Position numbers and translations under genes: made by a program
NCBI GenBank assembly: GCA_013289475.1
Contig: JABCZW010000001.1
Span: 1-64,000 of the forward strand
From: Bacteroidota bacterium
GTDB lineage: Bacteria > Bacteroidota > Bacteroidia > JABEUT01
Direction of reading: 5' to 3'
Length of the DNA stretch: 64,000 bases
Shown: piece by piece, positions 1 through 64,000 of the stretch
How the letters are laid out: every line of letters begins with the position of its first letter
Position numbering within the stretch: position 1 is the stretch's first letter
Notes under the pieces: model-generated
Database searches by the model: none
Seen by the model: the letters and a program-made list of their open reading frames with translations, nothing else
Told to the model about the DNA's origin: nothing

Positions 1-269
1 GCAGGTCTAGGTGTAAGCCCGGCTGCAGCAATACCATCTCCTTTGCCTTTGTCTCCATGACATACCACACAGTAAGTGACATAGAGTTTTTTGCCTGCAG
101 CTGTAGCATCAGCATTCCCCTTTAAAGGATTGACAGTGTTATCTGCCGTTGATGGAGCAACCCATGGAGCCTTCTGCTGTAATTTATTTACTGTTGCGGA
201 CATTAAAAAAGCAGTACTTCCTACCAAGGCAACAAGCAAAGGTGTTTTTTTTAGAATTTGTGTTTTCAT
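1..269 (-). CDS. c-type cytochrome, 3' part outside the window
   Basis: Reading the minus strand from an ATG at 267-269 gives an open frame of 89 complete codons that runs off the left edge. The first 25 residues form a Lys-rich start followed by a hydrophobic segment, so the protein is exported or membrane-anchored. A covalent heme motif CVVCH lies at residues 67-71, followed by the GDKGKGDG stretch usual after the heme motif of class I cytochromes c. It is probably a small periplasmic electron carrier; the axial Met is beyond the edge. It is transcribed divergently from the heme-copper-oxidase-like gene at 439, with a Crp/Fnr-type palindrome at 369-388 between them. Family call is firm; the pathway (denitrification or low-oxygen respiration) is inferred from context. 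Confidence 0.85.
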   Translation of the reverse strand, partial: MKTQILKKTPLLVALVGSTAFLMSATVNKLQQKAPWVAPSTADNTVNPLKGNADATAAGKKLYVTYCVVCHGDKGKGDGIAAAGLTPRP

Positions 270-368
270 TTTAAAATTGTTTAAATATTCTAAGAGGACT
301 AATAGATCATTTCATAAATCAAAAGTCATTGGTTTATAATAGATTGTATATGATGATGGTCATTTAGC

Positions 369-388
369 AATATGATTATAATCATATT
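369..388. promoter_or_regulatory. Crp/Fnr-type operator 1 (perfect 20-bp palindrome)
   Basis: The 20 bp AATATGATTATAATCATATT is a perfect palindrome with core TGAT-N4-ATCA at 373-384. Its centre (378.5) is 28.5 bp before the first base of the -7 box at 407-414, near -42 relative to the inferred start site. That is the position expected for class II activation by Crp/Fnr proteins. It could also serve the divergent cytochrome gene. Three more copies of the core lie at 5190, 5272 and 5848. The palindrome is seen; the binding protein is inferred. Confidence 0.75.
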
Positions 389-406
389 GACAAATTACAG
401 CCTATG

Positions 407-414
407 TAGCTTTG
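407..414 (+). promoter_or_regulatory. -7 promoter box for the gene at 439
   Basis: TAGCTTTG matches the Bacteroidota -7 consensus TAnnTTTG and lies 24 bp before the ATG at 439. No convincing -33 TTTG is present, which fits an activator-dependent promoter using the palindrome just upstream. Confidence 0.6.
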
Positions 415-438
415 TGGTATTAAATACTTGCAAAATCA

Positions 439-1671
439 ATGAATTCTAGAAAAAGATGGATAAATCTTTCAATAACCAACCTTTGCATAGTTGCAGTTTT
501 GGGAGTATTAATGAGGAGTAAGATTATTTTTAGCATACCATGGATTGATTATAACCGTTTGGTGGAAACACACGGGCATTTTGCCTTTGCAGGTTGGGTT
601 ACACTCGCATTAGCAACTTTAATGGTATACGAGTTCCCCGGCTCGCTTTATAATAAAAAGAACTATCAGTTCTTATTGGGCGCGATTGCTGCCTGCAGTT
701 GGGCTACTTTATTGACCTCGCCTTTTGAAAGTTGTAAATTTATTTCAGAATATGTTTCTATTCTATATATTCTAATCACTTATGCTTTTTCAGGGATATT
801 TATAAGAGATATTCTCAAAACAAAAACCGATAAAGCAGTAAAACTGCTTTCCGCTTCTTCACTTATTTACTTGGTGTTATCTTCCGCAGGGGCTTTAATG
901 CTCGTTTATCTCTTTGCAACAAAGTCACTTAACGCAATTTTATACCGCGATGCTATGTTTGGCTACCTGCATTTACAATACAATGGCTTTTTTACCCTTG
1001 CCGTATTTGCCTTAATATTTAACAAAGTTGTGCCTGTTGCAAATAAGAAGGCAAAGAAGAATGTTTATCGCTTTGCAATTTTACTTTGTCTTTCAATCAT
1101 TCCTTCCATGTTTATTTCATTTTTATGGCACCAGGCCGCACCGGTGGTTCATATAATATCATTAACTGGCAGTGCCTTACTTCTGTTAAGTTTATTGTCG
1201 TTCATTATAGCGGCTTTATCATTAACAAAAGAATTTAAAATGGTTATTCCTGAAATACGTTATATGGTTCTTCTCTCAATTAGTGCATTTATTATAAAAA
1301 TTTTCCTGCAAAGCCTTACCGTATTTAATTCTATTAATGTTTTAGTATTTGGCAATCGGCCTATGATAATGGGCTTCCTGCACATGGTGTTTTTGGGGTT
1401 TGTTACCCTTTTTATAATAGCATATTTTACTCAACAAGGAATACTGAATGGTAGAAGCTATTTTGCCAAGTTTGCGTTAGCCGTTTTTACGCTGGCAGTT
1501 GTAATAAATGAAATATTATTAATGCTTCAGGGTTTAGGCACCTTGCTAATTACAAGTAGCCCTTTATTTTCCTGGTATTTATGGGGCGCCGGCCTTTTGT
1601 TGTTCGTAGGTGCAGTATTGGTGGCAATTGCCCGTATCAGGACAAAGCAAGTTTTAAAATCTTCCTTATAA
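439..1671 (+). CDS. multi-pass membrane protein related to heme-copper oxidase subunit I / NnrS group
   Basis: A 410-residue integral membrane protein with about 11-12 hydrophobic helices. His residues sit in helix contexts like those of cbb3-type oxidase subunit I and NnrS proteins: ETHGHFAFAGW near residue 45, YLHLQYNGFF near 175, FLWHQAAPVVH near 230 and GFLHMVFLGF near 315. These could bind heme, but the protein is shorter than a true catalytic subunit and the Cu-B ligands cannot be assigned by eye. Such proteins accompany nitric oxide or nitrous oxide reductase genes in Bacteroidota (general knowledge). Its promoter has operator 1 at a class II activator position and it is divergent from a cytochrome c gene, so a role in low-oxygen or nitrogen-oxide metabolism is likely. 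Exact function unknown. Confidence 0.6.
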   Translation: MNSRKRWINLSITNLCIVAVLGVLMRSKIIFSIPWIDYNRLVETHGHFAFAGWVTLALATLMVYEFPGSLYNKKNYQFLLGAIAACSWATLLTSPFESCKFISEYVSILYILITYAFSGIFIRDILKTKTDKAVKLLSASSLIYLVLSSAGALMLVYLFATKSLNAILYRDAMFGYLHLQYNGFFTLAVFALIFNKVVPVANKKAKKNVYRFAILLCLSIIPSMFISFLWHQAAPVVHIISLTGSALLLLSLLSFIIAALSLTKEFKMVIPEIRYMVLLSISAFIIKIFLQSLTVFNSINVLVFGNRPMIMGFLHMVFLGFVTLFIIAYFTQQGILNGRSYFAKFALAVFTLAVVINEILLMLQGLGTLLITSSPLFSWYLWGAGLLLFVGAVLVAIARIRTKQVLKSSL

Positions 1672-1678
1672 TAGTTGC

Positions 1679-2731
1679 TTAGGAGAATTTCCTTATCCTC
1701 TCAAGACCCGGTATATTCAGTATTTTAACATCACGGCCTTCTACTTCTATCATCTTTTCCTGTTTAAAATCAGAAAGAGTGCGTATGAGTGTTTCGGTTG
1801 ATGTACCTACCATATTTGCCAGATCCTCGCGGGAGAAACTAAGATTTATAGCAGGGTGTATCTTTTTCTGTAATTTCATAAGTGCATCAGCTACCCTTCC
1901 TCTTACTGAATTATATGCCAGGCTTAGCAGTTGTTCTTCTTTTTCATTGATATTATTTACCAACATTTTAATAAACCTTGCCGATACTTCCTGCTTTGAG
2001 TAAACTAATGAAAGGAAATCATTCTTAGGTATAAATGCAACTTCAGTTTCTTCAAGTGCAGTAGCCGAATCCTGGTAGTTAGATCCTTCAAGTATAGAAT
2101 TGTACCCAAAAAAATCTCCTTTACTGTAAACTCCGGTGATAAGCTCTTTTCCATCCGGACTCATTCTCCAGGTTTTCACCTTGCCTTTATTGACAAAATA
2201 TACCACATTAGGTTCATCGCCCTCATGGTATAATGATTCCTTTAACTGATATGCGCGTACTTTATAATTAGACGAGACACTTCCCGGAAGGCTAAATTTG
2301 GTAGCAGCATCCACAAACTGAACTAAACCACTTAGGTCACGGGTGTAGTTCTTTTTGAAAAACTCGCTCCGCCGCAAACGTGTTTCAACTGCATTCAACA
2401 ACTCAACTTTGTCAAATGGTTTTATCATATAATCATCAGCACCAAGGTTCATGCCTTTACGCATATCGCTTTTTTCTGCCTTTGCGGTAAGAAATATAAA
2501 CGGTGTTCCGGCAATTTCAGGGTCCTTGCTAAGTATATGCAAAACACCATAACCATCAAGGTCGGGCATCATAATATCACAAATAATAAGGTCAGGCTTT
2601 TCCTGTTTTGCTTTTTCAACACCAATCTTACCATTTTCTGCAGTTACAACTACGTAATTAGCAAGGTCAAGCATTTCTGCAGTGTTTTCCCGCATGTCGA
2701 GATTATCCTCAATAAGAAGAATTTTTTTCAT
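1679..2731 (-). CDS. response regulator with Crp/Fnr output (REC-cNMP_binding-HTH_Crp)
   Basis: 350 residues. The receiver domain (1-120) has acidic residues ED at 8-9, phospho-acceptor Asp52 in CDIMMPD, Thr in FLTA and Lys in IKPF. A cyclic-nucleotide-binding-type beta-roll follows (about 148-255, e.g. YHEGDEPNVVYFVNKGKV), then a linking helix and a Crp-type winged helix (about 270-345). The recognition helix TSTETLIRTLSDF places Glu313 and Arg317 where Crp/Fnr proteins contact a TGA half-site. This suits the TGAT-N4-ATCA palindromes nearby. No Cys cluster for an Fe-S centre is seen, so the signal should arrive by phosphorylation. It is the last gene of an operon, 6 bp after the kinase. Probably a phosphorylation-controlled Fnr/Dnr analogue; the target sites are inferred. 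Confidence 0.88.
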   Translation of the reverse strand: MKKILLIEDNLDMRENTAEMLDLANYVVVTAENGKIGVEKAKQEKPDLIICDIMMPDLDGYGVLHILSKDPEIAGTPFIFLTAKAEKSDMRKGMNLGADDYMIKPFDKVELLNAVETRLRRSEFFKKNYTRDLSGLVQFVDAATKFSLPGSVSSNYKVRAYQLKESLYHEGDEPNVVYFVNKGKVKTWRMSPDGKELITGVYSKGDFFGYNSILEGSNYQDSATALEETEVAFIPKNDFLSLVYSKQEVSARFIKMLVNNINEKEEQLLSLAYNSVRGRVADALMKLQKKIHPAINLSFSREDLANMVGTSTETLIRTLSDFKQEKMIEVEGRDVKILNIPGLERIRKFS

Positions 2732-2737
2732 AATGAT

Positions 2738-4384
2738 TTATGATTTTATATTTTGTACTGATATTTTAAATGTAGTGCCTTCGCCCTCTTTTGTTATAAA
2801 TGATATGTTTCCATCCATCAAATCCACGTATCTTTTAACAATATTAAGTCCAAGCCCTGTACCTTGTACGTTTGTTGCATTTTTTGCCCTGAAGAATCTT
2901 TCAAACAAATGAGTTTTATCATCTTCAGGTATTCCCATACCGTGGTCGGTAATGCTTACTTCAATACCATTGGAAACATTAACGGCACAAAATTCTATAA
3001 GTGAATCTTCGGGAGAATATTTACTTGCATTAGAGAGGAGGTTGAAAATAACATTCCTGAACATTTGCTGATCTATAAATACTTCATCATTGCCTTCTCC
3101 TTTGTGGGTGTATTCAATCCTTTGTCCTTTCTTCAGGGTGGGCTGCATATCTTCAATCAATTCCTTCGAGAATTCGGTTAAACTGAATAATGCAGGCGAT
3201 GATTCTACTTTGCCCTGTTCGAGTTTTTCGAGTGATAAGAAGTCGTTAAGTATGCTTATTAAATTGCCGATAGATGATTTTATACGTTTTATATGTCTTT
3301 CACTCTTTTCACGCACAAAGTCCATTGTTGAGTCTTTCCGAACCAGGTATTCTTCAATAAGAGAAGTAGAGGAAAGTATGGCGCCCAAAGGAGTTCTGAA
3401 TTCGTGTGAGGCCATGGATACAAAACGCGATTTAAGTTCATTCAATTGCCTTTCTTTTTCCAGTGTTTTTTGCATCTCCTCTTCACTCTTCTTTTGCTGG
3501 GTAGAATCACGCTCAACCAATAATATTTGCTCAATATCTCCGTCTATATTATGCAGGGCAACAACATTCATAGAATAATGCCTGTCTTTAACACTTACTT
3601 CAAACGTGCTGTTATTTCTTCCATCAAATACCTCTGTTAGCTTTTCTTTCATAAAGTCCCTTACCTCTTCGGGCAAGCGGCTGAGGTAGCTGGTCCCTAC
3701 TAGTTTTTCACTGGTAACACCATATTTAAATAGCTCCATTCCCTCCACAAAAACATAATTCAGGTCTTTATCAAAAACATTAATGGTTCCGTCAGGAAAA
3801 TTACGGGCAACAATTTTATAAAGTTTTTGGCTTTCTTCAAGTTCCTGGGTGCGTTTTTCTACTCTGTTTTCAAGTTCTTCATTGAGCTTTCTTATATTAT
3901 CCTCAGCTTTTCGGCGTTCAGTAATATCAGTAACAAGGCCCATAACAAACAATTTATCATTTGCTTCAAAATGATTAAGACTAACCTCTACAGGGAATTC
4001 AGTACCGTCTTTACGCTTACCCCAAAGGTCCATACCCATACCCATTGACCTTCTTTTAGGGTGTTTTGTATAACTGTCACGATGGCCAACGTGCTCTTTT
4101 CTATACTTATCGGGCAGTAATATTTCCATTGGTTTTCCAATCAATTCTTTTCCATCGTATCCGAACATTTCGTTGGTGCGGAAGTTAACAAGTTGAATAA
4201 GACCTTCCTTATCAACAATAAGTAGACTTTCAGCCGCCGTTTCAAATAACAATCTATAAACTTGGTTTATATCGCTGCCAAAACTTTTGTCGGGCATTAA
4301 TTTATGGGGTAATTGATTATAGGGCGAAGATAACTCTTTTCCTACTTCACTTGCAGCCATAGATAGATTCTCATTATCACCCAT
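2738..4384 (-). CDS. soluble PAS-PAS sensor histidine kinase
   Basis: 548 residues with no membrane segment or signal peptide, so a cytoplasmic sensor. PAS1 spans about 42-158 and ends in a typical PAC motif (GLVTDITERRKAE). A coiled coil follows (160-187), then PAS2 (about 188-296), HisKA with phospho-His327 in SHEFRTPLG, and HATPase_c with N box NLLSNASKYS, G1 DHGMGIP and G2 GTGLGLNIV. In PAS1, His98 (YRKEH) falls where FixL-type PAS domains carry the heme ligand, and the following MGMG...GKRKDGTEFP resembles FixL. Many heme-free PAS domains share this pattern, so heme binding is only a possibility. It overlaps the upstream Usp gene by 8 bp and precedes the REC-Crp regulator by 6 bp, so it is the cognate kinase. 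Confidence 0.92.
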   Translation of the reverse strand: MGDNENLSMAASEVGKELSSPYNQLPHKLMPDKSFGSDINQVYRLLFETAAESLLIVDKEGLIQLVNFRTNEMFGYDGKELIGKPMEILLPDKYRKEHVGHRDSYTKHPKRRSMGMGMDLWGKRKDGTEFPVEVSLNHFEANDKLFVMGLVTDITERRKAEDNIRKLNEELENRVEKRTQELEESQKLYKIVARNFPDGTINVFDKDLNYVFVEGMELFKYGVTSEKLVGTSYLSRLPEEVRDFMKEKLTEVFDGRNNSTFEVSVKDRHYSMNVVALHNIDGDIEQILLVERDSTQQKKSEEEMQKTLEKERQLNELKSRFVSMASHEFRTPLGAILSSTSLIEEYLVRKDSTMDFVREKSERHIKRIKSSIGNLISILNDFLSLEKLEQGKVESSPALFSLTEFSKELIEDMQPTLKKGQRIEYTHKGEGNDEVFIDQQMFRNVIFNLLSNASKYSPEDSLIEFCAVNVSNGIEVSITDHGMGIPEDDKTHLFERFFRAKNATNVQGTGLGLNIVKRYVDLMDGNISFITKEGEGTTFKISVQNIKS

Positions 4385-5117
4385 TATTTGACATTAGAAG
4401 TGAAGGGTGTGAAAAGAAAATAGAGTCGAGTTTATGCTCTTTAATGACCTGCTCCAGTCTGTCTCCTTTAACAGTGTTAAATATAATGATACCAATTTTA
4501 TGTTTTTCGAGTAATGCACTAATTGTAGCTTTTAAATGCTCAACTATGCTATTTTTTGTAAAATATAGCTGGTGTGCCTTCCCTTTAAATCGTGTATCTA
4601 TTTCTGTAAAGGCACTGGTTAAATCTGACCCATTATTCACTGAAGTAGAAATAACAATAGCTTCCTTAAATATTTTAGCTGAGTTAATACTCGGTACTAA
4701 AAGCGCTGGCCAATACTCTGGCTGCCCAATAAATGCTGATGAAAATTTGTCCATTTTTGAATTATGCCCGATTACCAGTAGATCGACGTAATTTCTTTTA
4801 ACTATATGCTTTACAATTGTAATTGGGTTGCCTTCCTCGGATTGAATAGTAATGTTGATTTTTTTATTCTTTGCCTTAAGCTCGCTATATTCTTTTTGAA
4901 GTTTTTCTTTTGATTCACTTATGATAATATCATTTACTGAAATTAACGTACCACTGTTTTCTTTTGGTACCTGGTAAACATTCTCCAGTATGATTTCGCT
5001 TGCACTCTTTTTCAGCAATTGCATTGCAAATTCTCCTGCGTTTAAAGCATGCCCCGAAAAGTCCGTCGGAATCAGCATTTTCAATTTCTTCACCTCTGTT
5101 TTCTTCTTGTCTGACAT
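4377..5117 (-). CDS. universal stress protein family, degenerate
   Basis: 246 residues. After a Lys-rich start the sequence KMLIPTDFSGHALNAGEFA is the first beta-strand and helix of a UspA domain, and VDLLVIGHNSK is its fourth strand. The ATP-binding G-2x-G-9x-G(S/T) signature is missing after VIGH, so this is probably a non-nucleotide-binding Usp variant. The second half (about 150-246) looks like a further degenerate Usp-like domain. It is the first gene of a minus-strand operon with the PAS kinase (8-bp overlap) and the REC-Crp regulator, with operator 2 about 78 bp upstream of its start. It may modulate the kinase or respond to the same stress; that role is inference. Confidence 0.75.
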   Translation of the reverse strand: MSDKKKTEVKKLKMLIPTDFSGHALNAGEFAMQLLKKSASEIILENVYQVPKENSGTLISVNDIIISESKEKLQKEYSELKAKNKKINITIQSEEGNPITIVKHIVKRNYVDLLVIGHNSKMDKFSSAFIGQPEYWPALLVPSINSAKIFKEAIVISTSVNNGSDLTSAFTEIDTRFKGKAHQLYFTKNSIVEHLKATISALLEKHKIGIIIFNTVKGDRLEQVIKEHKLDSIFFSHPSLLMSNNG

Positions 5118-5179
5118 AGCCTGTAGTTATGAAATACAAAATTGTGTTATCTGTTATGTAAATAAAAGGAGTTGAGTCA

Positions 5180-5206
5180 TAGCATGATATGATTAAAATC
5201 ATGCTA
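5180..5206. promoter_or_regulatory. Crp/Fnr-type operator 2
   Basis: The core TGATTAAAATCA is at 5190-5201. It overlaps a second dyad with 9-bp arms TAGCATGAT (5180-5188) and ATCATGCTA (5198-5206). Its centre is about 78 bp upstream of the Usp-kinase-regulator operon start at 5117, so it suggests autoregulation. No clean minus-strand TAnnTTTG box was found between it and the gene. Confidence 0.65.
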
Positions 5207-5271
5207 TACAAAATGACTGTAGTATCCCTTTGTTCTTTTGCAAGTATCCATAGAATTAATTTATAGATGTA

Positions 5272-5283
5272 TGATATAAATCA
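5272..5283. promoter_or_regulatory. Crp/Fnr-type operator 3
   Basis: TGATATAAATCA, flanked by GTA and TGT so that the wider dyad is ATGAT-N4-ATCAT. Its centre (5277.5) is 52.5 bp before the first base of the -7 box at 5330, near -66 from the inferred start of the UspA gene. This is a class I activator position. Confidence 0.65.
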
Positions 5284-5329
5284 TGTAGTTGAAATGAGCC
5301 TACTCATAAGGCTTGGACAAGAACGTATA

Positions 5330-5337
5330 TACTTTTG
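5330..5337 (+). promoter_or_regulatory. -7 promoter box for uspA-like gene at 5365
   Basis: TACTTTTG fits TAnnTTTG and lies 27 bp before the ATG. No -33 TTTG at normal spacing was seen, consistent with activation from operator 3. Confidence 0.55.
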
Positions 5338-5364
5338 CTTTGGGAATAATTAATTATAAATAAA

Positions 5365-5808
5365 ATGAATTATAAAAACATATTGATTGCTGTAGATGGC
5401 AGCGATTGTTCGAAAAACGCAGCGCAAAAAGGTATAGAGCTTGCTAATCAATTATCGGCATCTGTAATAATAGTATGTGTAATAGATATGACAAATGCAG
5501 TAAGTTCTACTGCTGTAAGCGGAATAATAGACAGTGAAATGATACAGACTTTTAAAGATGAAGCGGAAAGAGTTGTTAAGGAAATTGCGGGAAAAAAGCC
5601 TTCGGATAAGATAACTACGCTAACTATTGAGGGTATTCCTCAATATGAAATAAGGAATGTGGCCAGGAGCAAAAAAGCAGATATGATTATTATGGGCACC
5701 CACGGCAGAACTGGATTAAAGCACTTGTTTATGGGTAGCGTAGCGGAATATGTAATAAGGCATTCATCCATTCCTGTATTAGTAGTTCCTAAAGTTTCGA
5801 AAAACTAA
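5365..5808 (+). CDS. universal stress protein UspA family (ATP-binding type)
   Basis: 147 residues, the normal length of a single-domain Usp. The first strand is NILIAVDGSDCSKNA with the Asp10 that contacts adenine in this family. The complete nucleotide signature G111-2x-G114-9x-G124-S125 is present in GTHGRTGLKH...MGS, followed by SSIPVLVVP. It is therefore expected to bind ATP and act as a dimeric cytoplasmic stress protein. It is transcribed alone from a promoter with operator 3 and stands divergent from the Usp-kinase-regulator operon. By analogy with Fnr- and Dos-controlled usp genes elsewhere, induction under low oxygen is likely (inference). Confidence 0.93.
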   Translation: MNYKNILIAVDGSDCSKNAAQKGIELANQLSASVIIVCVIDMTNAVSSTAVSGIIDSEMIQTFKDEAERVVKEIAGKKPSDKITTLTIEGIPQYEIRNVARSKKADMIIMGTHGRTGLKHLFMGSVAEYVIRHSSIPVLVVPKVSKN

Positions 5809-5847
5809 CACCGATGAAGCCAGGTAATTATAATAAAATGGCCATGT

Positions 5848-5859
5848 TGATTAGAATCA
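5848..5859. promoter_or_regulatory. Crp/Fnr-type operator 4
   Basis: TGATTAGAATCA inside GTTGATTAGAATCAGC. Its centre (5853.5) is 51.5 bp before the first base of the -7 box at 5905. This is within 1 bp of the spacing found at operator 3, which strongly suggests the same regulator and the same activation geometry. Confidence 0.65.
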
Positions 5860-5904
5860 GCCCAATATATGATGGATATCATCTCCCTTGGATTAGAGCG
5901 GGTA

Positions 5905-5912
5905 TAACTTTG
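5905..5912 (+). promoter_or_regulatory. -7 promoter box for DoxX-Usp operon
   Basis: TAACTTTG fits TAnnTTTG and lies 17 bp before the ATG at 5930. Confidence 0.55.
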
Positions 5913-5929
5913 TTTCAAAATAGAATGCC

Positions 5930-6379
5930 ATGTTAATGATACCGGTAGAAACCAGGGAAGTGAACGCAGTACTATTAGTTCGTGTTTTTTTAGGAGTCTT
6001 GTTTTTTTTACAGGGTTACGATAAAGTGTTCCGAATTGGAGTAAAGCAGGTTATTGAAACCATTCATACCCCGCTTGCGGATAAAGGAGTGCCAAATACA
6101 TTTAGCATAATAGGTGCTTACTTCACTTCTTATGTTGAACTAATATGCGGGGCATTGCTTATAGTTGGGTTTTTAAAGTATTACTGCCTTTACCTGCTTG
6201 GTATTGATTTGCTTTTTGCTGCCTTCGCTTTTGGAATGGTTGAGGCCATGTGGGATATGAAACATATTTTTCCACGCGTTGTTTTACTTGTCTTTTTACT
6301 TATGGTCCCTTCTCAATGGGATATTGTATCTATAGACCGCTTCTGGTCATTTATTAAATTTTTTAAATCAACCTTTTAA
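5930..6379 (+). CDS. DoxX family membrane protein
   Basis: 149 residues with four hydrophobic helices. The N-terminal segment LLVRVFLGVLFFLQGYDKVFRIG is the characteristic first helix of DoxX/DoxD-like inner-membrane proteins, which have been linked to quinone- or thiosulfate-related redox functions and oxidative stress. It is first in a three-gene operon with a tandem Usp protein (12 bp downstream) and an unknown protein (17 bp further), controlled by operator 4. A second in-frame ATG two codons downstream is an equally possible start. The substrate is unknown. It is distinct from the shorter DoxX-like gene at 60579. Confidence 0.8.
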   Translation: MLMIPVETREVNAVLLVRVFLGVLFFLQGYDKVFRIGVKQVIETIHTPLADKGVPNTFSIIGAYFTSYVELICGALLIVGFLKYYCLYLLGIDLLFAAFAFGMVEAMWDMKHIFPRVVLLVFLLMVPSQWDIVSIDRFWSFIKFFKSTF

Positions 6380-6391
6380 TTACAAAACCCA

Positions 6392-7210
6392 ATGAAAACT
6401 ATTCTTGTTCCGGTCGATTTTTCATCTTCCTCTGAAAATGCAGCAGAATATGCTGCCGAGTTTGCAAAATACTCAAAAGCTAAGCTTATCCTTCTTCATG
6501 TCTATTCAGTTCCGGTACCTGTGGCGGATGTTCCAGTAACTACAATACCATTGGAAGAAGTTGAAGAAGAGAGCATAAAGCATCTAAGCGCTTTTAATAA
6601 AAAGCTCGAACATAAATACCCGGGTATTGAAACAGAAATGATAACCAGTGCGGGTTTTGTAGTAGAGGAGATATTGTTGATGGCGGAAGAACGTAGCCCG
6701 GAATTGATAATAATGGGGCTAGGAAGTGATGCCAAATCAAAAGGAATATTTGGAAGCAATACCACTACAATAATTAAAAGAGCTAAATGCCCTGTACTTA
6801 CCATTCCCTCAGAAATTAGGTTTAAGAAACCCGAGAAAATTGCATTGGCTTGTGATTACAGTGCAATTGTCCCGGATGCTGTTGTAAGTAAGTTTAAGGA
6901 GTATGTAAAGATGTTTGGCGCAAAAGTGCTTGTATTTGATGTATTAAGACGCGCCGAGCTTGTAACATACCAAAAAGCTGCTGCCGAAGTTAACCTCGAA
7001 AATTCATTGGTTGATGTTGGACATTCGCTTTACTATCCATCGGGCGATAATTTACCTGAAGAAGCAAATAGCTTTATCGAAAGACAAAATGTAGATGTGC
7101 TGGTAATGATACCTCATAATTATACTTTCTTCCAGAGTCTTTTTCATCGCAGTGCAACAAAACAAATGGCATTCCAGGCAACGGTTCCTTTACTTACTAT
7201 TCATGAATAA
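6392..7210 (+). CDS. tandem-domain universal stress protein
   Basis: 272 residues made of two Usp domains. Domain 1 (1-145) starts KTILVPVDFSSSSENAAEYA and has ELIIMGLGSD...GIFGSNT before CPVLTIP. The nucleotide loop is shortened compared with G-2x-G-9x-G(S/T), so ATP binding is uncertain. Domain 2 (about 146-272) starts KIALACDYSAIVPDAV and ends ATVPLLTIHE. Such double-domain Usp proteins are common in Bacteroidota. It lies in the operon driven by operator 4, between the DoxX protein and the unknown protein, and is probably induced with them. Confidence 0.9.
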   Translation: MKTILVPVDFSSSSENAAEYAAEFAKYSKAKLILLHVYSVPVPVADVPVTTIPLEEVEEESIKHLSAFNKKLEHKYPGIETEMITSAGFVVEEILLMAEERSPELIIMGLGSDAKSKGIFGSNTTTIIKRAKCPVLTIPSEIRFKKPEKIALACDYSAIVPDAVVSKFKEYVKMFGAKVLVFDVLRRAELVTYQKAAAEVNLENSLVDVGHSLYYPSGDNLPEEANSFIERQNVDVLVMIPHNYTFFQSLFHRSATKQMAFQATVPLLTIHE

Positions 7211-7227
7211 TTAAAAAAGCAGAGGTT

Positions 7228-7614
7228 ATGAAAATCATAATAAACGACCATAGGAAGATATTCACTATACAGGAATCGTTTACTGAAATGTTCCCGTTCC
7301 TTAAGTTAGAGTTTTTGGCCAAGCCAAGTAAAGTTGGGGGCGCATCGCCCAAAAAAAAGATGATAAGTCCGAGTAAAACAATAGGTCAATGTAGGGTTGT
7401 TCATTCAAAAGGGACGCTTACTATATTGCCCCATATGACCGTTTCAGACCTTGAACAAAGTTTTAATGATACATTTGGGTTAACAGCCAGGGTATTTCGT
7501 AAGTCGGGAAAAGCTTGGCTTGAAACAAGCGCAACCGATATGTGGACACTTGAAAAGGAAAACAATATAGGTGAAGAAATGAATTCACCTACTGAAGAAA
7601 CAGAGGTATTGTAA
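7228..7614 (+). CDS. conserved hypothetical protein, last gene of DoxX-Usp operon
   Basis: 128 residues, soluble, no signal peptide. An N-terminal part with a possible beta-alpha unit (KIIINDHRKIFTIQESFTEMFP) is joined by a Lys/Ser/Pro-rich linker (about 32-50) to a compact C-terminal domain (about 51-112: CRVVHSKGTLTILPHMTVSDLEQ, then GLTARVFRKSGKAWLET). The tail is acidic and poorly conserved in character. I do not recognise the family. Its place 17 bp after a Usp gene, in an operon with a predicted Crp-type operator, suggests a stress-related cytoplasmic partner of Usp proteins. Confidence 0.7.
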   Translation: MKIIINDHRKIFTIQESFTEMFPFLKLEFLAKPSKVGGASPKKKMISPSKTIGQCRVVHSKGTLTILPHMTVSDLEQSFNDTFGLTARVFRKSGKAWLETSATDMWTLEKENNIGEEMNSPTEETEVL

Positions 7615-7638
7615 CACTACTAAACCTGATTTATTATG

Positions 7639-7723
7639 TACCCGAGACGGGACTTGAACCCGTACAATCGCAATGATTACAGGATTTTAAGTCCTGCGTG
7701 TCTACCAATTCCACCACCCGGGC
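7639..7723 (-). tRNA. tRNA-Leu (anticodon TAA)
   Basis: 85 nt with a long variable arm typical of tRNA-Leu. The anticodon stem CAGGA/TCCTG holds loop CTTAAAA, giving anticodon TAA. The T arm contains GGTTCAAGTCC. The acceptor stem GCCCGGG pairs with CTCGGGT with two G-T wobbles. CCA is not encoded. Confidence 0.95.
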
Positions 7724-7756
7724 AAAGATTCTCCGCCTAGGTAGTGGCGGGCTATG

Positions 7757-7829
7757 AGCGAAAGACGGGTCTCGAACCCGCGACCTCAACCTTGGCAAGG
7801 TTGCGCTCTACCAACTGAGCTACTTTCGC
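7757..7829 (-). tRNA. tRNA-Gly (anticodon GCC)
   Basis: 73 nt. Acceptor stem GCGAAAG/CTTTCGC, anticodon stem CAACC/GGTTG with loop TTGCCAA giving GCC, and T-loop GGTTCGAGACC. It is upstream of and co-oriented with tRNA-Leu, 33 bp apart, so one transcript is likely. Confidence 0.95.
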
Positions 7830-7862
7830 TTAAAATGACTGTTAAAAGAACAATTTGGGGTG

Positions 7863-7870
7863 CAAATATA
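7863..7870 (-). promoter_or_regulatory. -7 promoter box for the tRNA-Gly/tRNA-Leu pair
   Basis: The minus strand reads TATATTTG, matching TAnnTTTG, 33 bp upstream of the first base of tRNA-Gly. Confidence 0.5.
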
Positions 7871-7924
7871 AAAAACTGGTAGAATTACATGCCTGTGAAA
7901 TGTTTTTTTTAAAAAACTATTTTT

Positions 7925-8578
7925 TCAAGCCACTATTTTACCGTCTCTCATAATCAACTTACGGTCCGCCATTTGGGCCAGTTCTTCGTTGTGGGTAACT
8001 ATTACAAAGGTTTGCGAAAACTTATCCCTGAGGGTAAAAAACAGGTTATGCAGCTCTTTTGCATTAGCCGAATCGAGGTTGCCGGAAGGCTCATCAGCAA
8101 AAACAACGGAAGGATTATTTATCAGGGCTCTTGCTACTGCCACCCGTTGCTGTTCGCCGCCCGAAAGCTCCGAAGGCTTATGCTCAAGCCTGTCTTGTAA
8201 ACCAAGCATAGTAAGCAGATCTTTTGCCTTTTGCTTTACCTCATGCGAACCGGTTTTGGCTATATATGCCGGTATGCAAACATTCTCAAGGGCAGTAAAT
8301 TCGGGTAATAGGTAATGAAACTGAAATACAAAGCCTATTTCCTTATTCCGGAAACGCGATAATTCCTTGTCTTTTAAGCTATGTATGACAGTATTATTGA
8401 TCTCTATGGAACCACTATCTGCTCTATCGAGTGTGCCCAGAATATGTAACAGGGTAGTTTTACCTGCCCCAGATGCCCCAACTATAGAAATAACCTCTCC
8501 CTTCTTTATTTCAAGGTCAATTCCTTTAAGTACATTAAGGTTGTTGTAAGATTTATGTATTCCCCTGGCAATAATCAT
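7925..8578 (-). CDS. lolD: ABC transporter ATP-binding protein, LolD-like
   Basis: 217 residues, normal length for LolD/MacB-type ATPases. Walker A is GASGAGKTT, the Q loop region is [17 protein letters not shown] (the LolD-type signature around the coupling site), the ABC signature is [13 protein letters not shown], Walker B is [12 protein letters not shown] and the H-loop is VTHNEE. It probably energises lipoprotein release from the inner membrane together with a LolCE-type permease, which is not in the window. Its start directly abuts the stop of an upstream lipoprotein gene, so the two are co-transcribed. A MacB-type efflux role cannot be excluded. Confidence 0.9.
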
Positions 8579-9433
8579 TTATACATTCCCTCCCTTAGTA
8601 ATACGTGCACGCAGGTTTTCTACCTTCTCTTTAAGGCTTTTGATCACATCTTCATTAATCGATGTATCTTTTACATTATTAAATATGCCCCTTATCTCAT
8701 GTAGAGATGTTGAAATACTCTGGCAATATGGCGAATCAGAAATAACATCAAGCTGGTTTAGCAATATGTCAAGGTATTTTTTCTGTTCCATAATAATATT
8801 ATATCCTCCTTGCCTGTCTGTAGCAGCGCTAAGTGTTTGCATACTTTGGGTAGATAAATACAAGCCCTCTATCCATCCGCCGGTAAGCACTAAAACCTCT
8901 GTGGCCACGCGCTTGTCATTTTTTAATTCATTATCTATTATACCGTATGAGCCATAAACAATACGGGTAAGCGAATCTTTGTTATTTGCATTCTTCTGGC
9001 AGCGTTCAATTACGTTTTCGGTAAAAGCCATAGGTACGCCAGTTTTATCAGCCAGGTATTTGGTAGCTTTCATATAAACACCTACCTGTTGAAACTGCTC
9101 GAATGATATTACATAAGATAAATCTGCTCCATATATTCCAAGATTTATTGCTTGGGTATTGCCATCAGAATATAGCGATACATTATCGGCAGGATTAGCA
9201 AAGCCGCTTTGATATGTGGCATGAACGTAGTGAAATGTATCTAAAATGTTAGTAGGGAATGGAATATTACTTATTACCATAGATACTTTTTGTGTCTTCA
9301 GGGCTGTATCACTGTGTGTGATAACCGGAGGCAGGTTATCGTTATTGTCTGTGGTTTTGGCTGAATTACAACCTGCAATTGTCAATATAGAGCCAATTAA
9401 CACAAAAAACACTGCATTCTTGGGGGTAGTCAT
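8579..9433 (-). CDS. predicted lipoprotein, unknown function
   Basis: 284 residues. The N-terminus is a lipoprotein signal with lipobox TIAG-Cys22. The mature part is mostly helical, with a YGADLSYVISFEQFQQV segment and a C-terminal predicted coiled coil (about 245-280, rich in Lys/Glu/Leu). No enzyme motif is recognised. A minus-strand -7 box lies 20 bp upstream and the gene ends exactly where the LolD-like gene begins, so it heads a two-gene operon. It may be a substrate or helper of lipoprotein sorting, but this is inferred only from position. Confidence 0.75.
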   Translation of the reverse strand: MTTPKNAVFFVLIGSILTIAGCNSAKTTDNNDNLPPVITHSDTALKTQKVSMVISNIPFPTNILDTFHYVHATYQSGFANPADNVSLYSDGNTQAINLGIYGADLSYVISFEQFQQVGVYMKATKYLADKTGVPMAFTENVIERCQKNANNKDSLTRIVYGSYGIIDNELKNDKRVATEVLVLTGGWIEGLYLSTQSMQTLSAATDRQGGYNIIMEQKKYLDILLNQLDVISDSPYCQSISTSLHEIRGIFNNVKDTSINEDVIKSLKEKVENLRARITKGGNV

Positions 9434-9452
9434 ATTTATATCTATTGTTTGT

Positions 9453-9460
9453 CAAATTTA
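9453..9460 (-). promoter_or_regulatory. -7 promoter box for lipoprotein-lolD operon
   Basis: The minus strand reads TAAATTTG, matching TAnnTTTG, with its last G 20 bp upstream of the ATG at 9433. Confidence 0.5.
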
Positions 9461-9529
9461 AAAAAATCTGCCACTCATGCAATTATTTGGCAAAAATAGT
9501 ATCAAACAAAAGGATGTTCATTTTCTGCT

Positions 9530-10807
9530 TTAATATGGGTAGAAAGATTGCCACATATTTTTCAGGTATTTCCTCAATTCTTCTTCCTTTGTATTTTGCC
9601 CGGGCTCATAAAATATGGTTCCTTTCATATCATCGGGCAAATAATTTTGTGATACAAAATTGCCCTCGTATGAATGAGCATACATATAATCCTTGCCATA
9701 ATTAAGATCTTTCATAAGCTTAGTGGGTGCATTGCGCAGGTGCAGGGGTACAGGCAGGTGAGCCGTTGCTTTTGCTGATTCTATGGCTGCATCAATTGCC
9801 ATATAAGAAGCATTGCTTTTTTGCGAACATGCCATGTAAATTGCAGTTTGCGATAAAATAATTCTCGCCTCAGGCATACCAATAGTATTAACAGCCTGGA
9901 AACAGTTATTGGCGATAACCAATGCTGTTGGGTTAGCGTTACCAATATCTTCCGAAGCCAGTATAACCATACGCCGCGCAATAAATAATATGTCCTCACC
10001 ACCATTTAACATACGTGCCAGCCAGTAAACTGCGGCATTGGGATCGCTTCCGCGCATCGATTTTATAAAAGCCGATATAATATCATAATGATATTCTCCC
10101 TTTTTGTCATACATGGGTACCACTTGCTGGGCAACATTCATAACTATATCATCGGTAATAATACATTCGCCGGTGGGTATCGACATTACCGCAGCTTCAA
10201 ACAAGTTTAGCAGTTTTCGGCCATCTCCGCCCGATAGGCGCAATAAGGCTTGTGTTTCTTTCAACTCAATTTTTCTCAGGCTGAGTTGTTCGTCCTGCTT
10301 CATGGCCCTATTAAGCATTTCGAGCAAATCCTCTTTATCTAAAGTTTTCAGTACATAAACCTGGCTACGCGATAATAATGCAGATATAACCTCGAATGAT
10401 GGATTCTCTGTTGTAGCACCAATAAGGGTAATCTTTCCTTTTTCTACTGCACCCAATAAAGCATCTTGCTGCGCTTTACTAAAGCGGTGTATCTCATCAA
10501 TAAATACTATTGGTGTATTTGCAAAAAGGCCACCTTTCTCAGTCCGTTCAATAATTTCCCTTACATCTTTTACGCCCGATGATATGGCGCTGAGCGAGAA
10601 GAATTCCTTATGCAGATGCTTGGCAATAAGTTGCGCCAAAGTTGTTTTGCCTACACCCGGAGGGCCCCATAAAATAAGCGAAGGTAAATTGCCCGATGCA
10701 ACAAACTTGCTCAATACTCCATCAGGGCCAACCAAGTGCTTTTGCCCCAAATATTCATCGAGTGAATGGGGGCGCATGCGTTCGGCTAATGGAATATTTA
10801 TACTCAT
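9530..10807 (-). CDS. rarA: replication-associated recombination protein A (AAA+ ATPase)
   Basis: 425 residues, normal for RarA/MgsA/WRNIP1. The N-terminus MSINIPLAERMRPHSLDEYLGQ is the family hallmark. Walker A is GPPGVGKTT, Walker B with sensor region is VFIDEIHRFSKAQQDALL, sensor 1 is GATTENPSFEV, followed by the arginine finger LLSRSQVY. The C-terminal half carries the MgsA_C tetramerisation region (RGSDPNAAVYWLARML). It acts on stalled replication forks with clamp-loader-like structure. It is probably monocistronic. Confidence 0.95.
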   Translation of the reverse strand: MSINIPLAERMRPHSLDEYLGQKHLVGPDGVLSKFVASGNLPSLILWGPPGVGKTTLAQLIAKHLHKEFFSLSAISSGVKDVREIIERTEKGGLFANTPIVFIDEIHRFSKAQQDALLGAVEKGKITLIGATTENPSFEVISALLSRSQVYVLKTLDKEDLLEMLNRAMKQDEQLSLRKIELKETQALLRLSGGDGRKLLNLFEAAVMSIPTGECIITDDIVMNVAQQVVPMYDKKGEYHYDIISAFIKSMRGSDPNAAVYWLARMLNGGEDILFIARRMVILASEDIGNANPTALVIANNCFQAVNTIGMPEARIILSQTAIYMACSQKSNASYMAIDAAIESAKATAHLPVPLHLRNAPTKLMKDLNYGKDYMYAHSYEGNFVSQNYLPDDMKGTIFYEPGQNTKEEELRKYLKNMWQSFYPY

Positions 10808-10981
10808 AATGTATTCTTCATTTTTACAATATACAAATTTGCAGAAAATAGCAGAACCTTACTTTGTCGGATTCAGTATAGATAAGGTACTGTCGGTTAT
10901 TTCAATAAGAAAGCTTCAGGTTTTTTTATCTTTTAAACAATATTATTTTTTCATTGTTGGTTCATAATCAATTACTTAAGT

Positions 10982-11067
10982 GGGTTGACACTTTTTTATG
11001 TCTAAAAATCATAACGCATTGATTATCAGATATGGTTTTCTGGAAAATGGCTTAAAAGTGTCAACCC
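10982..11067. repeat. 86-bp element with perfect 14-bp terminal inverted repeats
   Basis: GGGTTGACACTTTT (10982-10995) is repeated as its exact reverse complement at 11054-11067, with 58 bp between. Directly after it the unit GTGTCAACCC occurs again (11068-11077), giving a tandem pair, and two GTGTCGGTT units follow near 11096-11114. It lies in the gene-free stretch 10808-11270, where no coding region or tRNA was found. It may be a MITE relic or a structured 3' element downstream of the gene at 11271. No target-site duplication was recognised. Confidence 0.5.
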
Positions 11068-11270
11068 GTGTCAACCCGTTAGCTTTAATTAAAATGTGTC
11101 GGTTTGTGTCGGTTCTAATTAATGCTTTACCTATAGTGGTTCCCATCTTATTTTTTATAATCATTTGAATGTACAAATATAATCAAATTATATTTTATAT
11201 AAAATAAAATGTTTACTATTTATTAACAGCTAAATTCATTTAAGAGTAGTATAAATGAAAGAGGGCCGGA

Positions 11271-14200
11271 TTAGTTGTGGCTTACAACAAGCTTGGAAGA
11301 AAGCTGTTGCATTGCAGTATTTATAGTAATAAAATATAAACCGTTGGCATAATTGGTAATATTGAGCATGACCGTGTTATTTCCTTTCATAACATTTAGT
11401 TGCCGGGTATCGATAACTCTTCCCGTCAAATCGCTTATGGTTAGTATAGCTCCACCTTCAGATTGTGAACTAAATGTAACTGATGTAGTGTTGCTTGCAG
11501 GGTTAGGTACAAGTGTCATAGTATTTTCTGCAGGGGCAAAACTTACAGCTTCTACATTCGAATATGAAGAATGTCCATCAATATCGGTTTGTTTTAAGCG
11601 GTAATACGATGTATTGGGGTATGGTGATTCATCAATAGCTGAATAGTTTATTGTATGGTCACTATTTCCTGCCCCGGGAACAGTGGTTACTTGTTTCCAT
11701 TCAACTCCATCAGTTGTTTTTTCAATGGTAAATAATTTATTATTTATTTCTGTTGCTGTTTGCCATGTTAATTTAACAACATTATTATCGGGTAATGCTG
11801 TAAAAGAAGTAAGCTTAATAGGTAAGGCAGCGGCTAAAGAAAAGGTACAACTTTGGCCATAGTTGGTAACATCTTCAGGTGAGGCTGAACTTGTACTAAT
11901 ACCGGCTGCTGTAAATAGTTCATTAGCGCCATCACCGGAATGGCCATCAATATTTCCATTTGATTCAAGATCGGCATCATATTGATAAAATTCATCGCAA
12001 CTACCGCCAATAGGGAAAACAACCTCAAAATAACGTAATGTTCCTAAAGGAGAGGTATGGTCCAAATAATTACCTGAACTAATCAATCCATTAGTGCCAT
12101 ATATTACATAGATAGGGGCATATGCGCATAACCCTGTCCAGGTGTAACCGTCAGGGCACCAGCTGTTACTACCTGCAGTACCTACGGCGCAATACAATAC
12201 GTTCGACCATGGTGGTATAACAACACCTCCTGCGCTGGCATCAATAAAAACAGTACAGCCTGCATCAGTATTCATAGTAGCGGTAGTAGTTGGATCAGAT
12301 GTATATGAATTGGTAGAGTGTGTCCATGCGGGAGCCGGATTACTACCGTAATTCACCGTTGGCGGATCAACAGAATTGTCCCAGCCATAAGAACATGTAT
12401 TAAATAACAGCCATTCCGTATCTCCTTCATTACATCCCACATTCCCGTTACAGCCATCGGTTTCCGCAATTGACATAAAAGGGCAATTGGTACAGGCTGT
12501 GGTTGATTTGTTTGAAGATGCACCCGGGTTAAGATAGCATGCAACTGTTGTATACTCAAAAACAGCAAAATAATAAGTAGTACTTGCCGATAAGCCAAGT
12601 ACAGTAACTGAACTGCCTGTTCCGTTATATACTATATAGCCTGCTCCAACCGCAGTTCCGCTTCCATAGGTGTAGCTCGCAGTATAAGTAGTACCATTTG
12701 TAGGGTTGGTAATGGTAGAATTAGGATAAACAACAACTATACGGCGGGTTCCGTTTCCGTTTGTCCAACCTAATGTTATACTATTACAACCCACATGAGA
12801 ATATGATAGTGCTGAAGAATTTGTTGTGGGACATCCTGCACAGGTTGATGTTGTATTATTTGAAGAAACGCCTGGCGTTTTATAACATGAGGTACCGTTA
12901 TATTCAAAAACAGCAAAATAATAGGTAGTGTTTGATGTTAGCCCTGAAACTGCAACAGAGCTTCCTGAGCCATTGTATATCACAAAGCCAGCTCCAAGTG
13001 CAGTTCCGCTTCCATAAGTAGTGCTTGCAGCATATGTTGTACCACTGGTTGGGTTAGTAATAGTAGAGTTGGGGTAGGCCACAACAATTCTCTTCCCTCC
13101 GTTTCCATTTGTCCAACTTACTGTCATACCGGTACATGCAACAGCAGAATACGAAATGGCAGAAGCAGAAGTTGTAGGGCTGGCTGCAACTGCCTGGCTT
13201 GATGATACACCCGGGGTTAGATAACAAGATGTACCATTATATTCAAATACAGCAAACCAATAGGTGGTACCGGCAGTTAAGCCAGTTACATCAACAGAAT
13301 TACCCGTACCATTATAAACAACACTTCCAACTCCCAAAACGGCCCCGCTTCCGTATGCACTGTTAGCAGTGTAGGCAGTACCACTCACAGGTGGAGTAAT
13401 GGTAGAATTAGGATAGGCCACTACAATTCTATTGGTTCCGTTTCCGGTTGTCCAGTTCAATAAAATATCACTGCAACTAATGCCGGGGTAGGTAATAGCC
13501 GATGAAGACGTAGTAGGGGTTGTTGCAGTTGCCTGGTTTGAGGATAGACCAGGCGTAAGATAACATGCAGTAGTATTATATTCAAACACGGCAAAGTAAT
13601 ACGTAACACCGGCTGTTAAACCAGATACGTTTACCGTACTTCCGGTTCCGTTATATATTACAAAACCCGCTCCCAGTGCAGTGCCACTTCCATAGGTAGT
13701 ATTTGCAGTATATGCAGTACTATTTACCGGGTTAGTAATGGTAGAGTTAGGATATGCAACAACAACCCTGTCCGCTCCGTTTCCATTTGTCCAGCTTACA
13801 GTCATTCCGCTGCATGATATAGATGAAAAAGAAAGTGCTGAAGCTGCCGTAGTTGGGCAAGCAGCACATGAAGGGGTAGCCTGGCTTGTATGTGGTGCGC
13901 CGGTTGTATAATAACAAGCAACGGTATTATATTCAAAAACGGCAAACCAATAGGTAGTACTGGCTGCTAAGCCGGACACGGTTACCGTGCTCCCTGTTCC
14001 GTTATAAACTACAAAACCTGCTCCTAGTGCAGTGCCGCTTCCATAAGTGGTATTTGCAGTATACGCCGTAGTGTTTACAGGGTTTGTAAGTGTATTGTTT
14101 GGATATGCTACTACAATCCTGTTTGTTCCGTTCCCATTTGTCCAGTTTACTGTCACACTACTGCATGTTACACCAGAATAAGAAAGTGCCGAGGCAGCAG

Positions 14201-15245
14201 TAGTAGGGCATGCAGCGCATGCAGGGGTAGCCTGGCTTGAAGATACACCCGGGGTAATGTAACAAGTTGGGGCATTATAGTCGAATACTGCAAAATAATA
14301 GGTAGTGCTCGCCGATAAGCCTGATACATTTACTGAACTTCCTGTACCATTATATACTACAAACCCTGCGCCCAGGCCGGTACCACTTCCATAAGTATTA
14401 TTTGCGGTATAAGCAGTACCGCTTGAAGGGTTAGTAATGGTAGAGTTGGGATATGCAACCACAATTCTGTTCGAACCATTACCATTTGTCCAATTTACGG
14501 TCATACTATTACATGTAACTCCCGAATAAGTAATTGCAGAGGCTTGTAAAGTAGGTGCCGTGGATGTAACTGATATAGAAACTTCATCAAAACCGATGGG
14601 ATAGCTTTGGAAGGCACTGTTACCGGTAAACATTACCTGGAAATTTGAAACGCAATAAGCTATAGGTATGGTATAAGATTTAGTTTGCCAGTTACCACTT
14701 GTTCCGGAAAGAGCGGTTTCATTCAGCCAGGAACTTCCATTATAGAGTGATGCCTGCACTGAAGTTTCGTCGAAGTTATAATAGTAAAATTTAAGGGTTA
14801 CAGTATAACAACTGCTGGCATATGCAGACAGATCGATAGTCGGGGATGTTACAGTTGCGCTGTTTTGGGCATCGTAACAGTCGAAATAAATACTATAAGC
14901 TCCTGCATCAGTGCATGGAGTAGCCGGAGCGGCACCACCACACATATCAACACCGCTGCTGATACTCTGATCATCTCTGTAAAAATAGTAACAATTGGTA
15001 CCGCCGCCATAACATGATGAACAGCTGGTACCACCCGTCCAGGTTTGAGAAGTAGGTATGCAAGAAGCATTAGTAATGGTGCTGCCACCGGCATTTATCT
15101 TAGTGTTCGTATAAGCACCATCAAAGTTTTGGTAAAAAACAGTTTGTGCATAAGATGGTTCAAGAAAACAAGTAACCATTATGCCGGCAAATATCAATGC
15201 CCTTAAATAGGAGAAATCGTATCTTTTTTGTAGAGCTTTTGCCAT
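11271..15245 (-). CDS. large secreted repeat protein with T9SS type A sorting domain
   Basis: 1324 residues. A signal peptide ends near 33 (PSYAQ). A Cys-rich N-terminal domain (35-226) resembles a MAM/jelly-roll fold, with a YNGSSWLNE stretch. Six tandem repeats of about 113-116 residues (235-925) each read as a fibronectin-III-like unit with cores VNWTNGNG, RIVVAYPN, YGSGTALGAGF and TTYYFAVFEYN. A Cys-rich unique region follows (about 926-1140). Next is the LPIKLTSFTA...YYRLKQTDIDGHSSYS domain that commonly precedes sorting domains, and finally a type A T9SS C-terminal domain (about 1245-1324: LVPNPASN...NYANGLYFITI). It is expected to be exported by T9SS and surface-attached or released; an adhesive role is inferred. 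It is transcribed alone. Confidence 0.85.
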   Translation of the reverse strand: MAKALQKRYDFSYLRALIFAGIMVTCFLEPSYAQTVFYQNFDGAYTNTKINAGGSTITNASCIPTSQTWTGGTSCSSCYGGGTNCYYFYRDDQSISSGVDMCGGAAPATPCTDAGAYSIYFDCYDAQNSATVTSPTIDLSAYASSCYTVTLKFYYYNFDETSVQASLYNGSSWLNETALSGTSGNWQTKSYTIPIAYCVSNFQVMFTGNSAFQSYPIGFDEVSISVTSTAPTLQASAITYSGVTCNSMTVNWTNGNGSNRIVVAYPNSTITNPSSGTAYTANNTYGSGTGLGAGFVVYNGTGSSVNVSGLSASTTYYFAVFDYNAPTCYITPGVSSSQATPACAACPTTAASALSYSGVTCSSVTVNWTNGNGTNRIVVAYPNNTLTNPVNTTAYTANTTYGSGTALGAGFVVYNGTGSTVTVSGLAASTTYWFAVFEYNTVACYYTTGAPHTSQATPSCAACPTTAASALSFSSISCSGMTVSWTNGNGADRVVVAYPNSTITNPVNSTAYTANTTYGSGTALGAGFVIYNGTGSTVNVSGLTAGVTYYFAVFEYNTTACYLTPGLSSNQATATTPTTSSSAITYPGISCSDILLNWTTGNGTNRIVVAYPNSTITPPVSGTAYTANSAYGSGAVLGVGSVVYNGTGNSVDVTGLTAGTTYWFAVFEYNGTSCYLTPGVSSSQAVAASPTTSASAISYSAVACTGMTVSWTNGNGGKRIVVAYPNSTITNPTSGTTYAASTTYGSGTALGAGFVIYNGSGSSVAVSGLTSNTTYYFAVFEYNGTSCYKTPGVSSNNTTSTCAGCPTTNSSALSYSHVGCNSITLGWTNGNGTRRIVVVYPNSTITNPTNGTTYTASYTYGSGTAVGAGYIVYNGTGSSVTVLGLSASTTYYFAVFEYTTVACYLNPGASSNKSTTACTNCPFMSIAETDGCNGNVGCNEGDTEWLLFNTCSYGWDNSVDPPTVNYGSNPAPAWTHSTNSYTSDPTTTATMNTDAGCTVFIDASAGGVVIPPWSNVLYCAVGTAGSNSWCPDGYTWTGLCAYAPIYVIYGTNGLISSGNYLDHTSPLGTLRYFEVVFPIGGSCDEFYQYDADLESNGNIDGHSGDGANELFTAAGISTSSASPEDVTNYGQSCTFSLAAALPIKLTSFTALPDNNVVKLTWQTATEINNKLFTIEKTTDGVEWKQVTTVPGAGNSDHTINYSAIDESPYPNTSYYRLKQTDIDGHSSYSNVEAVSFAPAENTMTLVPNPASNTTSVTFSSQSEGGAILTISDLTGRVIDTRQLNVMKGNNTVMLNITNYANGLYFITINTAMQQLSSKLVVSHN
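12475..14545 (-). repeat. six tandem ~345-bp coding repeats
   Basis: Six consecutive units of about 340-350 bp encode the fibronectin-like repeats of the surface protein. Units share long near-identical blocks, for example around the codons for GTGSSVNVSGL and TNGNG, and are separated by Cys-Pro-Thr-Thr spacers. Copies differ mostly by synonymous or conservative changes. This makes unit gain or loss by recombination plausible. Confidence 0.8.
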
Positions 15246-15397
15246 CGTCAGGGAACAATGTTATTTGTACTAATTTAATACTGGCCAGTTTTTAACTTTT
15301 ATCTATAGATGTAAATTATTAGGTAGAGGTTGCTTTACTAAGTAAAAATCAAATATCGCATTGCAATATAAATATTTTTTTTAAAACCACCAAATAA

Positions 15398-18300
15398 TCA
15401 ACGTATTAACTGAAGATAGCCATCCAAATTGTATTTCTTATTGTTATAATCAGTAGCTTTTATTATGTAGTAATATATTCCATCCGATTGATCAATACCA
15501 GCCATACTTTTTCCACTCCAGTCGATGTTTGGTGAATCTGTTTCAAATACTTTCTGTCCCCAGCGGTTAAAAATTTCGAGGTCATAAGTTTTCATTCCTC
15601 CTGCCGTAATGTGGAATACATCATTTTGACCGTCACCATTAGGCGTAAATACATTGGGTACATATAACCCGCCTTCAACAAAAACTGTATCGGTTATTGA
15701 ATCAGAACATCCATATCTGTTAGATGCTATAAGGTAAACTATATATGTGCCGGGCACATTATATTGGTAATACGGCGTTGTATTGGTTGACGACCCTCCG
15801 TCTCCAAAATTCCAATAATATGAAGTTGCTCCTGTGCTCGAATTTGTAAAGCTTACATATTGTCCGCCCCAAATAGTGTTAGGGTTGTCTATAAATGATG
15901 CTATAGGTATGGGGGCGCTGAAAACCAATTCAGAATCTTTAATTGTAGTGCCACATCCATCAGTTACTGAGCATGTATAATAAGTTGATAACACAGGTGA
16001 TATAGTGAATGGACCTGCATTATTAGGCAGACCATTGTTCCATATATAGTTATAGCCTGGCTTGCCACCTGTTACTATTACTTCTACCTGCCCGCTTTTT
16101 CCCAAACAAATTGTATCAGGAGGCATAATAACATTTAATGGAGGGTATAGATAAATTGTTTGGCTGGCACTGTCGGCGCAACTTCCGTTACTGCCAACAA
16201 CTTTATACACCATAGGGCTTGATGGTAGTGTTGCGGTTACAGTTGTTCCTGTTGTAGAACTTAATCCGGTTGACGGGCTCCATGTATATGACACGCCGCC
16301 ATTAGCAGTCATATTAACTGATTGACCAGGACACAGTGTATCATTACCTGATAAAGAAATACTTATTGTTGGAATTGGGTTAACGGTTATGCTTATTTGG
16401 GTTGTGTCATTACAGCCGGCGGCGCTTGTACCCACAACTGTATAAGTAGTAGATGAACCCGGATTTGCGCTTGTACTCGGGCAGGTAGCACATGTCAAAC
16501 TACCGGAAGGAGTCCATGAATAGGTTGTTGCCCCGCTTGCATTAAGTGACGTAGAACTGCCTGAACAAATTGAGGTGTTTGAAGCAGAGGCTGAAACTGA
16601 AGGCAACGGATTTACAGTAATAGCAATATTTGCTGAATCTTTACATCCTGCGGCATCTGTTCCAACAACCGTATACGTGGTTGAAGTGGCGGGGTTGCCT
16701 GTTACTATGGCACCACTTGTAGCGCTTAAGCTTGCAGCCGGACTCCAAACATAACTTGTACCACCAGATGCATCAAGCGAAGTAGTTGTTCCGTTGCAAA
16801 TGCTTGATGATGAAGATCCTGCAGTAATAGAAGGTTTATCAACCTGTATACTTACTGTATCAGTAGCACCGCAACCCGCGGCGCTTGTTCCTGTAACGGT
16901 ATATGTTGTTGTCGAACCGGGATTTGCGTTTGGATTTGTACAAGTGGAACAACTTAGTCCACTGATTGGACTCCATGTGTAAGTATTAGCGCCGCTTGCT
17001 ATTATAGTAGTGCCGCTTGCACCAAAACATATTAAAGGGTTACCTGCAGATACTGATAATGTTGGGGTGGGGTTTACTGTAATTGTAATAGTAGCACTAT
17101 CACTGCATCCACTGCCTGAAGTACCTGTAACGCTATATGTGGTGGTTACCGATGGAGTTGCAGTTACAGGTGAACCAGTGCTTGAACTTAATCCCGTAAT
17201 TGGTTTCCATGTATAATTTAATGCACCTGCAGCAGTGAGTGAAGTTGATGAACCTGAACAAATAGTTGATGATGATGCAGATGCAGTTACTACCAGTTTG
17301 CCAACATTAATACTTACTGAATCTTTTGAAGTACAAGCTCCATTAGTGCCCGTAATAGTATAGGTTATTGAAGATGCAGGGTTTGCTAAAACACTTGCGC
17401 CAGTTGTTATATTCAAGCCGGTTCCGGGACTCCACACATAAGTAGTTGCTCCACTGGCAGTAAGCAGTGCCGTATCGCCGGGGCAAATTCCGGGGCTGGT
17501 TGGTGTAATGGAAACTGTTGGAGTGGGGGTTACACTAATTGTGATTTTTGCAGTATCAGTGCAACCCGAGGCATTTTTACCTACCACCGTATAAGTTGTA
17601 GTGGTGCTGGGTGTTGTTACTACGGGTGTACCCGTAGAAGAACTTAAACTTGCAGCCGGGCTCCATGTATATGTTGATGCGCCGGTAGCTTTAATAGTAT
17701 CTGAGGTTCCTGAACATAAGTTAGGTGATGAAGTAGTTGACAGAGTTACAGTGGGTGTCGGGTTGACTGTTATTTTAATACTGTCTCTGCCAGTGCAGCC
17801 GCCTGCAAGAGTACCTATAACGGTATAAGTAGTGGTTACACCCGGGTTTGCAATTACATATGATCCTGTTGAGGAGTTTAAACTTGCAGCTGGACTCCAT
17901 GTGTATGAGGTAGCTCCACTTGCAACAAGCCCAATTGTATCACCGGCACAAAGTGAAGGTGATATACCCGTTATAGCAATTGAAACGGTAGGGGTTGTAG
18001 TTACAGTTACAACAATACTATTAGTATTTATACAACCTCCTGCGCTTGTGCCTGTGACAGTATAGGTAGTTGTAACGGTTGGACTTGCAACTACAGAAGT
18101 GCCCGTAGTTTTATTTAATGCTGTAGCCGGGCTCCATGTATAAGTAGTTGCTCCGCCTGCAGTTAGTGTGGTTGACCCACCTGAACATATTGTTGATGAA
18201 GGAGCGGCATTAACTGTAACAGTTGGAGTAGGATTTACAGTAACAACAAGTTTTGCTGTATCATCACAGGCACCTACAATATTACCAATTACAGTATAAG

Positions 18301-19357
18301 TTGTAGTAACAGTAGGTGTTGCGATTACGCTGGCACCGGTAGTTGTATTTAAACTTGCAGCAGGGCTCCAGGTATAGCCTGTAGCACCACTGGCAGTTAG
18401 TGTTACGGAATTTCCTGAACATATGTTTGAAGAAGTTGGGGACGCAACCAGCGGGTTGGTGGTAGGTTTAAAGCTTCCGCCTTTTAATAATACGCCTGAA
18501 TCGAATTTACCATTTCCTATATCGGCTAAACCTAATTTTATATGATATTTTTTACCGCATTGTACATAGGCTTTTGCAGTAAGTACAGTAGTAAAACCAT
18601 TATAGCCAACTGTTGTGGTTGCCAGAGTTGCAGGGCATGTGGAACAACCCGTTGAAGCCGGCCAATTACAAACATAATAGGCTGAGTTAGTGGTACAGTT
18701 AACTGAGTTTATATAAACTGCTGTTGTGGTTTTAGGTATGAGTGCAAGGTTAATAGCTCCGCGCGAAAAAGGGCCCGCTATACCCGGGCCGCTTAAAAAA
18801 AAACCGAAATCATCAAGGTATTTACTGCCAACATAATAAGGCTCTTCATTTGATGCAAACACATATTGAAACTCTATAGAATCAGATGTGGCAACAAAAT
18901 CAAATTGCAATAATGCGCATGAATAAGTATTAGCATAAGTTGTTCCAATTAAATTAGCAAGATCAGTATCCCGGTATGTATTGCTTGCAGGCCAGCCATC
19001 TGTAGTACTGTAATTATATGTTGTGTATTTTCCATCACTTTTATCACTTGCTTTGCTGTTGGGCCCATCGGCAAGTGTTATAGTACCATTGGTCATAATT
19101 AAGCCACTATCCATTCCTATATTAGACGTCTTTCCATTAAAAAAACCAAACGAAGTATCTATACCCTGGTAAGTAATATTAGTCGCAATTACACCGCTTC
19201 CTAAAAGTACATTATTAACCAGGTAGTTTATCTTGGCATAGTTACCGGCCCTGGTTGTAGTTAACTGCGCTTGTGCATTAAAATTAAACACAGACACAAA
19301 TAGGGCAATTAATAAAACCGATTCAGTAAAATGTAATTGTATTTTTTTCATTTTCAT
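15398..19357 (-). CDS. giant secreted Ig-like repeat protein with gliding-motility-associated C-terminal domain
   Basis: 1319 residues. A signal peptide ends near 30 (NAQAQ). The N-terminal domain (about 32-295) has the choice-of-anchor L pattern: SFGFFNGKTSNIGMDSGLIMTNG followed by LQFDFVATSDSIEFQYVFASNEE. Ten Ig-like repeats of about 75-80 residues follow (about 300-1070), each with ICSG.S..L.ASGAT.Y.WSP...L and TTTYTV.G. A PKD domain (WNFGDGGSS) and a CHU_C domain (VPNVFTPNGDGQNDVF ... IFNRWGQKVFETD ... GIYYYII) close the protein. CHU_C is a type B-like T9SS cargo domain, so the protein should be on the cell surface, probably as an adhesin. The leader carries a CCCCTGG element shared with two other CHU_C genes here. 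Confidence 0.9.
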   Translation of the reverse strand: MKMKKIQLHFTESVLLIALFVSVFNFNAQAQLTTTRAGNYAKINYLVNNVLLGSGVIATNITYQGIDTSFGFFNGKTSNIGMDSGLIMTNGTITLADGPNSKASDKSDGKYTTYNYSTTDGWPASNTYRDTDLANLIGTTYANTYSCALLQFDFVATSDSIEFQYVFASNEEPYYVGSKYLDDFGFFLSGPGIAGPFSRGAINLALIPKTTTAVYINSVNCTTNSAYYVCNWPASTGCSTCPATLATTTVGYNGFTTVLTAKAYVQCGKKYHIKLGLADIGNGKFDSGVLLKGGSFKPTTNPLVASPTSSNICSGNSVTLTASGATGYTWSPAASLNTTTGASVIATPTVTTTYTVIGNIVGACDDTAKLVVTVNPTPTVTVNAAPSSTICSGGSTTLTAGGATTYTWSPATALNKTTGTSVVASPTVTTTYTVTGTSAGGCINTNSIVVTVTTTPTVSIAITGISPSLCAGDTIGLVASGATSYTWSPAASLNSSTGSYVIANPGVTTTYTVIGTLAGGCTGRDSIKITVNPTPTVTLSTTSSPNLCSGTSDTIKATGASTYTWSPAASLSSSTGTPVVTTPSTTTTYTVVGKNASGCTDTAKITISVTPTPTVSITPTSPGICPGDTALLTASGATTYVWSPGTGLNITTGASVLANPASSITYTITGTNGACTSKDSVSINVGKLVVTASASSSTICSGSSTSLTAAGALNYTWKPITGLSSSTGSPVTATPSVTTTYSVTGTSGSGCSDSATITITVNPTPTLSVSAGNPLICFGASGTTIIASGANTYTWSPISGLSCSTCTNPNANPGSTTTYTVTGTSAAGCGATDTVSIQVDKPSITAGSSSSSICNGTTTSLDASGGTSYVWSPAASLSATSGAIVTGNPATSTTYTVVGTDAAGCKDSANIAITVNPLPSVSASASNTSICSGSSTSLNASGATTYSWTPSGSLTCATCPSTSANPGSSTTYTVVGTSAAGCNDTTQISITVNPIPTISISLSGNDTLCPGQSVNMTANGGVSYTWSPSTGLSSTTGTTVTATLPSSPMVYKVVGSNGSCADSASQTIYLYPPLNVIMPPDTICLGKSGQVEVIVTGGKPGYNYIWNNGLPNNAGPFTISPVLSTYYTCSVTDGCGTTIKDSELVFSAPIPIASFIDNPNTIWGGQYVSFTNSSTGATSYYWNFGDGGSSTNTTPYYQYNVPGTYIVYLIASNRYGCSDSITDTVFVEGGLYVPNVFTPNGDGQNDVFHITAGGMKTYDLEIFNRWGQKVFETDSPNIDWSGKSMAGIDQSDGIYYYIIKATDYNNKKYNLDGYLQLIR
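16150..18460 (-). repeat. ten tandem ~235-bp Ig-like coding repeats
   Basis: Ten units of about 225-240 bp, each encoding the pattern Cys-x-Gly, then Ala-Ser-Gly-Ala and Trp-Ser-Pro. Units are less homogeneous than those at 12475-14545, so they are older or under less gene conversion. Confidence 0.75.
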
Positions 19358-19607
19358 ACCAGGGGATATGATGTTATAGTAATTGAACTTTTAGTCAGAA
19401 TAATTGCTCACTTGTTCTCTTTGCAAAGTATACAAACAAAACTTGCCTGTGTATTAAGCATACATTAAATAAATAAGCAGTAAGGATTCTCTTTTGAAAA
19501 CCAAATACTTAGCATCTTCTTGGAAGACAAAGTATTATTTTTCACGATTGAATATTACTCGCAGGGACGATTTATATTCTGGTTGCTTAACGCGCCAAAA
19601 GTAAATA

Positions 19608-19640
19608 AATACTTCACATATACTATATATGTGAAGTATT
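19608..19640 (-). terminator. perfect A/T-rich hairpin, probable terminator
   Basis: Arms of 15 bp, AATACTTCACATATA and its exact complement, flank a 3-nt loop, 34 bp beyond the stop of the GloVer-repeat gene. Read on the minus strand it is followed by a T-rich stretch (TATTTATTTACTTTT). The remainder of the gene-free stretch 19358-19673 shows nothing else apart from the leader of the gene at 19357. The stem contains no G/C clamp, so a regulatory dyad is an alternative. Confidence 0.55.
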
Positions 19641-19673
19641 ATAAATGATCAATAATATTTTGGGAATACCCGG

Positions 19674-22208
19674 TTATTGCACAACTATTTTTGAAGATGA
19701 AATATAGTTGTGATTTGCATCGAAGATTTTTAAAAGATACATTCCTGCTGCAAGATTATCCCTCGAAATTTCGCAACGGGTTGAGTTGCATGATAATGAT
19801 TTTATTTTTTCACCGGTTAGCGTATACATTTCCACATACTTAGTTCCTTCACTGCTAAATAGTATTGTGGCGGCGTCTTTAAACGGATTAGGGTAAACCA
19901 ATATTACCTCATTGGGCTGGGTTACATTGTTTATACCCGAAACGTACCCGCCAATAATAATTATACTTGTTGGGTTTGCACCATTGGTATCACTAAAGCT
20001 AAGTAATACCGAGTCTTTATTGGTTACAGTATTATAACTGAATAGTACACCATAATTTGAGAGTCCGCCAATTGACGTTGTTCCATACAGAATTGTACCG
20101 CTACTGTCTAATACCAGTGAACCGTTCGGGTTTGCGCCATTGGCCCCGTTAAAGTTCATAAGCGGTTTTTCTTTGTTGGTTTTTGGATCAAAATTGAACA
20201 ATACACCAGCGCCCTGCTTGCCTCCAAAGTAAGTCATTCCGTATAATAAGCCATCGCTTGCCTGAACAAGATTACCATACGGCGCTTCTCCGCTTGTAGA
20301 GTCATTAAAACTATAAAGAGGTTTGTATAATTTGGTTTTAGTGTTGAAGTTAAAGATTACACCATCGTAATTTGCACCACCGCTGTTGGTCATTCCATAA
20401 AGCAATCCATCACTGGCTTGCATCAATCCTCCATAAGGAGAGAAGCCTATATTGTCTGAAAGGTTTATAAGTACACTGTCTTTACCTGACACAGGGTTAT
20501 AGTAAAATAAAACTCCCTCATAGTTGGTTCCTCCTTCAGGAGCCATACCATAAATTAAACCATTCGATGCCTGCATAAGATTACCCTGCGGATAATCTCC
20601 GTTCACATCATTAAAGTTCGAAACTACTTTTTGTGTGTTGGTCTTAGTATCAAAACTGAATATGACACCTTCGTTATTACTGCCGCCATATTCTGTCATG
20701 CCATATAATAAGCCATTTGAAGCCTGTATAAGGCCCGCATAAGGATATTGGCCTGATATACTGTCGAAGCTATAAAGCGTATTACTAACACCCGTTGTGT
20801 AATTAAAGCTAAAAATATTTCCGTAAAAATTAGTACCGCCTAATAATGACATACCATATAAAAGTCCGTCAGATGCTTGTACCAATGAATTATTATTAGT
20901 TACTGTTCCGCTGAAATTAAACAGAACACTGTCTTTATGTGTTATTGTATTGTAGCTAAACAAAACACCATAACCATAATGCCCACCACTAAAAGTCATT
21001 CCATATAGCAGTCCGTTTGAATCAAGCACCATGCTACCATAAGGATATGCACCATTGTTTCCGTTAAAATCAAATATAACACTGTCAATTCCTGAAACAG
21101 GGTTGTAACAGAATAATGTTCCGTAATTACTATATCCTCCTTGCTCAGTCATTCCATACAATAAGCCATCTTTTGCCTGTACTAAGCTTCCATCAGGGTA
21201 ATCTCCTCCAATATCGTCAAGGCTCAAAACCGTAGCCGTATTTAATCCGCTCGCCGGGTCAATGGAAAAGAGTACGCCACCATTATTATTGCCTCCCTGG
21301 CTTACAAGGCCATATAGCATCCCATCTTTTGCCTGCATCACATCATTAAAGTAAGGGAAGGCACCGTGTATACTATCAAAGCTGAATATTACACTATCAT
21401 ACCCTGTTTTAGGGTCAATACAAAATAATGATCCATCATTTGATGAAGTACCACCCTCGTATGTCATACCATATAACAAACCATTTGACGCCTGCATCAA
21501 TGAGCCTTCAGGTGAAACGCCGTCATAGTACTGGAAATCATGAATCAATGTATCTTTTCCCGTTACAGGGTTATATGTAAATATTACACCATCTTTATAA
21601 AGGCTATCACCACCCCAACTGGTCATTCCGTAAAGCCAGCCATTCGATGCCTGCATAAGGTTACCCATAGGGTTTGAGCCATTGGTAGTATCATCAAAAT
21701 TGCGAATAATACTGTCTTTACCGGTTTTAATGTTGTAGCTAAAAAATACACCATTATTAGATTTTCCTCCACTATCAGTCATTCCATAAAGTAATCCATT
21801 AGATGCCTGGAAGAGGCTACCGGATGGGTATGCACCGTTAGGCCCATCGAAACTTATAATAACACTATCTCTCCCTGTTTTAATATTGTAACAAAAAGCA
21901 GTTCCATAGCCTTTAGTTCCCCCGTACCATGTCATTCCGTATAGCTTACCGTTTGATGCTTGTATAAGATTGCCCAATGGGTTTCCAAACGTTAATTCTA
22001 CTTTCTTTCCGTTTAAGTGAATAGGAGTATGGTCTTTCCCTGTGCCCATATCATACTGGAAAATTACCCCAAAGCCTTTATTGCCTCCGCCTGAAGTCAT
22101 TCCAATAGCCTTGCCGCTTGCAGCTTCAGCTTGGTGAGATGAATATTGTGCATTTACAAGAAATGTTGAAATAAGTAAAGTGGTTAAAATGAGTATAGAT
22201 TTTCTCAC
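19674..22208 (-). CDS. secreted GloVer-type tandem repeat protein with T9SS type A sorting domain
   Basis: 844 residues from a GTG start; signal peptide ends near 20 (LVNAQ). The body is 13-14 repeats of about 50-56 residues (about 30-740), each with G(L/W)LYGMT..GG...GV.F.YN..TGKDSV...F....G..P.G.L.QAS. This is the pattern of the choice-of-anchor tandem repeat called GloVer (Gloeobacter/Verrucomicrobia), predicted to fold as a beta-propeller or solenoid. The C-terminus (about 765-844) is a type A T9SS sorting domain (VYPNPFKDAATILF ... LAAGMYLLKIFD). Surface-exposed or released; ligand unknown. The TPR-PP2C gene ends 71 bp upstream in the same direction. Confidence 0.88.
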   Translation of the reverse strand: MRKSILILTTLLISTFLVNAQYSSHQAEAASGKAIGMTSGGGNKGFGVIFQYDMGTGKDHTPIHLNGKKVELTFGNPLGNLIQASNGKLYGMTWYGGTKGYGTAFCYNIKTGRDSVIISFDGPNGAYPSGSLFQASNGLLYGMTDSGGKSNNGVFFSYNIKTGKDSIIRNFDDTTNGSNPMGNLMQASNGWLYGMTSWGGDSLYKDGVIFTYNPVTGKDTLIHDFQYYDGVSPEGSLMQASNGLLYGMTYEGGTSSNDGSLFCIDPKTGYDSVIFSFDSIHGAFPYFNDVMQAKDGMLYGLVSQGGNNNGGVLFSIDPASGLNTATVLSLDDIGGDYPDGSLVQAKDGLLYGMTEQGGYSNYGTLFCYNPVSGIDSVIFDFNGNNGAYPYGSMVLDSNGLLYGMTFSGGHYGYGVLFSYNTITHKDSVLFNFSGTVTNNNSLVQASDGLLYGMSLLGGTNFYGNIFSFNYTTGVSNTLYSFDSISGQYPYAGLIQASNGLLYGMTEYGGSNNEGVIFSFDTKTNTQKVVSNFNDVNGDYPQGNLMQASNGLIYGMAPEGGTNYEGVLFYYNPVSGKDSVLINLSDNIGFSPYGGLMQASDGLLYGMTNSGGANYDGVIFNFNTKTKLYKPLYSFNDSTSGEAPYGNLVQASDGLLYGMTYFGGKQGAGVLFNFDPKTNKEKPLMNFNGANGANPNGSLVLDSSGTILYGTTSIGGLSNYGVLFSYNTVTNKDSVLLSFSDTNGANPTSIIIIGGYVSGINNVTQPNEVILVYPNPFKDAATILFSSEGTKYVEMYTLTGEKIKSLSCNSTRCEISRDNLAAGMYLLKIFDANHNYISSSKIVVQ

Positions 22209-22279
22209 GGATATATATTTTGGCTGTTAAAAGTTAAATTCAGGGAATTAAAGGTAGTAATTTTTCCCCAGACTCATTT

Positions 22280-24535
22280 TTATACCCTTACACCGATCAC
22301 TAAAATATCATCTATCTGTTCGTTACCGGCCTTCCAGTTTTCAATAAAATTATCAAGTTTTTTTTCCTGCTCAGCCATTGGCAGGTGGCATATTTCGGCA
22401 ATTAGTTCCCTGAATTTTTTTGTGGTAAGTTTCTTTTTCTTTTCTCCTCCAAACTGGTCGGCATAGCCATCTGAAAATATGTAGAATGAATCTCCTTTTA
22501 CTAACTCTAATATGTGATTTTCGAAATTTTGTTCTTCTTCAGAAAAACCGCCAATTGCCCGTTTAGTGGCTTTTATTTCATCAATTTGGCGTGTTCCATT
22601 TTTTATTATCCATAGCGGACGATTTGCGCCGGCGTATGTTAAGCCGGTTCCGGTAGCTGTTTGTTCTATAGCGCATAAAGCAATATCCATTCCGTCACGT
22701 GTACTGTCCTCATCATTCGATTGATGCAATGATGTTCGGATTCCTTTATTAACCAACTTTAAAATATCACCTGTATGTTTTGTTTGCTCAACAGCATCAC
22801 TTATTTTTTCCCAGCCTATCATGCTCATAAACGCACCCGGAACGCCGTGGCCCGTACAATCAACCGCTGCAATAAATTTTGTTTTATTCTGCTTTGCGAA
22901 AAAATAAAAATCACCGCTCACTATATCTTTTGGTTTAAACAAAACAAAGCTTTCCGGTATACTTTCCTGTATGTCTTTTTTATTGGGCAAAATAGCCTGC
23001 TGTATCCGTTGGGCATAGTTTATACTGTCTGTTATTTCATGGTTTTTTGTTTCAATGATAGTGTAAGCTGCTTCAATTTTTTTATTCTTAATATCTAACT
23101 CGCGGTTGGCTTTTTGTTTTTGCAGGTTGCTGCGATATGCAAAAACTGCAAAACCTATAACAAGAAGCAGTATACCTAAAACAGAGTAAATGACAACCTT
23201 CTGTTTTTTTACTTCTTCAGCCTGTAGAGCATCTTTCTTATCCTGTTCGGCTTTTTCAGCAGCCTGCTTTTTCTCAAAATCATAGTTCATTTCGGCCTGC
23301 ACCATTTTCTTGGTATTCTCTTTATTATAAATACTATCCTGGTATGAAATATGGGCTTTGTAATATTCTAAAGCTTTCCCTGAATTGCCCATTAATTCCA
23401 TAGTGCTGCTCATGGTTTCATACGATGAAGCAATTCCCTGAAGAGAGCCAATGTTTTTTGCAAGGTCAAGGCTTTTATTTTCGTATTCAATTGCTTTAGG
23501 GTAATTTTTTTCCATCAAATAAATCTGGCCAATACCGTCAAGGCAATTGGCAACTCCGTCTTTATTTCCTATCTCCTGAAAAATATCAAGCGATTTGTTT
23601 ATATAATCAAGCGATTTTGGAAAATCCTGCTGAGCATAATAGATACCGCCTATATTAATTAGTGAAGTTGCAATTCCGTTTTTATCTCCATGCTTTGTTC
23701 TTATTTCCAGGGCTGCAAAATTTTTCTCAAGTGCCTTAGAATAATCTCCTGTAATACTATACACCAATCCAATATTGCTTTCTGCATCCGCAATATTTGT
23801 CGTGTCTTGTTTCTTTTCACTTAAAACCAATGCATTATTGTACTGGTCCAATGCTTTGGTGTATTCTCTACGATCGCTATATACATTCCCGATATGCTGG
23901 TATGCATATATCATATTACTGGTATCTTTCAGGTCATCCAGCACTTTTAAGGCATTCAAATGCTCTTCGAGCGCTTTCGCATAATTGCCCTGGTTTGTAT
24001 AAACACTTCCAATATTATCGTGCACCATTGCTATACCATGTTTATCCTGTATCTCTTCATATGTTTTTGAAGCTTCAATAAAGTAACCGAGAGCAAGTGT
24101 GTATTCGCTTTCTTCATTATACACGTTGCCTATACGCTTAAGCGAACTGGCTGTTCCGCTTTTGTCTTTTTGTTGCTTTCTAATTGAAAGCGCTTTAGAG
24201 AAATTCTCCAGGGCTTTTTGGTAATTACCCATGTCTTCAGCAATACTGCCAATTTGATTATAGGCCAGCGCTATTCCATGCTGATAATTAACCTGTGTTC
24301 CCAGTTTTAACGCCTTAAGTGCAAGTGAATCAGCAATGGGATAGCTCCCCAGGTTTTCATACTCGTAACTAAGCTTACCTAAGTTAAGTACCTGCATGGT
24401 ATCACCAGTGTTTTTTTTTAATGCCTGCGTTAATGAATCAATTTTGTGGGTTTGTGCAGAAGCATGAAAACAACAGGAAATAGTTATGATTACTGATACA
24501 AAAAATGATAATATAAGTTTACAGGGGTTTTGCAT
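22280..24535 (-). CDS. TPR sensor with PP2C/SpoIIE-type phosphatase domain
   Basis: 751 residues. A signal peptide (to about 28) is followed by about nine tetratricopeptide repeats (35-400; units such as YPKAIEYENKSLDLAKNIG and GNYQKALENFSKAL). Next come a charged helix, one membrane helix (about 446-466), a coiled coil to about 500, and a SpoIIE-type PP2C domain (about 510-751). The metal-binding residues lie in KPKDIVSGDFYFF, AAVDCTGHGVPGAFMS and FSDGYADQFGG. TPRs lie outside and the phosphatase inside the cytoplasm, so it should convert an envelope signal to Ser/Thr dephosphorylation, possibly of an anti-sigma antagonist. No partner gene is adjacent. Such TPR-SpoIIE proteins are common in Bacteroidota. 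Confidence 0.9.
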   Translation of the reverse strand: MQNPCKLILSFFVSVIITISCCFHASAQTHKIDSLTQALKKNTGDTMQVLNLGKLSYEYENLGSYPIADSLALKALKLGTQVNYQHGIALAYNQIGSIAEDMGNYQKALENFSKALSIRKQQKDKSGTASSLKRIGNVYNEESEYTLALGYFIEASKTYEEIQDKHGIAMVHDNIGSVYTNQGNYAKALEEHLNALKVLDDLKDTSNMIYAYQHIGNVYSDRREYTKALDQYNNALVLSEKKQDTTNIADAESNIGLVYSITGDYSKALEKNFAALEIRTKHGDKNGIATSLINIGGIYYAQQDFPKSLDYINKSLDIFQEIGNKDGVANCLDGIGQIYLMEKNYPKAIEYENKSLDLAKNIGSLQGIASSYETMSSTMELMGNSGKALEYYKAHISYQDSIYNKENTKKMVQAEMNYDFEKKQAAEKAEQDKKDALQAEEVKKQKVVIYSVLGILLLVIGFAVFAYRSNLQKQKANRELDIKNKKIEAAYTIIETKNHEITDSINYAQRIQQAILPNKKDIQESIPESFVLFKPKDIVSGDFYFFAKQNKTKFIAAVDCTGHGVPGAFMSMIGWEKISDAVEQTKHTGDILKLVNKGIRTSLHQSNDEDSTRDGMDIALCAIEQTATGTGLTYAGANRPLWIIKNGTRQIDEIKATKRAIGGFSEEEQNFENHILELVKGDSFYIFSDGYADQFGGEKKKKLTTKKFRELIAEICHLPMAEQEKKLDNFIENWKAGNEQIDDILVIGVRV

Positions 24536-24779
24536 TTCCGATTTTCTGAAGGCATAAAAGTAAATTTTTATTTCTTCTCTTAAATCTTACAGCTAAAACT
24601 TCGTTTATCTGATTTAATGAAAGTATGGCTGTAATAAGATGATGTTTTGTAAAATAACCGGGAATTTATGATTTATTTTGAACCACAGCTTAACTGGTTT
24701 AGTAGCTGTTTTAAAGCTATTTAAATCTGCATGCTTTATATAATATGCATATAATGATTTGAAATCTCAAAAATTATGT

Positions 24780-24787
24780 TAAATTTG
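24780..24787 (+). promoter_or_regulatory. -7 promoter box for the glycine-rich surface gene
   Basis: TAAATTTG fits TAnnTTTG, 32 bp before the ATG at 24820. The leader then contains CATTTCCCCTGG at 24795-24806. Confidence 0.55.
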
Positions 24788-24819
24788 TACTACTCATTTC
24801 CCCTGGATGATGTTATTAA

Positions 24820-27800
24820 ATGAGTAAAAATATTTTAATGGGAAAATTTCTACAAAGGCAATTTGTGTGCACTGTTACCTTATTGTTTGCAATGGGGTTG
24901 TTATTTGATGCCAACGGCCAGGATAAAAATACCGATTCACATCATGTAACTGCCGCATGTACGCCTGATTCCATAGCTTTTATTTATACGGGCGCTGTAC
25001 AATCATTTACGGTTCCACCATGTGTTACTTCTATTACTGTTGAGGCATGGGGCGGCGGCGGCGGCGGTGCCGGTAATGATACATATAACGGTTTTCCCGG
25101 TGGTGGTGGCGCTTATGCAGAGAGTACTATTACTGTAACTCCCGGACAGGTTATTTCTGTTATGGTTGGTGGCGGCGGTGCACTTGGTGGCAGTCATGCG
25201 GCTAGTACAGGTGCCGGAGCAGGCGGTTTTGGCCTTGGTGACGGTGGGAGTGGTGGTAATCCGGGTTCCAGCGGAACTTCGGGTGCAGGCGGCGGCGGCG
25301 GCGGCGGAACAGGATTGGTCAGCAGTGGTGTTATATTAATTGATGCCGCAGGCGGCGGCGGCGGTGGTGGTGGTGGTAATCATTCCGAAGGTGCCCCGGG
25401 CGGCGGCGGCGGGCAAAATGGAAGTAAAGGTACAAGCTCAAGCGATGGTGCGGGTGGTATAGTGGGTGGAAGCCCCGATACTGTTGGAACGCAGGGAGCT
25501 AATAGAGGAGTTGGAAATGATGGTGGTGCAGGTGGCGGCGGCGGCGGCGGCGATAATGCCGGTGCGGGCGGCGGTGCTCCTAATTGTGATTGCGGCGGTG
25601 GCGGCGGTGCAGGTGGTAATAGCCTTGGTACTAATACAATAAACGGAAATGGACAGACTCCCGGAGGAAATACTTATGCAGGGTTACCTGCCGGTACAGG
25701 CGCTGGTGGTGGCGCAGGTGCTGCAGGCGGTGTAAGTGGAGGAAACGGATACCTGGTGATTTCATATTGTGTACCTCAAGCTATAACCCTGAATACTACT
25801 TCAAAAAATGCGACTTGTGCTTCGGCAGGTTCTGCCCTTACCACTGTAACAAGTGGAGTGGGGCCATTTACATATTCATGGAGTACTGCTCCTGTACAAA
25901 CTACAGACTCTGCTACCAATCTTATTCCCGGAACATATACTGTTACAGTTGATAATGCCAGTGGCTGCCCTGCCACTGCTACAGTTACTATTACAGGTAC
26001 ACCCGCTTTACGCGACTCGATTGTATCATTTACTAATGTATCGGTAGCTTGCGGAAGTAACGGTACTGCAGTAGATGGAGCAAAAGGTGGCCTTGGGCCT
26101 TATAGCTATTCATGGACAACAATACCTGTGCAGACAACTGCCAATGCAACAAATTTAGCTGCTGCAACTTATACATGTACAGTAACCGATGCTAATAGCT
26201 GTACTGCTACAGCTACGGTAACTATAGCTCAGCCGGGAGCTTTAACAGCATCCATATCAGCTACCACCAATGTTAGTTGTAATGGTGGTAATAATGGTAC
26301 TGCAACAGGATCTATAACAGGCGGTACCGGTCCGTATACTTATTCGTGGAATACAGCACCAATACAGACTACCCAAACAGCTACCGGTTTAATGGCAGGT
26401 TCTTATACTGTATCGGTAACCGATGCCAATGGATGTACCGTACCAGCCGTAGCGGTAATAACTCAACCCACAGCTATAAGAGATTCTATTGCTTCATTTA
26501 CAAATGTATTATGTAACGGTCAAACAAATGGCACAGCCACCGACGGAGTAAAAGGCGGCACAGGCCCTTATAGTTATGCCTGGTGTAATGCACAGACTAC
26601 TTCAGTAGCTACTGCGCTTGGTGTAGGTAGTTGCACCTGCACAGTAACCGATGCAAACGGATGTACTGCTTCAGCAGTTGCAACTATAACCCAGCCGACA
26701 CCTTTACAATTAACCGCTTCAGCTTTCGCAGCAACCTGTAATGGAGTTTGCAATGGTTCAGCAACTGTTATCCCGTCAGGAGGGACCAGCCCTTATATTT
26801 ATGGCTGGAGTAACGGTACATCTACAGCCAATGTTAATAATTTGTGTGCAGCCAATTATTCTGTAGTAGTAACCGATGCCAACGGATGCGTACATGATAC
26901 TAATCCCCTTACTGTAACCCAGCCCCCGGCATTACGAGATTCGGTGGTGACATCAACTAACCTGCTTTGCTTCGGGCAAACAAATGGAAGCATTACAGCA
27001 GGCGTTACAGGAGGTACTGGGGCATATGTCTATTCCTGGAATAGCACACCTGTACAAACTACCCCGGCTGCGACAAACTTACCTGCAGGTAACTATACCC
27101 TTATTATAAAAGATGCCAACGGATGTACCGATTCCCTAAAACAAACTATAACTCAGCCAGCCCTATTAACAGTAATACCACCTGCTCCCGTATCCATCTG
27201 TAACGGGCAGTCTACTCTTCTTCAGCCTGTTGTAAATGGAGGAACAACGGCATATACATACCAATGGAACACAGGAGCCAACACAGATACAACTACAGTG
27301 AACCCTGTTATCAACACAACATATACATTAGTAGTAACTGATGCTAATGGATGTACGGCACAGGCTACAGCTACTGTTAACGTAGCGCTTCCATTATCTA
27401 TAAAGGCCCCCGTATCTACCGCTATATGCCCCGGATCAACGGCTACCCTTACGGCTACGGCAAGCGGTGGAGATGGCACCTATACTTATGTATGGACACC
27501 GGGACCAATACCGGGACAAACAGTAAAAGTCTCTCCACTTGTTACAACTACATATACTGTTACGGTGGCCGATGGCTGTGGCACACCACCTGCAAGTACC
27601 AATATGGTTGTAATTGTCGATCCTTTACCGATAGTTTCCTTTACACAAGATACTGTGAATGGCTGTTACCCTGTATGTGTAACCTTTACCGATAAATCAG
27701 CTATCGCTTCAGGAGGCATAAAATCATGGAGCTGGAACTTTGGCAATGGTAGTATTTCTGGCCTTCAGAACCCGATGAATTGCTATACTAACCCGGGTAT

Positions 27801-28428
27801 GTTTACCGTTAGTTTAACAGTTACTTCCGACAGTGGTTGTTCTTCAGCAATTGTCGAAAATAATTTAATAACTGTTTTTGATCATCCGCATACTGACTTT
27901 ACATCTTCGCCGCAGCCTACCAGTATCGCTTTGCCCAATATTACTTTTACAGATGCCACCACTGACCAGTACGGTCTTGTGCAATGGCTTTGGACCTTGG
28001 GCGATACGAACAGTGCATCGAATATGGCCATAACCCAGAATGCCACCCACAGTTATACGGATACCGGTACGTACTGTGTGAGGCTAATAGATATGAATAA
28101 ACATGGATGTATAGATTCTATAACCCATTGTATAGTAATAGACCCTTTGTTCACCTTTTACATTCCTAATGCATTTACACCCAATGGAGATGGCGTGAAT
28201 GATGTATTTGCTCCTAAGGGTGGTTACTTTAAAACCTTTGACATGTATATCTTCGACCGCTGGGGAACAACCATATACCACACATTAGACATCAATAAGG
28301 GTTGGAACGGAAGTTATAACAACAATAACAATATGTGCCAGATGGATACTTATGTATATGTAATTAAGGTTACCGACTGGAAGAATGTCGATCATACTTA
28401 TATGGGCAGGGTTAGCCTGGTGAAATAG
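24820..28428 (+). CDS. glycine-rich / SprB-repeat surface protein with CHU_C domain
   Basis: 1202 residues; a start six codons downstream (MGKFLQRQF) is also possible. After a signal peptide ending near 34 comes a domain starting FIYTGAVQSFTVPPCVTSITVEAWGGGG. This leads into about 250 residues of Gly-rich sequence (60-310), as in glycine-rich cell-surface domains. Six SprB-type repeats (about 320-785; e.g. CNGGNNGTATGSITGGTGPYTYSW ends with VTDANGC) and two Ig-like units follow. Two PKD-like domains (WNFGNGSIS, WTLGDTNSA) and a CHU_C C-terminus (IPNAFTPNGDGVNDVF ... IFDRWGTTIYHT) complete it. It should be a T9SS-exported, SprB-like surface filament or adhesin. It is the only plus-strand gene of the surface island. 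Confidence 0.9.
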   Translation: MSKNILMGKFLQRQFVCTVTLLFAMGLLFDANGQDKNTDSHHVTAACTPDSIAFIYTGAVQSFTVPPCVTSITVEAWGGGGGGAGNDTYNGFPGGGGAYAESTITVTPGQVISVMVGGGGALGGSHAASTGAGAGGFGLGDGGSGGNPGSSGTSGAGGGGGGGTGLVSSGVILIDAAGGGGGGGGGNHSEGAPGGGGGQNGSKGTSSSDGAGGIVGGSPDTVGTQGANRGVGNDGGAGGGGGGGDNAGAGGGAPNCDCGGGGGAGGNSLGTNTINGNGQTPGGNTYAGLPAGTGAGGGAGAAGGVSGGNGYLVISYCVPQAITLNTTSKNATCASAGSALTTVTSGVGPFTYSWSTAPVQTTDSATNLIPGTYTVTVDNASGCPATATVTITGTPALRDSIVSFTNVSVACGSNGTAVDGAKGGLGPYSYSWTTIPVQTTANATNLAAATYTCTVTDANSCTATATVTIAQPGALTASISATTNVSCNGGNNGTATGSITGGTGPYTYSWNTAPIQTTQTATGLMAGSYTVSVTDANGCTVPAVAVITQPTAIRDSIASFTNVLCNGQTNGTATDGVKGGTGPYSYAWCNAQTTSVATALGVGSCTCTVTDANGCTASAVATITQPTPLQLTASAFAATCNGVCNGSATVIPSGGTSPYIYGWSNGTSTANVNNLCAANYSVVVTDANGCVHDTNPLTVTQPPALRDSVVTSTNLLCFGQTNGSITAGVTGGTGAYVYSWNSTPVQTTPAATNLPAGNYTLIIKDANGCTDSLKQTITQPALLTVIPPAPVSICNGQSTLLQPVVNGGTTAYTYQWNTGANTDTTTVNPVINTTYTLVVTDANGCTAQATATVNVALPLSIKAPVSTAICPGSTATLTATASGGDGTYTYVWTPGPIPGQTVKVSPLVTTTYTVTVADGCGTPPASTNMVVIVDPLPIVSFTQDTVNGCYPVCVTFTDKSAIASGGIKSWSWNFGNGSISGLQNPMNCYTNPGMFTVSLTVTSDSGCSSAIVENNLITVFDHPHTDFTSSPQPTSIALPNITFTDATTDQYGLVQWLWTLGDTNSASNMAITQNATHSYTDTGTYCVRLIDMNKHGCIDSITHCIVIDPLFTFYIPNAFTPNGDGVNDVFAPKGGYFKTFDMYIFDRWGTTIYHTLDINKGWNGSYNNNNNMCQMDTYVYVIKVTDWKNVDHTYMGRVSLVK
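25043..25760 (+). repeat. GGC/GGT-rich triplet tracts
   Basis: Runs of GGC and GGT triplets (for example near 25050, 25290, 25350, 25530 and 25590) encode polyglycine. The local G+C content is far above the rest of the window. Slippage would change length by whole codons without shifting frame. Confidence 0.7.
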
Positions 28429-28451
28429 AAATTATTGTATTCTGAAAAATA

Positions 28452-28480
28452 AAAAAGCCCCGTGTAATACGGGGCTTTTA
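28452..28480. terminator. bidirectional rho-independent terminator
   Basis: AAAAGCCCCGT pairs perfectly with ACGGGGCTTTT around a 5-nt loop, with A and T runs on both sides. It lies between the convergent SprB-like gene (ends 28428) and PstS-like gene (ends 28482) and can serve both. Confidence 0.92.
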
Positions 28481-28481
28481 T

Positions 28482-29588
28482 TTATTTTATAATAGGCGTG
28501 CCTTCATAAGTTACTGACTTAAGCACATTCTCTGCAGCAGCTATTGCCTTTGGGGGCAATGGGGCATAATTCAATGGTTTCGTGTATTGTTGCCCGTCTG
28601 TATGAATCATCCACGATAATTCTTTTAAAAGATCTATGGCCTGCAATTTGGTTCTGCTATTATAAGATTGCTCTTTGTATATAATTATCCAGGTAAAACT
28701 ACTTATAGGGTAGGCATCAGCAACACTTGAATTAGTAATACTGATACGTGTGTCGGCAGGTATATCACCATTAGCAGCAAGGCTTGTAGATTCCAGTGAG
28801 GCTTTAATATACTTACCCGATGAGTTTTTAATTAAAGCGTAATGCATGTTTTTTTGCAAGGCATACGATAGTTCAACATAACCAATCGAACCGGTTTTAA
28901 GTTTTACGGCAGTTGCTACTCCATCATTTCCATCGCCCTCAACACCAACAGGCCAATTTGGTAATTTTGCCATTCCTACTTTCGTTCTCCATTCGGTATT
29001 TACTTTTGAAAGATAATCAGTAAATACATAAGAAGTTCCGCTTCCATCTGCCCGATGCACCACTGTTATAGATTCGTTTGGTAATTCTGTTCCTATATTC
29101 TCTGCTTTAATCCGCGGGTCATTCCACTTGGTTATTTTTCCTAAATAAATATCTGCTATAATGTCTGATGTGAGTTTAAGCGCAGTATCGCCCGGAAGGT
29201 TATAGGTGAGTACTACTGAACCAAGACAGGTAGGGAATTCAACCACATTAGATGTAAACATGGCCATATCATCGTTACTAAGAAAAGCATCTGATGCTCC
29301 GAAATCAACAGATCTGCTCATAAGCCTTTTTATTCCAAGGCTCGATCCTATTGCCTGGTAAGAAGTAGGTATAGCAGTAACGGTGCAAAATTCACCCATC
29401 ATTTTGTTGTAAATAGGATTAGCAAATGTGGAGCCCGCACCTGTTATAACTGAATGAGATTGAATAGGGATTTCATTCTGCGGAGAACTATCTACTTTGC
29501 AGGAGGTAAATCCAACAAGGAAAGTTGTAGTAATAAATACGAACAGGCTTAATGAATGGGTATTGTTTTTTAGGCTTCTTGTAAACAT
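28482..29588 (-). CDS. PstS-like phosphate-binding lipoprotein
   Basis: 368 residues. The lipobox FTS-Cys30 marks a lipoprotein. The mature protein matches the PstS family: ITGAGSTFANPIYNKMMGEF (phosphate-binding T/S-F pair), SVDFGASDAFLS (binding Ser and Asp), LGKITKWNDPRI and the conserved HRADGSGTSYVFTDYLS. PKGI-like C-terminal residues are typical of full-length members. It should bind phosphate in the periplasm. No pstC, pstA, pstB, phoU or phoR lies nearby; the gene stands alone between two surface-protein genes. It may feed a transporter elsewhere or sense phosphate. Confidence 0.88.
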   Translation of the reverse strand: MFTRSLKNNTHSLSLFVFITTTFLVGFTSCKVDSSPQNEIPIQSHSVITGAGSTFANPIYNKMMGEFCTVTAIPTSYQAIGSSLGIKRLMSRSVDFGASDAFLSNDDMAMFTSNVVEFPTCLGSVVLTYNLPGDTALKLTSDIIADIYLGKITKWNDPRIKAENIGTELPNESITVVHRADGSGTSYVFTDYLSKVNTEWRTKVGMAKLPNWPVGVEGDGNDGVATAVKLKTGSIGYVELSYALQKNMHYALIKNSSGKYIKASLESTSLAANGDIPADTRISITNSSVADAYPISSFTWIIIYKEQSYNSRTKLQAIDLLKELSWMIHTDGQQYTKPLNYAPLPPKAIAAAENVLKSVTYEGTPIIK

Positions 29589-29692
29589 GATAGACTGATT
29601 TTATATAACAAGGTTAGTCTACATATATGAAGCCTTCATTATTCAAAACTAAGTATTTATTACATTATATAGTTGCGAGAGATAAACAAATA

Positions 29693-29720
29693 AAAAGCCC
29701 CGCAACATTACAGGGCTTTA
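29693..29720 (-). terminator. probable terminator of the PKD-repeat gene
   Basis: AAAGCCC (29694-29700) pairs with GGGCTTT (29713-29719) with A- and T-rich flanks. It lies about 20 bp beyond the stop of the gene ending at 29741. Confidence 0.65.
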
Positions 29721-29740
29721 TAATAAATTAAATCTCAGTA

Positions 29741-32700
29741 CTATTTTATCAGCGTTACCTTCCCAACATATCTATGTTGGTTCTTGAATACATCTTTTAT
29801 AATGATCAAATAAACGTACGTGTCTTCCTGGCATTCTATAGAAGAGTTTTGTACTTTTCCATCCCAGGGCTTATTTATATCCGTACAATGATATAGTAAC
29901 ATTCCCCATCTGTCAAATATCCACATCTCGTATGATAGTAGGTCAGTTCCCTTTCCAATAAATGTATCATTCATTCCGTCTCCGTTAGGAGTGAAGGCAT
30001 TGGGAACATAGAATGTCCATTCTGGTTGTATTGTAATTGGTTCTTTTATGCTATCAACGCATCCATATTTGTTGACTATTTTAAGTGTAGTCCAGAAGGT
30101 ACCTGTATCCTGGTAAGTATGTATGGTGTTTTGTGTGAGCTTAATGGAATCCAGGTTATCACCAAATGTCCAATACCATGAAATTGGGTTTCCTGCTGAT
30201 TTGTCAATGAAGTTTACTACAGGATCAACAATTGTAGTTGGATTTGGGGTAGCAAGGAAATTGGCTATGGGAACCGGATAAGTGGTAATATAATTAACAT
30301 GTGTCCACGTTGTTGAGCAGCCATTTGCCGATGTAACTGTAAGTGTTACAGAGAAGGTACCTACTTTTGTATAGCAGTGTGTTGGGTTTTGTACTTTAGA
30401 GTCAGCTGTACTATCTCCAAAGTTCCAATCCCATGTGGTAATGGTGCCGCTGGCAATATTACTAAGGTCTGTAAATGTTACACATAATGGAACGCAACCA
30501 ACAGTATCATTAGCTTTGAAGTTAACAACAGGATTCGGGTTTACTGTAACCGGCTGCCTCACTGAATCAATACATCCATGATTAGATGAAATAATCAGAT
30601 CAACCGAGTATGTTCCAGCAGATGCATATGTGTTTGCAGGGTTTTGCAGGTTTGAAGTATTGCCATCACCAAAGCTCCAGTTCCAGTTTGCAATGGAACC
30701 ACTGCTGATAGTTGAACCGTCAGTAAATACCGTGGCATTACCCTGGCATGGTGTGGTTGCCGTAAATGCTGGCTTCGGTATTGGATATACTGTAACTGTT
30801 GCTTTGAAAGTAGAATCGCAATTATTGTTAGATGTAACAGTTAAGGTAACTGGGAATATTCCTGCTGTGGCATAAGTATGTGTCGGATTTTGCAGCGTAG
30901 ATGTTCCTCCGTCTCCAAATGTCCATGCCCACGAAGTAATATTTCCACCACCACCAATGGTTGAAGCATCAGTATAGTTGGTTGTAAGCCCCTGGCAAAC
31001 TGAAGTTGCAGTGAAATTAGGGATCGGCATTGGGTTAACAGTAACCGAGTTTGTTATAGAATCAGTACATCCACTTGAGGTAGATACCACTAATGTGGCA
31101 GTATAATTACCAGCTAAAGCATAAGTATGCAAAGGATTTTGTATTGCAGATGTACCACCATCTCCAAACTTCCAGTTCCAACCGCTGATTGTTCCACTGA
31201 TTACAGTAGAATTGTCGGTAAATACTGTGGCATGTCCTTGGCAAACAGTTGTCGAGGTGAATGCTGCAACGGGCACTGCGCTGACAACAACGGAAAGTGT
31301 AACGGTATTTTGGCAACCGAAGTTAGATGTTACAGTTAGAATAACAGAATAAGTACCCGGTGCTGTAAATATGTGCGTTGGATCCTGCGCAGTAGAAGTA
31401 TTGTTTATGCCTGATGCAACATCTCCAAAATTCCAGTTCCATGAAGCAATACTACCACCGGCTATTGTTGAAGCATCGGTAAATGAAGTTGTTTCCCCGA
31501 AACAGGCAGCGCTGAATGTAAATAATGCTGTTGGTAAAGGGTTTACAGTAATAGTTTGTATGGATGTATCTGTACAGGGCAGGGTTCCGGTAATAAGGGT
31601 TACCGTATAATTTCCTGCGGTAGCATAAGTGTGTGTAGGGTTTTGTAATGTTGATACATTATTTCCTTTTGAAGCAGGTTCACCAAAATTCCAACTCCAC
31701 GAATTTGCACCTGTTGAAGTATCTGTAAATACAGTTGGGTTGTTCAGGCAAACAGGCGGAGCCTTAAAGCCTGCTATAGAGTTTCCGTTGACGACGACTT
31801 TAAATGATGTATCGCTACCACATCCACCACTTGTTGCACTAAGCGTGGCAGTATATACACCAGCCGTAGGGTAGGTATGAACAGGGTTGGTAACTCCAGT
31901 AATAGTGTCATTGGTACCCGATGCAGGGTCCCCAAAATTCCATTTATAAACGTTGCCCCCGCCACCAGTTGTAAGATTTGTAAATTGAGTTGGACTGCCT
32001 ACACACACAGTGTCTGTTTTAAAGTTAGGTATAGGTGGGCTACCAACACCACTGGCAACAATAGTGTCTAAAGTATCTGCACACGAAGCCCCGATAACAC
32101 TTTGCATAATTACAACATATTTTCCGGCACAGCCAACAGTAATGGTTTGTGAGGTCGTAGACCCTACTATACAAGGGCCTGTCCAGGAGTAGGCAGCAGC
32201 GCCTGCCGGAGCAGTAAGTGTGATTGGTTTGCCACAAATAGCAGGAGAAGAAGATATAATAAGCAAAGGAGAGCACGAAGCGTCGAAATAGGCATAACCA
32301 AAGTGGCCACCCGGTTCACAGTCTGATACTTCAATTTTAATACTTACACACTGGCCAATATAATTTTGCAGCGGAACAAATGCAGATGTCCAGTTACGGA
32401 AATATGTTTTTGAACCATTATAGGTAGTACTGTCATAACCCTTAATACCCGGGCCCGATATTACAGAGTAATTACCGCAATGGGGTATAGTATCACCATT
32501 TTGGTCGAACATGGTTAGGTTAAACAGAGGCTGCTGAGCCCTGGAGTGGCCAGGGTTTTGAAGTATTACAGAATAGTAATAAGTGAAGTTACAAGTTGCT
32601 TTTGAGACCATAAAAGTATTTTCGAGGAATGCTACCTGTGAACCGGCCACTGTGGTATCTCCAATTCTGCATGAGTATTTTCCACCACTCGGACATACTA

Positions 32701-33352
32701 CCGGAAAGCCTGAAACAGGATCCACACCGGCACCGCTCATAATAGCAAGTTGGTTAGTAGCATTGGGGTGATTACCTGTAATAGTAGGGTCATTATCGGC
32801 AACGGTTACCGCACCATATGGCCCGGTACATACAGGCGCTGTGGTTGAAAACTGAGATCCTGATGTATTTGATGAGTTATCTTGAGCATAACATCCGGTC
32901 CAGCCTGAAAGTGTACCATTTTCAAAATCAAGATTATCGCATGGAGTTGTATTGCAGGCCGGAAGGACTGGCGCATGTGAACGGGACAGATATTCTGCCA
33001 CACTCGAAGGATAGTCTCTCTTTATCTGGCTAAATGTATGGTAAAGTGATAAGTACTTTTGCTGCATTTTACCTGCATATTGAATTACTTCTGCATCAGT
33101 ACTTATAATATTATGTGCAACGGCAACTGTAAACTTATTTAAGTCACTTACAATACTATCCTGGTAATATTGTCGAAAGGTTTGCATGTCCTTGGTTGAT
33201 GCACCTGCCTGTTGCTTTACTAATTTGAAAATGTTCTGAGATACCAGTTTGTCATAAAATACCTCTGAATTATTTGAGGCATTTTGTGCCCTTAAGCCAG
33301 GCATAAATAAAAAGGAAAGAATAAGGACAAAAAATGGGGTAGTTTTTTTCAT
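29741..33352 (-). CDS. giant PKD-repeat surface protein with CHU_C domain
   Basis: 1203 residues with a signal peptide ending near 22 (GLRAQ). A helical N-terminal part (23-130) precedes a domain with PCDNLDFENGTLSGWTGCYAQ (about 137-365), a pattern seen at the start of lectin- or jelly-roll-like surface domains. An Ig-like segment is followed by eight PKD domains (about 440-1100), each with W.(W/F)FGD..(S/T) and NPTHTY..AG.Y.VTL. The C-terminal CHU_C domain (VPNAFTPNGDGMNDTF ... IFDRWGMLLYHC) marks it for T9SS export. Probably an extracellular adhesive fibre. Its leader shares the CCCCT(T)GG element with the two other CHU_C genes. Confidence 0.9.
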   Translation of the reverse strand: MKKTTPFFVLILSFLFMPGLRAQNASNNSEVFYDKLVSQNIFKLVKQQAGASTKDMQTFRQYYQDSIVSDLNKFTVAVAHNIISTDAEVIQYAGKMQQKYLSLYHTFSQIKRDYPSSVAEYLSRSHAPVLPACNTTPCDNLDFENGTLSGWTGCYAQDNSSNTSGSQFSTTAPVCTGPYGAVTVADNDPTITGNHPNATNQLAIMSGAGVDPVSGFPVVCPSGGKYSCRIGDTTVAGSQVAFLENTFMVSKATCNFTYYYSVILQNPGHSRAQQPLFNLTMFDQNGDTIPHCGNYSVISGPGIKGYDSTTYNGSKTYFRNWTSAFVPLQNYIGQCVSIKIEVSDCEPGGHFGYAYFDASCSPLLIISSSPAICGKPITLTAPAGAAAYSWTGPCIVGSTTSQTITVGCAGKYVVIMQSVIGASCADTLDTIVASGVGSPPIPNFKTDTVCVGSPTQFTNLTTGGGGNVYKWNFGDPASGTNDTITGVTNPVHTYPTAGVYTATLSATSGGCGSDTSFKVVVNGNSIAGFKAPPVCLNNPTVFTDTSTGANSWSWNFGEPASKGNNVSTLQNPTHTYATAGNYTVTLITGTLPCTDTSIQTITVNPLPTALFTFSAACFGETTSFTDASTIAGGSIASWNWNFGDVASGINNTSTAQDPTHIFTAPGTYSVILTVTSNFGCQNTVTLSVVVSAVPVAAFTSTTVCQGHATVFTDNSTVISGTISGWNWKFGDGGTSAIQNPLHTYALAGNYTATLVVSTSSGCTDSITNSVTVNPMPIPNFTATSVCQGLTTNYTDASTIGGGGNITSWAWTFGDGGTSTLQNPTHTYATAGIFPVTLTVTSNNNCDSTFKATVTVYPIPKPAFTATTPCQGNATVFTDGSTISSGSIANWNWSFGDGNTSNLQNPANTYASAGTYSVDLIISSNHGCIDSVRQPVTVNPNPVVNFKANDTVGCVPLCVTFTDLSNIASGTITTWDWNFGDSTADSKVQNPTHCYTKVGTFSVTLTVTSANGCSTTWTHVNYITTYPVPIANFLATPNPTTIVDPVVNFIDKSAGNPISWYWTFGDNLDSIKLTQNTIHTYQDTGTFWTTLKIVNKYGCVDSIKEPITIQPEWTFYVPNAFTPNGDGMNDTFIGKGTDLLSYEMWIFDRWGMLLYHCTDINKPWDGKVQNSSIECQEDTYVYLIIIKDVFKNQHRYVGKVTLIK
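30050..32035 (-). repeat. eight tandem PKD-domain coding repeats
   Basis: Eight units of about 240-260 bp encode PKD domains, recognised by the recurring Trp-x-Phe-Gly-(Asp/Glu) codons and the following Asn-Pro-x-His-x-Tyr. Confidence 0.75.
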
Positions 33353-33419
33353 ACTTTATATAGTTATGTTACCAAGGGGATGAACTATAAGTTTACAATT
33401 AGTCGAAAGAACATTATAT

Positions 33420-33427
33420 CAAACATA
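33420..33427 (-). promoter_or_regulatory. -7 promoter box for the PKD-repeat gene
   Basis: The minus strand reads TATGTTTG, matching TAnnTTTG. This gives an inferred leader of about 60 nt that contains CATCCCCTTGG (33372-33382). The surrounding stretch 33353-33633 shows no gene. Confidence 0.5.
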
Positions 33428-33633
33428 GTAAGTTTTATAGCCGAATCCAAGTAAAGTTGATAAAAAGTAAACAAAGAATAAGCTAAACCGTTAAAGCATT
33501 CAAATTTCCTTAATTGCTGCTTCTAATAGGTACATGGTTATGGTTACTTTCCATTAAGAAGACGAGAGAAATCCCTCAATGGTTGGGTAAGCGATAAACT
33601 TTAAAGTTAGCTACTAAGTAGGAATGAATTTTA

Positions 33634-33873
33634 TTACGGCAACGTTTTGTGAATCCCGTCGCAGAAAGGTTTTTTTGCAGAATGCTTGCATCCGCAAAGT
33701 TTAACAGTTTTCGTTTCTGTTATTTCAAATTCCACCGGTGTAAAAGATGTTGTACGGTGCGAGCCATCACAAAAAGGCTGATTTTTGCTTAAGCCGCAGG
33801 CACACCACCAGTATTTTCCGGGTTGAAGTTCAACAGGGTAATTGGCTTTTTGAGCAATATGTGGGCTGTCCAT
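33634..33873 (-). CDS. tandem CDGSH iron-sulfur protein
   Basis: 79 residues with two CDGSH zinc-finger-like modules. Cluster ligands are Cys24, Cys26, Cys35 and His39 in CACGLSKNQPFCDGSH, and Cys60, Cys62, Cys71 and His75 in CGCKHSAKKPFCDGIH. Each module should bind a redox-active, His-ligated [2Fe-2S] cluster, as in the mitochondrial CISD3/MiNT type with two modules per chain. It is soluble and cytoplasmic. The role is electron transfer or iron-sulfur/redox sensing. It ends 15 bp... downstream of nothing co-transcribed, since the response-regulator gene at 33918 lies 44 bp upstream in the same direction and could share its transcript. Confidence 0.93.
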   Translation of the reverse strand: MDSPHIAQKANYPVELQPGKYWWCACGLSKNQPFCDGSHRTTSFTPVEFEITETKTVKLCGCKHSAKKPFCDGIHKTLP

Positions 33874-33917
33874 AGAATTCTGTTTTTATAATAGCGCACA
33901 ATATACGGGTATTTTAT

Positions 33918-34619
33918 TTAGGACTCTATGCACATGCGAAACCCCACGCCATGAATATTTTCAATACTTATTCTTTTGTCCTTGTCAAGGTACTTGCGCA
34001 GCCTGGAAATAAAAACATCAAGGCTTCGTCCCATAAAATAATCATCATTGCCCCACAATGTTTTTAGTATCTCTTCACGTTTTGATATTTTGTCAAGATT
34101 CATACAAAAGAACCGCAGTAGTTCAGCTTCTTTTAATGTAAGCTGCTTTCTTTCTTTTTTTATTTCAAGGAATAAGCCTTCAAAATCAAAATAATAGTTG
34201 CCGATATTGAAATGAACAGGCAGTGCATTTTTGTTCTCTGTTACCTTGCTTCTTTTTAAGAATACTTCTATTCTTAATAACAATTCTTCAATACTGAATG
34301 GCTTGGTAATATAATCGTCGGCCCCGGTCATGAAGCCTGCAATCCTATCCTCTTTCATGGTTTTAGCTGTAATAAAGATAATAGGTATGCTTTTGTTCTT
34401 TTCCCTTATAGTTCTGGCAACAGTAAAGCCATCAATTTCAGGAAGCATAACATCCAGGATGCATATATCAAAGGGTTCTTTCTTAAAAGCATCCAGTGCA
34501 GTCTTGCCATCTTTACAATAAACAGTTTGATATCCTTTAAGTTTTAAGTTATCGGTAGTAACGAAACCAAGGTTTACATCATCCTCAACATAAAGTATTT
34601 TTGCTTTAGATGTTTCCAT
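33918..34619 (-). CDS. OmpR/RprY-type response regulator
   Basis: 233 residues. The receiver domain (1-120) has Asp56 in ILDVMLPEIDG and Lys in TKPFS. A winged-helix Trans_reg_C domain (about 138-232) shows LTLKEAELLRFFCMN and GRSLDVFISRLRKYLDKD. It resembles RprY of Bacteroides. Its start overlaps the stop of the kinase gene by one base, so the pair is translationally coupled. The targets are unknown; the divergent DUF1573 gene at 36036 is a candidate. Confidence 0.93.
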   Translation of the reverse strand: METSKAKILYVEDDVNLGFVTTDNLKLKGYQTVYCKDGKTALDAFKKEPFDICILDVMLPEIDGFTVARTIREKNKSIPIIFITAKTMKEDRIAGFMTGADDYITKPFSIEELLLRIEVFLKRSKVTENKNALPVHFNIGNYYFDFEGLFLEIKKERKQLTLKEAELLRFFCMNLDKISKREEILKTLWGNDDYFMGRSLDVFISRLRKYLDKDKRISIENIHGVGFRMCIES

Positions 34620-35887
34620 TATTCTGTTACCGGAATTTCAATAATAAAATTACTTCCCTTATTTAATTCACTCTCTAAATGTATTTTCCATTTATGTGCG
34701 TCTACAATACTTTTTACATAGCTTAAACCTAAACCAAACCCTTTTACATTGTGCACATTGCCTGACGGCACCCTGAAGAATTTATCGAATACCCTTTTCC
34801 TGTATTCTTTTTTTATTCCTATTCCGTTATCGGCTATCGATAAAATAAGTTTTTTGCCTTCATTATGGGTGCTGATAATAATAACCGGCAATGTGTTGGA
34901 ATATTTCATGGCATTATCCAATAAGTTAAATATCAAATTGGTAAAGTGCTGTTTGTCTGCATTAACAATGTGTTTTAGCGCTTCTGGTTTTAAAATTATT
35001 TTCCCTTTTATGCTTTGCATACTAATTGCCATACTATCTGAAACACTCTTGATCAGTTCGTGTATATCAACTGATTCTTTGTTCAATTTAAACTCTTGCC
35101 GCTCTGTACGTGCTATTTGTAATACTCTTTCAACCTGGTTGTTCAGTCTTCCTGCTTCTTCTTTTATAATACCTGCATAAGTTGAAAGCCTTTCGGGTGT
35201 ACTTACTATTCCCGGGTCCGATAATGTTTCGGAGGAGATTACAATGGTTGATAATGGGGTTTTGAATTCATGGGTCATATTATTAATAAAGTCGCGCTGA
35301 ACTTCCGATAATCTTCTTTGCTGAAGTATAATGAACATAGCATAACCGAAAAACACAATAACGATAAGTAGTATGATGGAAGTAAGTATCCAGTTATCCA
35401 TTCCACTGGTTATATAAGTTGACCTGTCAGGGAAATATACTCCAAAGTAATAAGTGAATTTATCGAGCTTGGGCAGGCTTTTCAGCGGCTTGTTTTCTAT
35501 TGCTTTGTTGGCATTAATGTAATTGCCATATACCATTTTATCACTGCTGCAATCATATATTCCATATTCAAAATCGGTTTTTATGCTTAGGTTATCAAAT
35601 TCGCTGATAAGGTAATATTGTAATGCTTTTGGGTCGATTGTGTTATTCAGGTTCACTACATAATAGTTTGTAGATACCTGATTTACTAAGTCTTGAGTAG
35701 GTAGTGAGAATTGTCCGAAAGTGGCAAGTTTCTCAGCTGTATTGCGCAGTGCAATCTGTATGGTCTGGTCAAATTGTTTTTCCTTCAGGTCAAAAGCTTT
35801 ACGAACCCAATATATCTGTATCAGGATTATTCCTATTACTGAAATAGTGCCCATTAGCACCACAAGCCTGATCGTATTCTTTCTCAT
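34619..35887 (-). CDS. RprX-like membrane sensor histidine kinase
   Basis: 422 residues. Two membrane helices (7-27 and 166-188) bracket a periplasmic sensor of about 135 residues with no recognised fold. The cytoplasmic part has HisKA with phospho-His206 in NNMTHEFKTPLS, and HATPase_c with NLLDNAMKYS, DNGIGI and GFGLGLSYV. Architecture and neighbourhood match RprXY-type pairs of Bacteroidota. It is the first gene of the kinase-regulator operon, divergent from the DUF1573 gene with about 150 bp between. Confidence 0.92.
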   Translation of the reverse strand: MRKNTIRLVVLMGTISVIGIILIQIYWVRKAFDLKEKQFDQTIQIALRNTAEKLATFGQFSLPTQDLVNQVSTNYYVVNLNNTIDPKALQYYLISEFDNLSIKTDFEYGIYDCSSDKMVYGNYINANKAIENKPLKSLPKLDKFTYYFGVYFPDRSTYITSGMDNWILTSIILLIVIVFFGYAMFIILQQRRLSEVQRDFINNMTHEFKTPLSTIVISSETLSDPGIVSTPERLSTYAGIIKEEAGRLNNQVERVLQIARTERQEFKLNKESVDIHELIKSVSDSMAISMQSIKGKIILKPEALKHIVNADKQHFTNLIFNLLDNAMKYSNTLPVIIISTHNEGKKLILSIADNGIGIKKEYRKRVFDKFFRVPSGNVHNVKGFGLGLSYVKSIVDAHKWKIHLESELNKGSNFIIEIPVTE

Positions 35888-35987
35888 CGGTGCTAATTTA
35901 AAGGGATTATTGGTTTAATGGCTACATATTAACAGCTCATTAACAAACATTGGCAATCTGTTAACAGGCAAAAAGTGAATAGGGGAA

Positions 35988-35995
35988 TATGTTTG
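35988..35995 (+). promoter_or_regulatory. -7 promoter box for DUF1573 gene
   Basis: TATGTTTG fits TAnnTTTG, 40 bp before the ATG at 36036. Confidence 0.5.
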
Positions 35996-36035
35996 CGATT
36001 AGAAGAAAAATTATTAATCATTAAAAAACGAGACT

Positions 36036-36482
36036 ATGAAAAACCTGATTTTAACAACAGTTTTAATGTCGTGTTTATTTTCAGTTTGTCAATTGAATGC
36101 CCAAACAGACCTTAATGCACCTGTCATGAAATTTGAAAAAGACACCGTTGACTATGGTACTATAGCTTATGGTTCCGATGGTTATCGTTATTTCAATTTT
36201 ATAAATGCCGGTAATGAGCCTTTGATAATAAAGGAAGTCCATAGTTCCTGTGGTTGTGTTGTGGCAAGATGGACAATTGAATGCCTGGTTGCTACATCTC
36301 CCAAGGAACCAATTCAACCCGGGCAAAGTGGACGTATTAAGGCTCATTACGATACACAAAGAACAGGAAAATTCTTTAAAACGATAACTATTTCTAGTAA
36401 TGCTAACCCTTCGGTAAAAGTAATTTATTTAAAAGGGACAGTTCTTGCCCAACTTGCGTCCACAAGCCCAAAAGCCAATTAA
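36036..36482 (+). CDS. DUF1573 secreted protein
   Basis: 148 residues. A signal peptide ends near 22 (LNAQT). The mature part is one DUF1573 domain, an Ig-like/ASH-type beta-sandwich: FEKDTVDYGTIAYGSDGYRYFNFINAGNEPLIIKEVHSSCGC and then GQSGRIKAHYDTQRTGKFFKTITISSNA. The conserved Cys pair SSCGC is present. Family function is not established. It is monocistronic, with the RprXY-like pair divergent upstream. Confidence 0.88.
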   Translation: MKNLILTTVLMSCLFSVCQLNAQTDLNAPVMKFEKDTVDYGTIAYGSDGYRYFNFINAGNEPLIIKEVHSSCGCVVARWTIECLVATSPKEPIQPGQSGRIKAHYDTQRTGKFFKTITISSNANPSVKVIYLKGTVLAQLASTSPKAN

Positions 36483-36580
36483 CACTAATCGTTATTAAAG
36501 ACTGAATGCCCTAAAAGCTAAATGTGGGAGTACTGATTATGGCCACTACGGCTTTATGGAGGTTATAGGAAAATAATTAA

Positions 36581-37111
36581 TCAGTTAACGGATAGATAGG
36601 TTTCTACTTCTGCGTTAGCAGGGTTTTTACCTTTTGGCCCGTACAAGTCAAAATTAGCAGTGCATTTACTTTTAATTCCTGATAAATATATTTTCATCCA
36701 GGTATCAACAACACAATCTGGCAACTTGCCTTTAGATGTGTAAACATTATAATTACTTGCCGGGACAATTATTCCAACCATTCCTGCAGGTATGCTGTCG
36801 AGCGATTTTACCTTGCATCCCAATATAGTAGTATATTTTCCTGTCATATCGCTTTCGTAATCAGTATATACACAGTAGATATCTTCCGATTCTTTATGTT
36901 TTATATTAGCTTGAGTGTTTTCAATAAGATAGTTTGTAAATAGATTTCCAATATCTCTTTGTGATTGACCGTTCTGGTTCGTGGTACGCACCGATATGCC
37001 TACGACATAAAATTGGGGTAGTTCTTTGGTCTCATGTTTCATGTCATTATTCTTGCATGACATTACAAAGATGGATACGCATAAAATGGTGAGAAATGAC
37101 ACTTTCTTCAT
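36581..37111 (-). CDS. lipoprotein with GyrI-like / AraC effector-binding domain
   Basis: 176 residues. A lipoprotein signal peptide ends at Cys19 (VMSC). The mature protein matches the GyrI-like small-molecule binding domain of AraC-type regulators: FYVVGISVRTTNQNGQ, YTDYESDMTGKYTTILGCKV, PAGMVGIIVPASNYNVYTSKG and FDLYGPKG...AEVETYLSV. No DNA-binding domain exists, and the protein should sit on an envelope membrane. It could bind or sequester a small hydrophobic or cationic compound. It is monocistronic. Confidence 0.8.
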   Translation of the reverse strand: MKKVSFLTILCVSIFVMSCKNNDMKHETKELPQFYVVGISVRTTNQNGQSQRDIGNLFTNYLIENTQANIKHKESEDIYCVYTDYESDMTGKYTTILGCKVKSLDSIPAGMVGIIVPASNYNVYTSKGKLPDCVVDTWMKIYLSGIKSKCTANFDLYGPKGKNPANAEVETYLSVN

Positions 37112-37234
37112 ACTTGAGGTATACGTTATTTGTGGCGAATTTATAAGATTAATGATTAAAAAATTGTTAAATAGTACAAATTGCCAATTACTATTATATT
37201 TTGTTTAAATTCGCCCATACTAAATCTATCTATC

Positions 37235-38344
37235 ATGGGAATTTTCAGTGGAGTATCACACGAATTAATTGACATTATTGAATGGACAGACGACTCGAGC
37301 AATGTTTTGCTTTGGCGTTTTCCTCGCTGGCAAAATGAAATAAAGAACGGAGCCAAGCTCGTTGTGCGCCAGGCACAAGTGGCAGTATTTGTAAACGAAG
37401 GTAAAATAGCCGACGTATTTCAACCCGGCACATATACTCTCGAAACTCAAAATATCCCAATCCTTAGCACATTAAAGGGTTGGAAATATGGTTTTAACAG
37501 CCCATTTAAAGCCGAAGTTTATTTTGTAAATACTAAACAATATACCGATCAGAAGTGGGGCACGAAAAACCCAATGATGCTGAACGATGATAAGTTTGGT
37601 ATGGTTGAGCTTCGGGCTTTCGGAACCTATGCTTTCCGTGTAGCAGATGCTAAAAAATTCCTCGAAGAAATTGTGGGAACCAATAGCGCTTTTACTACCG
37701 AAGATATTGAAGGCCAGTTAAGGAGCCTTATGGTAACTAACCTTACCAGCGCAGTTGCCAAGAGTAATTTAGGTGTAGAGAAATTCTCGGCTAACCTTGA
37801 TGAGTTCTCAACTTTTGCAAAGGAAAAACTTGATCCTACTTTTACTGAATACGGACTTGCACTCACCAAGCTTTTGGTTGAGAATGTATCTATGCCACCG
37901 GAATTGCAGAAAGAAATATTCCAGTACAGCAGGCTTAACAAGATTGATATGAGCAAGTTGGCACAAATGAATATGGCTAACTCTATTGAGACTGCTGCGG
38001 CTAATCCAGGTGGTTTAGCAGGTGCGGGTATGGGTCTTGGTGTCGGCCTTGGAATGGGCAATATGATGGCGAATACTATGGGCCAGTCTATAAATCAAAT
38101 GCAACAGTCTACACCTCCGCCACCTCCAATACCGCAGGCAATACAGTATTTTGCCGTAGTAGCAGGTAAGCAGGCAGGGCCGTTCAATGAGCAGCAATTA
38201 GCTCAAATGGCTCAGGCAGGTACTCTGCAGCGCGATACCCTCGTATGGAAAACAGGTATGGCTGCATGGCTTGCAGCCGGACAAGTGTCTGAAATGGCAA
38301 ACGTGTTTGGCGCAACTCCTCCTCCGGTTCCTCCAGGAGTTTAA
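37235..38344 (+). CDS. SPFH-domain protein with C-terminal GYF_2 domain
   Basis: 369 residues from the ATG at 37235. An upstream in-frame ATG at 37181 would add 18 poorly conserved residues and lies in the likely promoter. The N-terminal part (MGIFSGVSHELIDIIEWTDDSSNVLLWRFP) is that of bacterial YdjI-like 'virion core protein' SPFH proteins. The SPFH domain extends to about 235 (VELRAFGTYAFRVADAKKFL). A Gly/Met-rich linker (about 262-290) and Pro-rich stretch precede a GYF_2 domain (about 310-357: YFAVVAGKQAGPFNEQQLAQMAQAGTLQRDTLVWKTGMAAW). Probably a membrane-associated scaffold; the GYF_2 domain is a likely protein-binding module. Monocistronic. Confidence 0.88.
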   Translation: MGIFSGVSHELIDIIEWTDDSSNVLLWRFPRWQNEIKNGAKLVVRQAQVAVFVNEGKIADVFQPGTYTLETQNIPILSTLKGWKYGFNSPFKAEVYFVNTKQYTDQKWGTKNPMMLNDDKFGMVELRAFGTYAFRVADAKKFLEEIVGTNSAFTTEDIEGQLRSLMVTNLTSAVAKSNLGVEKFSANLDEFSTFAKEKLDPTFTEYGLALTKLLVENVSMPPELQKEIFQYSRLNKIDMSKLAQMNMANSIETAAANPGGLAGAGMGLGVGLGMGNMMANTMGQSINQMQQSTPPPPPIPQAIQYFAVVAGKQAGPFNEQQLAQMAQAGTLQRDTLVWKTGMAAWLAAGQVSEMANVFGATPPPVPPGV

Positions 38345-38360
38345 TGAGAAATAATTAAAT

Positions 38361-38399
38361 AAAAAAAGCCCCCTTAAGTATCTTAAGGGGGCTTTTTTT
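38361..38399. terminator. strong bidirectional rho-independent terminator
   Basis: AAAAAAAGCCCCCTTAAG pairs with its complement around a TATC-type 4-nt loop and is followed by seven T. It lies between the convergent SPFH and DinB-like genes. Confidence 0.95.
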
Positions 38400-38412
38400 G
38401 TAGAATAAACTG

Positions 38413-38913
38413 TTACATTGATTCGTCTGCACTTGGGCCATACATACCCGGTACAGGTACATTTAACAATCTAAGGTAAACACTAAGTTGTCCCCTATGA
38501 TGTATGGAATGGCTTAAAGCAAAGCTGCGTACCACACCAACGCTTGGCATAGTAAAGTAAACCTTCTCGCCCATGCGGAGTGTCCATGGTTTCATCAGTT
38601 TTTCATCCGTAGCACCTTCAAGATCTTTAATTGCGTCAGCTACATTCTTATCAAATAAGTCGAGTACTTCTTTCAATGTGTTTAAAGGTGCAGCAGGTGC
38701 AGGCGGATTTTTAGCGAAATCATATTCACTCGCATTAATTGCACGGCCAATCCAAATAGGATTACTTGCCAAATGACGGCCCAACTTTAAAAGCTCCATT
38801 GATTTGTCGTGGGGTTTCCACGTGTATTTGTCAGCGGGTATTCTTTCCAGCATCTTGCGGGTGTTTTCCGTTTCATGCTTAAATTCCATAATAAGTCCTT
38901 GATTTATTGCCAT
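38413..38913 (-). CDS. DinB family protein (putative metal-dependent)
   Basis: 166 residues, normal for DinB/YfiT-like four-helix bundle proteins. Candidate metal ligands are the His in KLGRHLAS and the His pair in HSIHHRGQL, the three-His arrangement of the superfamily. Trp and Pro in ADKYTWKPHDKSM are also typical. It may be a thiol-dependent transferase or hydrolase; the substrate is unknown. A minus-strand -7 box (TATATTTG at 38930-38937) lies 17 bp upstream. Confidence 0.85.
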   Translation of the reverse strand: MAINQGLIMEFKHETENTRKMLERIPADKYTWKPHDKSMELLKLGRHLASNPIWIGRAINASEYDFAKNPPAPAAPLNTLKEVLDLFDKNVADAIKDLEGATDEKLMKPWTLRMGEKVYFTMPSVGVVRSFALSHSIHHRGQLSVYLRLLNVPVPGMYGPSADESM

Positions 38914-38929
38914 AGTTTTTGTTTTGGTT

Positions 38930-38937
38930 CAAATATA
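38930..38937 (-). promoter_or_regulatory. -7 promoter box for DinB-like gene
   Basis: The minus strand reads TATATTTG, 17 bp upstream of the ATG at 38913. Confidence 0.5.
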
Positions 38938-38993
38938 TACCATTAATGTTAACTGCATATATAAGGGGTAAAATGGAAGAAAGGAGGGTAAAT

Positions 38994-39001
38994 TATGTTT
39001 G
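38994..39001 (+). promoter_or_regulatory. -7 promoter box for the MORN pair
   Basis: TATGTTTG fits TAnnTTTG, 42 bp before the ATG at 39044. Confidence 0.5.
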
Positions 39002-39043
39002 TTTTATAAAAAAATGTAACTTAGCCGATAATATTACGTAGAA

Positions 39044-39838
39044 ATGCGAATTTTTTCAATTCTGTTAATATCGCTTTCCTTTGCAATTACTGCAATGGGG
39101 CAGCAATCTACGTCTCAAAATGGCTTTACAAATAAAGCCGAAGCAAAGAATGAGGTTAAGGGTGGTGCAAAAGAAGGTAAATGGAAGGAGTACCTCGATT
39201 ATGATGGCAATGTTACCGCCGATACCAATTTAGCTGTTTATTACCGCCTAACATTTTATAAGACAGGTAAGCCCGATGGTATTGTAAGAATGTATTACAA
39301 GAACGGAACCTTATATTTTGAAACTCCATATACCGATGGCAAAATGAATGGGGTAGAAAAATGGTATTATGCAAGCGGAAAAATTATGTTGGAAATACCT
39401 TTTACGGATAATGTATTGAATGGGGTTAAGAAGATATATTACGAGAGTGGAGACTTAAGCCAGGAAATTCCATATACCAATGGTAAATGCAATGGTGTTG
39501 AAAAAATATATTATGTAGGTGGGAAATTAAGTGAAGAAATACCTTATACCAACGGTAAAGAAAATGGTATTGAGAAAACATATTACGAAAGTGGCACGGT
39601 GAGTAAGGAAACTCCTCTTACCGATGGTAAGGAAAATGGTGTTGAGAAAGATTTTTATGAGGACGGATTATTGCGCCGCGAAACACCATATACCGACGAT
39701 AAGAAAGATGGAGTTGTAAAGGAATATTTCGAAAATGGGGTGATACAGCGTGAGACCCCATACCATGATGATGAAATAAGCGGAACGATTGTGTGCTACA
39801 ATGCAAACGGTTACGAAATAAGCAGACAAGGCAGGTAG
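39044..39838 (+). CDS. secreted MORN-repeat protein (paralogue 1)
   Basis: 264 residues. A signal peptide ends near 19 (ITAMGQQ). After KNEVKGGAKEGKWKEYLDYDG come about eight repeats of 23 residues (about 65-255) of the form NGVEK.YYESG.LS.EIPYTDGK. This is the toxin-antitoxin YwqK-like MORN variant common in Bacteroidota. MORN hairpins often bind membranes or partner proteins; here the array is exported to the periplasm or surface. It is followed after 31 bp by a longer paralogue in the same direction, so the two form a tandem duplication and probable operon. Confidence 0.85.
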   Translation: MRIFSILLISLSFAITAMGQQSTSQNGFTNKAEAKNEVKGGAKEGKWKEYLDYDGNVTADTNLAVYYRLTFYKTGKPDGIVRMYYKNGTLYFETPYTDGKMNGVEKWYYASGKIMLEIPFTDNVLNGVKKIYYESGDLSQEIPYTNGKCNGVEKIYYVGGKLSEEIPYTNGKENGIEKTYYESGTVSKETPLTDGKENGVEKDFYEDGLLRRETPYTDDKKDGVVKEYFENGVIQRETPYHDDEISGTIVCYNANGYEISRQGR

Positions 39839-39869
39839 TATCTGTCGGCATCATTATAAACCACAAATT

Positions 39870-40865
39870 ATGAGAATTTTTTTAATAGTACTGTTTACAG
39901 TGTTATTAGCTGTTACATCCTTTGGGCAACAGTCCCAGATTCAGCCAGGCTTTACAGATACCAGCGAAGCTAAGAATATTATAAAACATGGCCTCAAAGA
40001 AGGTAAGTGGATTGAATATCTTGATGATGATTTGGATGCTACATCAGATTCCAATGCCTCTTATTATAAACTTACTATATATAAAGTAGATAAAGCTATC
40101 GGAATACAGAGAGTGTATTACATTGACGGAAAGTTATACCGGGAAAAAACCTATACAAATGGTAAGGCAAATGGGATATCTAAGGTTTATTATGAAAGCG
40201 GAAAGTTATTCGGGGAAGCAACTTTATCGAACGACCTTTTAAATGGTATTGCTACAGCTTATTATGAGAATGGAAAAATAAAAAATGAATGGCCTTATAA
40301 GAATGATAAATTAAATGGGGTGGCAAAAGAGTATTATGAAAATGGAAAGCTAATGAGCGAAACTCCTTTTACAGATAGCCTGGCAAACGGGGTGGAGAAA
40401 GATTATTATGAAGATGGTGCTTTACAAATGGAAACACCATATAAAAATGATAATGCAGATGGAGTAGAAAAGGATTATTACGAGGATGGAAAATTGGAAC
40501 AGGAGATACCTTATAGTAATGGAAATGCCAATGGCATAACGAAGTACTATTATGAAGATGGTAAAATAGAAAGTGAATACCCATATATTGAGGGTAAAGA
40601 AAATGGTATTGAGAAACTATATTATGAAAATGGTAATCTGGAAGAAGAAGCACCGTACATAAACGATACCATTAATGGGCTTTATAAAAGATATTTTAGC
40701 GATGGCAAGGTGAATACAGAAGCTGTTTTTGTAAATGGGAACATGAATGGCGATGTAAAATGGTATCGCGAAAATGGTAAATTAAGCCAGGTGATTCAAT
40801 ATCATAATGGTATTATAAGAGGAGGAATAAGAAACTACGATGAAAACGGAGAAGAGATTAACTAG
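39870..40865 (+). CDS. secreted MORN-repeat protein (paralogue 2)
   Basis: 331 residues. The N-terminus (MRIFLIVLFTVLLAVTSFGQQ) and the segment AKNIIKHGLKEGKWIEYLDDD align directly with the upstream paralogue. About eleven 23-residue repeats (about 70-325) follow, e.g. NGVAKEYYENGKLMSETPFT. It differs in repeat number and in a higher Asn/Asp content. No enzymatic domain is attached. Function unknown. Confidence 0.85.
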   Translation: MRIFLIVLFTVLLAVTSFGQQSQIQPGFTDTSEAKNIIKHGLKEGKWIEYLDDDLDATSDSNASYYKLTIYKVDKAIGIQRVYYIDGKLYREKTYTNGKANGISKVYYESGKLFGEATLSNDLLNGIATAYYENGKIKNEWPYKNDKLNGVAKEYYENGKLMSETPFTDSLANGVEKDYYEDGALQMETPYKNDNADGVEKDYYEDGKLEQEIPYSNGNANGITKYYYEDGKIESEYPYIEGKENGIEKLYYENGNLEEEAPYINDTINGLYKRYFSDGKVNTEAVFVNGNMNGDVKWYRENGKLSQVIQYHNGIIRGGIRNYDENGEEIN

Positions 40866-40894
40866 TAATCTCTTCTGTATTCAAGCAACAAAAC

Positions 40895-41548
40895 TTATTT
40901 GTCTTTTTTCTCCTTACATTCCGCCAGCATCTTCTCATTGATTGCCTTACCCCAATGTGGTTTATGTATATCCTGGCTATCGTTGGCGAATAAAGCTTCT
41001 GCTTTTTCGTAAAGAGGTTGTGCTTTATCAACGCCACCACCCCAAAGTTTTGGAGTGTAGAATTTGCTATTGCCTTGCATGTAATACATGCGTGGGTTGT
41101 TTGGGTTTAGCTTAACTACCTGTGCCAAATAAGTATCCGATATTTTACCGTATTTACCATGCCTGCTGCCGGGATCAACCGAAAGCCTTGCCTGTGCCAG
41201 TAAAGCGCCTAATAGTGCAATCTCATCATTGGTTGAATCCATTAATTCGATCTTGCTGAAGAAATTATCGGCTTCATTCAGCATAGGGTCCTTTTTGTCC
41301 TTATTCGGTTCCTGGAAAGAAAGCACTGCTATACTCCACGCCGCATAATAATTAGCCAGCCAATATGTTGGTGACTGTTTAGCTATAAGTTTAAACTGGT
41401 TGCTTGCCATTAAAAACTGAGGATAAGATTTAGCAGTATCAAAAGCTGTATAGGTTTGAATGAGCAGCGTATCAACCGATTGTGCCTGCCCGCTTTTTGA
41501 TGCTAGGAATCCTAAGGCAATTGCAAGAATAAGAAGTGTCTTTTTCAT
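40895..41548 (-). CDS. exported TPR-like protein, unknown function
   Basis: 217 residues with a signal peptide ending near 22 (SGQAQS). The rest is predicted helical with degenerate tetratricopeptide-like pairs (WLANYYAAWSIAVLSF; LAQVVKLNPNNPRMYYMQGN; KAQPLYEKAEALFAND). It starts 21 bp after the TonB receptor gene in the same direction and closes the six-gene operon starting at 46615. It may be a periplasmic partner of the receptor. Confidence 0.75.
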   Translation of the reverse strand: MKKTLLILAIALGFLASKSGQAQSVDTLLIQTYTAFDTAKSYPQFLMASNQFKLIAKQSPTYWLANYYAAWSIAVLSFQEPNKDKKDPMLNEADNFFSKIELMDSTNDEIALLGALLAQARLSVDPGSRHGKYGKISDTYLAQVVKLNPNNPRMYYMQGNSKFYTPKLWGGGVDKAQPLYEKAEALFANDSQDIHKPHWGKAINEKMLAECKEKKDK

Positions 41549-41569
41549 AATGATTATATAATTGATTGA

Positions 41570-43744
41570 TTAAAGTTCGTCTTTTTTATAAGGTGTTAAA
41601 GATAGGAATACCCCTGCAAACAGACTTCTGTATAAAGCAGGTACAATAGGGTACCTGTTTAATCCATTGTCAGAATACCTGTAACCCAATACATTTTGAT
41701 TGTTGGTCACGTTATCCACTCCAAGATAAAATACTCCAAATAATTTCTTTACCCTGAATAAATAACTGAAGCTTGCTGATAGATCCTGGTAAGCAGGAGA
41801 GCGATCAGATAAAAATGTAGGGTTATTGGGGTTATAGTAAGGACGACCTGAAGCATAAGCGTATGTTAGAGAAACATTAATGCCCGGCTTCTCAAAAAAA
41901 TACTTGGTTACTATGTTGAGGTTGTTGGCTGATACATAATCAGGCATAGCTTCAGTAACATAATTCTGGTAAAGTCTCTTAGTGTCGATATAGCTGTATG
42001 ATATCCAGTAATCGAAATCCTTAATACTCTTTTTATCTCTCCAGAAAATGTCAATTCCTTTTGCATAGCCATAACCACTATTATCTACAGGATAATATAG
42101 CGGGCGGTATGGGTTAGGATCGTAAGGTGCTCCTTCTGTAAGTTCTCTTATCAAATCACTATATGATTTATAGTATCCTTCAATCCTGAATGTACGGTCG
42201 TTATACATGTATTGGTAATTCAAAATGTAGTGTGTTGCTTCCTGGAATTTAACTTTTGAATCGCCATAAATTAAATACCTGTCCGATGGATCCTGATAAA
42301 ACATTCCGTATGCTGCTGAAACCTGCCCGTATTTATTGATGCGGATTGCTGCAGAAATTCTTGGAGCAATATCGCTCTTTGCCAATAACTGGCTATACTC
42401 AAAACGTACACCGGGTTTAAGCCCAAACCATTTTACCGGCTTCCATTCTCCCTCAAGATAACCTGCTACTTGAGTTTCAGTAAATGAAAAGCTGGTACTA
42501 TCAAACTGCTGCTTTTCAGAATAACGTTGCACTTCCGTTCCTAAATATGCAAACAATTTACTTCCTAATTGTTTCCCAAGCTCCACTCGCCCTTGTGCAC
42601 GGGTATCTTGTTTGTCAAAGTTCTGGCCACCCCAGTGCACGGTATCACCATTCTGGCTATATGATGAACCAACCATAAGGTAAGCGCCATCACCAATAAT
42701 ATGCCTGTAATATAAGCTATACGCCATGTATGAGTTTTGAAGATTAAATGCCAGTGTTGTATCAGGTTGATTTGGATTAACCACATCTATTCCACTTTTG
42801 TATTGGTCAAATGTTCCGCTTAGTTTTAAAATATCTCCTTTGGTGTTTGTCCAGATATACTTTAATGAGCCGCTGAAACCAGTTGGTGGCTGAAAGAAAT
42901 CAATATTTGTCTTTGTAATACCATAAAACGGCTGTGTATTGGTGTAATTGATACCACCTTCAAGCGCTGAATGCGCCCACAGTTTTGTGCCGGATATACC
43001 CAAACCTGCCATATTTATATTGGCATTAAATGTTGCTTCTTCGGGTAAATCATTTGTATTCAGTTCTAGTATTCCGGAGAGTGCCTGCCCATAACGTGCA
43101 CTATATCCCCCGCTACTGAAAGAAATGCCCTTGAATTCGTAAGGGCCAAAGCGGCTGCGTTGCGCAACCCCCGGTACAGGGCTGAAAAATGGGTCCTGAA
43201 CTACTAATCCATCTACAATAGCCGCAGATTCACTTGCATCGCCACCACGGACAAATAACCCTGTTTGGTCTGATACTTTTTGGAGCCCGGGTAGTGTTTG
43301 CAATGCACCTACAACATCTCCCTCAGCACTGGCTGTTGTATAAATATCAAGCGTGGTAAGGGCAGCAACTTTCCTGTCATTACTGGCTTCCATTGCTCCG
43401 GGAGATATGGTTACTTCATCAAGTTGGCTCGTATTCGTTTTCAAAGTAAGGTTAACAATATATGTTTTGCCTGTGTCAGCAGTAAGGCTATAAATTGCAG
43501 TATCGAATCCTATCGCGGTCGCAATAATAATTACATTTTCCTTTTTATTCAGGTGCATAGAATAGCGCCCAAGTGTGTCTGTAAGTGCGCCGGTAATAGT
43601 ATTCTTTAAATAAATAGTTGCAAAAGGAATTGGTTTCCCTTTTTGTTCCGTAACCTTTCCTTTAATTGTCATTTGGGCATTTACTGCCAACGAAAGGAGG
43701 GTTAAGGGTATGGCTAATGATTGTGATATTTTTATGGTTTTCAT
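41570..43744 (-). CDS. TonB-dependent outer-membrane receptor
   Basis: 724 residues, signal peptide ending near 23 (AVNAQ). A CarboxypepD_reg-like domain (about 25-112: GKVTEQKGKPIPFATIYLKNTITGALTDTLGRYSM) precedes a plug domain (about 120-235: GDVVGALQTLPGLQKVSDQTGLFVRGGDASESAAIVDG). A 22-strand beta-barrel is predicted to about 720 with repeating aromatic strand ends. Shorter than SusC, and no SusD gene follows, so the ligand is probably not a glycan taken up by a Sus-type pair. It lies 6 bp after the HMA-like gene in a regulator-headed operon. Confidence 0.9.
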   Translation of the reverse strand: MKTIKISQSLAIPLTLLSLAVNAQMTIKGKVTEQKGKPIPFATIYLKNTITGALTDTLGRYSMHLNKKENVIIIATAIGFDTAIYSLTADTGKTYIVNLTLKTNTSQLDEVTISPGAMEASNDRKVAALTTLDIYTTASAEGDVVGALQTLPGLQKVSDQTGLFVRGGDASESAAIVDGLVVQDPFFSPVPGVAQRSRFGPYEFKGISFSSGGYSARYGQALSGILELNTNDLPEEATFNANINMAGLGISGTKLWAHSALEGGINYTNTQPFYGITKTNIDFFQPPTGFSGSLKYIWTNTKGDILKLSGTFDQYKSGIDVVNPNQPDTTLAFNLQNSYMAYSLYYRHIIGDGAYLMVGSSYSQNGDTVHWGGQNFDKQDTRAQGRVELGKQLGSKLFAYLGTEVQRYSEKQQFDSTSFSFTETQVAGYLEGEWKPVKWFGLKPGVRFEYSQLLAKSDIAPRISAAIRINKYGQVSAAYGMFYQDPSDRYLIYGDSKVKFQEATHYILNYQYMYNDRTFRIEGYYKSYSDLIRELTEGAPYDPNPYRPLYYPVDNSGYGYAKGIDIFWRDKKSIKDFDYWISYSYIDTKRLYQNYVTEAMPDYVSANNLNIVTKYFFEKPGINVSLTYAYASGRPYYNPNNPTFLSDRSPAYQDLSASFSYLFRVKKLFGVFYLGVDNVTNNQNVLGYRYSDNGLNRYPIVPALYRSLFAGVFLSLTPYKKDEL

Positions 43745-43750
43745 AGTCTT

Positions 43751-43975
43751 TTAATAATTGAGTACTTCGCAACGGAAGTTTCGTTGTTCTAATAATTTTA
43801 TAACATCTGATGACCTTACTTTTCCTTTATGGTTCTCTACCCGTAAAACTTTGTCTTTATCATCAAGGTCAATGCTTACTTTATGGCCGGGAAACATAGC
43901 GTTCATTTCTCCAATAAGGTAGAGGGCGTTTCTTTTGCCGCTTACATTTGTTTTAAATATTTCTACGGAACTCAT
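43751..43975 (-). CDS. small HMA-like protein without metal-binding cysteines
   Basis: 74 residues from the ATG at 43975; ATGs or TTG upstream (43987, 43999) would overlap the response-regulator gene and extend it by 4-8 residues. The pattern VEIFKTNVSGKRNALYLIGEMNAMFPGHKVSIDLDDKDKVLRVEN...VIKLLEQRNFRCEVL predicts the beta-alpha-beta-beta-alpha-beta ferredoxin-like fold of heavy-metal-associated domains. The CxxC motif is absent, so metal binding in the usual way is unlikely. It sits between the LytT regulator and the TonB receptor. Confidence 0.7.
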   Translation of the reverse strand: MSSVEIFKTNVSGKRNALYLIGEMNAMFPGHKVSIDLDDKDKVLRVENHKGKVRSSDVIKLLEQRNFRCEVLNY

Positions 43976-43988
43976 AATTAGGTGCATT

Positions 43989-44732
43989 TTATATTCCAAG
44001 GATTGATTTTAGTTTAGGATAACCTGTTTTACTTATTGGTATTCGCGCACCCGATTTTAAGATAGCAAGGTGACCTTCTTTTTCATAAGGTTCAATGCGT
44101 GTTACCTGTTGTATTTGTATTATATATGAGCGGTGTACCCTTACAAATTGGACCTTATCCAGTACTTCTTCAAAATAGCTCATGGTTTTCTTTTTCAAAT
44201 GAGAGCCATCTGCTGTATGAATTTTAACATAGTCATCATCTGCTTCAAGGTATTGTATCTCATGCATCGGTATAATACGGATCTTACTACCGGTTTTAAC
44301 TACTACTCTGTTATATTGATCTGGTTGTTGACTCGCACTTTCTATTAACGATTGTATGGCCTCTTTTCCATCCGGCTTTTCATAGTGTTCTTTCCACTTC
44401 TTCATAGCCTTGTCAAAACGTTCTTTACTAAAGGGTTTTAGAAGATAATCTACGGCGTGCGCTTCAAAAGCTTTCATAGCGTACTCATCGAATGCCGTGG
44501 TAAATATTACCGCCGGAGGTGTATCAAGTAATTCAAGCATTTCAAAGCCATTTATTTTTGGCATCTGTACGTCGAGGAAAATAAGATCGGGTTGATGCTG
44601 GGTTATAGCTTTAACTCCTTCAAACCCATCGCTGCATTCCTGCACAATCGATATATCAGTATAGCTCTGCAAGTATTCTGCAAGTATTGATCTTGCCAGG
44701 GGTTCATCATCAATAAGTATTGCTTTTATCAT
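43989..44732 (-). CDS. LytTR-type response regulator
   Basis: 247 residues. The receiver domain (1-120) has Asp54 in IFLDVQMPKING, Thr in FTTAFDEYAMKAFEAHAVDYLLKPF. The LytTR DNA-binding domain (about 145-245) shows VKTGSKIRIIPMHEIQYLEADDDYVKIHTADG and FVRVHRSYIIQ. The start overlaps the kinase stop by 4 bp. It probably controls its own operon, including the TonB receptor. Confidence 0.93.
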   Translation of the reverse strand: MIKAILIDDEPLARSILAEYLQSYTDISIVQECSDGFEGVKAITQHQPDLIFLDVQMPKINGFEMLELLDTPPAVIFTTAFDEYAMKAFEAHAVDYLLKPFSKERFDKAMKKWKEHYEKPDGKEAIQSLIESASQQPDQYNRVVVKTGSKIRIIPMHEIQYLEADDDYVKIHTADGSHLKKKTMSYFEEVLDKVQFVRVHRSYIIQIQQVTRIEPYEKEGHLAILKSGARIPISKTGYPKLKSILGI

Positions 44733-45766
44733 GCTGTTTGCGGTATTATAACAGTTGTAGTAAATAAGTTGTTTTCCGCTTTGGTTTCAATCAGATCTTT
44801 GCGCGCATACAATAAATATAGCCTGCGCTGTATTGAGCTAAGCCCAAAGCCTGTGCCTTGTCTTGACTGAGATGTTTGTGGGTCAAATGGGTTTTGAATC
44901 GCTATTGCCAGTTGTCCATTCTCAGATTTTACATTGATAGTTATAGTTACTGTCCCGGTAGTATCATAGAGCCCAAACTTTATTGCATTCTCTACAATGG
45001 GTTGCAATAACATTTGTGGCACGGGGAGTTTAAGACTTAGCTCGTCATATTTTATTTCTGTACTCAACCTATGCCCAAAGCGAACTTTTTCAATATCTAA
45101 ATACAATTGCAGATAATGGAGCTCTTCTTCCAGGCTCACCAACAGTTTTTCATCATTCTTCAAAGTACCACGTAAAAAATCGGCAAGCTGTTGTATCATG
45201 TGTCTGGCTTCTTCAGGGCGACTACCCGTAAGTGAACTGATAGAATTCAAACTATTGAATAGGAAGTGAGGGTGAAGCTGCTGGCGCAGTTTATATAGCT
45301 CAGCATCTTTCGATAATTTATCCGCGTCAGCTTTTCTCTTTTCATTTTCACTGTTCTCTTCAAAGCTGAACAGGAGCCAATTTATTAATGCCATCCAACC
45401 TGTCATTAAAAAAGCTATAAAGAAACGGACAGGTAATGATTTGTAAAGAAAAGCAAGGTACGTAGGGTCTGTAATAAGTTGTGATAAAGCCCATTTTACA
45501 ACACCTATCCAAATTGCTGCTATGCAAAAATTCCAAACAAACATATAAAAGAACCTTCCCCTGCCGGGACGATAGTAGCGTAAAATGTTCCTTACTGTTA
45601 AGCCAATACCCATAAGCAATCCATTACTTACGGCACTGTCAATTATTGCTGTTTGTAATAGGAATCCACTCCATGTCAGCACCCAAGCCTGCAGAGTACC
45701 CCATGCAATCCATAAAAGGATTATCGGAAATATCATTTTTCTATTTGAAAGCTCAGGGGCTTGCAT
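44729..45766 (-). CDS. LytS-type membrane histidine kinase (His_kinase family)
   Basis: 345 residues. Four membrane helices in residues 12-135 have very short loops, so the signal is probably within the membrane or passed on by another membrane protein. The His_kinase domain has phospho-His167 in LHPHFLFNSLNS, and the ATPase part has PQMLLQPIVENAIKFGL and GTGFGLSSIQRRL. It overlaps the LytTR regulator gene by 4 bp and starts 18 bp after the LiaF-like gene, which may act as its signal input. Confidence 0.92.
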   Translation of the reverse strand: MQAPELSNRKMIFPIILLWIAWGTLQAWVLTWSGFLLQTAIIDSAVSNGLLMGIGLTVRNILRYYRPGRGRFFYMFVWNFCIAAIWIGVVKWALSQLITDPTYLAFLYKSLPVRFFIAFLMTGWMALINWLLFSFEENSENEKRKADADKLSKDAELYKLRQQLHPHFLFNSLNSISSLTGSRPEEARHMIQQLADFLRGTLKNDEKLLVSLEEELHYLQLYLDIEKVRFGHRLSTEIKYDELSLKLPVPQMLLQPIVENAIKFGLYDTTGTVTITINVKSENGQLAIAIQNPFDPQTSQSRQGTGFGLSSIQRRLYLLYARKDLIETKAENNLFTTTVIIPQTA

Positions 45767-45784
45767 GGCTGATTTCTTTATCTA

Positions 45785-46615
45785 TTAATAACTAAGTATG
45801 TCAATACCTGCAAAGATAGAGGTACCATCGATTACCAATACCTTATCGGGATTATGCTTTGCTGTGGCAGGGTTTCTTTTGTCTTCCACGCCTCCAAAGA
45901 TCGAAACCATCTTTGATTGTATCTCCCAATCGGCAGGAACAATAATTTTTGTGCCTCCGAATATTTGCACCAATTCCAATGTTACTTTGCCTTTAATATC
46001 TGCTTGGCTAAGATTTATTTCAGCTCCGCCGAAAATGTTCACCACATCTCCACCCTTAAAGTCTTTCGATACAATTACTTTATGCACACCGCCAAAAATA
46101 GAAACGGAATCAATAAAATCATCTTGCGAATATGCTGTAGCAGGGGGAGTTTGCCCATATTTAGCTTGATATTTCCATTGCCATTTTTTGCTTTTGCTCT
46201 CCCAATATGCATTGTTATGCCAGTCCCAATGACGCCTTTTAGGGCGTAATATCATAAGTAGGCCCGCGCTTATTATAATTATTGGCCATATATAATCTGA
46301 TATATTAAGGTTAGGATAGAACTCTTCAGTCAGGAAAACACCTCCTACCAGCATTACAATAGGCCAACCACCCAAACGGAAATTGTGTCGTGCCCCAATA
46401 TAAAAACCAACTGCAATTACTATCATTGGCCAGGTAAATAGCCAGTCAGGGAAAATTACAGCATTAAGTTGTTTTAAAAGAAGTATTACACCTATAGCTA
46501 AAATTATTATTCCTCCAAAAAATCTTCCTGAGCGGGAGTGATGGTGTATATCATCTGATATTCGTTTAGTATAGTCAGGTTGTGTTTCTGTGAATTTGTT
46601 GTCTTGCGTTTCCAT
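45785..46615 (-). CDS. LiaF-like membrane protein
   Basis: 276 residues from METQDNKF; a longer frame opening at 46678 is rejected because its first codons lie upstream of the -7 box at 46633-46640. Four membrane helices (about 30-130) are followed by a cytoplasmic, Trp-rich linker (KRRHWDWHNNAYWESKSKKWQWKY). The C-terminal domain (about 170-275) carries three IFGG repeats (VSIFGGVHKVIVS, VNIFGGAEINLS, VQIFGGTKIIVP) typical of LiaF_C / cell-wall-active-antibiotic response proteins, plus a fourth VSIFGGVED. LiaF-type proteins modulate envelope-stress kinases. It is the first gene of the operon. Confidence 0.85.
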   Translation of the reverse strand: METQDNKFTETQPDYTKRISDDIHHHSRSGRFFGGIIILAIGVILLLKQLNAVIFPDWLFTWPMIVIAVGFYIGARHNFRLGGWPIVMLVGGVFLTEEFYPNLNISDYIWPIIIISAGLLMILRPKRRHWDWHNNAYWESKSKKWQWKYQAKYGQTPPATAYSQDDFIDSVSIFGGVHKVIVSKDFKGGDVVNIFGGAEINLSQADIKGKVTLELVQIFGGTKIIVPADWEIQSKMVSIFGGVEDKRNPATAKHNPDKVLVIDGTSIFAGIDILSY

Positions 46616-46632
46616 GATATTGAAATTTGATA

Positions 46633-46640
46633 CAAATGTA
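46633..46640 (-). promoter_or_regulatory. -7 promoter box of the LiaF-LytST-TonB receptor operon
   Basis: The minus strand reads TACATTTG, matching TAnnTTTG, 18 bp upstream of the ATG at 46615. It fixes the translation start of the LiaF-like gene. Confidence 0.55.
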
Positions 46641-46728
46641 TAGTAGTTGAATACTACCCTGTTAAGGCAAATAGGCAATAAAACATGAAAAGTCGGTAAA
46701 TGGCAGGAACAAGTCGGTAAGCGGAGCC

Positions 46729-48276
46729 TTAATGAGAATCTACCGGTAAGGTCACATTCTTTTTAAATTTTTGCAAGTATAAGAATGGTATACAGCAAAG
46801 CATAAAAATACCGACAAATAGGTAAACATCGTTATAAGAAAGCAATAGTACCTGTCTTGTAACGGCCCCATCCATAGCCCTATAGGTCATTTGTTGCGCC
46901 TGTTCATGGCTGAAACCTTTTGACATAAAATTATTAAGCATCATATTCATACGGCTAGTAGCAGCGTTACTGTAATTGTTAACGTAACTTACCATGTTGT
47001 TACGGTGCAGCGCTATTCTGTTATTTAGTATTACGGTACTTATTGCTATACCAAATGAACCGCCCAACTGGCGCATCATATTATTTAAGCCTGTTCCTTG
47101 CCCCATTTCTTTACCATGCAAATCTTGTACAGCAAGGGTTGTAAGCGGAACAAAAAGCAATGACATTCCAATACCACGCACGATCAATGGCCAGAAGAAA
47201 TTCTCGGTACCTGATTGAAGATTAGAGTTTGCCATGAGGTATGAAAAGCCAAAAAACAATAACATACCCGCAGTTGACATAAATTGGGCCGGTACCCCTT
47301 TTTTCAACATTGTACCCACAAAAGGCATCATACAAATGGTCGCAATTCCACCCGGAAACAATATTTCACCGGTTTGTAAGGCAGAGAAACCAAGAAGGCT
47401 CTGGCAGAAAATTGGGAATACAAATACTGAAACATACATAGCAAAGCCAAGCATAAAGGATGTAAACATGCCTATACTAAAGCTTCGATGTCGCATAATT
47501 TTAAAATTTACTACCGGCGATTCATAGTGTAACTCGCGCCATACAAACGAAATCATAAATACTATTGAAGTGACAGCAAGGACACATATCAACGTACTGT
47601 GAAACCAGTCTTCCCTATCGCCACGTTCCAGAAATATTTGCAGGCTACCTATGGCCACAAGGAGGAATAGTATTCCCCACCAATCTACTTTCTCACCCTT
47701 TTGGCTTTTAGGCGAGGGGTTAATAAAGGTTATAACCAGGAAAACGGCAATGGCACCAACCGGGACGTTTACATAAAATATCCAAGGCCATGAAAGGTGA
47801 CTTGTAATATAACCCCCAATGGTTGGGCCAACCGTAGGGCCAAACACAGCGCCAAGCCCAAATAGGGCAGTTGCCATACCCATTTCTTCACGGGGCCATG
47901 TTTCAAGTAATATTGCCTGTGCAGGGGAAAGCAGGCCACCACCTGCAAAACCCTGTAGTACACGAAATAAAACTAATTCACCTAAGCTATGTGCATGCCC
48001 ACAAAAGAAGGACGCAACAACGAATGCTATAATAGAAAACAGGAAGTAATTTTTTCTGCCAAATTTATTGCCGATCCAACCCGACATAGGAAGTATTATA
48101 ACGTTGGCGACGGTATAAGATGTAACAACCCAGCCAACTTCATCAAGTGTGGCACCAAGGTTACCCATAATATCAGGGAGGGAAACGTTAACAATAGTAA
48201 CGTCAATAAGTTCGAGCAGGGCGGCAAGTATTACCGTTATGGTAATAATCCATTTTCTCGCACCTGTCTCTGCCAT
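46729..48276 (-). CDS. DHA2-family MFS multidrug efflux transporter (EmrB/QacA type)
   Basis: 515 residues with 14 predicted membrane helices. Helix 1 region LELIDVTIVNVSLPDI with Asp is the DHA2 signature D1, GWIGNKFGRKN is motif A and GLGAVFGPTVGPTIGGYI is motif C of antiporters. It should export drugs or other amphipathic compounds with proton motive force. No EmrA-type adaptor or TolC gene is adjacent, so partners may lie elsewhere. Minus-strand -7 boxes are present at 48297-48304 (TATCTTTG) and 48305-48312 (TAAATTTG). Confidence 0.92.
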   Translation of the reverse strand: MAETGARKWIITITVILAALLELIDVTIVNVSLPDIMGNLGATLDEVGWVVTSYTVANVIILPMSGWIGNKFGRKNYFLFSIIAFVVASFFCGHAHSLGELVLFRVLQGFAGGGLLSPAQAILLETWPREEMGMATALFGLGAVFGPTVGPTIGGYITSHLSWPWIFYVNVPVGAIAVFLVITFINPSPKSQKGEKVDWWGILFLLVAIGSLQIFLERGDREDWFHSTLICVLAVTSIVFMISFVWRELHYESPVVNFKIMRHRSFSIGMFTSFMLGFAMYVSVFVFPIFCQSLLGFSALQTGEILFPGGIATICMMPFVGTMLKKGVPAQFMSTAGMLLFFGFSYLMANSNLQSGTENFFWPLIVRGIGMSLLFVPLTTLAVQDLHGKEMGQGTGLNNMMRQLGGSFGIAISTVILNNRIALHRNNMVSYVNNYSNAATSRMNMMLNNFMSKGFSHEQAQQMTYRAMDGAVTRQVLLLSYNDVYLFVGIFMLCCIPFLYLQKFKKNVTLPVDSH

Positions 48277-48296
48277 ATTACACCAAAATTGAGGTG

Positions 48297-48312
48297 CAAA
48301 GATACAAATTTA
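48297..48312 (-). promoter_or_regulatory. two adjacent -7 boxes for the DHA2 transporter gene
   Basis: TATCTTTG (48297-48304) and TAAATTTG (48305-48312) on the minus strand both fit TAnnTTTG, back to back, 21 and 29 bp upstream of the ATG. Confidence 0.45.
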
Positions 48313-48335
48313 GCAAGGCATGACGGCTCGGTATC

Positions 48336-49319
48336 TTATTTGATACCTTCTAATTTAGCAGGTAAATTCCAGTACGAACTCAGATTAGTATTCAACATGG
48401 AAGCTCTCTTTAAGTAATCATTTAAAGCTTCTGATTGAGAGTGTGTTTCCTCTTCAGAATAATATATTGGGTCCCCGTTTATTCCAGCCAAAAAATTGAA
48501 CAAGCATTTAGGAAGGTATGTGGTATTATAGCCTCCTTCAAGCACTGCAAAAACGTTTTTAAACTTATTCTTTAATAATTGCCCTATCTTATAATATGTG
48601 CCCGCCGATATGCGTAATTGCAAAAGCGGGTCCTCAATATGTGCATCAAAACCAGCGGATATTCCTACTACATCGGGTGAAAATTGTTCGGCAATGGTCA
48701 TAAAGTTATTTATGGCGTGCATGAAAATATCATCGCCACTTTCGGGAGGTAAGGGCACATTAACAGAATAGCCTTTGCCTTTTCCTTCACCAATCTCTGT
48801 TACAAAACCTCCGCCGGGGAAAGCAGGATATTGATGCAATGACCAGAAAAGTACTTTGTCGGTATTATAGAATGTTTGCAATGTTCCATCGCCCAAGTGT
48901 CCATCAAAATCAAGTATAAAAACCTTTTTGCCTTCATTTACTAATTTTTGCGTAGCTATGGCAATGTTGTTGAACAGGCAAAACCCACTTGCTTTATTAG
49001 GGTACGCATGGTGACCAGGTGGACGCACTATGGCAAAATCATTTTTCATAGATGCCATAATGGCCGCGCCCACGGCATGGGTTGCAATTTCAAAGCTTTT
49101 AGGAGAAGTAAATGTATCTGCATCTATTTGTTCACTATGTGTGCATGCTTCTCTTATCTTTTCTATATGGGCTTTGGTATGCACCAATTCAAGAAAGGGC
49201 TCGCCGTTTATTATGGTCGATTCGGGTAAATTACCCAATGATTCCAACCGGGTTTTGTTTTCGGCATGACCGGGTGGGGTAATATGCTCTAAAAATATTT
49301 TGTTATAAACAAGTTTCAT
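48336..49319 (-). CDS. histone deacetylase-like (AcuC/HDAC superfamily) zinc hydrolase
   Basis: 327 residues. Conserved blocks are RPPGHHAYPNKASGFCLFNN (catalytic His pair), DFDGHLGDGTLQTFYN with zinc ligands Asp and His, GISAGFDAH with the second zinc Asp, and LEGGYN near the end. The usual DVHHGNG block is DGHLGDG here, which keeps the ligands but replaces the second His. The enzyme probably deacetylates a small acetylated amine or acetyl-lysine protein in the cytoplasm. A divergent OYE gene starts 87 bp away. Confidence 0.92.
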   Translation of the reverse strand: MKLVYNKIFLEHITPPGHAENKTRLESLGNLPESTIINGEPFLELVHTKAHIEKIREACTHSEQIDADTFTSPKSFEIATHAVGAAIMASMKNDFAIVRPPGHHAYPNKASGFCLFNNIAIATQKLVNEGKKVFILDFDGHLGDGTLQTFYNTDKVLFWSLHQYPAFPGGGFVTEIGEGKGKGYSVNVPLPPESGDDIFMHAINNFMTIAEQFSPDVVGISAGFDAHIEDPLLQLRISAGTYYKIGQLLKNKFKNVFAVLEGGYNTTYLPKCLFNFLAGINGDPIYYSEEETHSQSEALNDYLKRASMLNTNLSSYWNLPAKLEGIK

Positions 49320-49381
49320 TAAAGAAATTTAATTCTTTGTAAAAATATCATTTATAATAGTTTTTGCAAATAGATAAAAAA

Positions 49382-49389
49382 TACCTTTG
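49382..49389 (+). promoter_or_regulatory. -7 promoter box for the OYE gene
   Basis: TACCTTTG fits TAnnTTTG, 16 bp before the ATG at 49406. It excludes the in-frame ATG at 49364 as the main start. Confidence 0.5.
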
Positions 49390-49405
49390 TCGCTTTATAA
49401 TTTAT

Positions 49406-50506
49406 ATGAAACTATTTGAGAGAGTAACTATAGGTGAAACAGGAATGCTAAGCACTAATCGTATTGCATTAGCTCCTATGACCAATATGCAGAGTAATAG
49501 TGATGGCACATTGGGTGACAATGAATACAACTGGCTTGTGCGCAGGGCAGAAGGCGGTTTTGGAATGGTGATAACCTGCGCCACTTATGTATCAGAGGAT
49601 GGCAAAGGATGGGATGGCGAATTAGGCGCCTGGAGTAATAATCATATGGATGGCCTTACCCGTTTAGCAGAAGGTATACATGATACTGATAGCCTTGCAA
49701 TACTCCAGATCTTTCATGGTGGTGCACGTGCCCCTGAGAAAATTACCGGAGTAATGCCCTGGAGTTCAAGTGCACATATTATACCGGGTAACCCTATTAA
49801 GAGGGTTCGCGAAGGAACCATATTTGATATAGAAAGGGTAATAAGTGATTTTACAAATGCTGCACGCCGTGCCTATAATGCAGGGTTTGATGGAGTAGAA
49901 ATACATGGTGCTCACGGATATTTATTCCACCAGTTTTTAAGTGCTGATACAAATAAGCGTAAAGACGAGTGGGGTGGTGAATCATTTGAAAACCGTTGCC
50001 AGTTGATACGTACAGTTATGCAGAACTTAAGAAGGGAATTGCCTTCAACTTTTATTATTGGTGTTCGTTTATCACCTGAAGACAGAGGCACTTTTAAGGG
50101 TATAGATTTTGATGAAAGTATACAAACCGCTGAAATGCTTGCTGACGAAGGTGCCGACTACATACACATTTCTGCATGGGAGGCATTGAAAAAGCCCGAT
50201 AAATATAAGGATGGAGATAAGACAATTGTAAAATACTTCCGTGAAGCTCTTCCTGAAGAAGTTACTATTCTTGTTGCAGGCGATATCTGGAGCAAGGAAG
50301 ATGCCGAGAAATGTATTAGCGATGGCGCTGATATGGTTGCCTTAGCAAGATGCGCAATAGGTAATCCTGATTGGCCTAAACTGCTTAAGAAGAACGACAA
50401 ATACACAGCGGTAAAGCCACCTTATTCACATGATCAACTTAAGGCGGTTGCTGTAAGCGATGTTTTTGTAGAATACCTTAAGAAGTGGGAAAACTTTATA
50501 AAGTAG
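49406..50506 (+). CDS. NADH:flavin oxidoreductase, Old Yellow Enzyme family
   Basis: 366 residues from MKLFERVTIG. A TIM-barrel with FMN sites is visible: IALAPMTNMQSN (start of strand 1), MVITCATYVSEDGKGWDGELG, ILQIFHGGARAP, GFDGVEIHGAHGYLFHQFLS (substrate-binding His/His region) and SDGADMVALARCAIGNPDWP near the C-terminus. It should reduce activated C=C bonds with NAD(P)H. An aldo/keto reductase gene converges on it 4 bp away, and both may detoxify reactive carbonyls. Monocistronic. Confidence 0.92.
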   Translation: MKLFERVTIGETGMLSTNRIALAPMTNMQSNSDGTLGDNEYNWLVRRAEGGFGMVITCATYVSEDGKGWDGELGAWSNNHMDGLTRLAEGIHDTDSLAILQIFHGGARAPEKITGVMPWSSSAHIIPGNPIKRVREGTIFDIERVISDFTNAARRAYNAGFDGVEIHGAHGYLFHQFLSADTNKRKDEWGGESFENRCQLIRTVMQNLRRELPSTFIIGVRLSPEDRGTFKGIDFDESIQTAEMLADEGADYIHISAWEALKKPDKYKDGDKTIVKYFREALPEEVTILVAGDIWSKEDAEKCISDGADMVALARCAIGNPDWPKLLKKNDKYTAVKPPYSHDQLKAVAVSDVFVEYLKKWENFIK

Positions 50507-50510
50507 GCTA

Positions 50511-51470
50511 CTAATATTTACTTGCCGTATTTAGCTTCTCAATAGAGGTGCTATCCAAATTAAGTTCTACTGATTTAACCAAATCTTCCATTTGAGTAAG
50601 GTTTGTTGCACTTGCTATAGGCGCAGTTATAGAAGGCCTAGCCATTAACCATGCTAAAGCTACCCTTGCAGGGTTTGAATTGTGTTGTTTGGCAACTTCA
50701 TCAAGAGCAGCTAATATTCGTGTACCGCGTTCATTCATATAGTTTGATACCACTCTACTTCCATGTGCACCATTTGTAGCATCTTCTTTGGTTCGGTATT
50801 TTCCGGTTAGGAAACCTTTGGCTAGCCCGTAGAAGCAAATAACTCCAATACCATTCTTGAGGCAGAAGGGCTCCAATTCTTTTTCATACTCAGCCCGGTC
50901 ATACATATTATACATAGGTTGCAATGTTTGATATATAGGATAGCCAAGTTTTGCGCTTACTTCAAGAGATTTGGCAAGCCTGTCTGCTTTAAAATTAGAA
51001 GCACCAATAGCCCTTACTTTGCCTTGTTTTACCAGTATATTGTATATCTCCAATGTTTCTTCTATCGGAGTATTAGGGTCATCTTCGTGAGATTGATACA
51101 AGTCTATGTAGTCTGTTTGCAAACGCTTGAGGGAAGCCTCAACTGCCTTCATAATATATTTCTTCGATAGCCCTTTCATGCCTTCTCCCATTCCCATAGT
51201 ATGACCAACCTTAGTTGCTATAATAACCTTGTCGCGTTTGCCACTTTGCTTTAGCCAATTGCCAATAACGGTCTCCGATTCACCACCGGTATTGCCCGGT
51301 ACCCATCGGGCATACACATCTGCAGTATCGATAAGGTTGAGTCCGGCGTTGGTAAAAGCATCTAATAGTTTAAATGCCATCGTATCGTCAACCGTCCACC
51401 TGAATACGTTGGTACCTAATGCCAGTGGCCTTGCTTTTATTCCTGATTTACCAAGTTCGCGTAGTTCCAT
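50511..51470 (-). CDS. aldo/keto reductase
   Basis: 319 residues, normal length. The catalytic tetrad is visible: Asp in LIDTADVY, Tyr in DVYARW, Lys in IIATKVGH and His in LYQSHEDD. SNF near 155 (GASNFKADR) and the C-terminal IASATNLTQMEDLVKS fit NADPH binding in AKR enzymes of the YajO/AKR11 type. It converges with the OYE gene. A minus-strand -7 box (TACATTTG, 51491-51498) is 21 bp upstream. Confidence 0.92.
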   Translation of the reverse strand: MELRELGKSGIKARPLALGTNVFRWTVDDTMAFKLLDAFTNAGLNLIDTADVYARWVPGNTGGESETVIGNWLKQSGKRDKVIIATKVGHTMGMGEGMKGLSKKYIMKAVEASLKRLQTDYIDLYQSHEDDPNTPIEETLEIYNILVKQGKVRAIGASNFKADRLAKSLEVSAKLGYPIYQTLQPMYNMYDRAEYEKELEPFCLKNGIGVICFYGLAKGFLTGKYRTKEDATNGAHGSRVVSNYMNERGTRILAALDEVAKQHNSNPARVALAWLMARPSITAPIASATNLTQMEDLVKSVELNLDSTSIEKLNTASKY

Positions 51471-51490
51471 AAAAGAGATTTATACTTTCT

Positions 51491-51498
51491 CAAATGTA
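51491..51498 (-). promoter_or_regulatory. -7 promoter box for aldo/keto reductase
   Basis: The minus strand reads TACATTTG, 21 bp upstream of the ATG at 51470. Confidence 0.5.
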
Positions 51499-51529
51499 CT
51501 ACTTTATGGAAATAAATATCTTTTCTGGT

Positions 51530-51985
51530 TTATATTAAAAATGAAGCATGATCAGGTATGTGGAAGAAGTAATCATCATATTTTTTGCACGAATCGATCT
51601 GGTCACAATAGAACATACGTATACTGGTGTGGTTTTTGCCAAACGCCCTGCAGAAGTAGTAACCAGCTTCGGTATGTGTCATGCGCTTTAAATAACCTTT
51701 TTCATTGAGTGTTTTGTATAGGCAAACTATTGGTAATATTCCACTCCGGGTTTTAGGTATAAAAGCAAATAGGCCGTCATCATTTCTTTTTACGAGTCCC
51801 ATACGGTTAAGGTATGAAAATAATTTTTCTCCTGCAATCCTGTTTTTGAAAATTTCGAAGAAAGATAAAAGATACTTTCCGCCGTCTTCTGTAAGTAATT
51901 CATCAAACCCTTTCAAGGTTTTAGATACGAGTCCGGGGCTTTTAAAGTCGGAAGAGATGTAGGCATTGGATGTGTTTGCTTTCAT
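51530..51985 (-). CDS. unknown 151-residue protein
   Basis: No signal peptide or membrane segment. The centre (about 30-70) is helical and amphipathic (GGKYLLSFFEIFKNRIAGEKLFSYLNRMGLV), followed by a compact domain with Cys at about 89, 111 and 126 and Tyr/Phe-rich strands (GYYFCRAFG, RMFYCDQIDSCKKYDDYFFHIP). I do not recognise the family. The start overlaps the stop of a 43-residue ORF by ATGA, so the two are translationally coupled. No regulatory or phage signature is visible. Confidence 0.6.
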   Translation of the reverse strand: MKANTSNAYISSDFKSPGLVSKTLKGFDELLTEDGGKYLLSFFEIFKNRIAGEKLFSYLNRMGLVKRNDDGLFAFIPKTRSGILPIVCLYKTLNEKGYLKRMTHTEAGYYFCRAFGKNHTSIRMFYCDQIDSCKKYDDYFFHIPDHASFLI

Positions 51986-52113
51986 GATTTTTCTTGTTTT
52001 GGTTTAATGACTCGGTTATAGTATTTGAAGAAATCATAGCCTGCAATATGATTCTTTGCAGTTAACGGACCTTTTACATGCTTCTCAGCATCGCCTGGAA
52101 AATAAGAAGGCAT
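51982..52113 (-). CDS. small ORF (43 residues) coupled to the 151-residue gene
   Basis: Too short for standard gene calling. Starting at ATG 52113 the frame reads MPSYFPGDAEKHVKG, then a Tyr/Lys-rich end (YDFFKYYNRVIKP) and stops in TGA. Its stop overlaps the ATG of the gene at 51985 in an ATGA arrangement, and the frame stays open upstream of the start for another 22 codons without another ATG. No known family. The overlap and sensible composition are the support. Confidence 0.45.
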   Translation of the reverse strand: MPSYFPGDAEKHVKGPLTAKNHIAGYDFFKYYNRVIKPKQEKS

Positions 52114-52311
52114 GCAAACAGCATTGCTGCTGCTATATAAGGAGTTGGTGTTGTGAAAAACTTTATTTTCATAAGGTTGGTTTTAGTTTGTTATACAAAA
52201 CTAAATGTCACCCATTCTGGAAAAGTTAAGCGTACGTTACCAAAGTTTTACTAAATCCCCGCGCCCGAAAACATTGGTATACAGGGCTTTGCAAGAGGAA
52301 GCAACCCTATT

Positions 52312-52770
52312 TTACTGGAACTTTCTGCCCTCTATTTTTTCAATCCCTTCTCTCATATGTTGAGGAATGGTTACTGTTTCATTCTTATTGAAATCGAATA
52401 GTACAATTACATCCTGTCCTTCGGCACAAACTTCATTTTTATTATTCAGTATACGGTGATGAATGCCAAAGCTTGAGTTCTTAATAAATTCTACCCTTGC
52501 TTCAATTGTAATATTGCCGGGGTAGAAGAGGGGCTTCTTAAACTGGCAGGAAGAAGACACCAGTAATGGTCCAAGTCTTTTTGTTTTGTAATCACTGTCG
52601 AACCCCGATATTTCCCAGTAGTTTACACGGGAGGCCTGCATGAATTTAAAATACGTTACGTTATTGATATGCCCGAACATATCCATTTCACTCCAGTCTA
52701 AACGTAATGGGAGTTTAATAGGGAAGTTAAGAGTGGTCGGCGTAGGGGTTTGTTTTTCTTCGTTGTTCAT
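52312..52770 (-). CDS. acyl-CoA thioesterase, 4HBT/YbgC hotdog family
   Basis: 152 residues. The hotdog hallmark LRLDWSEMDMFGHINNVTYFKFMQASRVNYW includes the catalytic-type Asp and the HINN turn, followed by a KRLGPLLVSSSCQFKKPLFYPG strand pair and a VELIKNSSFGIHHRI-like strand (actual VEFIKNSSFGIHHRI). It should hydrolyse an acyl-CoA thioester. The -7 box at 52776-52783 puts the transcript start at about the A of the ATG, so it may be leaderless. Gene-free stretch 51986-52311 holds only the small ORF described above. Confidence 0.88.
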   Translation of the reverse strand: MNNEEKQTPTPTTLNFPIKLPLRLDWSEMDMFGHINNVTYFKFMQASRVNYWEISGFDSDYKTKRLGPLLVSSSCQFKKPLFYPGNITIEARVEFIKNSSFGIHHRILNNKNEVCAEGQDVIVLFDFNKNETVTIPQHMREGIEKIEGRKFQ

Positions 52771-52775
52771 ATAAA

Positions 52776-52783
52776 CAAATATA
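52776..52783 (-). promoter_or_regulatory. -7 promoter box for thioesterase, leaderless geometry
   Basis: The minus strand reads TATATTTG and its last G is 6 bp from the A of the start codon. Confidence 0.45.
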
Positions 52784-52789
52784 CAGGAT

Positions 52790-55135
52790 TTAGATTTCTT
52801 TTACCGAGATGCGCACGTGTGCTGTTCTGCCTTTGTCATCCGTGCACGATACTTTTACATTCCCTTCTGTTGGGCTGAAGAAGAGCGTTTCATCTGTTTT
52901 TGTTTTGCCATAGTACTTGTCGTTCACATACCAGTATATGGTAGTAACATCGTTACCTGCATTACACTTTAGCATTATGTTGTGGCTTTCATTCTTCATC
53001 AACAAATACTGCATTCCGTTAACCGGCGATTGTATAGAAAGCGATTGATCGCTATATACTCTCGGGCATTCCGGGTTATGAGGCGGTATTTTTACATAAG
53101 GTATTTTATACAGGTTGTAGTATGCAATCATCTCGGGCGAATAGCTTGGGTAAAGTTTTTCTACATATCCTGCCTTGGGTAAACAACTACGGCAATACGA
53201 TATGGTTGCTTTGGCATCCGTGTAAACCATTTTCATATGGTCGCAGGTTTCGGTCGATGATACTTCGGGTATGTAATAGTCGGGTACCAGGTTGTTGCAC
53301 CAATTATTAGGCAACTTGCCAGTCTCCGAGCATACCCATCTTACACCCACATGCGGCGGAAGCTTCAGCCAGTTAAAATCATTGTAATAATTCAGTGTGC
53401 TGAATAATTGAGTCATTAAAGGCACTGCGCAACTTGCACCGCTTAATTCCTGCGATTCGGCTGCATTAAAATTACCTACCCATACACCAACGGTGTATTT
53501 ATCGTTATATCCTACACACCATCCATCATGATGCCCGTATGATGTTCCTGTCTTCCATGCAATCTTGGGGAAGTGCTCGGCATCATCCATATTGGCAGGT
53601 ACATCCGTCCGTTCCATTTCAGTAAGTATGTGCGATACCATAAAAGAAGATTCCAGTGAGATTATCTGTGCGGGTTTAACATCCGGCTGATCTTTGGTAT
53701 AGCGCAACGGCGCATATTGCCCTCCATTAGCGAGTGATACGTATAAGCCGGTAAGCTCTTTCAGTTTTATTCCGCAGCCACCAAGTACCAATGATAGGCC
53801 AAGTTTCGACTGCTGGCTCACTAATGAATGGCACCCTCCGTTTTCCAATACGTTTATATAAGTGGCAATATCCATATTGCTCAGCATTTTCACCGCAGGC
53901 ACATTTAATGAGTTTAACAAAGCATCTTCTACAGTCACTTTGCCGCGGAATGTTCTATCATAATCTTGTGGCTGGTATCCGCTAAAGTTTGTGGGTACAT
54001 CATATAGTATCGTCTTTGGTGTTGCCAAGCCTTGGTCGAATGCAAGCGCATAAAGGAATGGCTTAAGGGCACTACCCGGTGATCGTATAGCATCTACACC
54101 ATCTACCTGTCCCTGGTGCACCACATCATCAAAGTTCGATGAACCTACATAAGCCATAACTGCATGGTCTTTATTACGGATGATGAGTACAGCAGCATTG
54201 GTAATGTTATAGAGCATAAGCTTTTGCACATATTCGGTCAATACGTTTTGTGCTTTCTTCTGCAGGTTCAGGTCAATATTGGTTTGTATATAGGCCGCGC
54301 CTTTGTTTTTATTTGCCAATTGTATACAGAACTGCGGGGCAATCCTCGGTATCTCCATCCGCTTTGCCGATAATGGCTCTGATATGGCCTGCTGAATTTC
54401 CTTGTCTTTAAAAAGTTTTGCCTTACCAAATCTCTCCAGCCATTTGTTACGCCCTGCAATAATCGCGCCGTTATTATTGTCAAACCTGTATCGGCGCGGA
54501 CTGTTAGGCACTATCATTAATGTGGCAATCTCTGCATGGCTAAGGTCAATAGGTAGCTTGTGCAGGTAAATGAGCGATGCTGCTTTAATGCCTTCCACAT
54601 TTCCACCATAAGGCAACAGGTTAAAATACATTTCCAGTATTTCTTCTTTACTGTAATGGCTTTCTAATTGCAGCGCCCTGAATATTTCCTTGAACTTATT
54701 AAAGAATGTCCTCCGCTCAGGCGATAACATACGTGCTACTTGCATGGTAATGGTCGATGCACCCGATACCACTCTGCCTGCCCTTATATCCTGGAAGAAT
54801 GCCCTTGCCAGTGCAATAATATTTACTCCGGGGTGCGCATAGAAGTATTTATCTTCTTTAAAAATGAATGCCTTTTTTAGTCCTTCCGGAATATCTTCTT
54901 TACGTATTTGTATCCTCCACTTATCGTCTTTGCTCAAAAAAGCAGACATAATTGAACCATCGGATGATAATACAACGGTAGAGTAGCTTAACCTATCAGT
55001 ATCTAACGGATATAACCAATCTACTATTTTAAATAGCAGGTAAAATGCAACAATAAAAATCCCCGCTCCCCACAGAATCTTCTTTCTGCGGGCTTTCAGG
55101 GTTTGCAATATGATTTTTAACCGTTTCAATTTCAA
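52790..55135 (-). CDS. pbpC: penicillin-binding protein 1C (bifunctional peptidoglycan synthase)
   Basis: 781 residues, normal for PBP1C. One N-terminal membrane helix (about 20-40) is followed by a GT51 glycosyltransferase domain (about 70-250). The catalytic Glu lies in FKEDKYFYAHPGVN, with VVSGASTITMQVARM and EILEMYFNLLPYGGNVEG. The transpeptidase domain (about 300-560) has SxxK as SPGSALKPF, SxN as SLN in LLNSLNVPAVK, and KTG in WKTGTSYGHHDGW. A BiPBP_C Ig-like domain ends the protein (about 690-781). It acts in the periplasm on lipid II. In many bacteria it is next to an alpha-2-macroglobulin gene; here the homologue starts about 5.9 kb away in the same direction. Confidence 0.93.
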   Translation of the reverse strand: MKLKRLKIILQTLKARRKKILWGAGIFIVAFYLLFKIVDWLYPLDTDRLSYSTVVLSSDGSIMSAFLSKDDKWRIQIRKEDIPEGLKKAFIFKEDKYFYAHPGVNIIALARAFFQDIRAGRVVSGASTITMQVARMLSPERRTFFNKFKEIFRALQLESHYSKEEILEMYFNLLPYGGNVEGIKAASLIYLHKLPIDLSHAEIATLMIVPNSPRRYRFDNNNGAIIAGRNKWLERFGKAKLFKDKEIQQAISEPLSAKRMEIPRIAPQFCIQLANKNKGAAYIQTNIDLNLQKKAQNVLTEYVQKLMLYNITNAAVLIIRNKDHAVMAYVGSSNFDDVVHQGQVDGVDAIRSPGSALKPFLYALAFDQGLATPKTILYDVPTNFSGYQPQDYDRTFRGKVTVEDALLNSLNVPAVKMLSNMDIATYINVLENGGCHSLVSQQSKLGLSLVLGGCGIKLKELTGLYVSLANGGQYAPLRYTKDQPDVKPAQIISLESSFMVSHILTEMERTDVPANMDDAEHFPKIAWKTGTSYGHHDGWCVGYNDKYTVGVWVGNFNAAESQELSGASCAVPLMTQLFSTLNYYNDFNWLKLPPHVGVRWVCSETGKLPNNWCNNLVPDYYIPEVSSTETCDHMKMVYTDAKATISYCRSCLPKAGYVEKLYPSYSPEMIAYYNLYKIPYVKIPPHNPECPRVYSDQSLSIQSPVNGMQYLLMKNESHNIMLKCNAGNDVTTIYWYVNDKYYGKTKTDETLFFSPTEGNVKVSCTDDKGRTAHVRISVKEI

Positions 55136-55648
55136 TAGTAATAATATGCAATTTTTTTGTTGTGGTATGTATTGGGCACAGTTCTTTGCATCTATGTGTC
55201 ACTTCCTTTTTATTTCCTAATCACCTCACGTGCCTTTGCGTTCTACATGTCCTCCCGCTGGAGGGTGCAATTCGGGGAGGAATACATTTTACAGTAGGGC
55301 TCGCAAAGGTTCTTGATTACTAATTATTAATTCCTAATTCTTAATTCGCCACAAAGTGGCGGAAACTGTCGTTTTCTGTCGCAAAATGCTCTCCTTTTTT
55401 TGTCTTGTCACTGACTTTCAATTACTAGTGCCAATTTTGCTAAGTATTGTATCATTTTGGCACTTTTTGTCCCTTTTTGGCACCGGGTGTCCATATTATG
55501 GTTTTTTTTAATAAAAACCTGTTTGAACAGGAATTAAGTAGTACGTGGTTCATTGTTTGTGGTTTATTATAATGCTAATTTACACTATAAATTTATACTA
55601 TGTAATAAAATGATAAATTAGTTTTAAACAACTCAGCTCAAGGAGTTC
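55136..55648. other. 513-bp intergenic region with small dyads
   Basis: No coding region found. It contains a CCTCC/GGAGG dyad near 55250, a perfect hairpin CGCCAC-AAA-GTGGCG at 55347-55361, an AATTC/TTAATTC-rich patch, and repeated short TGTC and TTTTGGCAC motifs (55370-55500). A minus-strand terminator lies at 55506-55531. Confidence 0.4.
55506..55531 (-). terminator. rho-independent terminator of the OMP-like gene
   Basis: On the minus strand CCTGTT-CA-AACAGG (55518-55531) is followed by TTTTTATTAAAAA. It is about 118 bp beyond the stop at 55649. Confidence 0.6.
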
Positions 55649-56176
55649 CTAAAAAGTAGGGCAATCGGCCGAACTCCTTCCGGGGTTTGAGGTGCCACCA
55701 CCACATCCTATAATATACAACAACCCTAGGCGCACATTGGCCTCACGAAATATGGCATTATACCTCCATTCTAAAAACGGGCGCAGGCATTTGTTGGTGG
55801 TAACTCCGCCACCCAGTTCCAGGTCAAGGTTATTGGGTTTTGCACCAATTTCAGGCGATGTTTTATAGCTGATCCAATCATTATACGCCAGCTGGCCAAT
55901 GGCATAAAAATTAAAATTATTTACCCTGAAAACTTTGTACTCCGCTGCTACACCAATAAAAAGTTCCTGCACCTGGTTAAAGCCGGGGTAGTATGAAAAC
56001 TCAGGTGTAAAGCTTAGTTTCTTATTCGGGAATATGCTGGCACGTAAACCTAAACCCACGCCATTGGTTTCGAAGTTATACAACACATCACCGCCTATCC
56101 CCACATTCTGAGATATCCCTGTTGAAGGAGCAAGAAAAAAAGATGTAATAAAAACAATAATTACTGATCTCCTCAT
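55649..56176 (-). CDS. predicted outer-membrane beta-barrel protein
   Basis: 175 residues. A signal peptide ends near 22 (GISQN). The rest alternates hydrophobic and polar residues in strand-like segments (VGLGLRASIFPNKKLSFTPEFSYYPGF; LFIGVAAEYKVFRVNNFNFYAIGQLAYN; LRPFLEWRYNAIFREANVRLGLLY), fitting a small 8-stranded porin-like barrel. The tail CGGGTSNPGRSSADCPTF ends in Phe. It lies 1 bp downstream of a lipoprotein gene, in the same operon. Confidence 0.7.
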   Translation of the reverse strand: MRRSVIIVFITSFFLAPSTGISQNVGIGGDVLYNFETNGVGLGLRASIFPNKKLSFTPEFSYYPGFNQVQELFIGVAAEYKVFRVNNFNFYAIGQLAYNDWISYKTSPEIGAKPNNLDLELGGGVTTNKCLRPFLEWRYNAIFREANVRLGLLYIIGCGGGTSNPGRSSADCPTF

Positions 56177-56177
56177 A

Positions 56178-57074
56178 TTACAAACCTGTCAATAAGGTGG
56201 TAAGCGCAGCATCGGTAGTTGAACTCAGTGTGACGTTTACTGAGGAGCTTGAACTTACCGTCATAGCCTGGTAAAAGCTAAACAGGTTTCCGCTGCCGTC
56301 AAGGCCAATGGCAATAATCTTAACCGCAGAGCCATTAGGTATTGCAGTGGTGGCGCTGTTATATGCCTGCATTACGGTTTTGGTGGCAGGGAAGTAAAGG
56401 AATATCCCAACATTGGTAAGGTCATCGGTAGTGGATGTAAATGTTAAGGTGGAGTTATTTGTGCTGCCTGCAAGCTGCCCGCAATTTATCCATCCGAACA
56501 TTTGTATATAGGCGGTATAACTTGATGCGTTAACTGTGAAAGGAGTGAGCGGGGTATTGGTCCAGTCGGGGTTGCCTGCGGTAGTTATTCCATAATAGGC
56601 ATCCATACCTGCTACAGGTGCAGCGCAGGGCATTTGTATTTCATAACTGCAGCCGCTCGGTTTCATTAATAATTGGGTAGAACCTGCAAAGGCACGCAGC
56701 CTTATTTCGCCCGATGTTTCTAAAATAGTGCCTCCGGCAACTGTTGGCATCTGGTAATATATCATGTCTTTAGCGGTGTAAAGCTCTACCAGTTTAATAA
56801 TGAAAGGATATGCAACCGTATCTCCGTTGCTATACATTAGGCAGTTTTTCGAGCCCCATATTTTTGTGCCCTGGTTACCTATAATAGGGCCGGTGCCGGC
56901 GCTGTCAATAACAAATGTTTGCTCGGGCTGTTCCTTGCTGGTTAAGTAAGTGCTTACGGGGCTATATGTTTTTAATGATGCTTTTACCCTTTGTTTTGAA
57001 CAACTGAAAATTAATACGGCGGCTAAAGAAACCATTAAAAAGCTTATTCCGGAAAGGAGGCTTGTTTTTTTCAT
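56178..57074 (-). CDS. lipoprotein of unknown function
   Basis: 298 residues with lipobox IFS-Cys25. Mature sequence is rich in Ser/Thr and beta-prone, with a region IWGSKNCLMYSNGDTVAYPFIIKLVELYTAKDMIYYQMPTVAGG (about 70-115) and a region TPFTVNASSYTAYIQMFGWINCGQ (about 180-202). Structured as one or two beta-sandwich domains. No known family. It heads the two-gene operon with the OMP-like gene (start 1 bp after its stop), so both may act at the outer membrane. Confidence 0.7.
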   Translation of the reverse strand: MKKTSLLSGISFLMVSLAAVLIFSCSKQRVKASLKTYSPVSTYLTSKEQPEQTFVIDSAGTGPIIGNQGTKIWGSKNCLMYSNGDTVAYPFIIKLVELYTAKDMIYYQMPTVAGGTILETSGEIRLRAFAGSTQLLMKPSGCSYEIQMPCAAPVAGMDAYYGITTAGNPDWTNTPLTPFTVNASSYTAYIQMFGWINCGQLAGSTNNSTLTFTSTTDDLTNVGIFLYFPATKTVMQAYNSATTAIPNGSAVKIIAIGLDGSGNLFSFYQAMTVSSSSSVNVTLSSTTDAALTTLLTGL

Positions 57075-57269
57075 GGAGAGAGATTTTAAGAATGTTAAAG
57101 GTAATGAATTTTCCTGATTCTTATGATAGTAAAGGGGTATACGGCTTTTTATTATGTAAGTTGACCAATCTCATATTCTATGAAAAAGTAAATAATAACC
57201 TGAGGTTATTTGCTATTTACCCACTAAGTAGAACTTAGCGATTATTGGGAATTATTTACCAACATGAAT

Positions 57270-57845
57270 TCACTTCTTAGTAATACCATAACTTATAAGA
57301 TTCACATATTCAATGAGAAGCTCTTGCGGAGTACTGTAAAGTTTTAAAAGTTCTTTATCGCTGATAATCTCAATAGACTTAAGTGATATGTGCATGAGGA
57401 GTTCAGGTTTAATATTCTTCGTAAACCAGCCTTTTTGTTGAGCTTTTTTTAGATCTTTAATAACTTCATTCCATACATTTTTAACACCTCTTTCAATAAA
57501 CTCTTTTAATTCCGGTTCAGAACTTGTGAAAAAATCTGCCATGAACTCACTACTCATATTATTAGTTCCCTCTGTATTTAAAAGAATTATTTTTTTTATT
57601 TTTTCACCAGGGTGTATATCTTCTTGCATAACACTCCTGAATTTCAGTATCCCTTCTTGCATTTCTTTATCAAAAATCCCTTTAGCTACTTCGATTTTAC
57701 TGCTGAAGAAGCGATAGAATGTCATTTTACTTATTTCGGCTTTTTTACAAATTTCTTCAACTGAAACTCTTTTGAATCCATACTTCCAGTATAGTTCTTT
57801 TGCGGATTTTAAAATCACATCCCGTTTAGGTTCTTTTTTTCGCAT
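57270..57845 (-). CDS. TetR-family transcriptional regulator
   Basis: 191 residues. The N-terminal helix-turn-helix (about 8-55) reads DVILKSAKELYWKYGFKRVSVEEICKKAEISKMTFYRFFSSKIEVAK, a canonical TetR DNA-binding domain. The rest is a helical ligand-binding domain with no recognised ligand motif. The divergent membrane protein gene at 57955 is the likely target, with a dyad at 57855-57890 and CTCGAG palindromes near its start site. Confidence 0.92.
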   Translation of the reverse strand: MRKKEPKRDVILKSAKELYWKYGFKRVSVEEICKKAEISKMTFYRFFSSKIEVAKGIFDKEMQEGILKFRSVMQEDIHPGEKIKKIILLNTEGTNNMSSEFMADFFTSSEPELKEFIERGVKNVWNEVIKDLKKAQQKGWFTKNIKPELLMHISLKSIEIISDKELLKLYSTPQELLIEYVNLISYGITKK

Positions 57846-57854
57846 AATTATAAT

Positions 57855-57890
57855 ATTACTAAAATATATTTATATTACGAATTTAGTAAT
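57855..57890. promoter_or_regulatory. inverted repeat between tetR and membrane gene
   Basis: ATTACTAAA (57855-57863) and its exact complement TTTAGTAAT (57882-57890), 18 bp apart. A candidate TetR site controlling the regulator's own promoter. Confidence 0.45.
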
Positions 57891-57917
57891 AAATTGTATT
57901 TATCGTAACATTTATAT

Positions 57918-57925
57918 TATATTTG
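57918..57925 (+). promoter_or_regulatory. -7 promoter box for the membrane protein gene
   Basis: TATATTTG fits TAnnTTTG, 30 bp before the ATG at 57955, and directly abuts the palindrome at 57926. Confidence 0.6.
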
Positions 57926-57935
57926 TACTCGAGTA
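57926..57935. promoter_or_regulatory. operator-like palindrome TACTCGAGTA at the start site, repeated inside the gene start
   Basis: A 10-bp perfect palindrome placed immediately after the -7 box, over the expected transcript start. Its core ACTCGAGT recurs at 57958-57965, 31 bp away (three helical turns), at the second codon. This is the layout of a repressor site pair. Confidence 0.6.
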
Positions 57936-57954
57936 AACAAATAAACTGAAAAAA

Positions 57955-58407
57955 ATGACTCGAGTTTTTGCCGAGATTCTGCTTTTTGCTTCAATAGCCA
58001 TCAATGCAGCACTTTTAATATTTATTGCAGGAGTTCTCAGGAAGATTACTGATGATATGCCCGAACAGTCATTTAAGTTTTTTATTGATTCAATGGTCCG
58101 GTATTCAAGTAAATCTCCATTTATGTTGATAATCCTAAATATTCCATTCCTGGGAGCTATACCTTATTTTTACTTCTATGGATTTGGTCATTATCTAATC
58201 CTTTTTGGTATTACGCTATGGCTAATAGCAGGAATTATTTCGAAACTTATTAAGCTTCCAATTTATAAAGCAATAGCTAATTTAGAAAATACTGATTTGG
58301 TTCATTTGAGGGAAGAACGAAAGAAAATGAATGCAGGAAACATACTTCAGGCGATACTTTACTCGTTAGCCACTATCATAATGGCAGCTTCATTCATGAA
58401 TAAGTAA
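57955..58407 (+). CDS. four-helix membrane protein controlled by TetR neighbour
   Basis: 150 residues with four hydrophobic helices (about 5-28, 58-78, 80-104, 130-148) and a charged C-terminal region (HLREERKKMN). It resembles small DUF1772-type membrane proteins in size and layout, but the match is not certain. The divergent TetR gene and the palindrome on its promoter suggest repression relieved by a ligand. Function unknown. Confidence 0.75.
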   Translation: MTRVFAEILLFASIAINAALLIFIAGVLRKITDDMPEQSFKFFIDSMVRYSSKSPFMLIILNIPFLGAIPYFYFYGFGHYLILFGITLWLIAGIISKLIKLPIYKAIANLENTDLVHLREERKKMNAGNILQAILYSLATIIMAASFMNK

Positions 58408-58498
58408 GCAATAAGCCTTACTTACCTTCGTGTTTCTTTATGCTTTCCGTGTATCCGTGGTACGTATTCTACTTCACATTCCCCCTCGCTTTCGCAAG

Positions 58499-58549
58499 TT
58501 TAGCGCAGTGTAAATGTGAGTATAAATAAACCAAGTTTTAAACTTGGTA
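58499..58549. repeat. 51-bp intergenic repeat, copy A
   Basis: 47 of 51 bases match the copy at 60500-60550. It includes the dyad ACCAAGTTT-T-AAACTTGGT at 58530-58548. It lies between convergent genes ending at 58407 and 58557, so the dyad may also act as a terminator. Confidence 0.75.
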
Positions 58550-58556
58550 ATTAAAG

Positions 58557-59129
58557 TTATTTTTTTATCTCGTACCGGAGCTCTACCATTCCATTTTTAT
58601 AGGCTACAACATCTAATAAGTGTAATAGTTTCTCTTGCCCAATACCATTAAGGAAATATGTGCCATCACCAAGTATAATTGGAATAACCATTAATCTTAT
58701 TTCATCTGCTAATTTTAAACGAATGAATTCCTGGATAAGTTCCGCCCCTCCAACAAGCCACACATTTTTATAATTCGGTTTTAATTTTTCATCAACAAGC
58801 TTGTGCAGGTCACCGGAATAAACTTCAATATTTTTTCTTTCCGGCTTAATGTTTTTATGACTTACTACAATTGTTGGTTTGTCTCCATAAGCCCAACCAT
58901 AAGACTTTGACAGTTCTATAGCATGTTCATAGGTACGTGCTCCCATAACGTAACAATCAATTGTTTTAAGGAATTCAACAGGGTCTTGTGCCGCAATTCC
59001 TTTCTCATATTTATCGGGTGTATCAAACCAGGAAGCACTATTGTCTTTTTTAGCAATAATGCCATCAAGGCTTGAGACCATGTGTGCAGTTATTTTAAAT
59101 GCCTCTTTTGTTAATTCTTCCTTTACCAT
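58557..59129 (-). CDS. dihydrofolate reductase-like (RibD C-terminal) family protein
   Basis: 190 residues. Motifs of the RibD_C/DHFR fold are visible: ITAHMVSSLDGIIAKKDNSASWF (strand 1 and nucleotide loop), DCYVMGARTYEHAI, PTIVVSHKN and NVWLVGGAELIQEFIRLKLADEIRLMVIPIILGDG. It probably reduces a small substrate with NADPH and is not the essential FolA. It is 1 bp downstream of the HxlR gene and co-transcribed with it. Confidence 0.88.
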   Translation of the reverse strand: MVKEELTKEAFKITAHMVSSLDGIIAKKDNSASWFDTPDKYEKGIAAQDPVEFLKTIDCYVMGARTYEHAIELSKSYGWAYGDKPTIVVSHKNIKPERKNIEVYSGDLHKLVDEKLKPNYKNVWLVGGAELIQEFIRLKLADEIRLMVIPIILGDGTYFLNGIGQEKLLHLLDVVAYKNGMVELRYEIKK

Positions 59130-59130
59130 A

Positions 59131-59550
59131 TTATATTTTTTTCTGAAGCGAATCTATTACAGATTTAATAACCCCCGCCTTATCTTTTTTTACCATCATG
59201 GCAAAATCTACCGCTTCCCTATGAACTGTATAGTGCTTTTCACTCCATACAATTATTTCAACAAGTGCAGGAACCAATTCAATGCCTTTTGTAGTGAGCT
59301 TATAAAGCAGCTTAGCCTTGCTATCGGGGTGCTTATGTTTCGTTATTATCTTAGCGTATTCCAGTTGCGCTAACCTGTCGGCCAGGATATTTGTTGCAAT
59401 ATCTTCCCCTCCTTCTAAAAAATCGCCGTAGGTATTTTTACCCTTGAATAGCATATCCCTGAGTATAAGCAACGACCATTTATCGCCAAAAATATCAAGG
59501 GCAGTGCTAATGGGGCAGTCCGACCGAAACTTAATTGTTTTCTTTTTCAT
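59131..59550 (-). CDS. HxlR-family transcriptional regulator
   Basis: 139 residues with the HxlR winged-helix fold: CPISTALDIFGDKWSLLILRDML, IATNILADRLAQLEYAKIITK and YKLTTKGIELVPALVEI. HxlR proteins often respond to electrophiles through a conserved Cys; here the only N-terminal Cys is Cys13 region (SDCP). The -7 box at 59555-59562 places the transcript start at the ATG. It is divergent from the SRPBCC-TfoX pair with a direct repeat between. Confidence 0.9.
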   Translation of the reverse strand: MKKKTIKFRSDCPISTALDIFGDKWSLLILRDMLFKGKNTYGDFLEGGEDIATNILADRLAQLEYAKIITKHKHPDSKAKLLYKLTTKGIELVPALVEIIVWSEKHYTVHREAVDFAMMVKKDKAGVIKSVIDSLQKKI

Positions 59551-59554
59551 AATA

Positions 59555-59562
59555 CAAATTTA
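59555..59562 (-). promoter_or_regulatory. -7 promoter box for hxlR-like gene, leaderless geometry
   Basis: The minus strand reads TAAATTTG with the last G 5 bp from the A of the start codon at 59550. Confidence 0.45.
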
Positions 59563-59572
59563 TTAAAAAACA

Positions 59573-59625
59573 ACTTGCAAATTGAAAGTGAATGTGTTTA
59601 TATTTGTACTTGCAAATTAAAAGTG
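59573..59625. promoter_or_regulatory. HxlR operator candidate: 18-bp direct repeat pair
   Basis: ACTTGCAAATTGAAAGTG (59573-59590) and ACTTGCAAATTAAAAGTG (59608-59625) differ at one base and are 35 bp apart. Each unit also has ends ACTT...AAGT in opposite orientation. The second copy directly follows the plus-strand -7 box TATATTTG (59599-59606), so binding would block the SRPBCC promoter. Confidence 0.6.
59599..59606 (+). promoter_or_regulatory. -7 promoter box for SRPBCC-TfoX operon
   Basis: TATATTTG fits TAnnTTTG, 53 bp before the ATG at 59659. Confidence 0.55.
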
Positions 59626-59658
59626 CTTTGTAAAACCTTAACAGAAAAATAAATTAAA

Positions 59659-60105
59659 ATGGGAAACATTGTAAATGAAATATCGATTAATGCTCCAATT
59701 GAAAAGATATGGAGTATTTTAACTGACCTTGCATTATTAGATCAGTATGACCCTACTGTAAAGAAATCAACCCTTATATCGAATGATAGAACAGGCTTGG
59801 GCGCAAAAAGAAGGGTTACAATGTTCGACGGAAAGAACTGGTTTGAAGAAAAAGTGACCGTTTTTGAAATTAATAAAGCATTGACCTACCAGTTAACGGA
59901 TTGCTCTTTCCCCATAAAAGGATTGAAGCATAGTTATTCATTTGAAAAGACAGGTAATGAAATAAAAGTAAGGCAGGTAATGGAATATACCGTGAAGTTT
60001 GGATTGTTGGGAAAGGTTTTGGATAGCTTAATGATACGTAAGCAATCGGATACAGGGATAAAGAAATTTTTTGCAGGGCTGAAGCAATTCGCCGAAAAAA
60101 ACTAA
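59659..60105 (+). CDS. SRPBCC/polyketide-cyclase-like protein
   Basis: 148 residues with the START-like helix-grip fold: NIVNEISINAPIEKIWSILTDLALLDQYDPTVKKS, then beta-strands (RRVTMFDGKNWFEEKVTVFEINKALTYQLTD) and a long C-terminal helix (IKKFFAGLKQFAEKN). These proteins bind small hydrophobic ligands; the ligand is unknown. First gene of a two-gene unit with the TfoX_N gene 8 bp downstream. Confidence 0.88.
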   Translation: MGNIVNEISINAPIEKIWSILTDLALLDQYDPTVKKSTLISNDRTGLGAKRRVTMFDGKNWFEEKVTVFEINKALTYQLTDCSFPIKGLKHSYSFEKTGNEIKVRQVMEYTVKFGLLGKVLDSLMIRKQSDTGIKKFFAGLKQFAEKN

Positions 60106-60113
60106 ATTCACGT

Positions 60114-60464
60114 ATGGCTTACAACGAAAAGTTGACAGATAGAATACGTGAATCTTTAGTCGCCGTTAAGAAGGTTGAAGAGAAAAATATGTTTGGAGGC
60201 GTTTGCTTTATGGTTGATGGTAAAATGTGCATCGGGGTTGTAGGCGACGAAATGATGTGCCGGATTGACCCAAGTATGGATGAAAGTGTATTGAAGAAAA
60301 AAGGATGCCGGCAAATGGACTTTACTGGTAAACCCATGAAAGGATATGTATTTGTGAATGGTGAAGGAATGAAAACTAAGGATGCATTTGAATATTGGAT
60401 CAACTTGTGCCTTGAGTTTAACTCCAGGGCAAGGGCCAGCAAAAAGAAACCCAAAAAGAATTAA
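60114..60464 (+). CDS. TfoX N-terminal domain protein
   Basis: 116 residues: MAYNEKLTDRIRESL, then KKVEEKNMFGGVCFMVDGKMCIGVVGDEMMCRIDP and KPMKGYVFVNGEGMKTKDAFEYWINLCLEF, the TfoX_N fold. It lacks the C-terminal TfoX domain, so it is not a full competence regulator. The tail is Lys-rich (RARASKKKPKKN), suited to nucleic-acid binding. Coupled to the SRPBCC gene. Confidence 0.9.
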   Translation: MAYNEKLTDRIRESLVAVKKVEEKNMFGGVCFMVDGKMCIGVVGDEMMCRIDPSMDESVLKKKGCRQMDFTGKPMKGYVFVNGEGMKTKDAFEYWINLCLEFNSRARASKKKPKKN

Positions 60465-60499
60465 TGCATATTGATCACATTTCCCTGCGTGCTACTATG

Positions 60500-60550
60500 T
60501 TTAGCGCAGCTTAAATGTGAGTGTAAATAAACCAGGTTTTAAACTTGGTA
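60500..60550. repeat. 51-bp intergenic repeat, copy B
   Basis: Matches copy A at 58499-58549 at 47 of 51 positions. Its dyad (60531-60549) keeps pairing with one G-T wobble in place of A-T, which favours an RNA hairpin. It lies between convergent genes ending at 60464 and 60579. Confidence 0.75.
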
Positions 60551-60578
60551 CTAAAATTAACCCACATTCACTATGCCA

Positions 60579-60944
60579 TCAGAATGGTCTGCTGGCATAA
60601 GCCGCAAACAGGGCCATAAGCAAAAACACAAAATTTATAATGGCATGCATAAATTCCTTGCGCTTAATATGCGTGTATATAGCGCCTGTCATTATTATGG
60701 CAATAGAGGCCGCACCAATAAAAGTAAGGTAGTGCCCATGCCCTAATAACCGGGGTACTATCACCGAAAGTCCGCTAATGAGTTCTATCCCGGCTATTAT
60801 TTTAATCATCCCGGGTTTAAAATCTTCTGCCCAGGTGCCACCGCTAGCAATTATCTTCTCTTTAGTTTGAAAAAATTTAAAGCTGCCCGTAATTACAAAT
60901 ATCAAACCCAGCAAGCCCTGTACAATCCACAGCGCTATTGTCAT
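60579..60944 (-). CDS. DoxX-like small membrane protein
   Basis: 121 residues with four hydrophobic helices. LWIVQGLLGLIFVITGSFKFF is the DoxX-type first helix, and GMIKIIAGIELISGLSVIVPRLLGHGHYLTF the second. Function unknown; it is smaller than the DoxX gene at 5930 and not closely related by eye. It lies 54 bp upstream of the alpha-2-macroglobulin stop and could be transcribed separately. Confidence 0.82.
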   Translation of the reverse strand: MTIALWIVQGLLGLIFVITGSFKFFQTKEKIIASGGTWAEDFKPGMIKIIAGIELISGLSVIVPRLLGHGHYLTFIGAASIAIIMTGAIYTHIKRKEFMHAIINFVFLLMALFAAYASRPF

Positions 60945-60998
60945 AGTGTTTTAATTTTATTGCAGGATTTATAAAAATCCGTATTCATCCGCGTTCTG

Positions 60999-63900
60999 TT
61001 ATTGCTTCACATTCACCGTACCGCTTCCGCTATAGGAGTGATAAGAATCATCGTACATAGCATCGGCACCCACAGGTCCCATTATATATTTGCCTGTTGA
61101 TACTACACGCACCAGGTAATAAAAATCTTGCCCTGAAGGTGTAACGTTTACAAATAATGTAATACGGTCGTCGCGTATGTCCATATAATCCGGTGTTGCT
61201 TTGTTCTTTATCCATTGCAGTTCACGGTCAGGGTTTATCCGCGGGTTCTCAATTTCAAAACAAGCCGGTATAATATCGGTAATAGCCACGTTCTGCACAT
61301 AGCGGTTATCGGTCGATTCTACATGCACTTTTACCACCACCAATTGGTTTTGTTTAAAGTTCAAATCGGTAATAGGGTTCCCGCTATTGTCATAGAAACT
61401 CTTGCGCACCCTCATATAACTGTCATCTTCTTTAAACTTACCGCCTGTAGGTATGCCCTGTGTTTCGTAGTAGTAATATACATATCCGCTACCGCTCGAT
61501 TTTATTTCCACTTTCTTATTGGTTATATCCTGGTGTATTACGGTTGTTAAATTATCGGCAGATACTTCTCCCACTTTTGCTCCGTCTATCCATATGGATG
61601 CCGTTGCACTCGACTTAACTGCATTTTGCGAAAGCTTGCCCAAAGCAATCAATGCAAAAGCATTTTCCTGGGTAGAGTACCATGTGTTTTTCCTTAACTC
61701 CTCCGATATATGCCTTGCCAGTATTGGTATCTGTGCATTATCAGGCTGTGCATCTACCAATGTTGCCAGTGAAATTGATTCATCCCGCAGGTAAGAATAG
61801 AAGCTGCCGGTAAGGTCGCGTGTGGCTCTTTCTCCATCGAACCCGTTTGGAAGCATGGCCGAAAATGCGCGCATATCTCCACTTAATGCATAAGCCGCAG
61901 CCAGCATATACTTACTATCGAGCGTTAATAATCCCGGGCTCGATTTAAAGTAGTTCATGGTTGGTATGTTCGGGTGGCCCGACATTGCCAATACATATAA
62001 CGAGTAGAATATTTCTTCAGGCGCTACAAGTTTTTCGTGCAATACACCCGAATTATCATAATAGTAATAGGTCTCTGTTTTCTTAGTATTCACTTCATTC
62101 TGCAAATACTGAACTAGGTTAGTTATTACTGTATTATCTACATCATACCCCGATTTTTTTGCTTCGAGTAAAAAGTGTAGCCCGTATGCAGAGCACCACC
62201 AGCTTTCGTACATATCGCCCATACCCGGCCAGTAAGCAAGGCCTCCGTTATATTCCTGCGAAGCATAAATTTTCTTTATGGCCTCGGTAATAATAAAGTT
62301 AGGATTGTACTTCTGGTTATTGTCTTTTTGGCCCAATGCCTTTACCAATGCTGAATAGTAGAGCACAGGGAAAGCCGTAGATACAGTCTGCTCCATACAT
62401 CCGTAAGGATAGTTGAGCAGGTCGCCCAGGTTTTTATTGAATTGCGCCAAGGGCGATTTACTGACAATTAAGTATCCTTTAGTAGCATCGTTGGCTGTAT
62501 AGGCAGTGGTCAGATTTATATCTTTTACAGAGCCTCCTGTTATTTCACCCGCTTCAGTTAATTTTTCCAATGGCATAGGCGGGCGCACAGGTAACTCTTC
62601 GTGTTCTGTATAAGTTTCGTGATTTGCCTTTACCGAAATATCGACCTTACCCACGTTGATTGCTGCTGTCGCATTTAACTGGAAGGATATATCTTTTTCG
62701 GAGTGGGCAGGTATTTCAACTTCCTGGCTTGCTGGTCCTGCAATTTGCAATGGCCCCGAAACACTTACTGTTGCAGTAGCGGTCATTTTCTTTGCCATAG
62801 TATTATTCAGACTCACATTAAGTGTGTTCTGGTCGTTAGGGCTCAGGAACCTTGGCAGAGAAGAAGATATAACCACAGGGTCAGCAACAATAATATTTTT
62901 GTCAGAGCTTCCGAATGAACTGCCCTTATAAGCCACCGCCATTACACGCAACGACCCCGAGTACTCGGGGATGTTTATGGTGTAAGAACATTGGCCGGAG
63001 CTATTGGCTTTCAGTATTCCGCTCCAATACGATAAAATGCGGACACGCTTTCCGCCAACAGGGTTAAGCCTGCCTTCAAGGCCTTCGTCACCCGCCATGC
63101 TCGATGATGAAAGCTCCGGCAATACGCGAGGGTAGATATCATAGGTGCCCACTTCAAGCGCACGCTTGCTATAGAAATAACTATAAGGGTCAGGTGTTTT
63201 AAAATCGGTTATCTGCAAGGTGCCTTCATCTACTGCCGCAATTGTTACCTCTGCATTCGGTTGGGTTTTTACCGTAATGGTTTGCGTTGTTTTCGAATGG
63301 CAATTATCAACCGATACTATCTGCACATTCAGTTTGTTTGCCTTGTCTTCAACCTTTATTGGTAAAAAGCCCCGTGCAATGGTAAGCGGTAATGAGTTGT
63401 CGCTCAATGGGCGTATCAGCGACGCCGATACATAAATTCCCGGCAGGTAATCTTTCTTAATAGGTATACTCAGGCTGGCAGATTTATTTTCGGTATGCAC
63501 AAAATACTTTTCAAGCATTTCGTTCTGTTCAACAGTTACCACCAATTCTCCTTCAAAAGGACATTTGAAGATCAGATCGGCATTATCGCCCGGCTTGTAA
63601 GATTCCTGCTTGGCAACTATCTGCACATTTCCTTCCTTCTGCACCTGGAACGAATTGTTTTGCGTGGTAGCAAAGCCATAGGCATAGAAGTAGTGTGTTA
63701 CATAAGTATTGCTTCCTGAATAAGGCAATATCCTTACTTCGTACTCACCTGATTCGGTTGGGTTGTAATCAATGGAAGCTCTGCCGTTAACAAAGTTTAC
63801 GTCTTTATAAAACACGGTATGGTTCACTTCCTGCGATTCGTAACGGTATGAATTGTAGCTATTGGTAAGAACAGTTTCCCATGTGTGCCTTATAACCTGC

Positions 63901-64000
63901 ACATAAGCCGAAGTTGAAGCAGAATAAGGATTACCATTTTTATCTGCAGCGGCAAATCCAATGCTCAATGGTTTATCAGTACCTACCCATGTATCGAAGT
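60999..64000 (-). CDS. alpha-2-macroglobulin family protein, 5' part outside the window
   Basis: About 1000 residues of the C-terminal part are visible and the frame stays open past the right edge (FDTWVGTDKPLSIGF before a TTG that is not a real start). Visible parts are beta-sandwich MG-type domains, a region ISVKANHETYTEHEELPVRPPMP, and then the thioester motif Cys-Met-Glu-Gln at 62388-62399 (PYGCMEQT). The helical thioester domain (GLAYWPGMGDMYESWWCSAYGLHFLLEAKKSG) and terminal receptor-type domain follow. The thioester should covalently trap proteases in the periplasm, guarding the cell wall synthesis it is usually encoded with (PBP1C). Confidence 0.9.
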   Translation of the reverse strand, partial: FDTWVGTDKPLSIGFAAADKNGNPYSASTSAYVQVIRHTWETVLTNSYNSYRYESQEVNHTVFYKDVNFVNGRASIDYNPTESGEYEVRILPYSGSNTYVTHYFYAYGFATTQNNSFQVQKEGNVQIVAKQESYKPGDNADLIFKCPFEGELVVTVEQNEMLEKYFVHTENKSASLSIPIKKDYLPGIYVSASLIRPLSDNSLPLTIARGFLPIKVEDKANKLNVQIVSVDNCHSKTTQTITVKTQPNAEVTIAAVDEGTLQITDFKTPDPYSYFYSKRALEVGTYDIYPRVLPELSSSSMAGDEGLEGRLNPVGGKRVRILSYWSGILKANSSGQCSYTINIPEYSGSLRVMAVAYKGSSFGSSDKNIIVADPVVISSSLPRFLSPNDQNTLNVSLNNTMAKKMTATATVSVSGPLQIAGPASQEVEIPAHSEKDISFQLNATAAINVGKVDISVKANHETYTEHEELPVRPPMPLEKLTEAGEITGGSVKDINLTTAYTANDATKGYLIVSKSPLAQFNKNLGDLLNYPYGCMEQTVSTAFPVLYYSALVKALGQKDNNQKYNPNFIITEAIKKIYASQEYNGGLAYWPGMGDMYESWWCSAYGLHFLLEAKKSGYDVDNTVITNLVQYLQNEVNTKKTETYYYYDNSGVLHEKLVAPEEIFYSLYVLAMSGHPNIPTMNYFKSSPGLLTLDSKYMLAAAYALSGDMRAFSAMLPNGFDGERATRDLTGSFYSYLRDESISLATLVDAQPDNAQIPILARHISEELRKNTWYSTQENAFALIALGKLSQNAVKSSATASIWIDGAKVGEVSADNLTTVIHQDITNKKVEIKSSGSGYVYYYYETQGIPTGGKFKEDDSYMRVRKSFYDNSGNPITDLNFKQNQLVVVKVHVESTDNRYVQNVAITDIIPACFEIENPRINPDRELQWIKNKATPDYMDIRDDRITLFVNVTPSGQDFYYLVRVVSTGKYIMGPVGADAMYDDSYHSYSGSGTVNVKQ

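Follow-up and report, generated by a model that had tools for sequence, protein, structure and literature searches.

The window, meaning here the whole stretch of 64,000 nucleotides that was analysed, carries a compact group of six genes on the minus strand, preceded by a promoter box and by three repeated boxes:

40895..41548, minus strand: HusA-like TPR-fold protein whose N-terminus resembles a signal peptide (by eye); phmmer and Foldseek matches to 6bqs
41570..43744, minus strand: TonB-dependent receptor, called HusB-like on its position and partner only; Pfam CarbopepD_reg_2, Plug borderline
43751..43987, minus strand: small HMA-fold protein without CxxC, of an unnamed Bacteroidota family; AlphaFold2 fold, below cut-off for every Pfam and NCBIfam family
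43989..44732, minus strand: LytT, response regulator with receiver and LytTR DNA-binding domains; Pfam Response_reg and LytTR
44729..45766, minus strand: LytS-type histidine kinase; Pfam His_kinase PF06580
45785..46615, minus strand: LiaF-like membrane protein (LiaF-TM and LiaF-like C-terminal domain); Pfam above cut-offs
46633..46640, minus strand: -7 box TACATTTG, 28 nt after box 3
46669..46676, minus strand: predicted operator box 3, GCCTATTT
46690..46697, minus strand: predicted operator box 2, ACCGACTT
46711..46718, minus strand: predicted operator box 1, ACCGACTT, kept in 7/7 genus loci with the operon

The initial annotation had described the six genes as one operon with a single -7 box before the first gene, and both points were confirmed. 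The box, TACATTTG at 46640-46633, is of the Bacteroidota type. The gaps of 18, -4, 6 and 21 bp given earlier stand, but the -1 bp between LytT and the small protein is +1 here, or 13 bp if counted from the second ATG (43975), which is probably the true start of the small protein, giving a better match to homologues. An MFS_1 transporter gene (Pfam) lies directly upstream of the operon. A sigma-70 scan was uninformative (19 promoter-like sites against 20.8 expected, 6 terminator-like against 4.8), Bacteroidota promoters being outside its scope.

The LiaF-like protein reaches 73 bits for Pfam LiaF-TM (cut-off 27) and 30.7 for LiaF-like_C (cut-off 29), and for the NCBIfam LiaF equivalog 23.6 bits, below the cut-off of 57. 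In genome G002 a single frame of 607 aa holds LiaF and LytS together. By Pfam, the receiver and LytTR domains of the regulator, together with a LytS-type kinase, define a LytTR two-component system. Assignment to LiaFSR is rejected, the kinase being PF06580 and the regulator LytTR in place of a LiaS/LiaR-type kinase and wHTH regulator. LytTR regulatory systems (LRS) consist of a LytTR protein without a receiver domain and a membrane inhibitor; the receiver domain that Pfam finds in LytT places the operon outside this class too. From LiaF homology and the kind of co-targets we infer an envelope-stress role.

The absence of metal-binding cysteines from the small protein, claimed earlier, is confirmed: there is a single Cys near the C-terminus and no CxxC. 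The AlphaFold2 model (mean pLDDT 89.9) has the HMA fold, beta-alpha-beta-beta-alpha-beta, and aligns to HMA chaperone structures with VIA-align Z up to 10.8; a profile search of the PDB gave nothing significant (best HMA chain E 0.19), and the protein stays below all Pfam cut-offs. The motifs FKTN and FDLEDCDKILR are kept in the family, and CxxC occurs anywhere in only 1 of 48 rows (the window and 47 of 48 HMA loci, L068 being dropped for an unsure start) and 2 of 58 rows (the window and 57 of 80 loci, near-copies and one short match being dropped). Relatives often adjoin DJ-1/AraC, VOC, DoxX or DUF2807 genes. In HMA metallochaperones CxxC is the metal-binding motif; copper or metal handling is not the first choice here, as CxxC is lacking and the DCD motif, which usually has Cys in the middle, has Lys there in the window.

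The last gene had been taken for a periplasmic TPR protein. This is corrected: the protein is homologous to HusA, the haemophore with which Porphyromonas gingivalis binds porphyrin (PDB 6bqs/6crl; phmmer E 4.7e-28, 35% identity over 179 aligned residues), and a generic TPR adaptor is rejected on the same match. HusA is the only PDB sequence with E below 0.001, and for the model (mean pLDDT 76.8) 6bqs is the best Foldseek match (E 7.4e-6) and likewise the only one below 0.001; no Pfam cut-off is reached. The adjoining TonB receptor gene encodes CarbopepD_reg_2 with a Plug score of 23.7, just under the cut-off of 23.9, and its PDB search returned only a SusC-homologue fragment (E 0.0018). Since the TPR protein is a HusA homologue, the last two genes are read as a HusB/HusA-like pair, predicted to be a porphyrin/haem uptake unit.

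Among the 10 other genus genomes, five keep the order LiaF-LytS-LytT-HMA-TonB-TPR (an SRPBCC gene is inserted in one, and TPR is cut or at a contig end in two), and a sixth has the same order minus TonB. Counting the genome of the window itself, 9 of 11 genus genomes have a LytT orthologue with at least 69% identity; none was found in G003 (60% complete) or G005 (86% complete). The unlinking of these genes in relatives, regarded by the initial annotation as an argument against a unit, is seen in part: in G001 and G008 LiaF-LytS-LytT is kept and followed by a TolC/HlyD/RND-type set (OEP/HlyD/ACR_tran), with no match to HMA or HusA.

Between the MFS gene and LiaF there is a predicted LytTR-type operator, overlooked in the earlier description. 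It comprises three 8-bp boxes with a 21-bp period, ACCGACTT, ACCGACTT and GCCTATTT, and is found before LiaF in all seven genus loci carrying LiaF-LytS-LytT-HMA. Wherever a genus genome has a LytT orthologue (nine of nine), boxes lie upstream of LiaF; box 2 is degenerate in G001 and G008, where the operator has 5/24 mismatches (1/500 and 0/500 shuffles score as low). Of five genus relatives with TonB beside HMA, three (G004, G006, G010) have a second operator copy with its own promoter directly before TonB, and no operator was found before TonB of the window, L010 and L011. At all ten operon sites (7 LiaF, 3 TonB) the -7 box follows box 3 by 27-28 nt. An exact three-box search of the 11 genus genomes gave 10 matches, all at the operon from whose sites the pattern was built. 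A 21-bp repeat occurs in 8 of 10 LiaF upstream regions, any other period in at most 2. Taken alone, such a repeat is not very rare: when the window's 150 bp were shuffled by mononucleotides 2000 times, 38 of the shuffles contained one. Direct repeats of about 21-bp period stand upstream of a LytTR system's own promoter, as predicted LytT sites, and their geometry fits LytTR sites, since the published repeats, in the accessible part of the source, are 9 bp long and mostly 12 bp apart (PMC6193735). Separate promoters, another argument raised against the unit, do exist in the three relatives where TonB has its own; since the operator recurs at that second promoter, the case for common control is strengthened. 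The proposal that the regulator commands the receptor pair is supported by these sites at LiaF and again before TonB, and operator placement supports a HusBA-like pair under predicted LytT control.

Outside the operon, the operator precedes all four SRPBCC orthologues (63-67% identity; genes found by protein search), with 0-3/24 mismatches, the -7 box in register, 0/500 shuffles as low at each site, and a distance of 20 bp, not 21, between boxes 1 and 2. Two of these four were not found by pattern search. None of the operators at SRPBCC loci was picked up by the strict pattern, whose sole match is the TonB site of L291; the SRPBCC sites were first read by eye and then scored with looser spacing against shuffles. 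Five weaker SRPBCC paralogues have no operator (four without a scorable -7 box, one scoring 11, like shuffles). An ABC-transporter gene and a small ORF, each in a single genome, also have the operator in front of them, and G002 has a near-perfect three-box site, without a -7 box, before a TetR-like gene (named by eye). A two-box search allowing one mismatch gave 13 sites outside the operon in genus genomes; at four of them TAnnTTTG follows the last box by 27-28 nt, none of these inside an ORF longer than 60 aa, and at the other nine it is absent within 60 nt (0/9). Whole-genome counts show no excess over a reversed-pattern control (13 vs 17; 18 vs 17 with up to 3 mismatches; 23 vs 35); the case is built on exact sites, on their spacing and on their targets.

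HusA-like genes also occur widely beyond the genus, frequently in linkage with LytS/LytT or with an HTH_34/membrane-protein set. Matches were found in 69 non-genus genomes; in the 60 HusA loci taken from 59 of these, where weak matches may be general TPR proteins, LytS/LytT is linked in at least 25 and the HTH_34/membrane-protein set in 19. A TonB gene lies upstream of the HusA-like gene in at least 48 of 60, within 700 bp in 44 and about 0.7 to 2.1 kb away in the remaining four. Counts for LytS, LytT, LiaF and HMA come from tblastn matches on the same strand, from 6 kb before to 4 kb after, and are hence lower bounds; LiaF stands beside the pair in at least 1/60 loci (L331, in another family) and the HMA-fold protein in 0/60. 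The combination had been called unusual: this does not apply to LytSR beside the HusBA-like pair, as it is seen in 25/60 loci of the class, but it holds for LiaF and the HMA-fold protein outside the genus. In L331 LiaF-LytS-LytT precedes HusB, and two ACCGA boxes 21 bp apart are followed 28 nt on by TACATTTG, with a weak full three-box score (7/24 mismatches, 2/500 shuffles as low). In a LytT tree with several long branches and warnings, the first LytT of L331 is the nearest relative outside the genus, and the genus LytT falls outside the clade of most HusBA-linked LytTs. At 44 distant HusBA loci 21-bp repeats precede TonB in 9, other periods (11-40) in at most 2 except period 12 in 5; they occur at 7/17 loci with LytSR versus 2/27 without (Fisher one-sided 0.011, kinship ignored).

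We consider it fairly probable, judging from the DNA and its homologies, that the operon is a self-regulated LytS-LytT unit controlling the HusB/HusA-like uptake pair. The LiaF-like membrane protein would sense an inner-membrane change or relay it to LytS, and phosphorylated LytT would bind the tandem repeats just upstream of the Bacteroidota promoter, activating its own operon as well as the HusBA-like pair and a small regulon, made up of the SRPBCC protein plus an ABC transporter and a small ORF that are each seen in a single genome. The HusA-like protein would bind porphyrin or another flat hydrophobic ligand and hand it to the TonB receptor, and the HMA-fold protein may be a cytosolic non-metal adaptor or ligand-handling protein.

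It is possible, although on the whole doubtful, that LytT regulation is the same but the cargo of the pair is a different ligand (a lipid, a membrane-active compound or an antibiotic-like molecule), which would make the operon a detoxification or envelope-defence unit. The SRPBCC and ABC-transporter co-targets, the OEP/HlyD/ACR_tran set behind the same regulator in two relatives and the upstream MFS_1 gene are in keeping with this. So is the change at W130 of HusA, which is His in the window and W in only 5 of 27 homologues. Against it, HusA is the sole sequence and structural match in the PDB with E below 0.001, and its aromatic stacking positions are mostly kept: among the homologues position 80 is F/Y in 21/27 and position 164 Y/F in 24/27. 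Of the other porphyrin-groove residues, F80, Y164, S137 and S161 are retained in the window, S115 is Ala and S119 is Gln. GlutR, the first haem-synthesis enzyme, also favours another ligand, being present in 4 of 7 HusA carriers (G000, G007, G009, G010; the other three genomes are 61-70% complete) and absent in G008 (99% complete, without HusA); for this reason a simple rescue of haem auxotrophy is disfavoured. In the available part of PMC6173696, porphyrin binding is established for P. gingivalis HusA only, the function is suggested to have arisen in Porphyromonas, and relatives elsewhere have no assigned role.

That the pair is a passenger sharing the promoter by operon fusion only, with LytT regulating itself, is improbable: it would agree with the three loci lacking an operator before TonB, but not with the operator and promoter directly before TonB in three relatives, nor with the LiaF-LytSR unit before HusB in another family. 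That the boxes belong to another regulator is hardly likely either, for although LytT binding is our inference and G003 and G005 have the SRPBCC site with no LytT orthologue found, those genomes are incomplete, LytTR proteins bind direct repeats with a period of about 21 bp, the boxes accompany LiaF wherever LytT is found in the genus, and two of them recur in L331.

The preferred reading, self-regulated LytS-LytT control of the pair, can be compared with several known systems. The HusA/HusB locus of P. gingivalis also places a HusA-like TPR-fold protein next to a TonB-dependent receptor, whereas the present pair is of another lineage, has not kept W130 and is tied to LytSR and LiaF. As in the LiaFSR/VraTSR envelope-stress systems (PSP partner systems), a LiaI-LiaF-TM and Toastrack-type protein is encoded with a two-component system, but here with a LytS-type kinase, a full LytTR response regulator, in Bacteroidota and with a TonB uptake pair among the predicted targets; in Firmicutes, LytTR in operons with LiaF-type Toastrack proteins has already been reported, according to the accessible part of PMC11237479. 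LRS and LytSR-type systems share direct repeats of about 21-bp period just upstream of their own promoter and a membrane partner protein, while in this operon LytT carries a receiver domain and is paired with a kinase, and there are three boxes, not two. With Atx1, GolB and CopZ the small protein shares the beta-alpha-beta-beta-alpha-beta fold, and differs in its missing CxxC and its conserved motifs. In the part of PMC10100897 available, expression of hus is iron- and haem-dependent, and PgFur and HaeSR are mentioned as regulators of hmuY and gingipain genes but not of hus. Publications naming HusA together with LytTR concern other subjects, by title and opening of the abstract, and the LytTR mutation of an F. 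johnsoniae coevolution paper is without a known link in the accessible text.

Taken together, the predicted operator, its promoter spacing and its targets form a control circuit open to direct testing. Members of the HMA-fold family occur commonly and share a strongly conserved motif, and none of those examined has a Pfam or NCBIfam entry. It is tentatively conceived, as a rather unlikely extension, that HusBA-type porphyrin uptake might be a module found widely in Bacteroidota and controlled by membrane-sensing regulators (a dedicated LytSR clade, the HTH_34/membrane/2TM set or LiaF-LytSR) which would sense porphyrin or its membrane damage and adjust uptake, the HMA-fold family serving as a metal-free ligand carrier or adaptor working with cytosolic SRPBCC proteins. 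Because HusA-like genes are linked to LytSR across the class, a general rule is suggested.

The initial annotation read an operon joining a LiaF-like protein, LytS/LytT, a small HMA-like protein, a TonB receptor and a TPR protein, and Pfam searches together with ORF coordinates bear out six genes (LiaF-like, LytS, LytT, a 74-78 aa protein, TonB receptor and TPR-like protein).

Window 46615 to 40895, minus strand: six-gene operon, LiaF-like gene first, TPR-like gene last

The gap of -1 bp claimed between the genes of LytT and the small protein was misjudged, as it measures +1 or 13. An MFS gene lying upstream on the same strand ends at 46729, and downstream two adjacent MORN_2 repeat protein genes (window 39044-40865) are convergent with the operon. 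Elsewhere, window 11271-22208 encodes three large proteins, predicted to be secreted, whose C-termini carry type IX secretion signals (Por_Secre_tail, CHU_C).

Conservation was followed in 11 genomes of the genus, the window assembly itself being a draft genome, 57% complete. The complete gene order is kept in five relatives (G002, G004, G006, G007, G010) and, without TonB, in G009. A single 607-aa open frame spans LiaF and LytS in G002, and an SRPBCC gene sits in the LytS-LytT gap of G010 (453 bp) and G009 (462 bp). LytT is found at 69% identity or more in 9/11 genus genomes, the window's own included. G001 (locus L303) and G008 (locus L302) carry the LiaF-LytS-LytT unit, and in both LytT is succeeded by genes for outer-membrane efflux (TolC-type), HlyD-type and RND-type proteins in place of HMA-HusBA (Pfam was run on those of G008); homology searches of class genomes found neither an HMA nor a HusA match in these two.

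An operator of three boxes at a 21-bp period (approximate consensus ACCGAC(T/A)(T/A), ACC(G/T)ACTT and (A/G)CCTA(A/T)T(T/A)) is located 5' of LiaF in seven loci with the operon, in each case with the -7 box TAnnTTTG 27 or 28 nt downstream of box 3. Mean information reaches 1.68 bits in box columns versus 0.94 in spacers (ten related sites). The period equals that of published LytTR autoregulation sites, where promoter-proximal 9-bp repeats are mostly separated by 12 bp (PMC6193735). The LiaF operators of G001 and G008 show 5 mismatches and a degenerate box 2. With a pattern derived from the LiaF sites, operators were also located 5' of TonB in G004, G006 and G010. HMA and TonB are 113-133 bp apart in these three; in the window, G002 and G007 the gap is 4-21 bp and contains no operator.

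Genus-wide, site counts showed no excess over a reversed-pattern control (13 vs 17, 18 vs 17, 23 vs 35), and the 10 exact three-box matches are all at the operon by construction of the pattern. Two-box sites elsewhere number 13; four have a -7 box at matching spacing, their targets being two SRPBCC genes, one ABC ATPase gene and one 62-aa ORF, and the remaining nine have none within 60 nt. A one-mismatch three-box site 5' of a TetR-like gene in G002 is also without a -7 box. As an independent test, the SRPBCC gene was used in a protein search, which revealed four orthologues (63-67% identity) lying outside the operon and five paralogues that match less well, all lacking sites by the strict operator pattern. 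These were rescored with 20-22 bp box spacing allowed, mismatches of 24 counted and 500 shuffles each. All four orthologues have 0-3 mismatches, a -7 box 27 nt on and a box 1-box 2 distance of 20 bp, with 0/500 shuffles as low in each case. No scorable -7 box was found at four of the five paralogues, and the fifth scored 11, equalled or bettered by 279/500 shuffles. Another SRPBCC (Polyketide_cyc2) gene, at window 59659-60105, weakly matches the regulon's SRPBCC family and is without operator.

The TPR-like protein matches PDB 6bqs/6crl (PG_2227) at E 4.7e-28, and the only Foldseek match of its model below 0.001 is 6bqs, titled HusA haemophore. According to PMC6173696 and PMC10100897, HusA uses a TPR-like groove to bind porphyrins and presumably passes them on to HusB, and homologues are noted in free-living Bacteroidetes. 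The porphyrin-groove residues are kept in part. The window protein is matched at E 0.001 or better in 76/395 class genomes; the HusA stretch itself as query gives 71/395. Since GlutR is present in 4/7 HusA carriers and absent from G008, which is without HusA, the HusBA-like pair probably does not serve auxotrophs alone. Among genus genomes G008, at 99% completeness, gave no GlutR match, whereas the HusA carriers G009 and G010 have GlutR.

The small protein is predicted to be an HMA fold (model mean pLDDT 89.9; VIA-align Z 10.8 against GolB, rmsd 1.2 over 64 residues); its best Foldseek matches are HMA domains, none below E 0.001. Its family occurs in 56/395 class genomes and, across named genomes, in no fewer than 416 stretches, with two conserved motifs, FKTN (past strand 1) and FDLEDCDKILR (in the region of strands 2-3). 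Recurrent neighbours at the 48 family loci examined, each class named from a single Pfam-tested member, comprise DJ-1/AraC regulators (22), VOC (22), DoxX (14), DUF2807 (6) and DUF4287 (3). DUF2807 and the C-terminus of LiaF are both Toastrack domains; for Firmicutes, PMC11237479 reports operons that combine LytTR with LiaF-type proteins. At L016 and L017 same-genus HMA-fold paralogues cluster with VOC-type, DoxX and DUF4287 genes.

Among 60 HusA-like loci outside the genus, a TonB gene lies at most 700 bp upstream in 44 and farther upstream in 4 more. LytS and/or LytT are near in 25/60, an HTH_34 regulator with an unnamed membrane protein in 19/60, which is an alternative regulator set, and neither in 16/60; the two sets never overlap. 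At L146, L148-L150 and others the HusA-like gene is followed by the membrane protein and HTH_34 regulator, and a 2TM protein is often present as well. In 9/44 distant loci 9-bp repeats at the 21-bp period stand 5' of TonB; among the other periods between 11 and 40 none exceeds 2 loci, apart from period 12 with 5. The 21-bp repeats occur in 7/17 loci with LytSR versus 2/27 without (Fisher one-sided 0.011, kinship not corrected). One locus of another family has two LytSR pairs.

L331 (genome G330), 2109-10850: LiaF-LytS-LytT-HusB-gene-HusA-gene-LytS-LytT

Here HusBA lies between two LytSR pairs, the upstream one with LiaF and the downstream one of the kind commonly linked to HusBA. LiaF is preceded by two ACCGA boxes at a 21-bp distance, and TACATTTG follows the second box by 28 nt; scored over all three boxes the site is weak (7 mismatches, with 2/500 shuffles as low). 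A 21-bp repeat of a different kind lies 5' of HusA, and no repeat was found 5' of TonB. In the LytT tree, which came with long-branch warnings, the nine genus rows form one group (100/98) adjoining the first LytT of L331 (98/96), and a separate group holds 25/27 rows from HusBA loci. From this arrangement and grouping it follows that the LiaF-LytSR link to HusBA predates the genus or has moved, and that HusBA seems to have come under LytSR control, or had that control replaced, on more than one occasion.

Gene linkage, homology, the operator and its targets have been demonstrated. In the proposed circuit LytS would be gated by LiaF, LytT would bind the boxes and activate, and the HusBA-like pair may import porphyrin or a similar ligand. 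This proposed control circuit lends itself to sharp tests.
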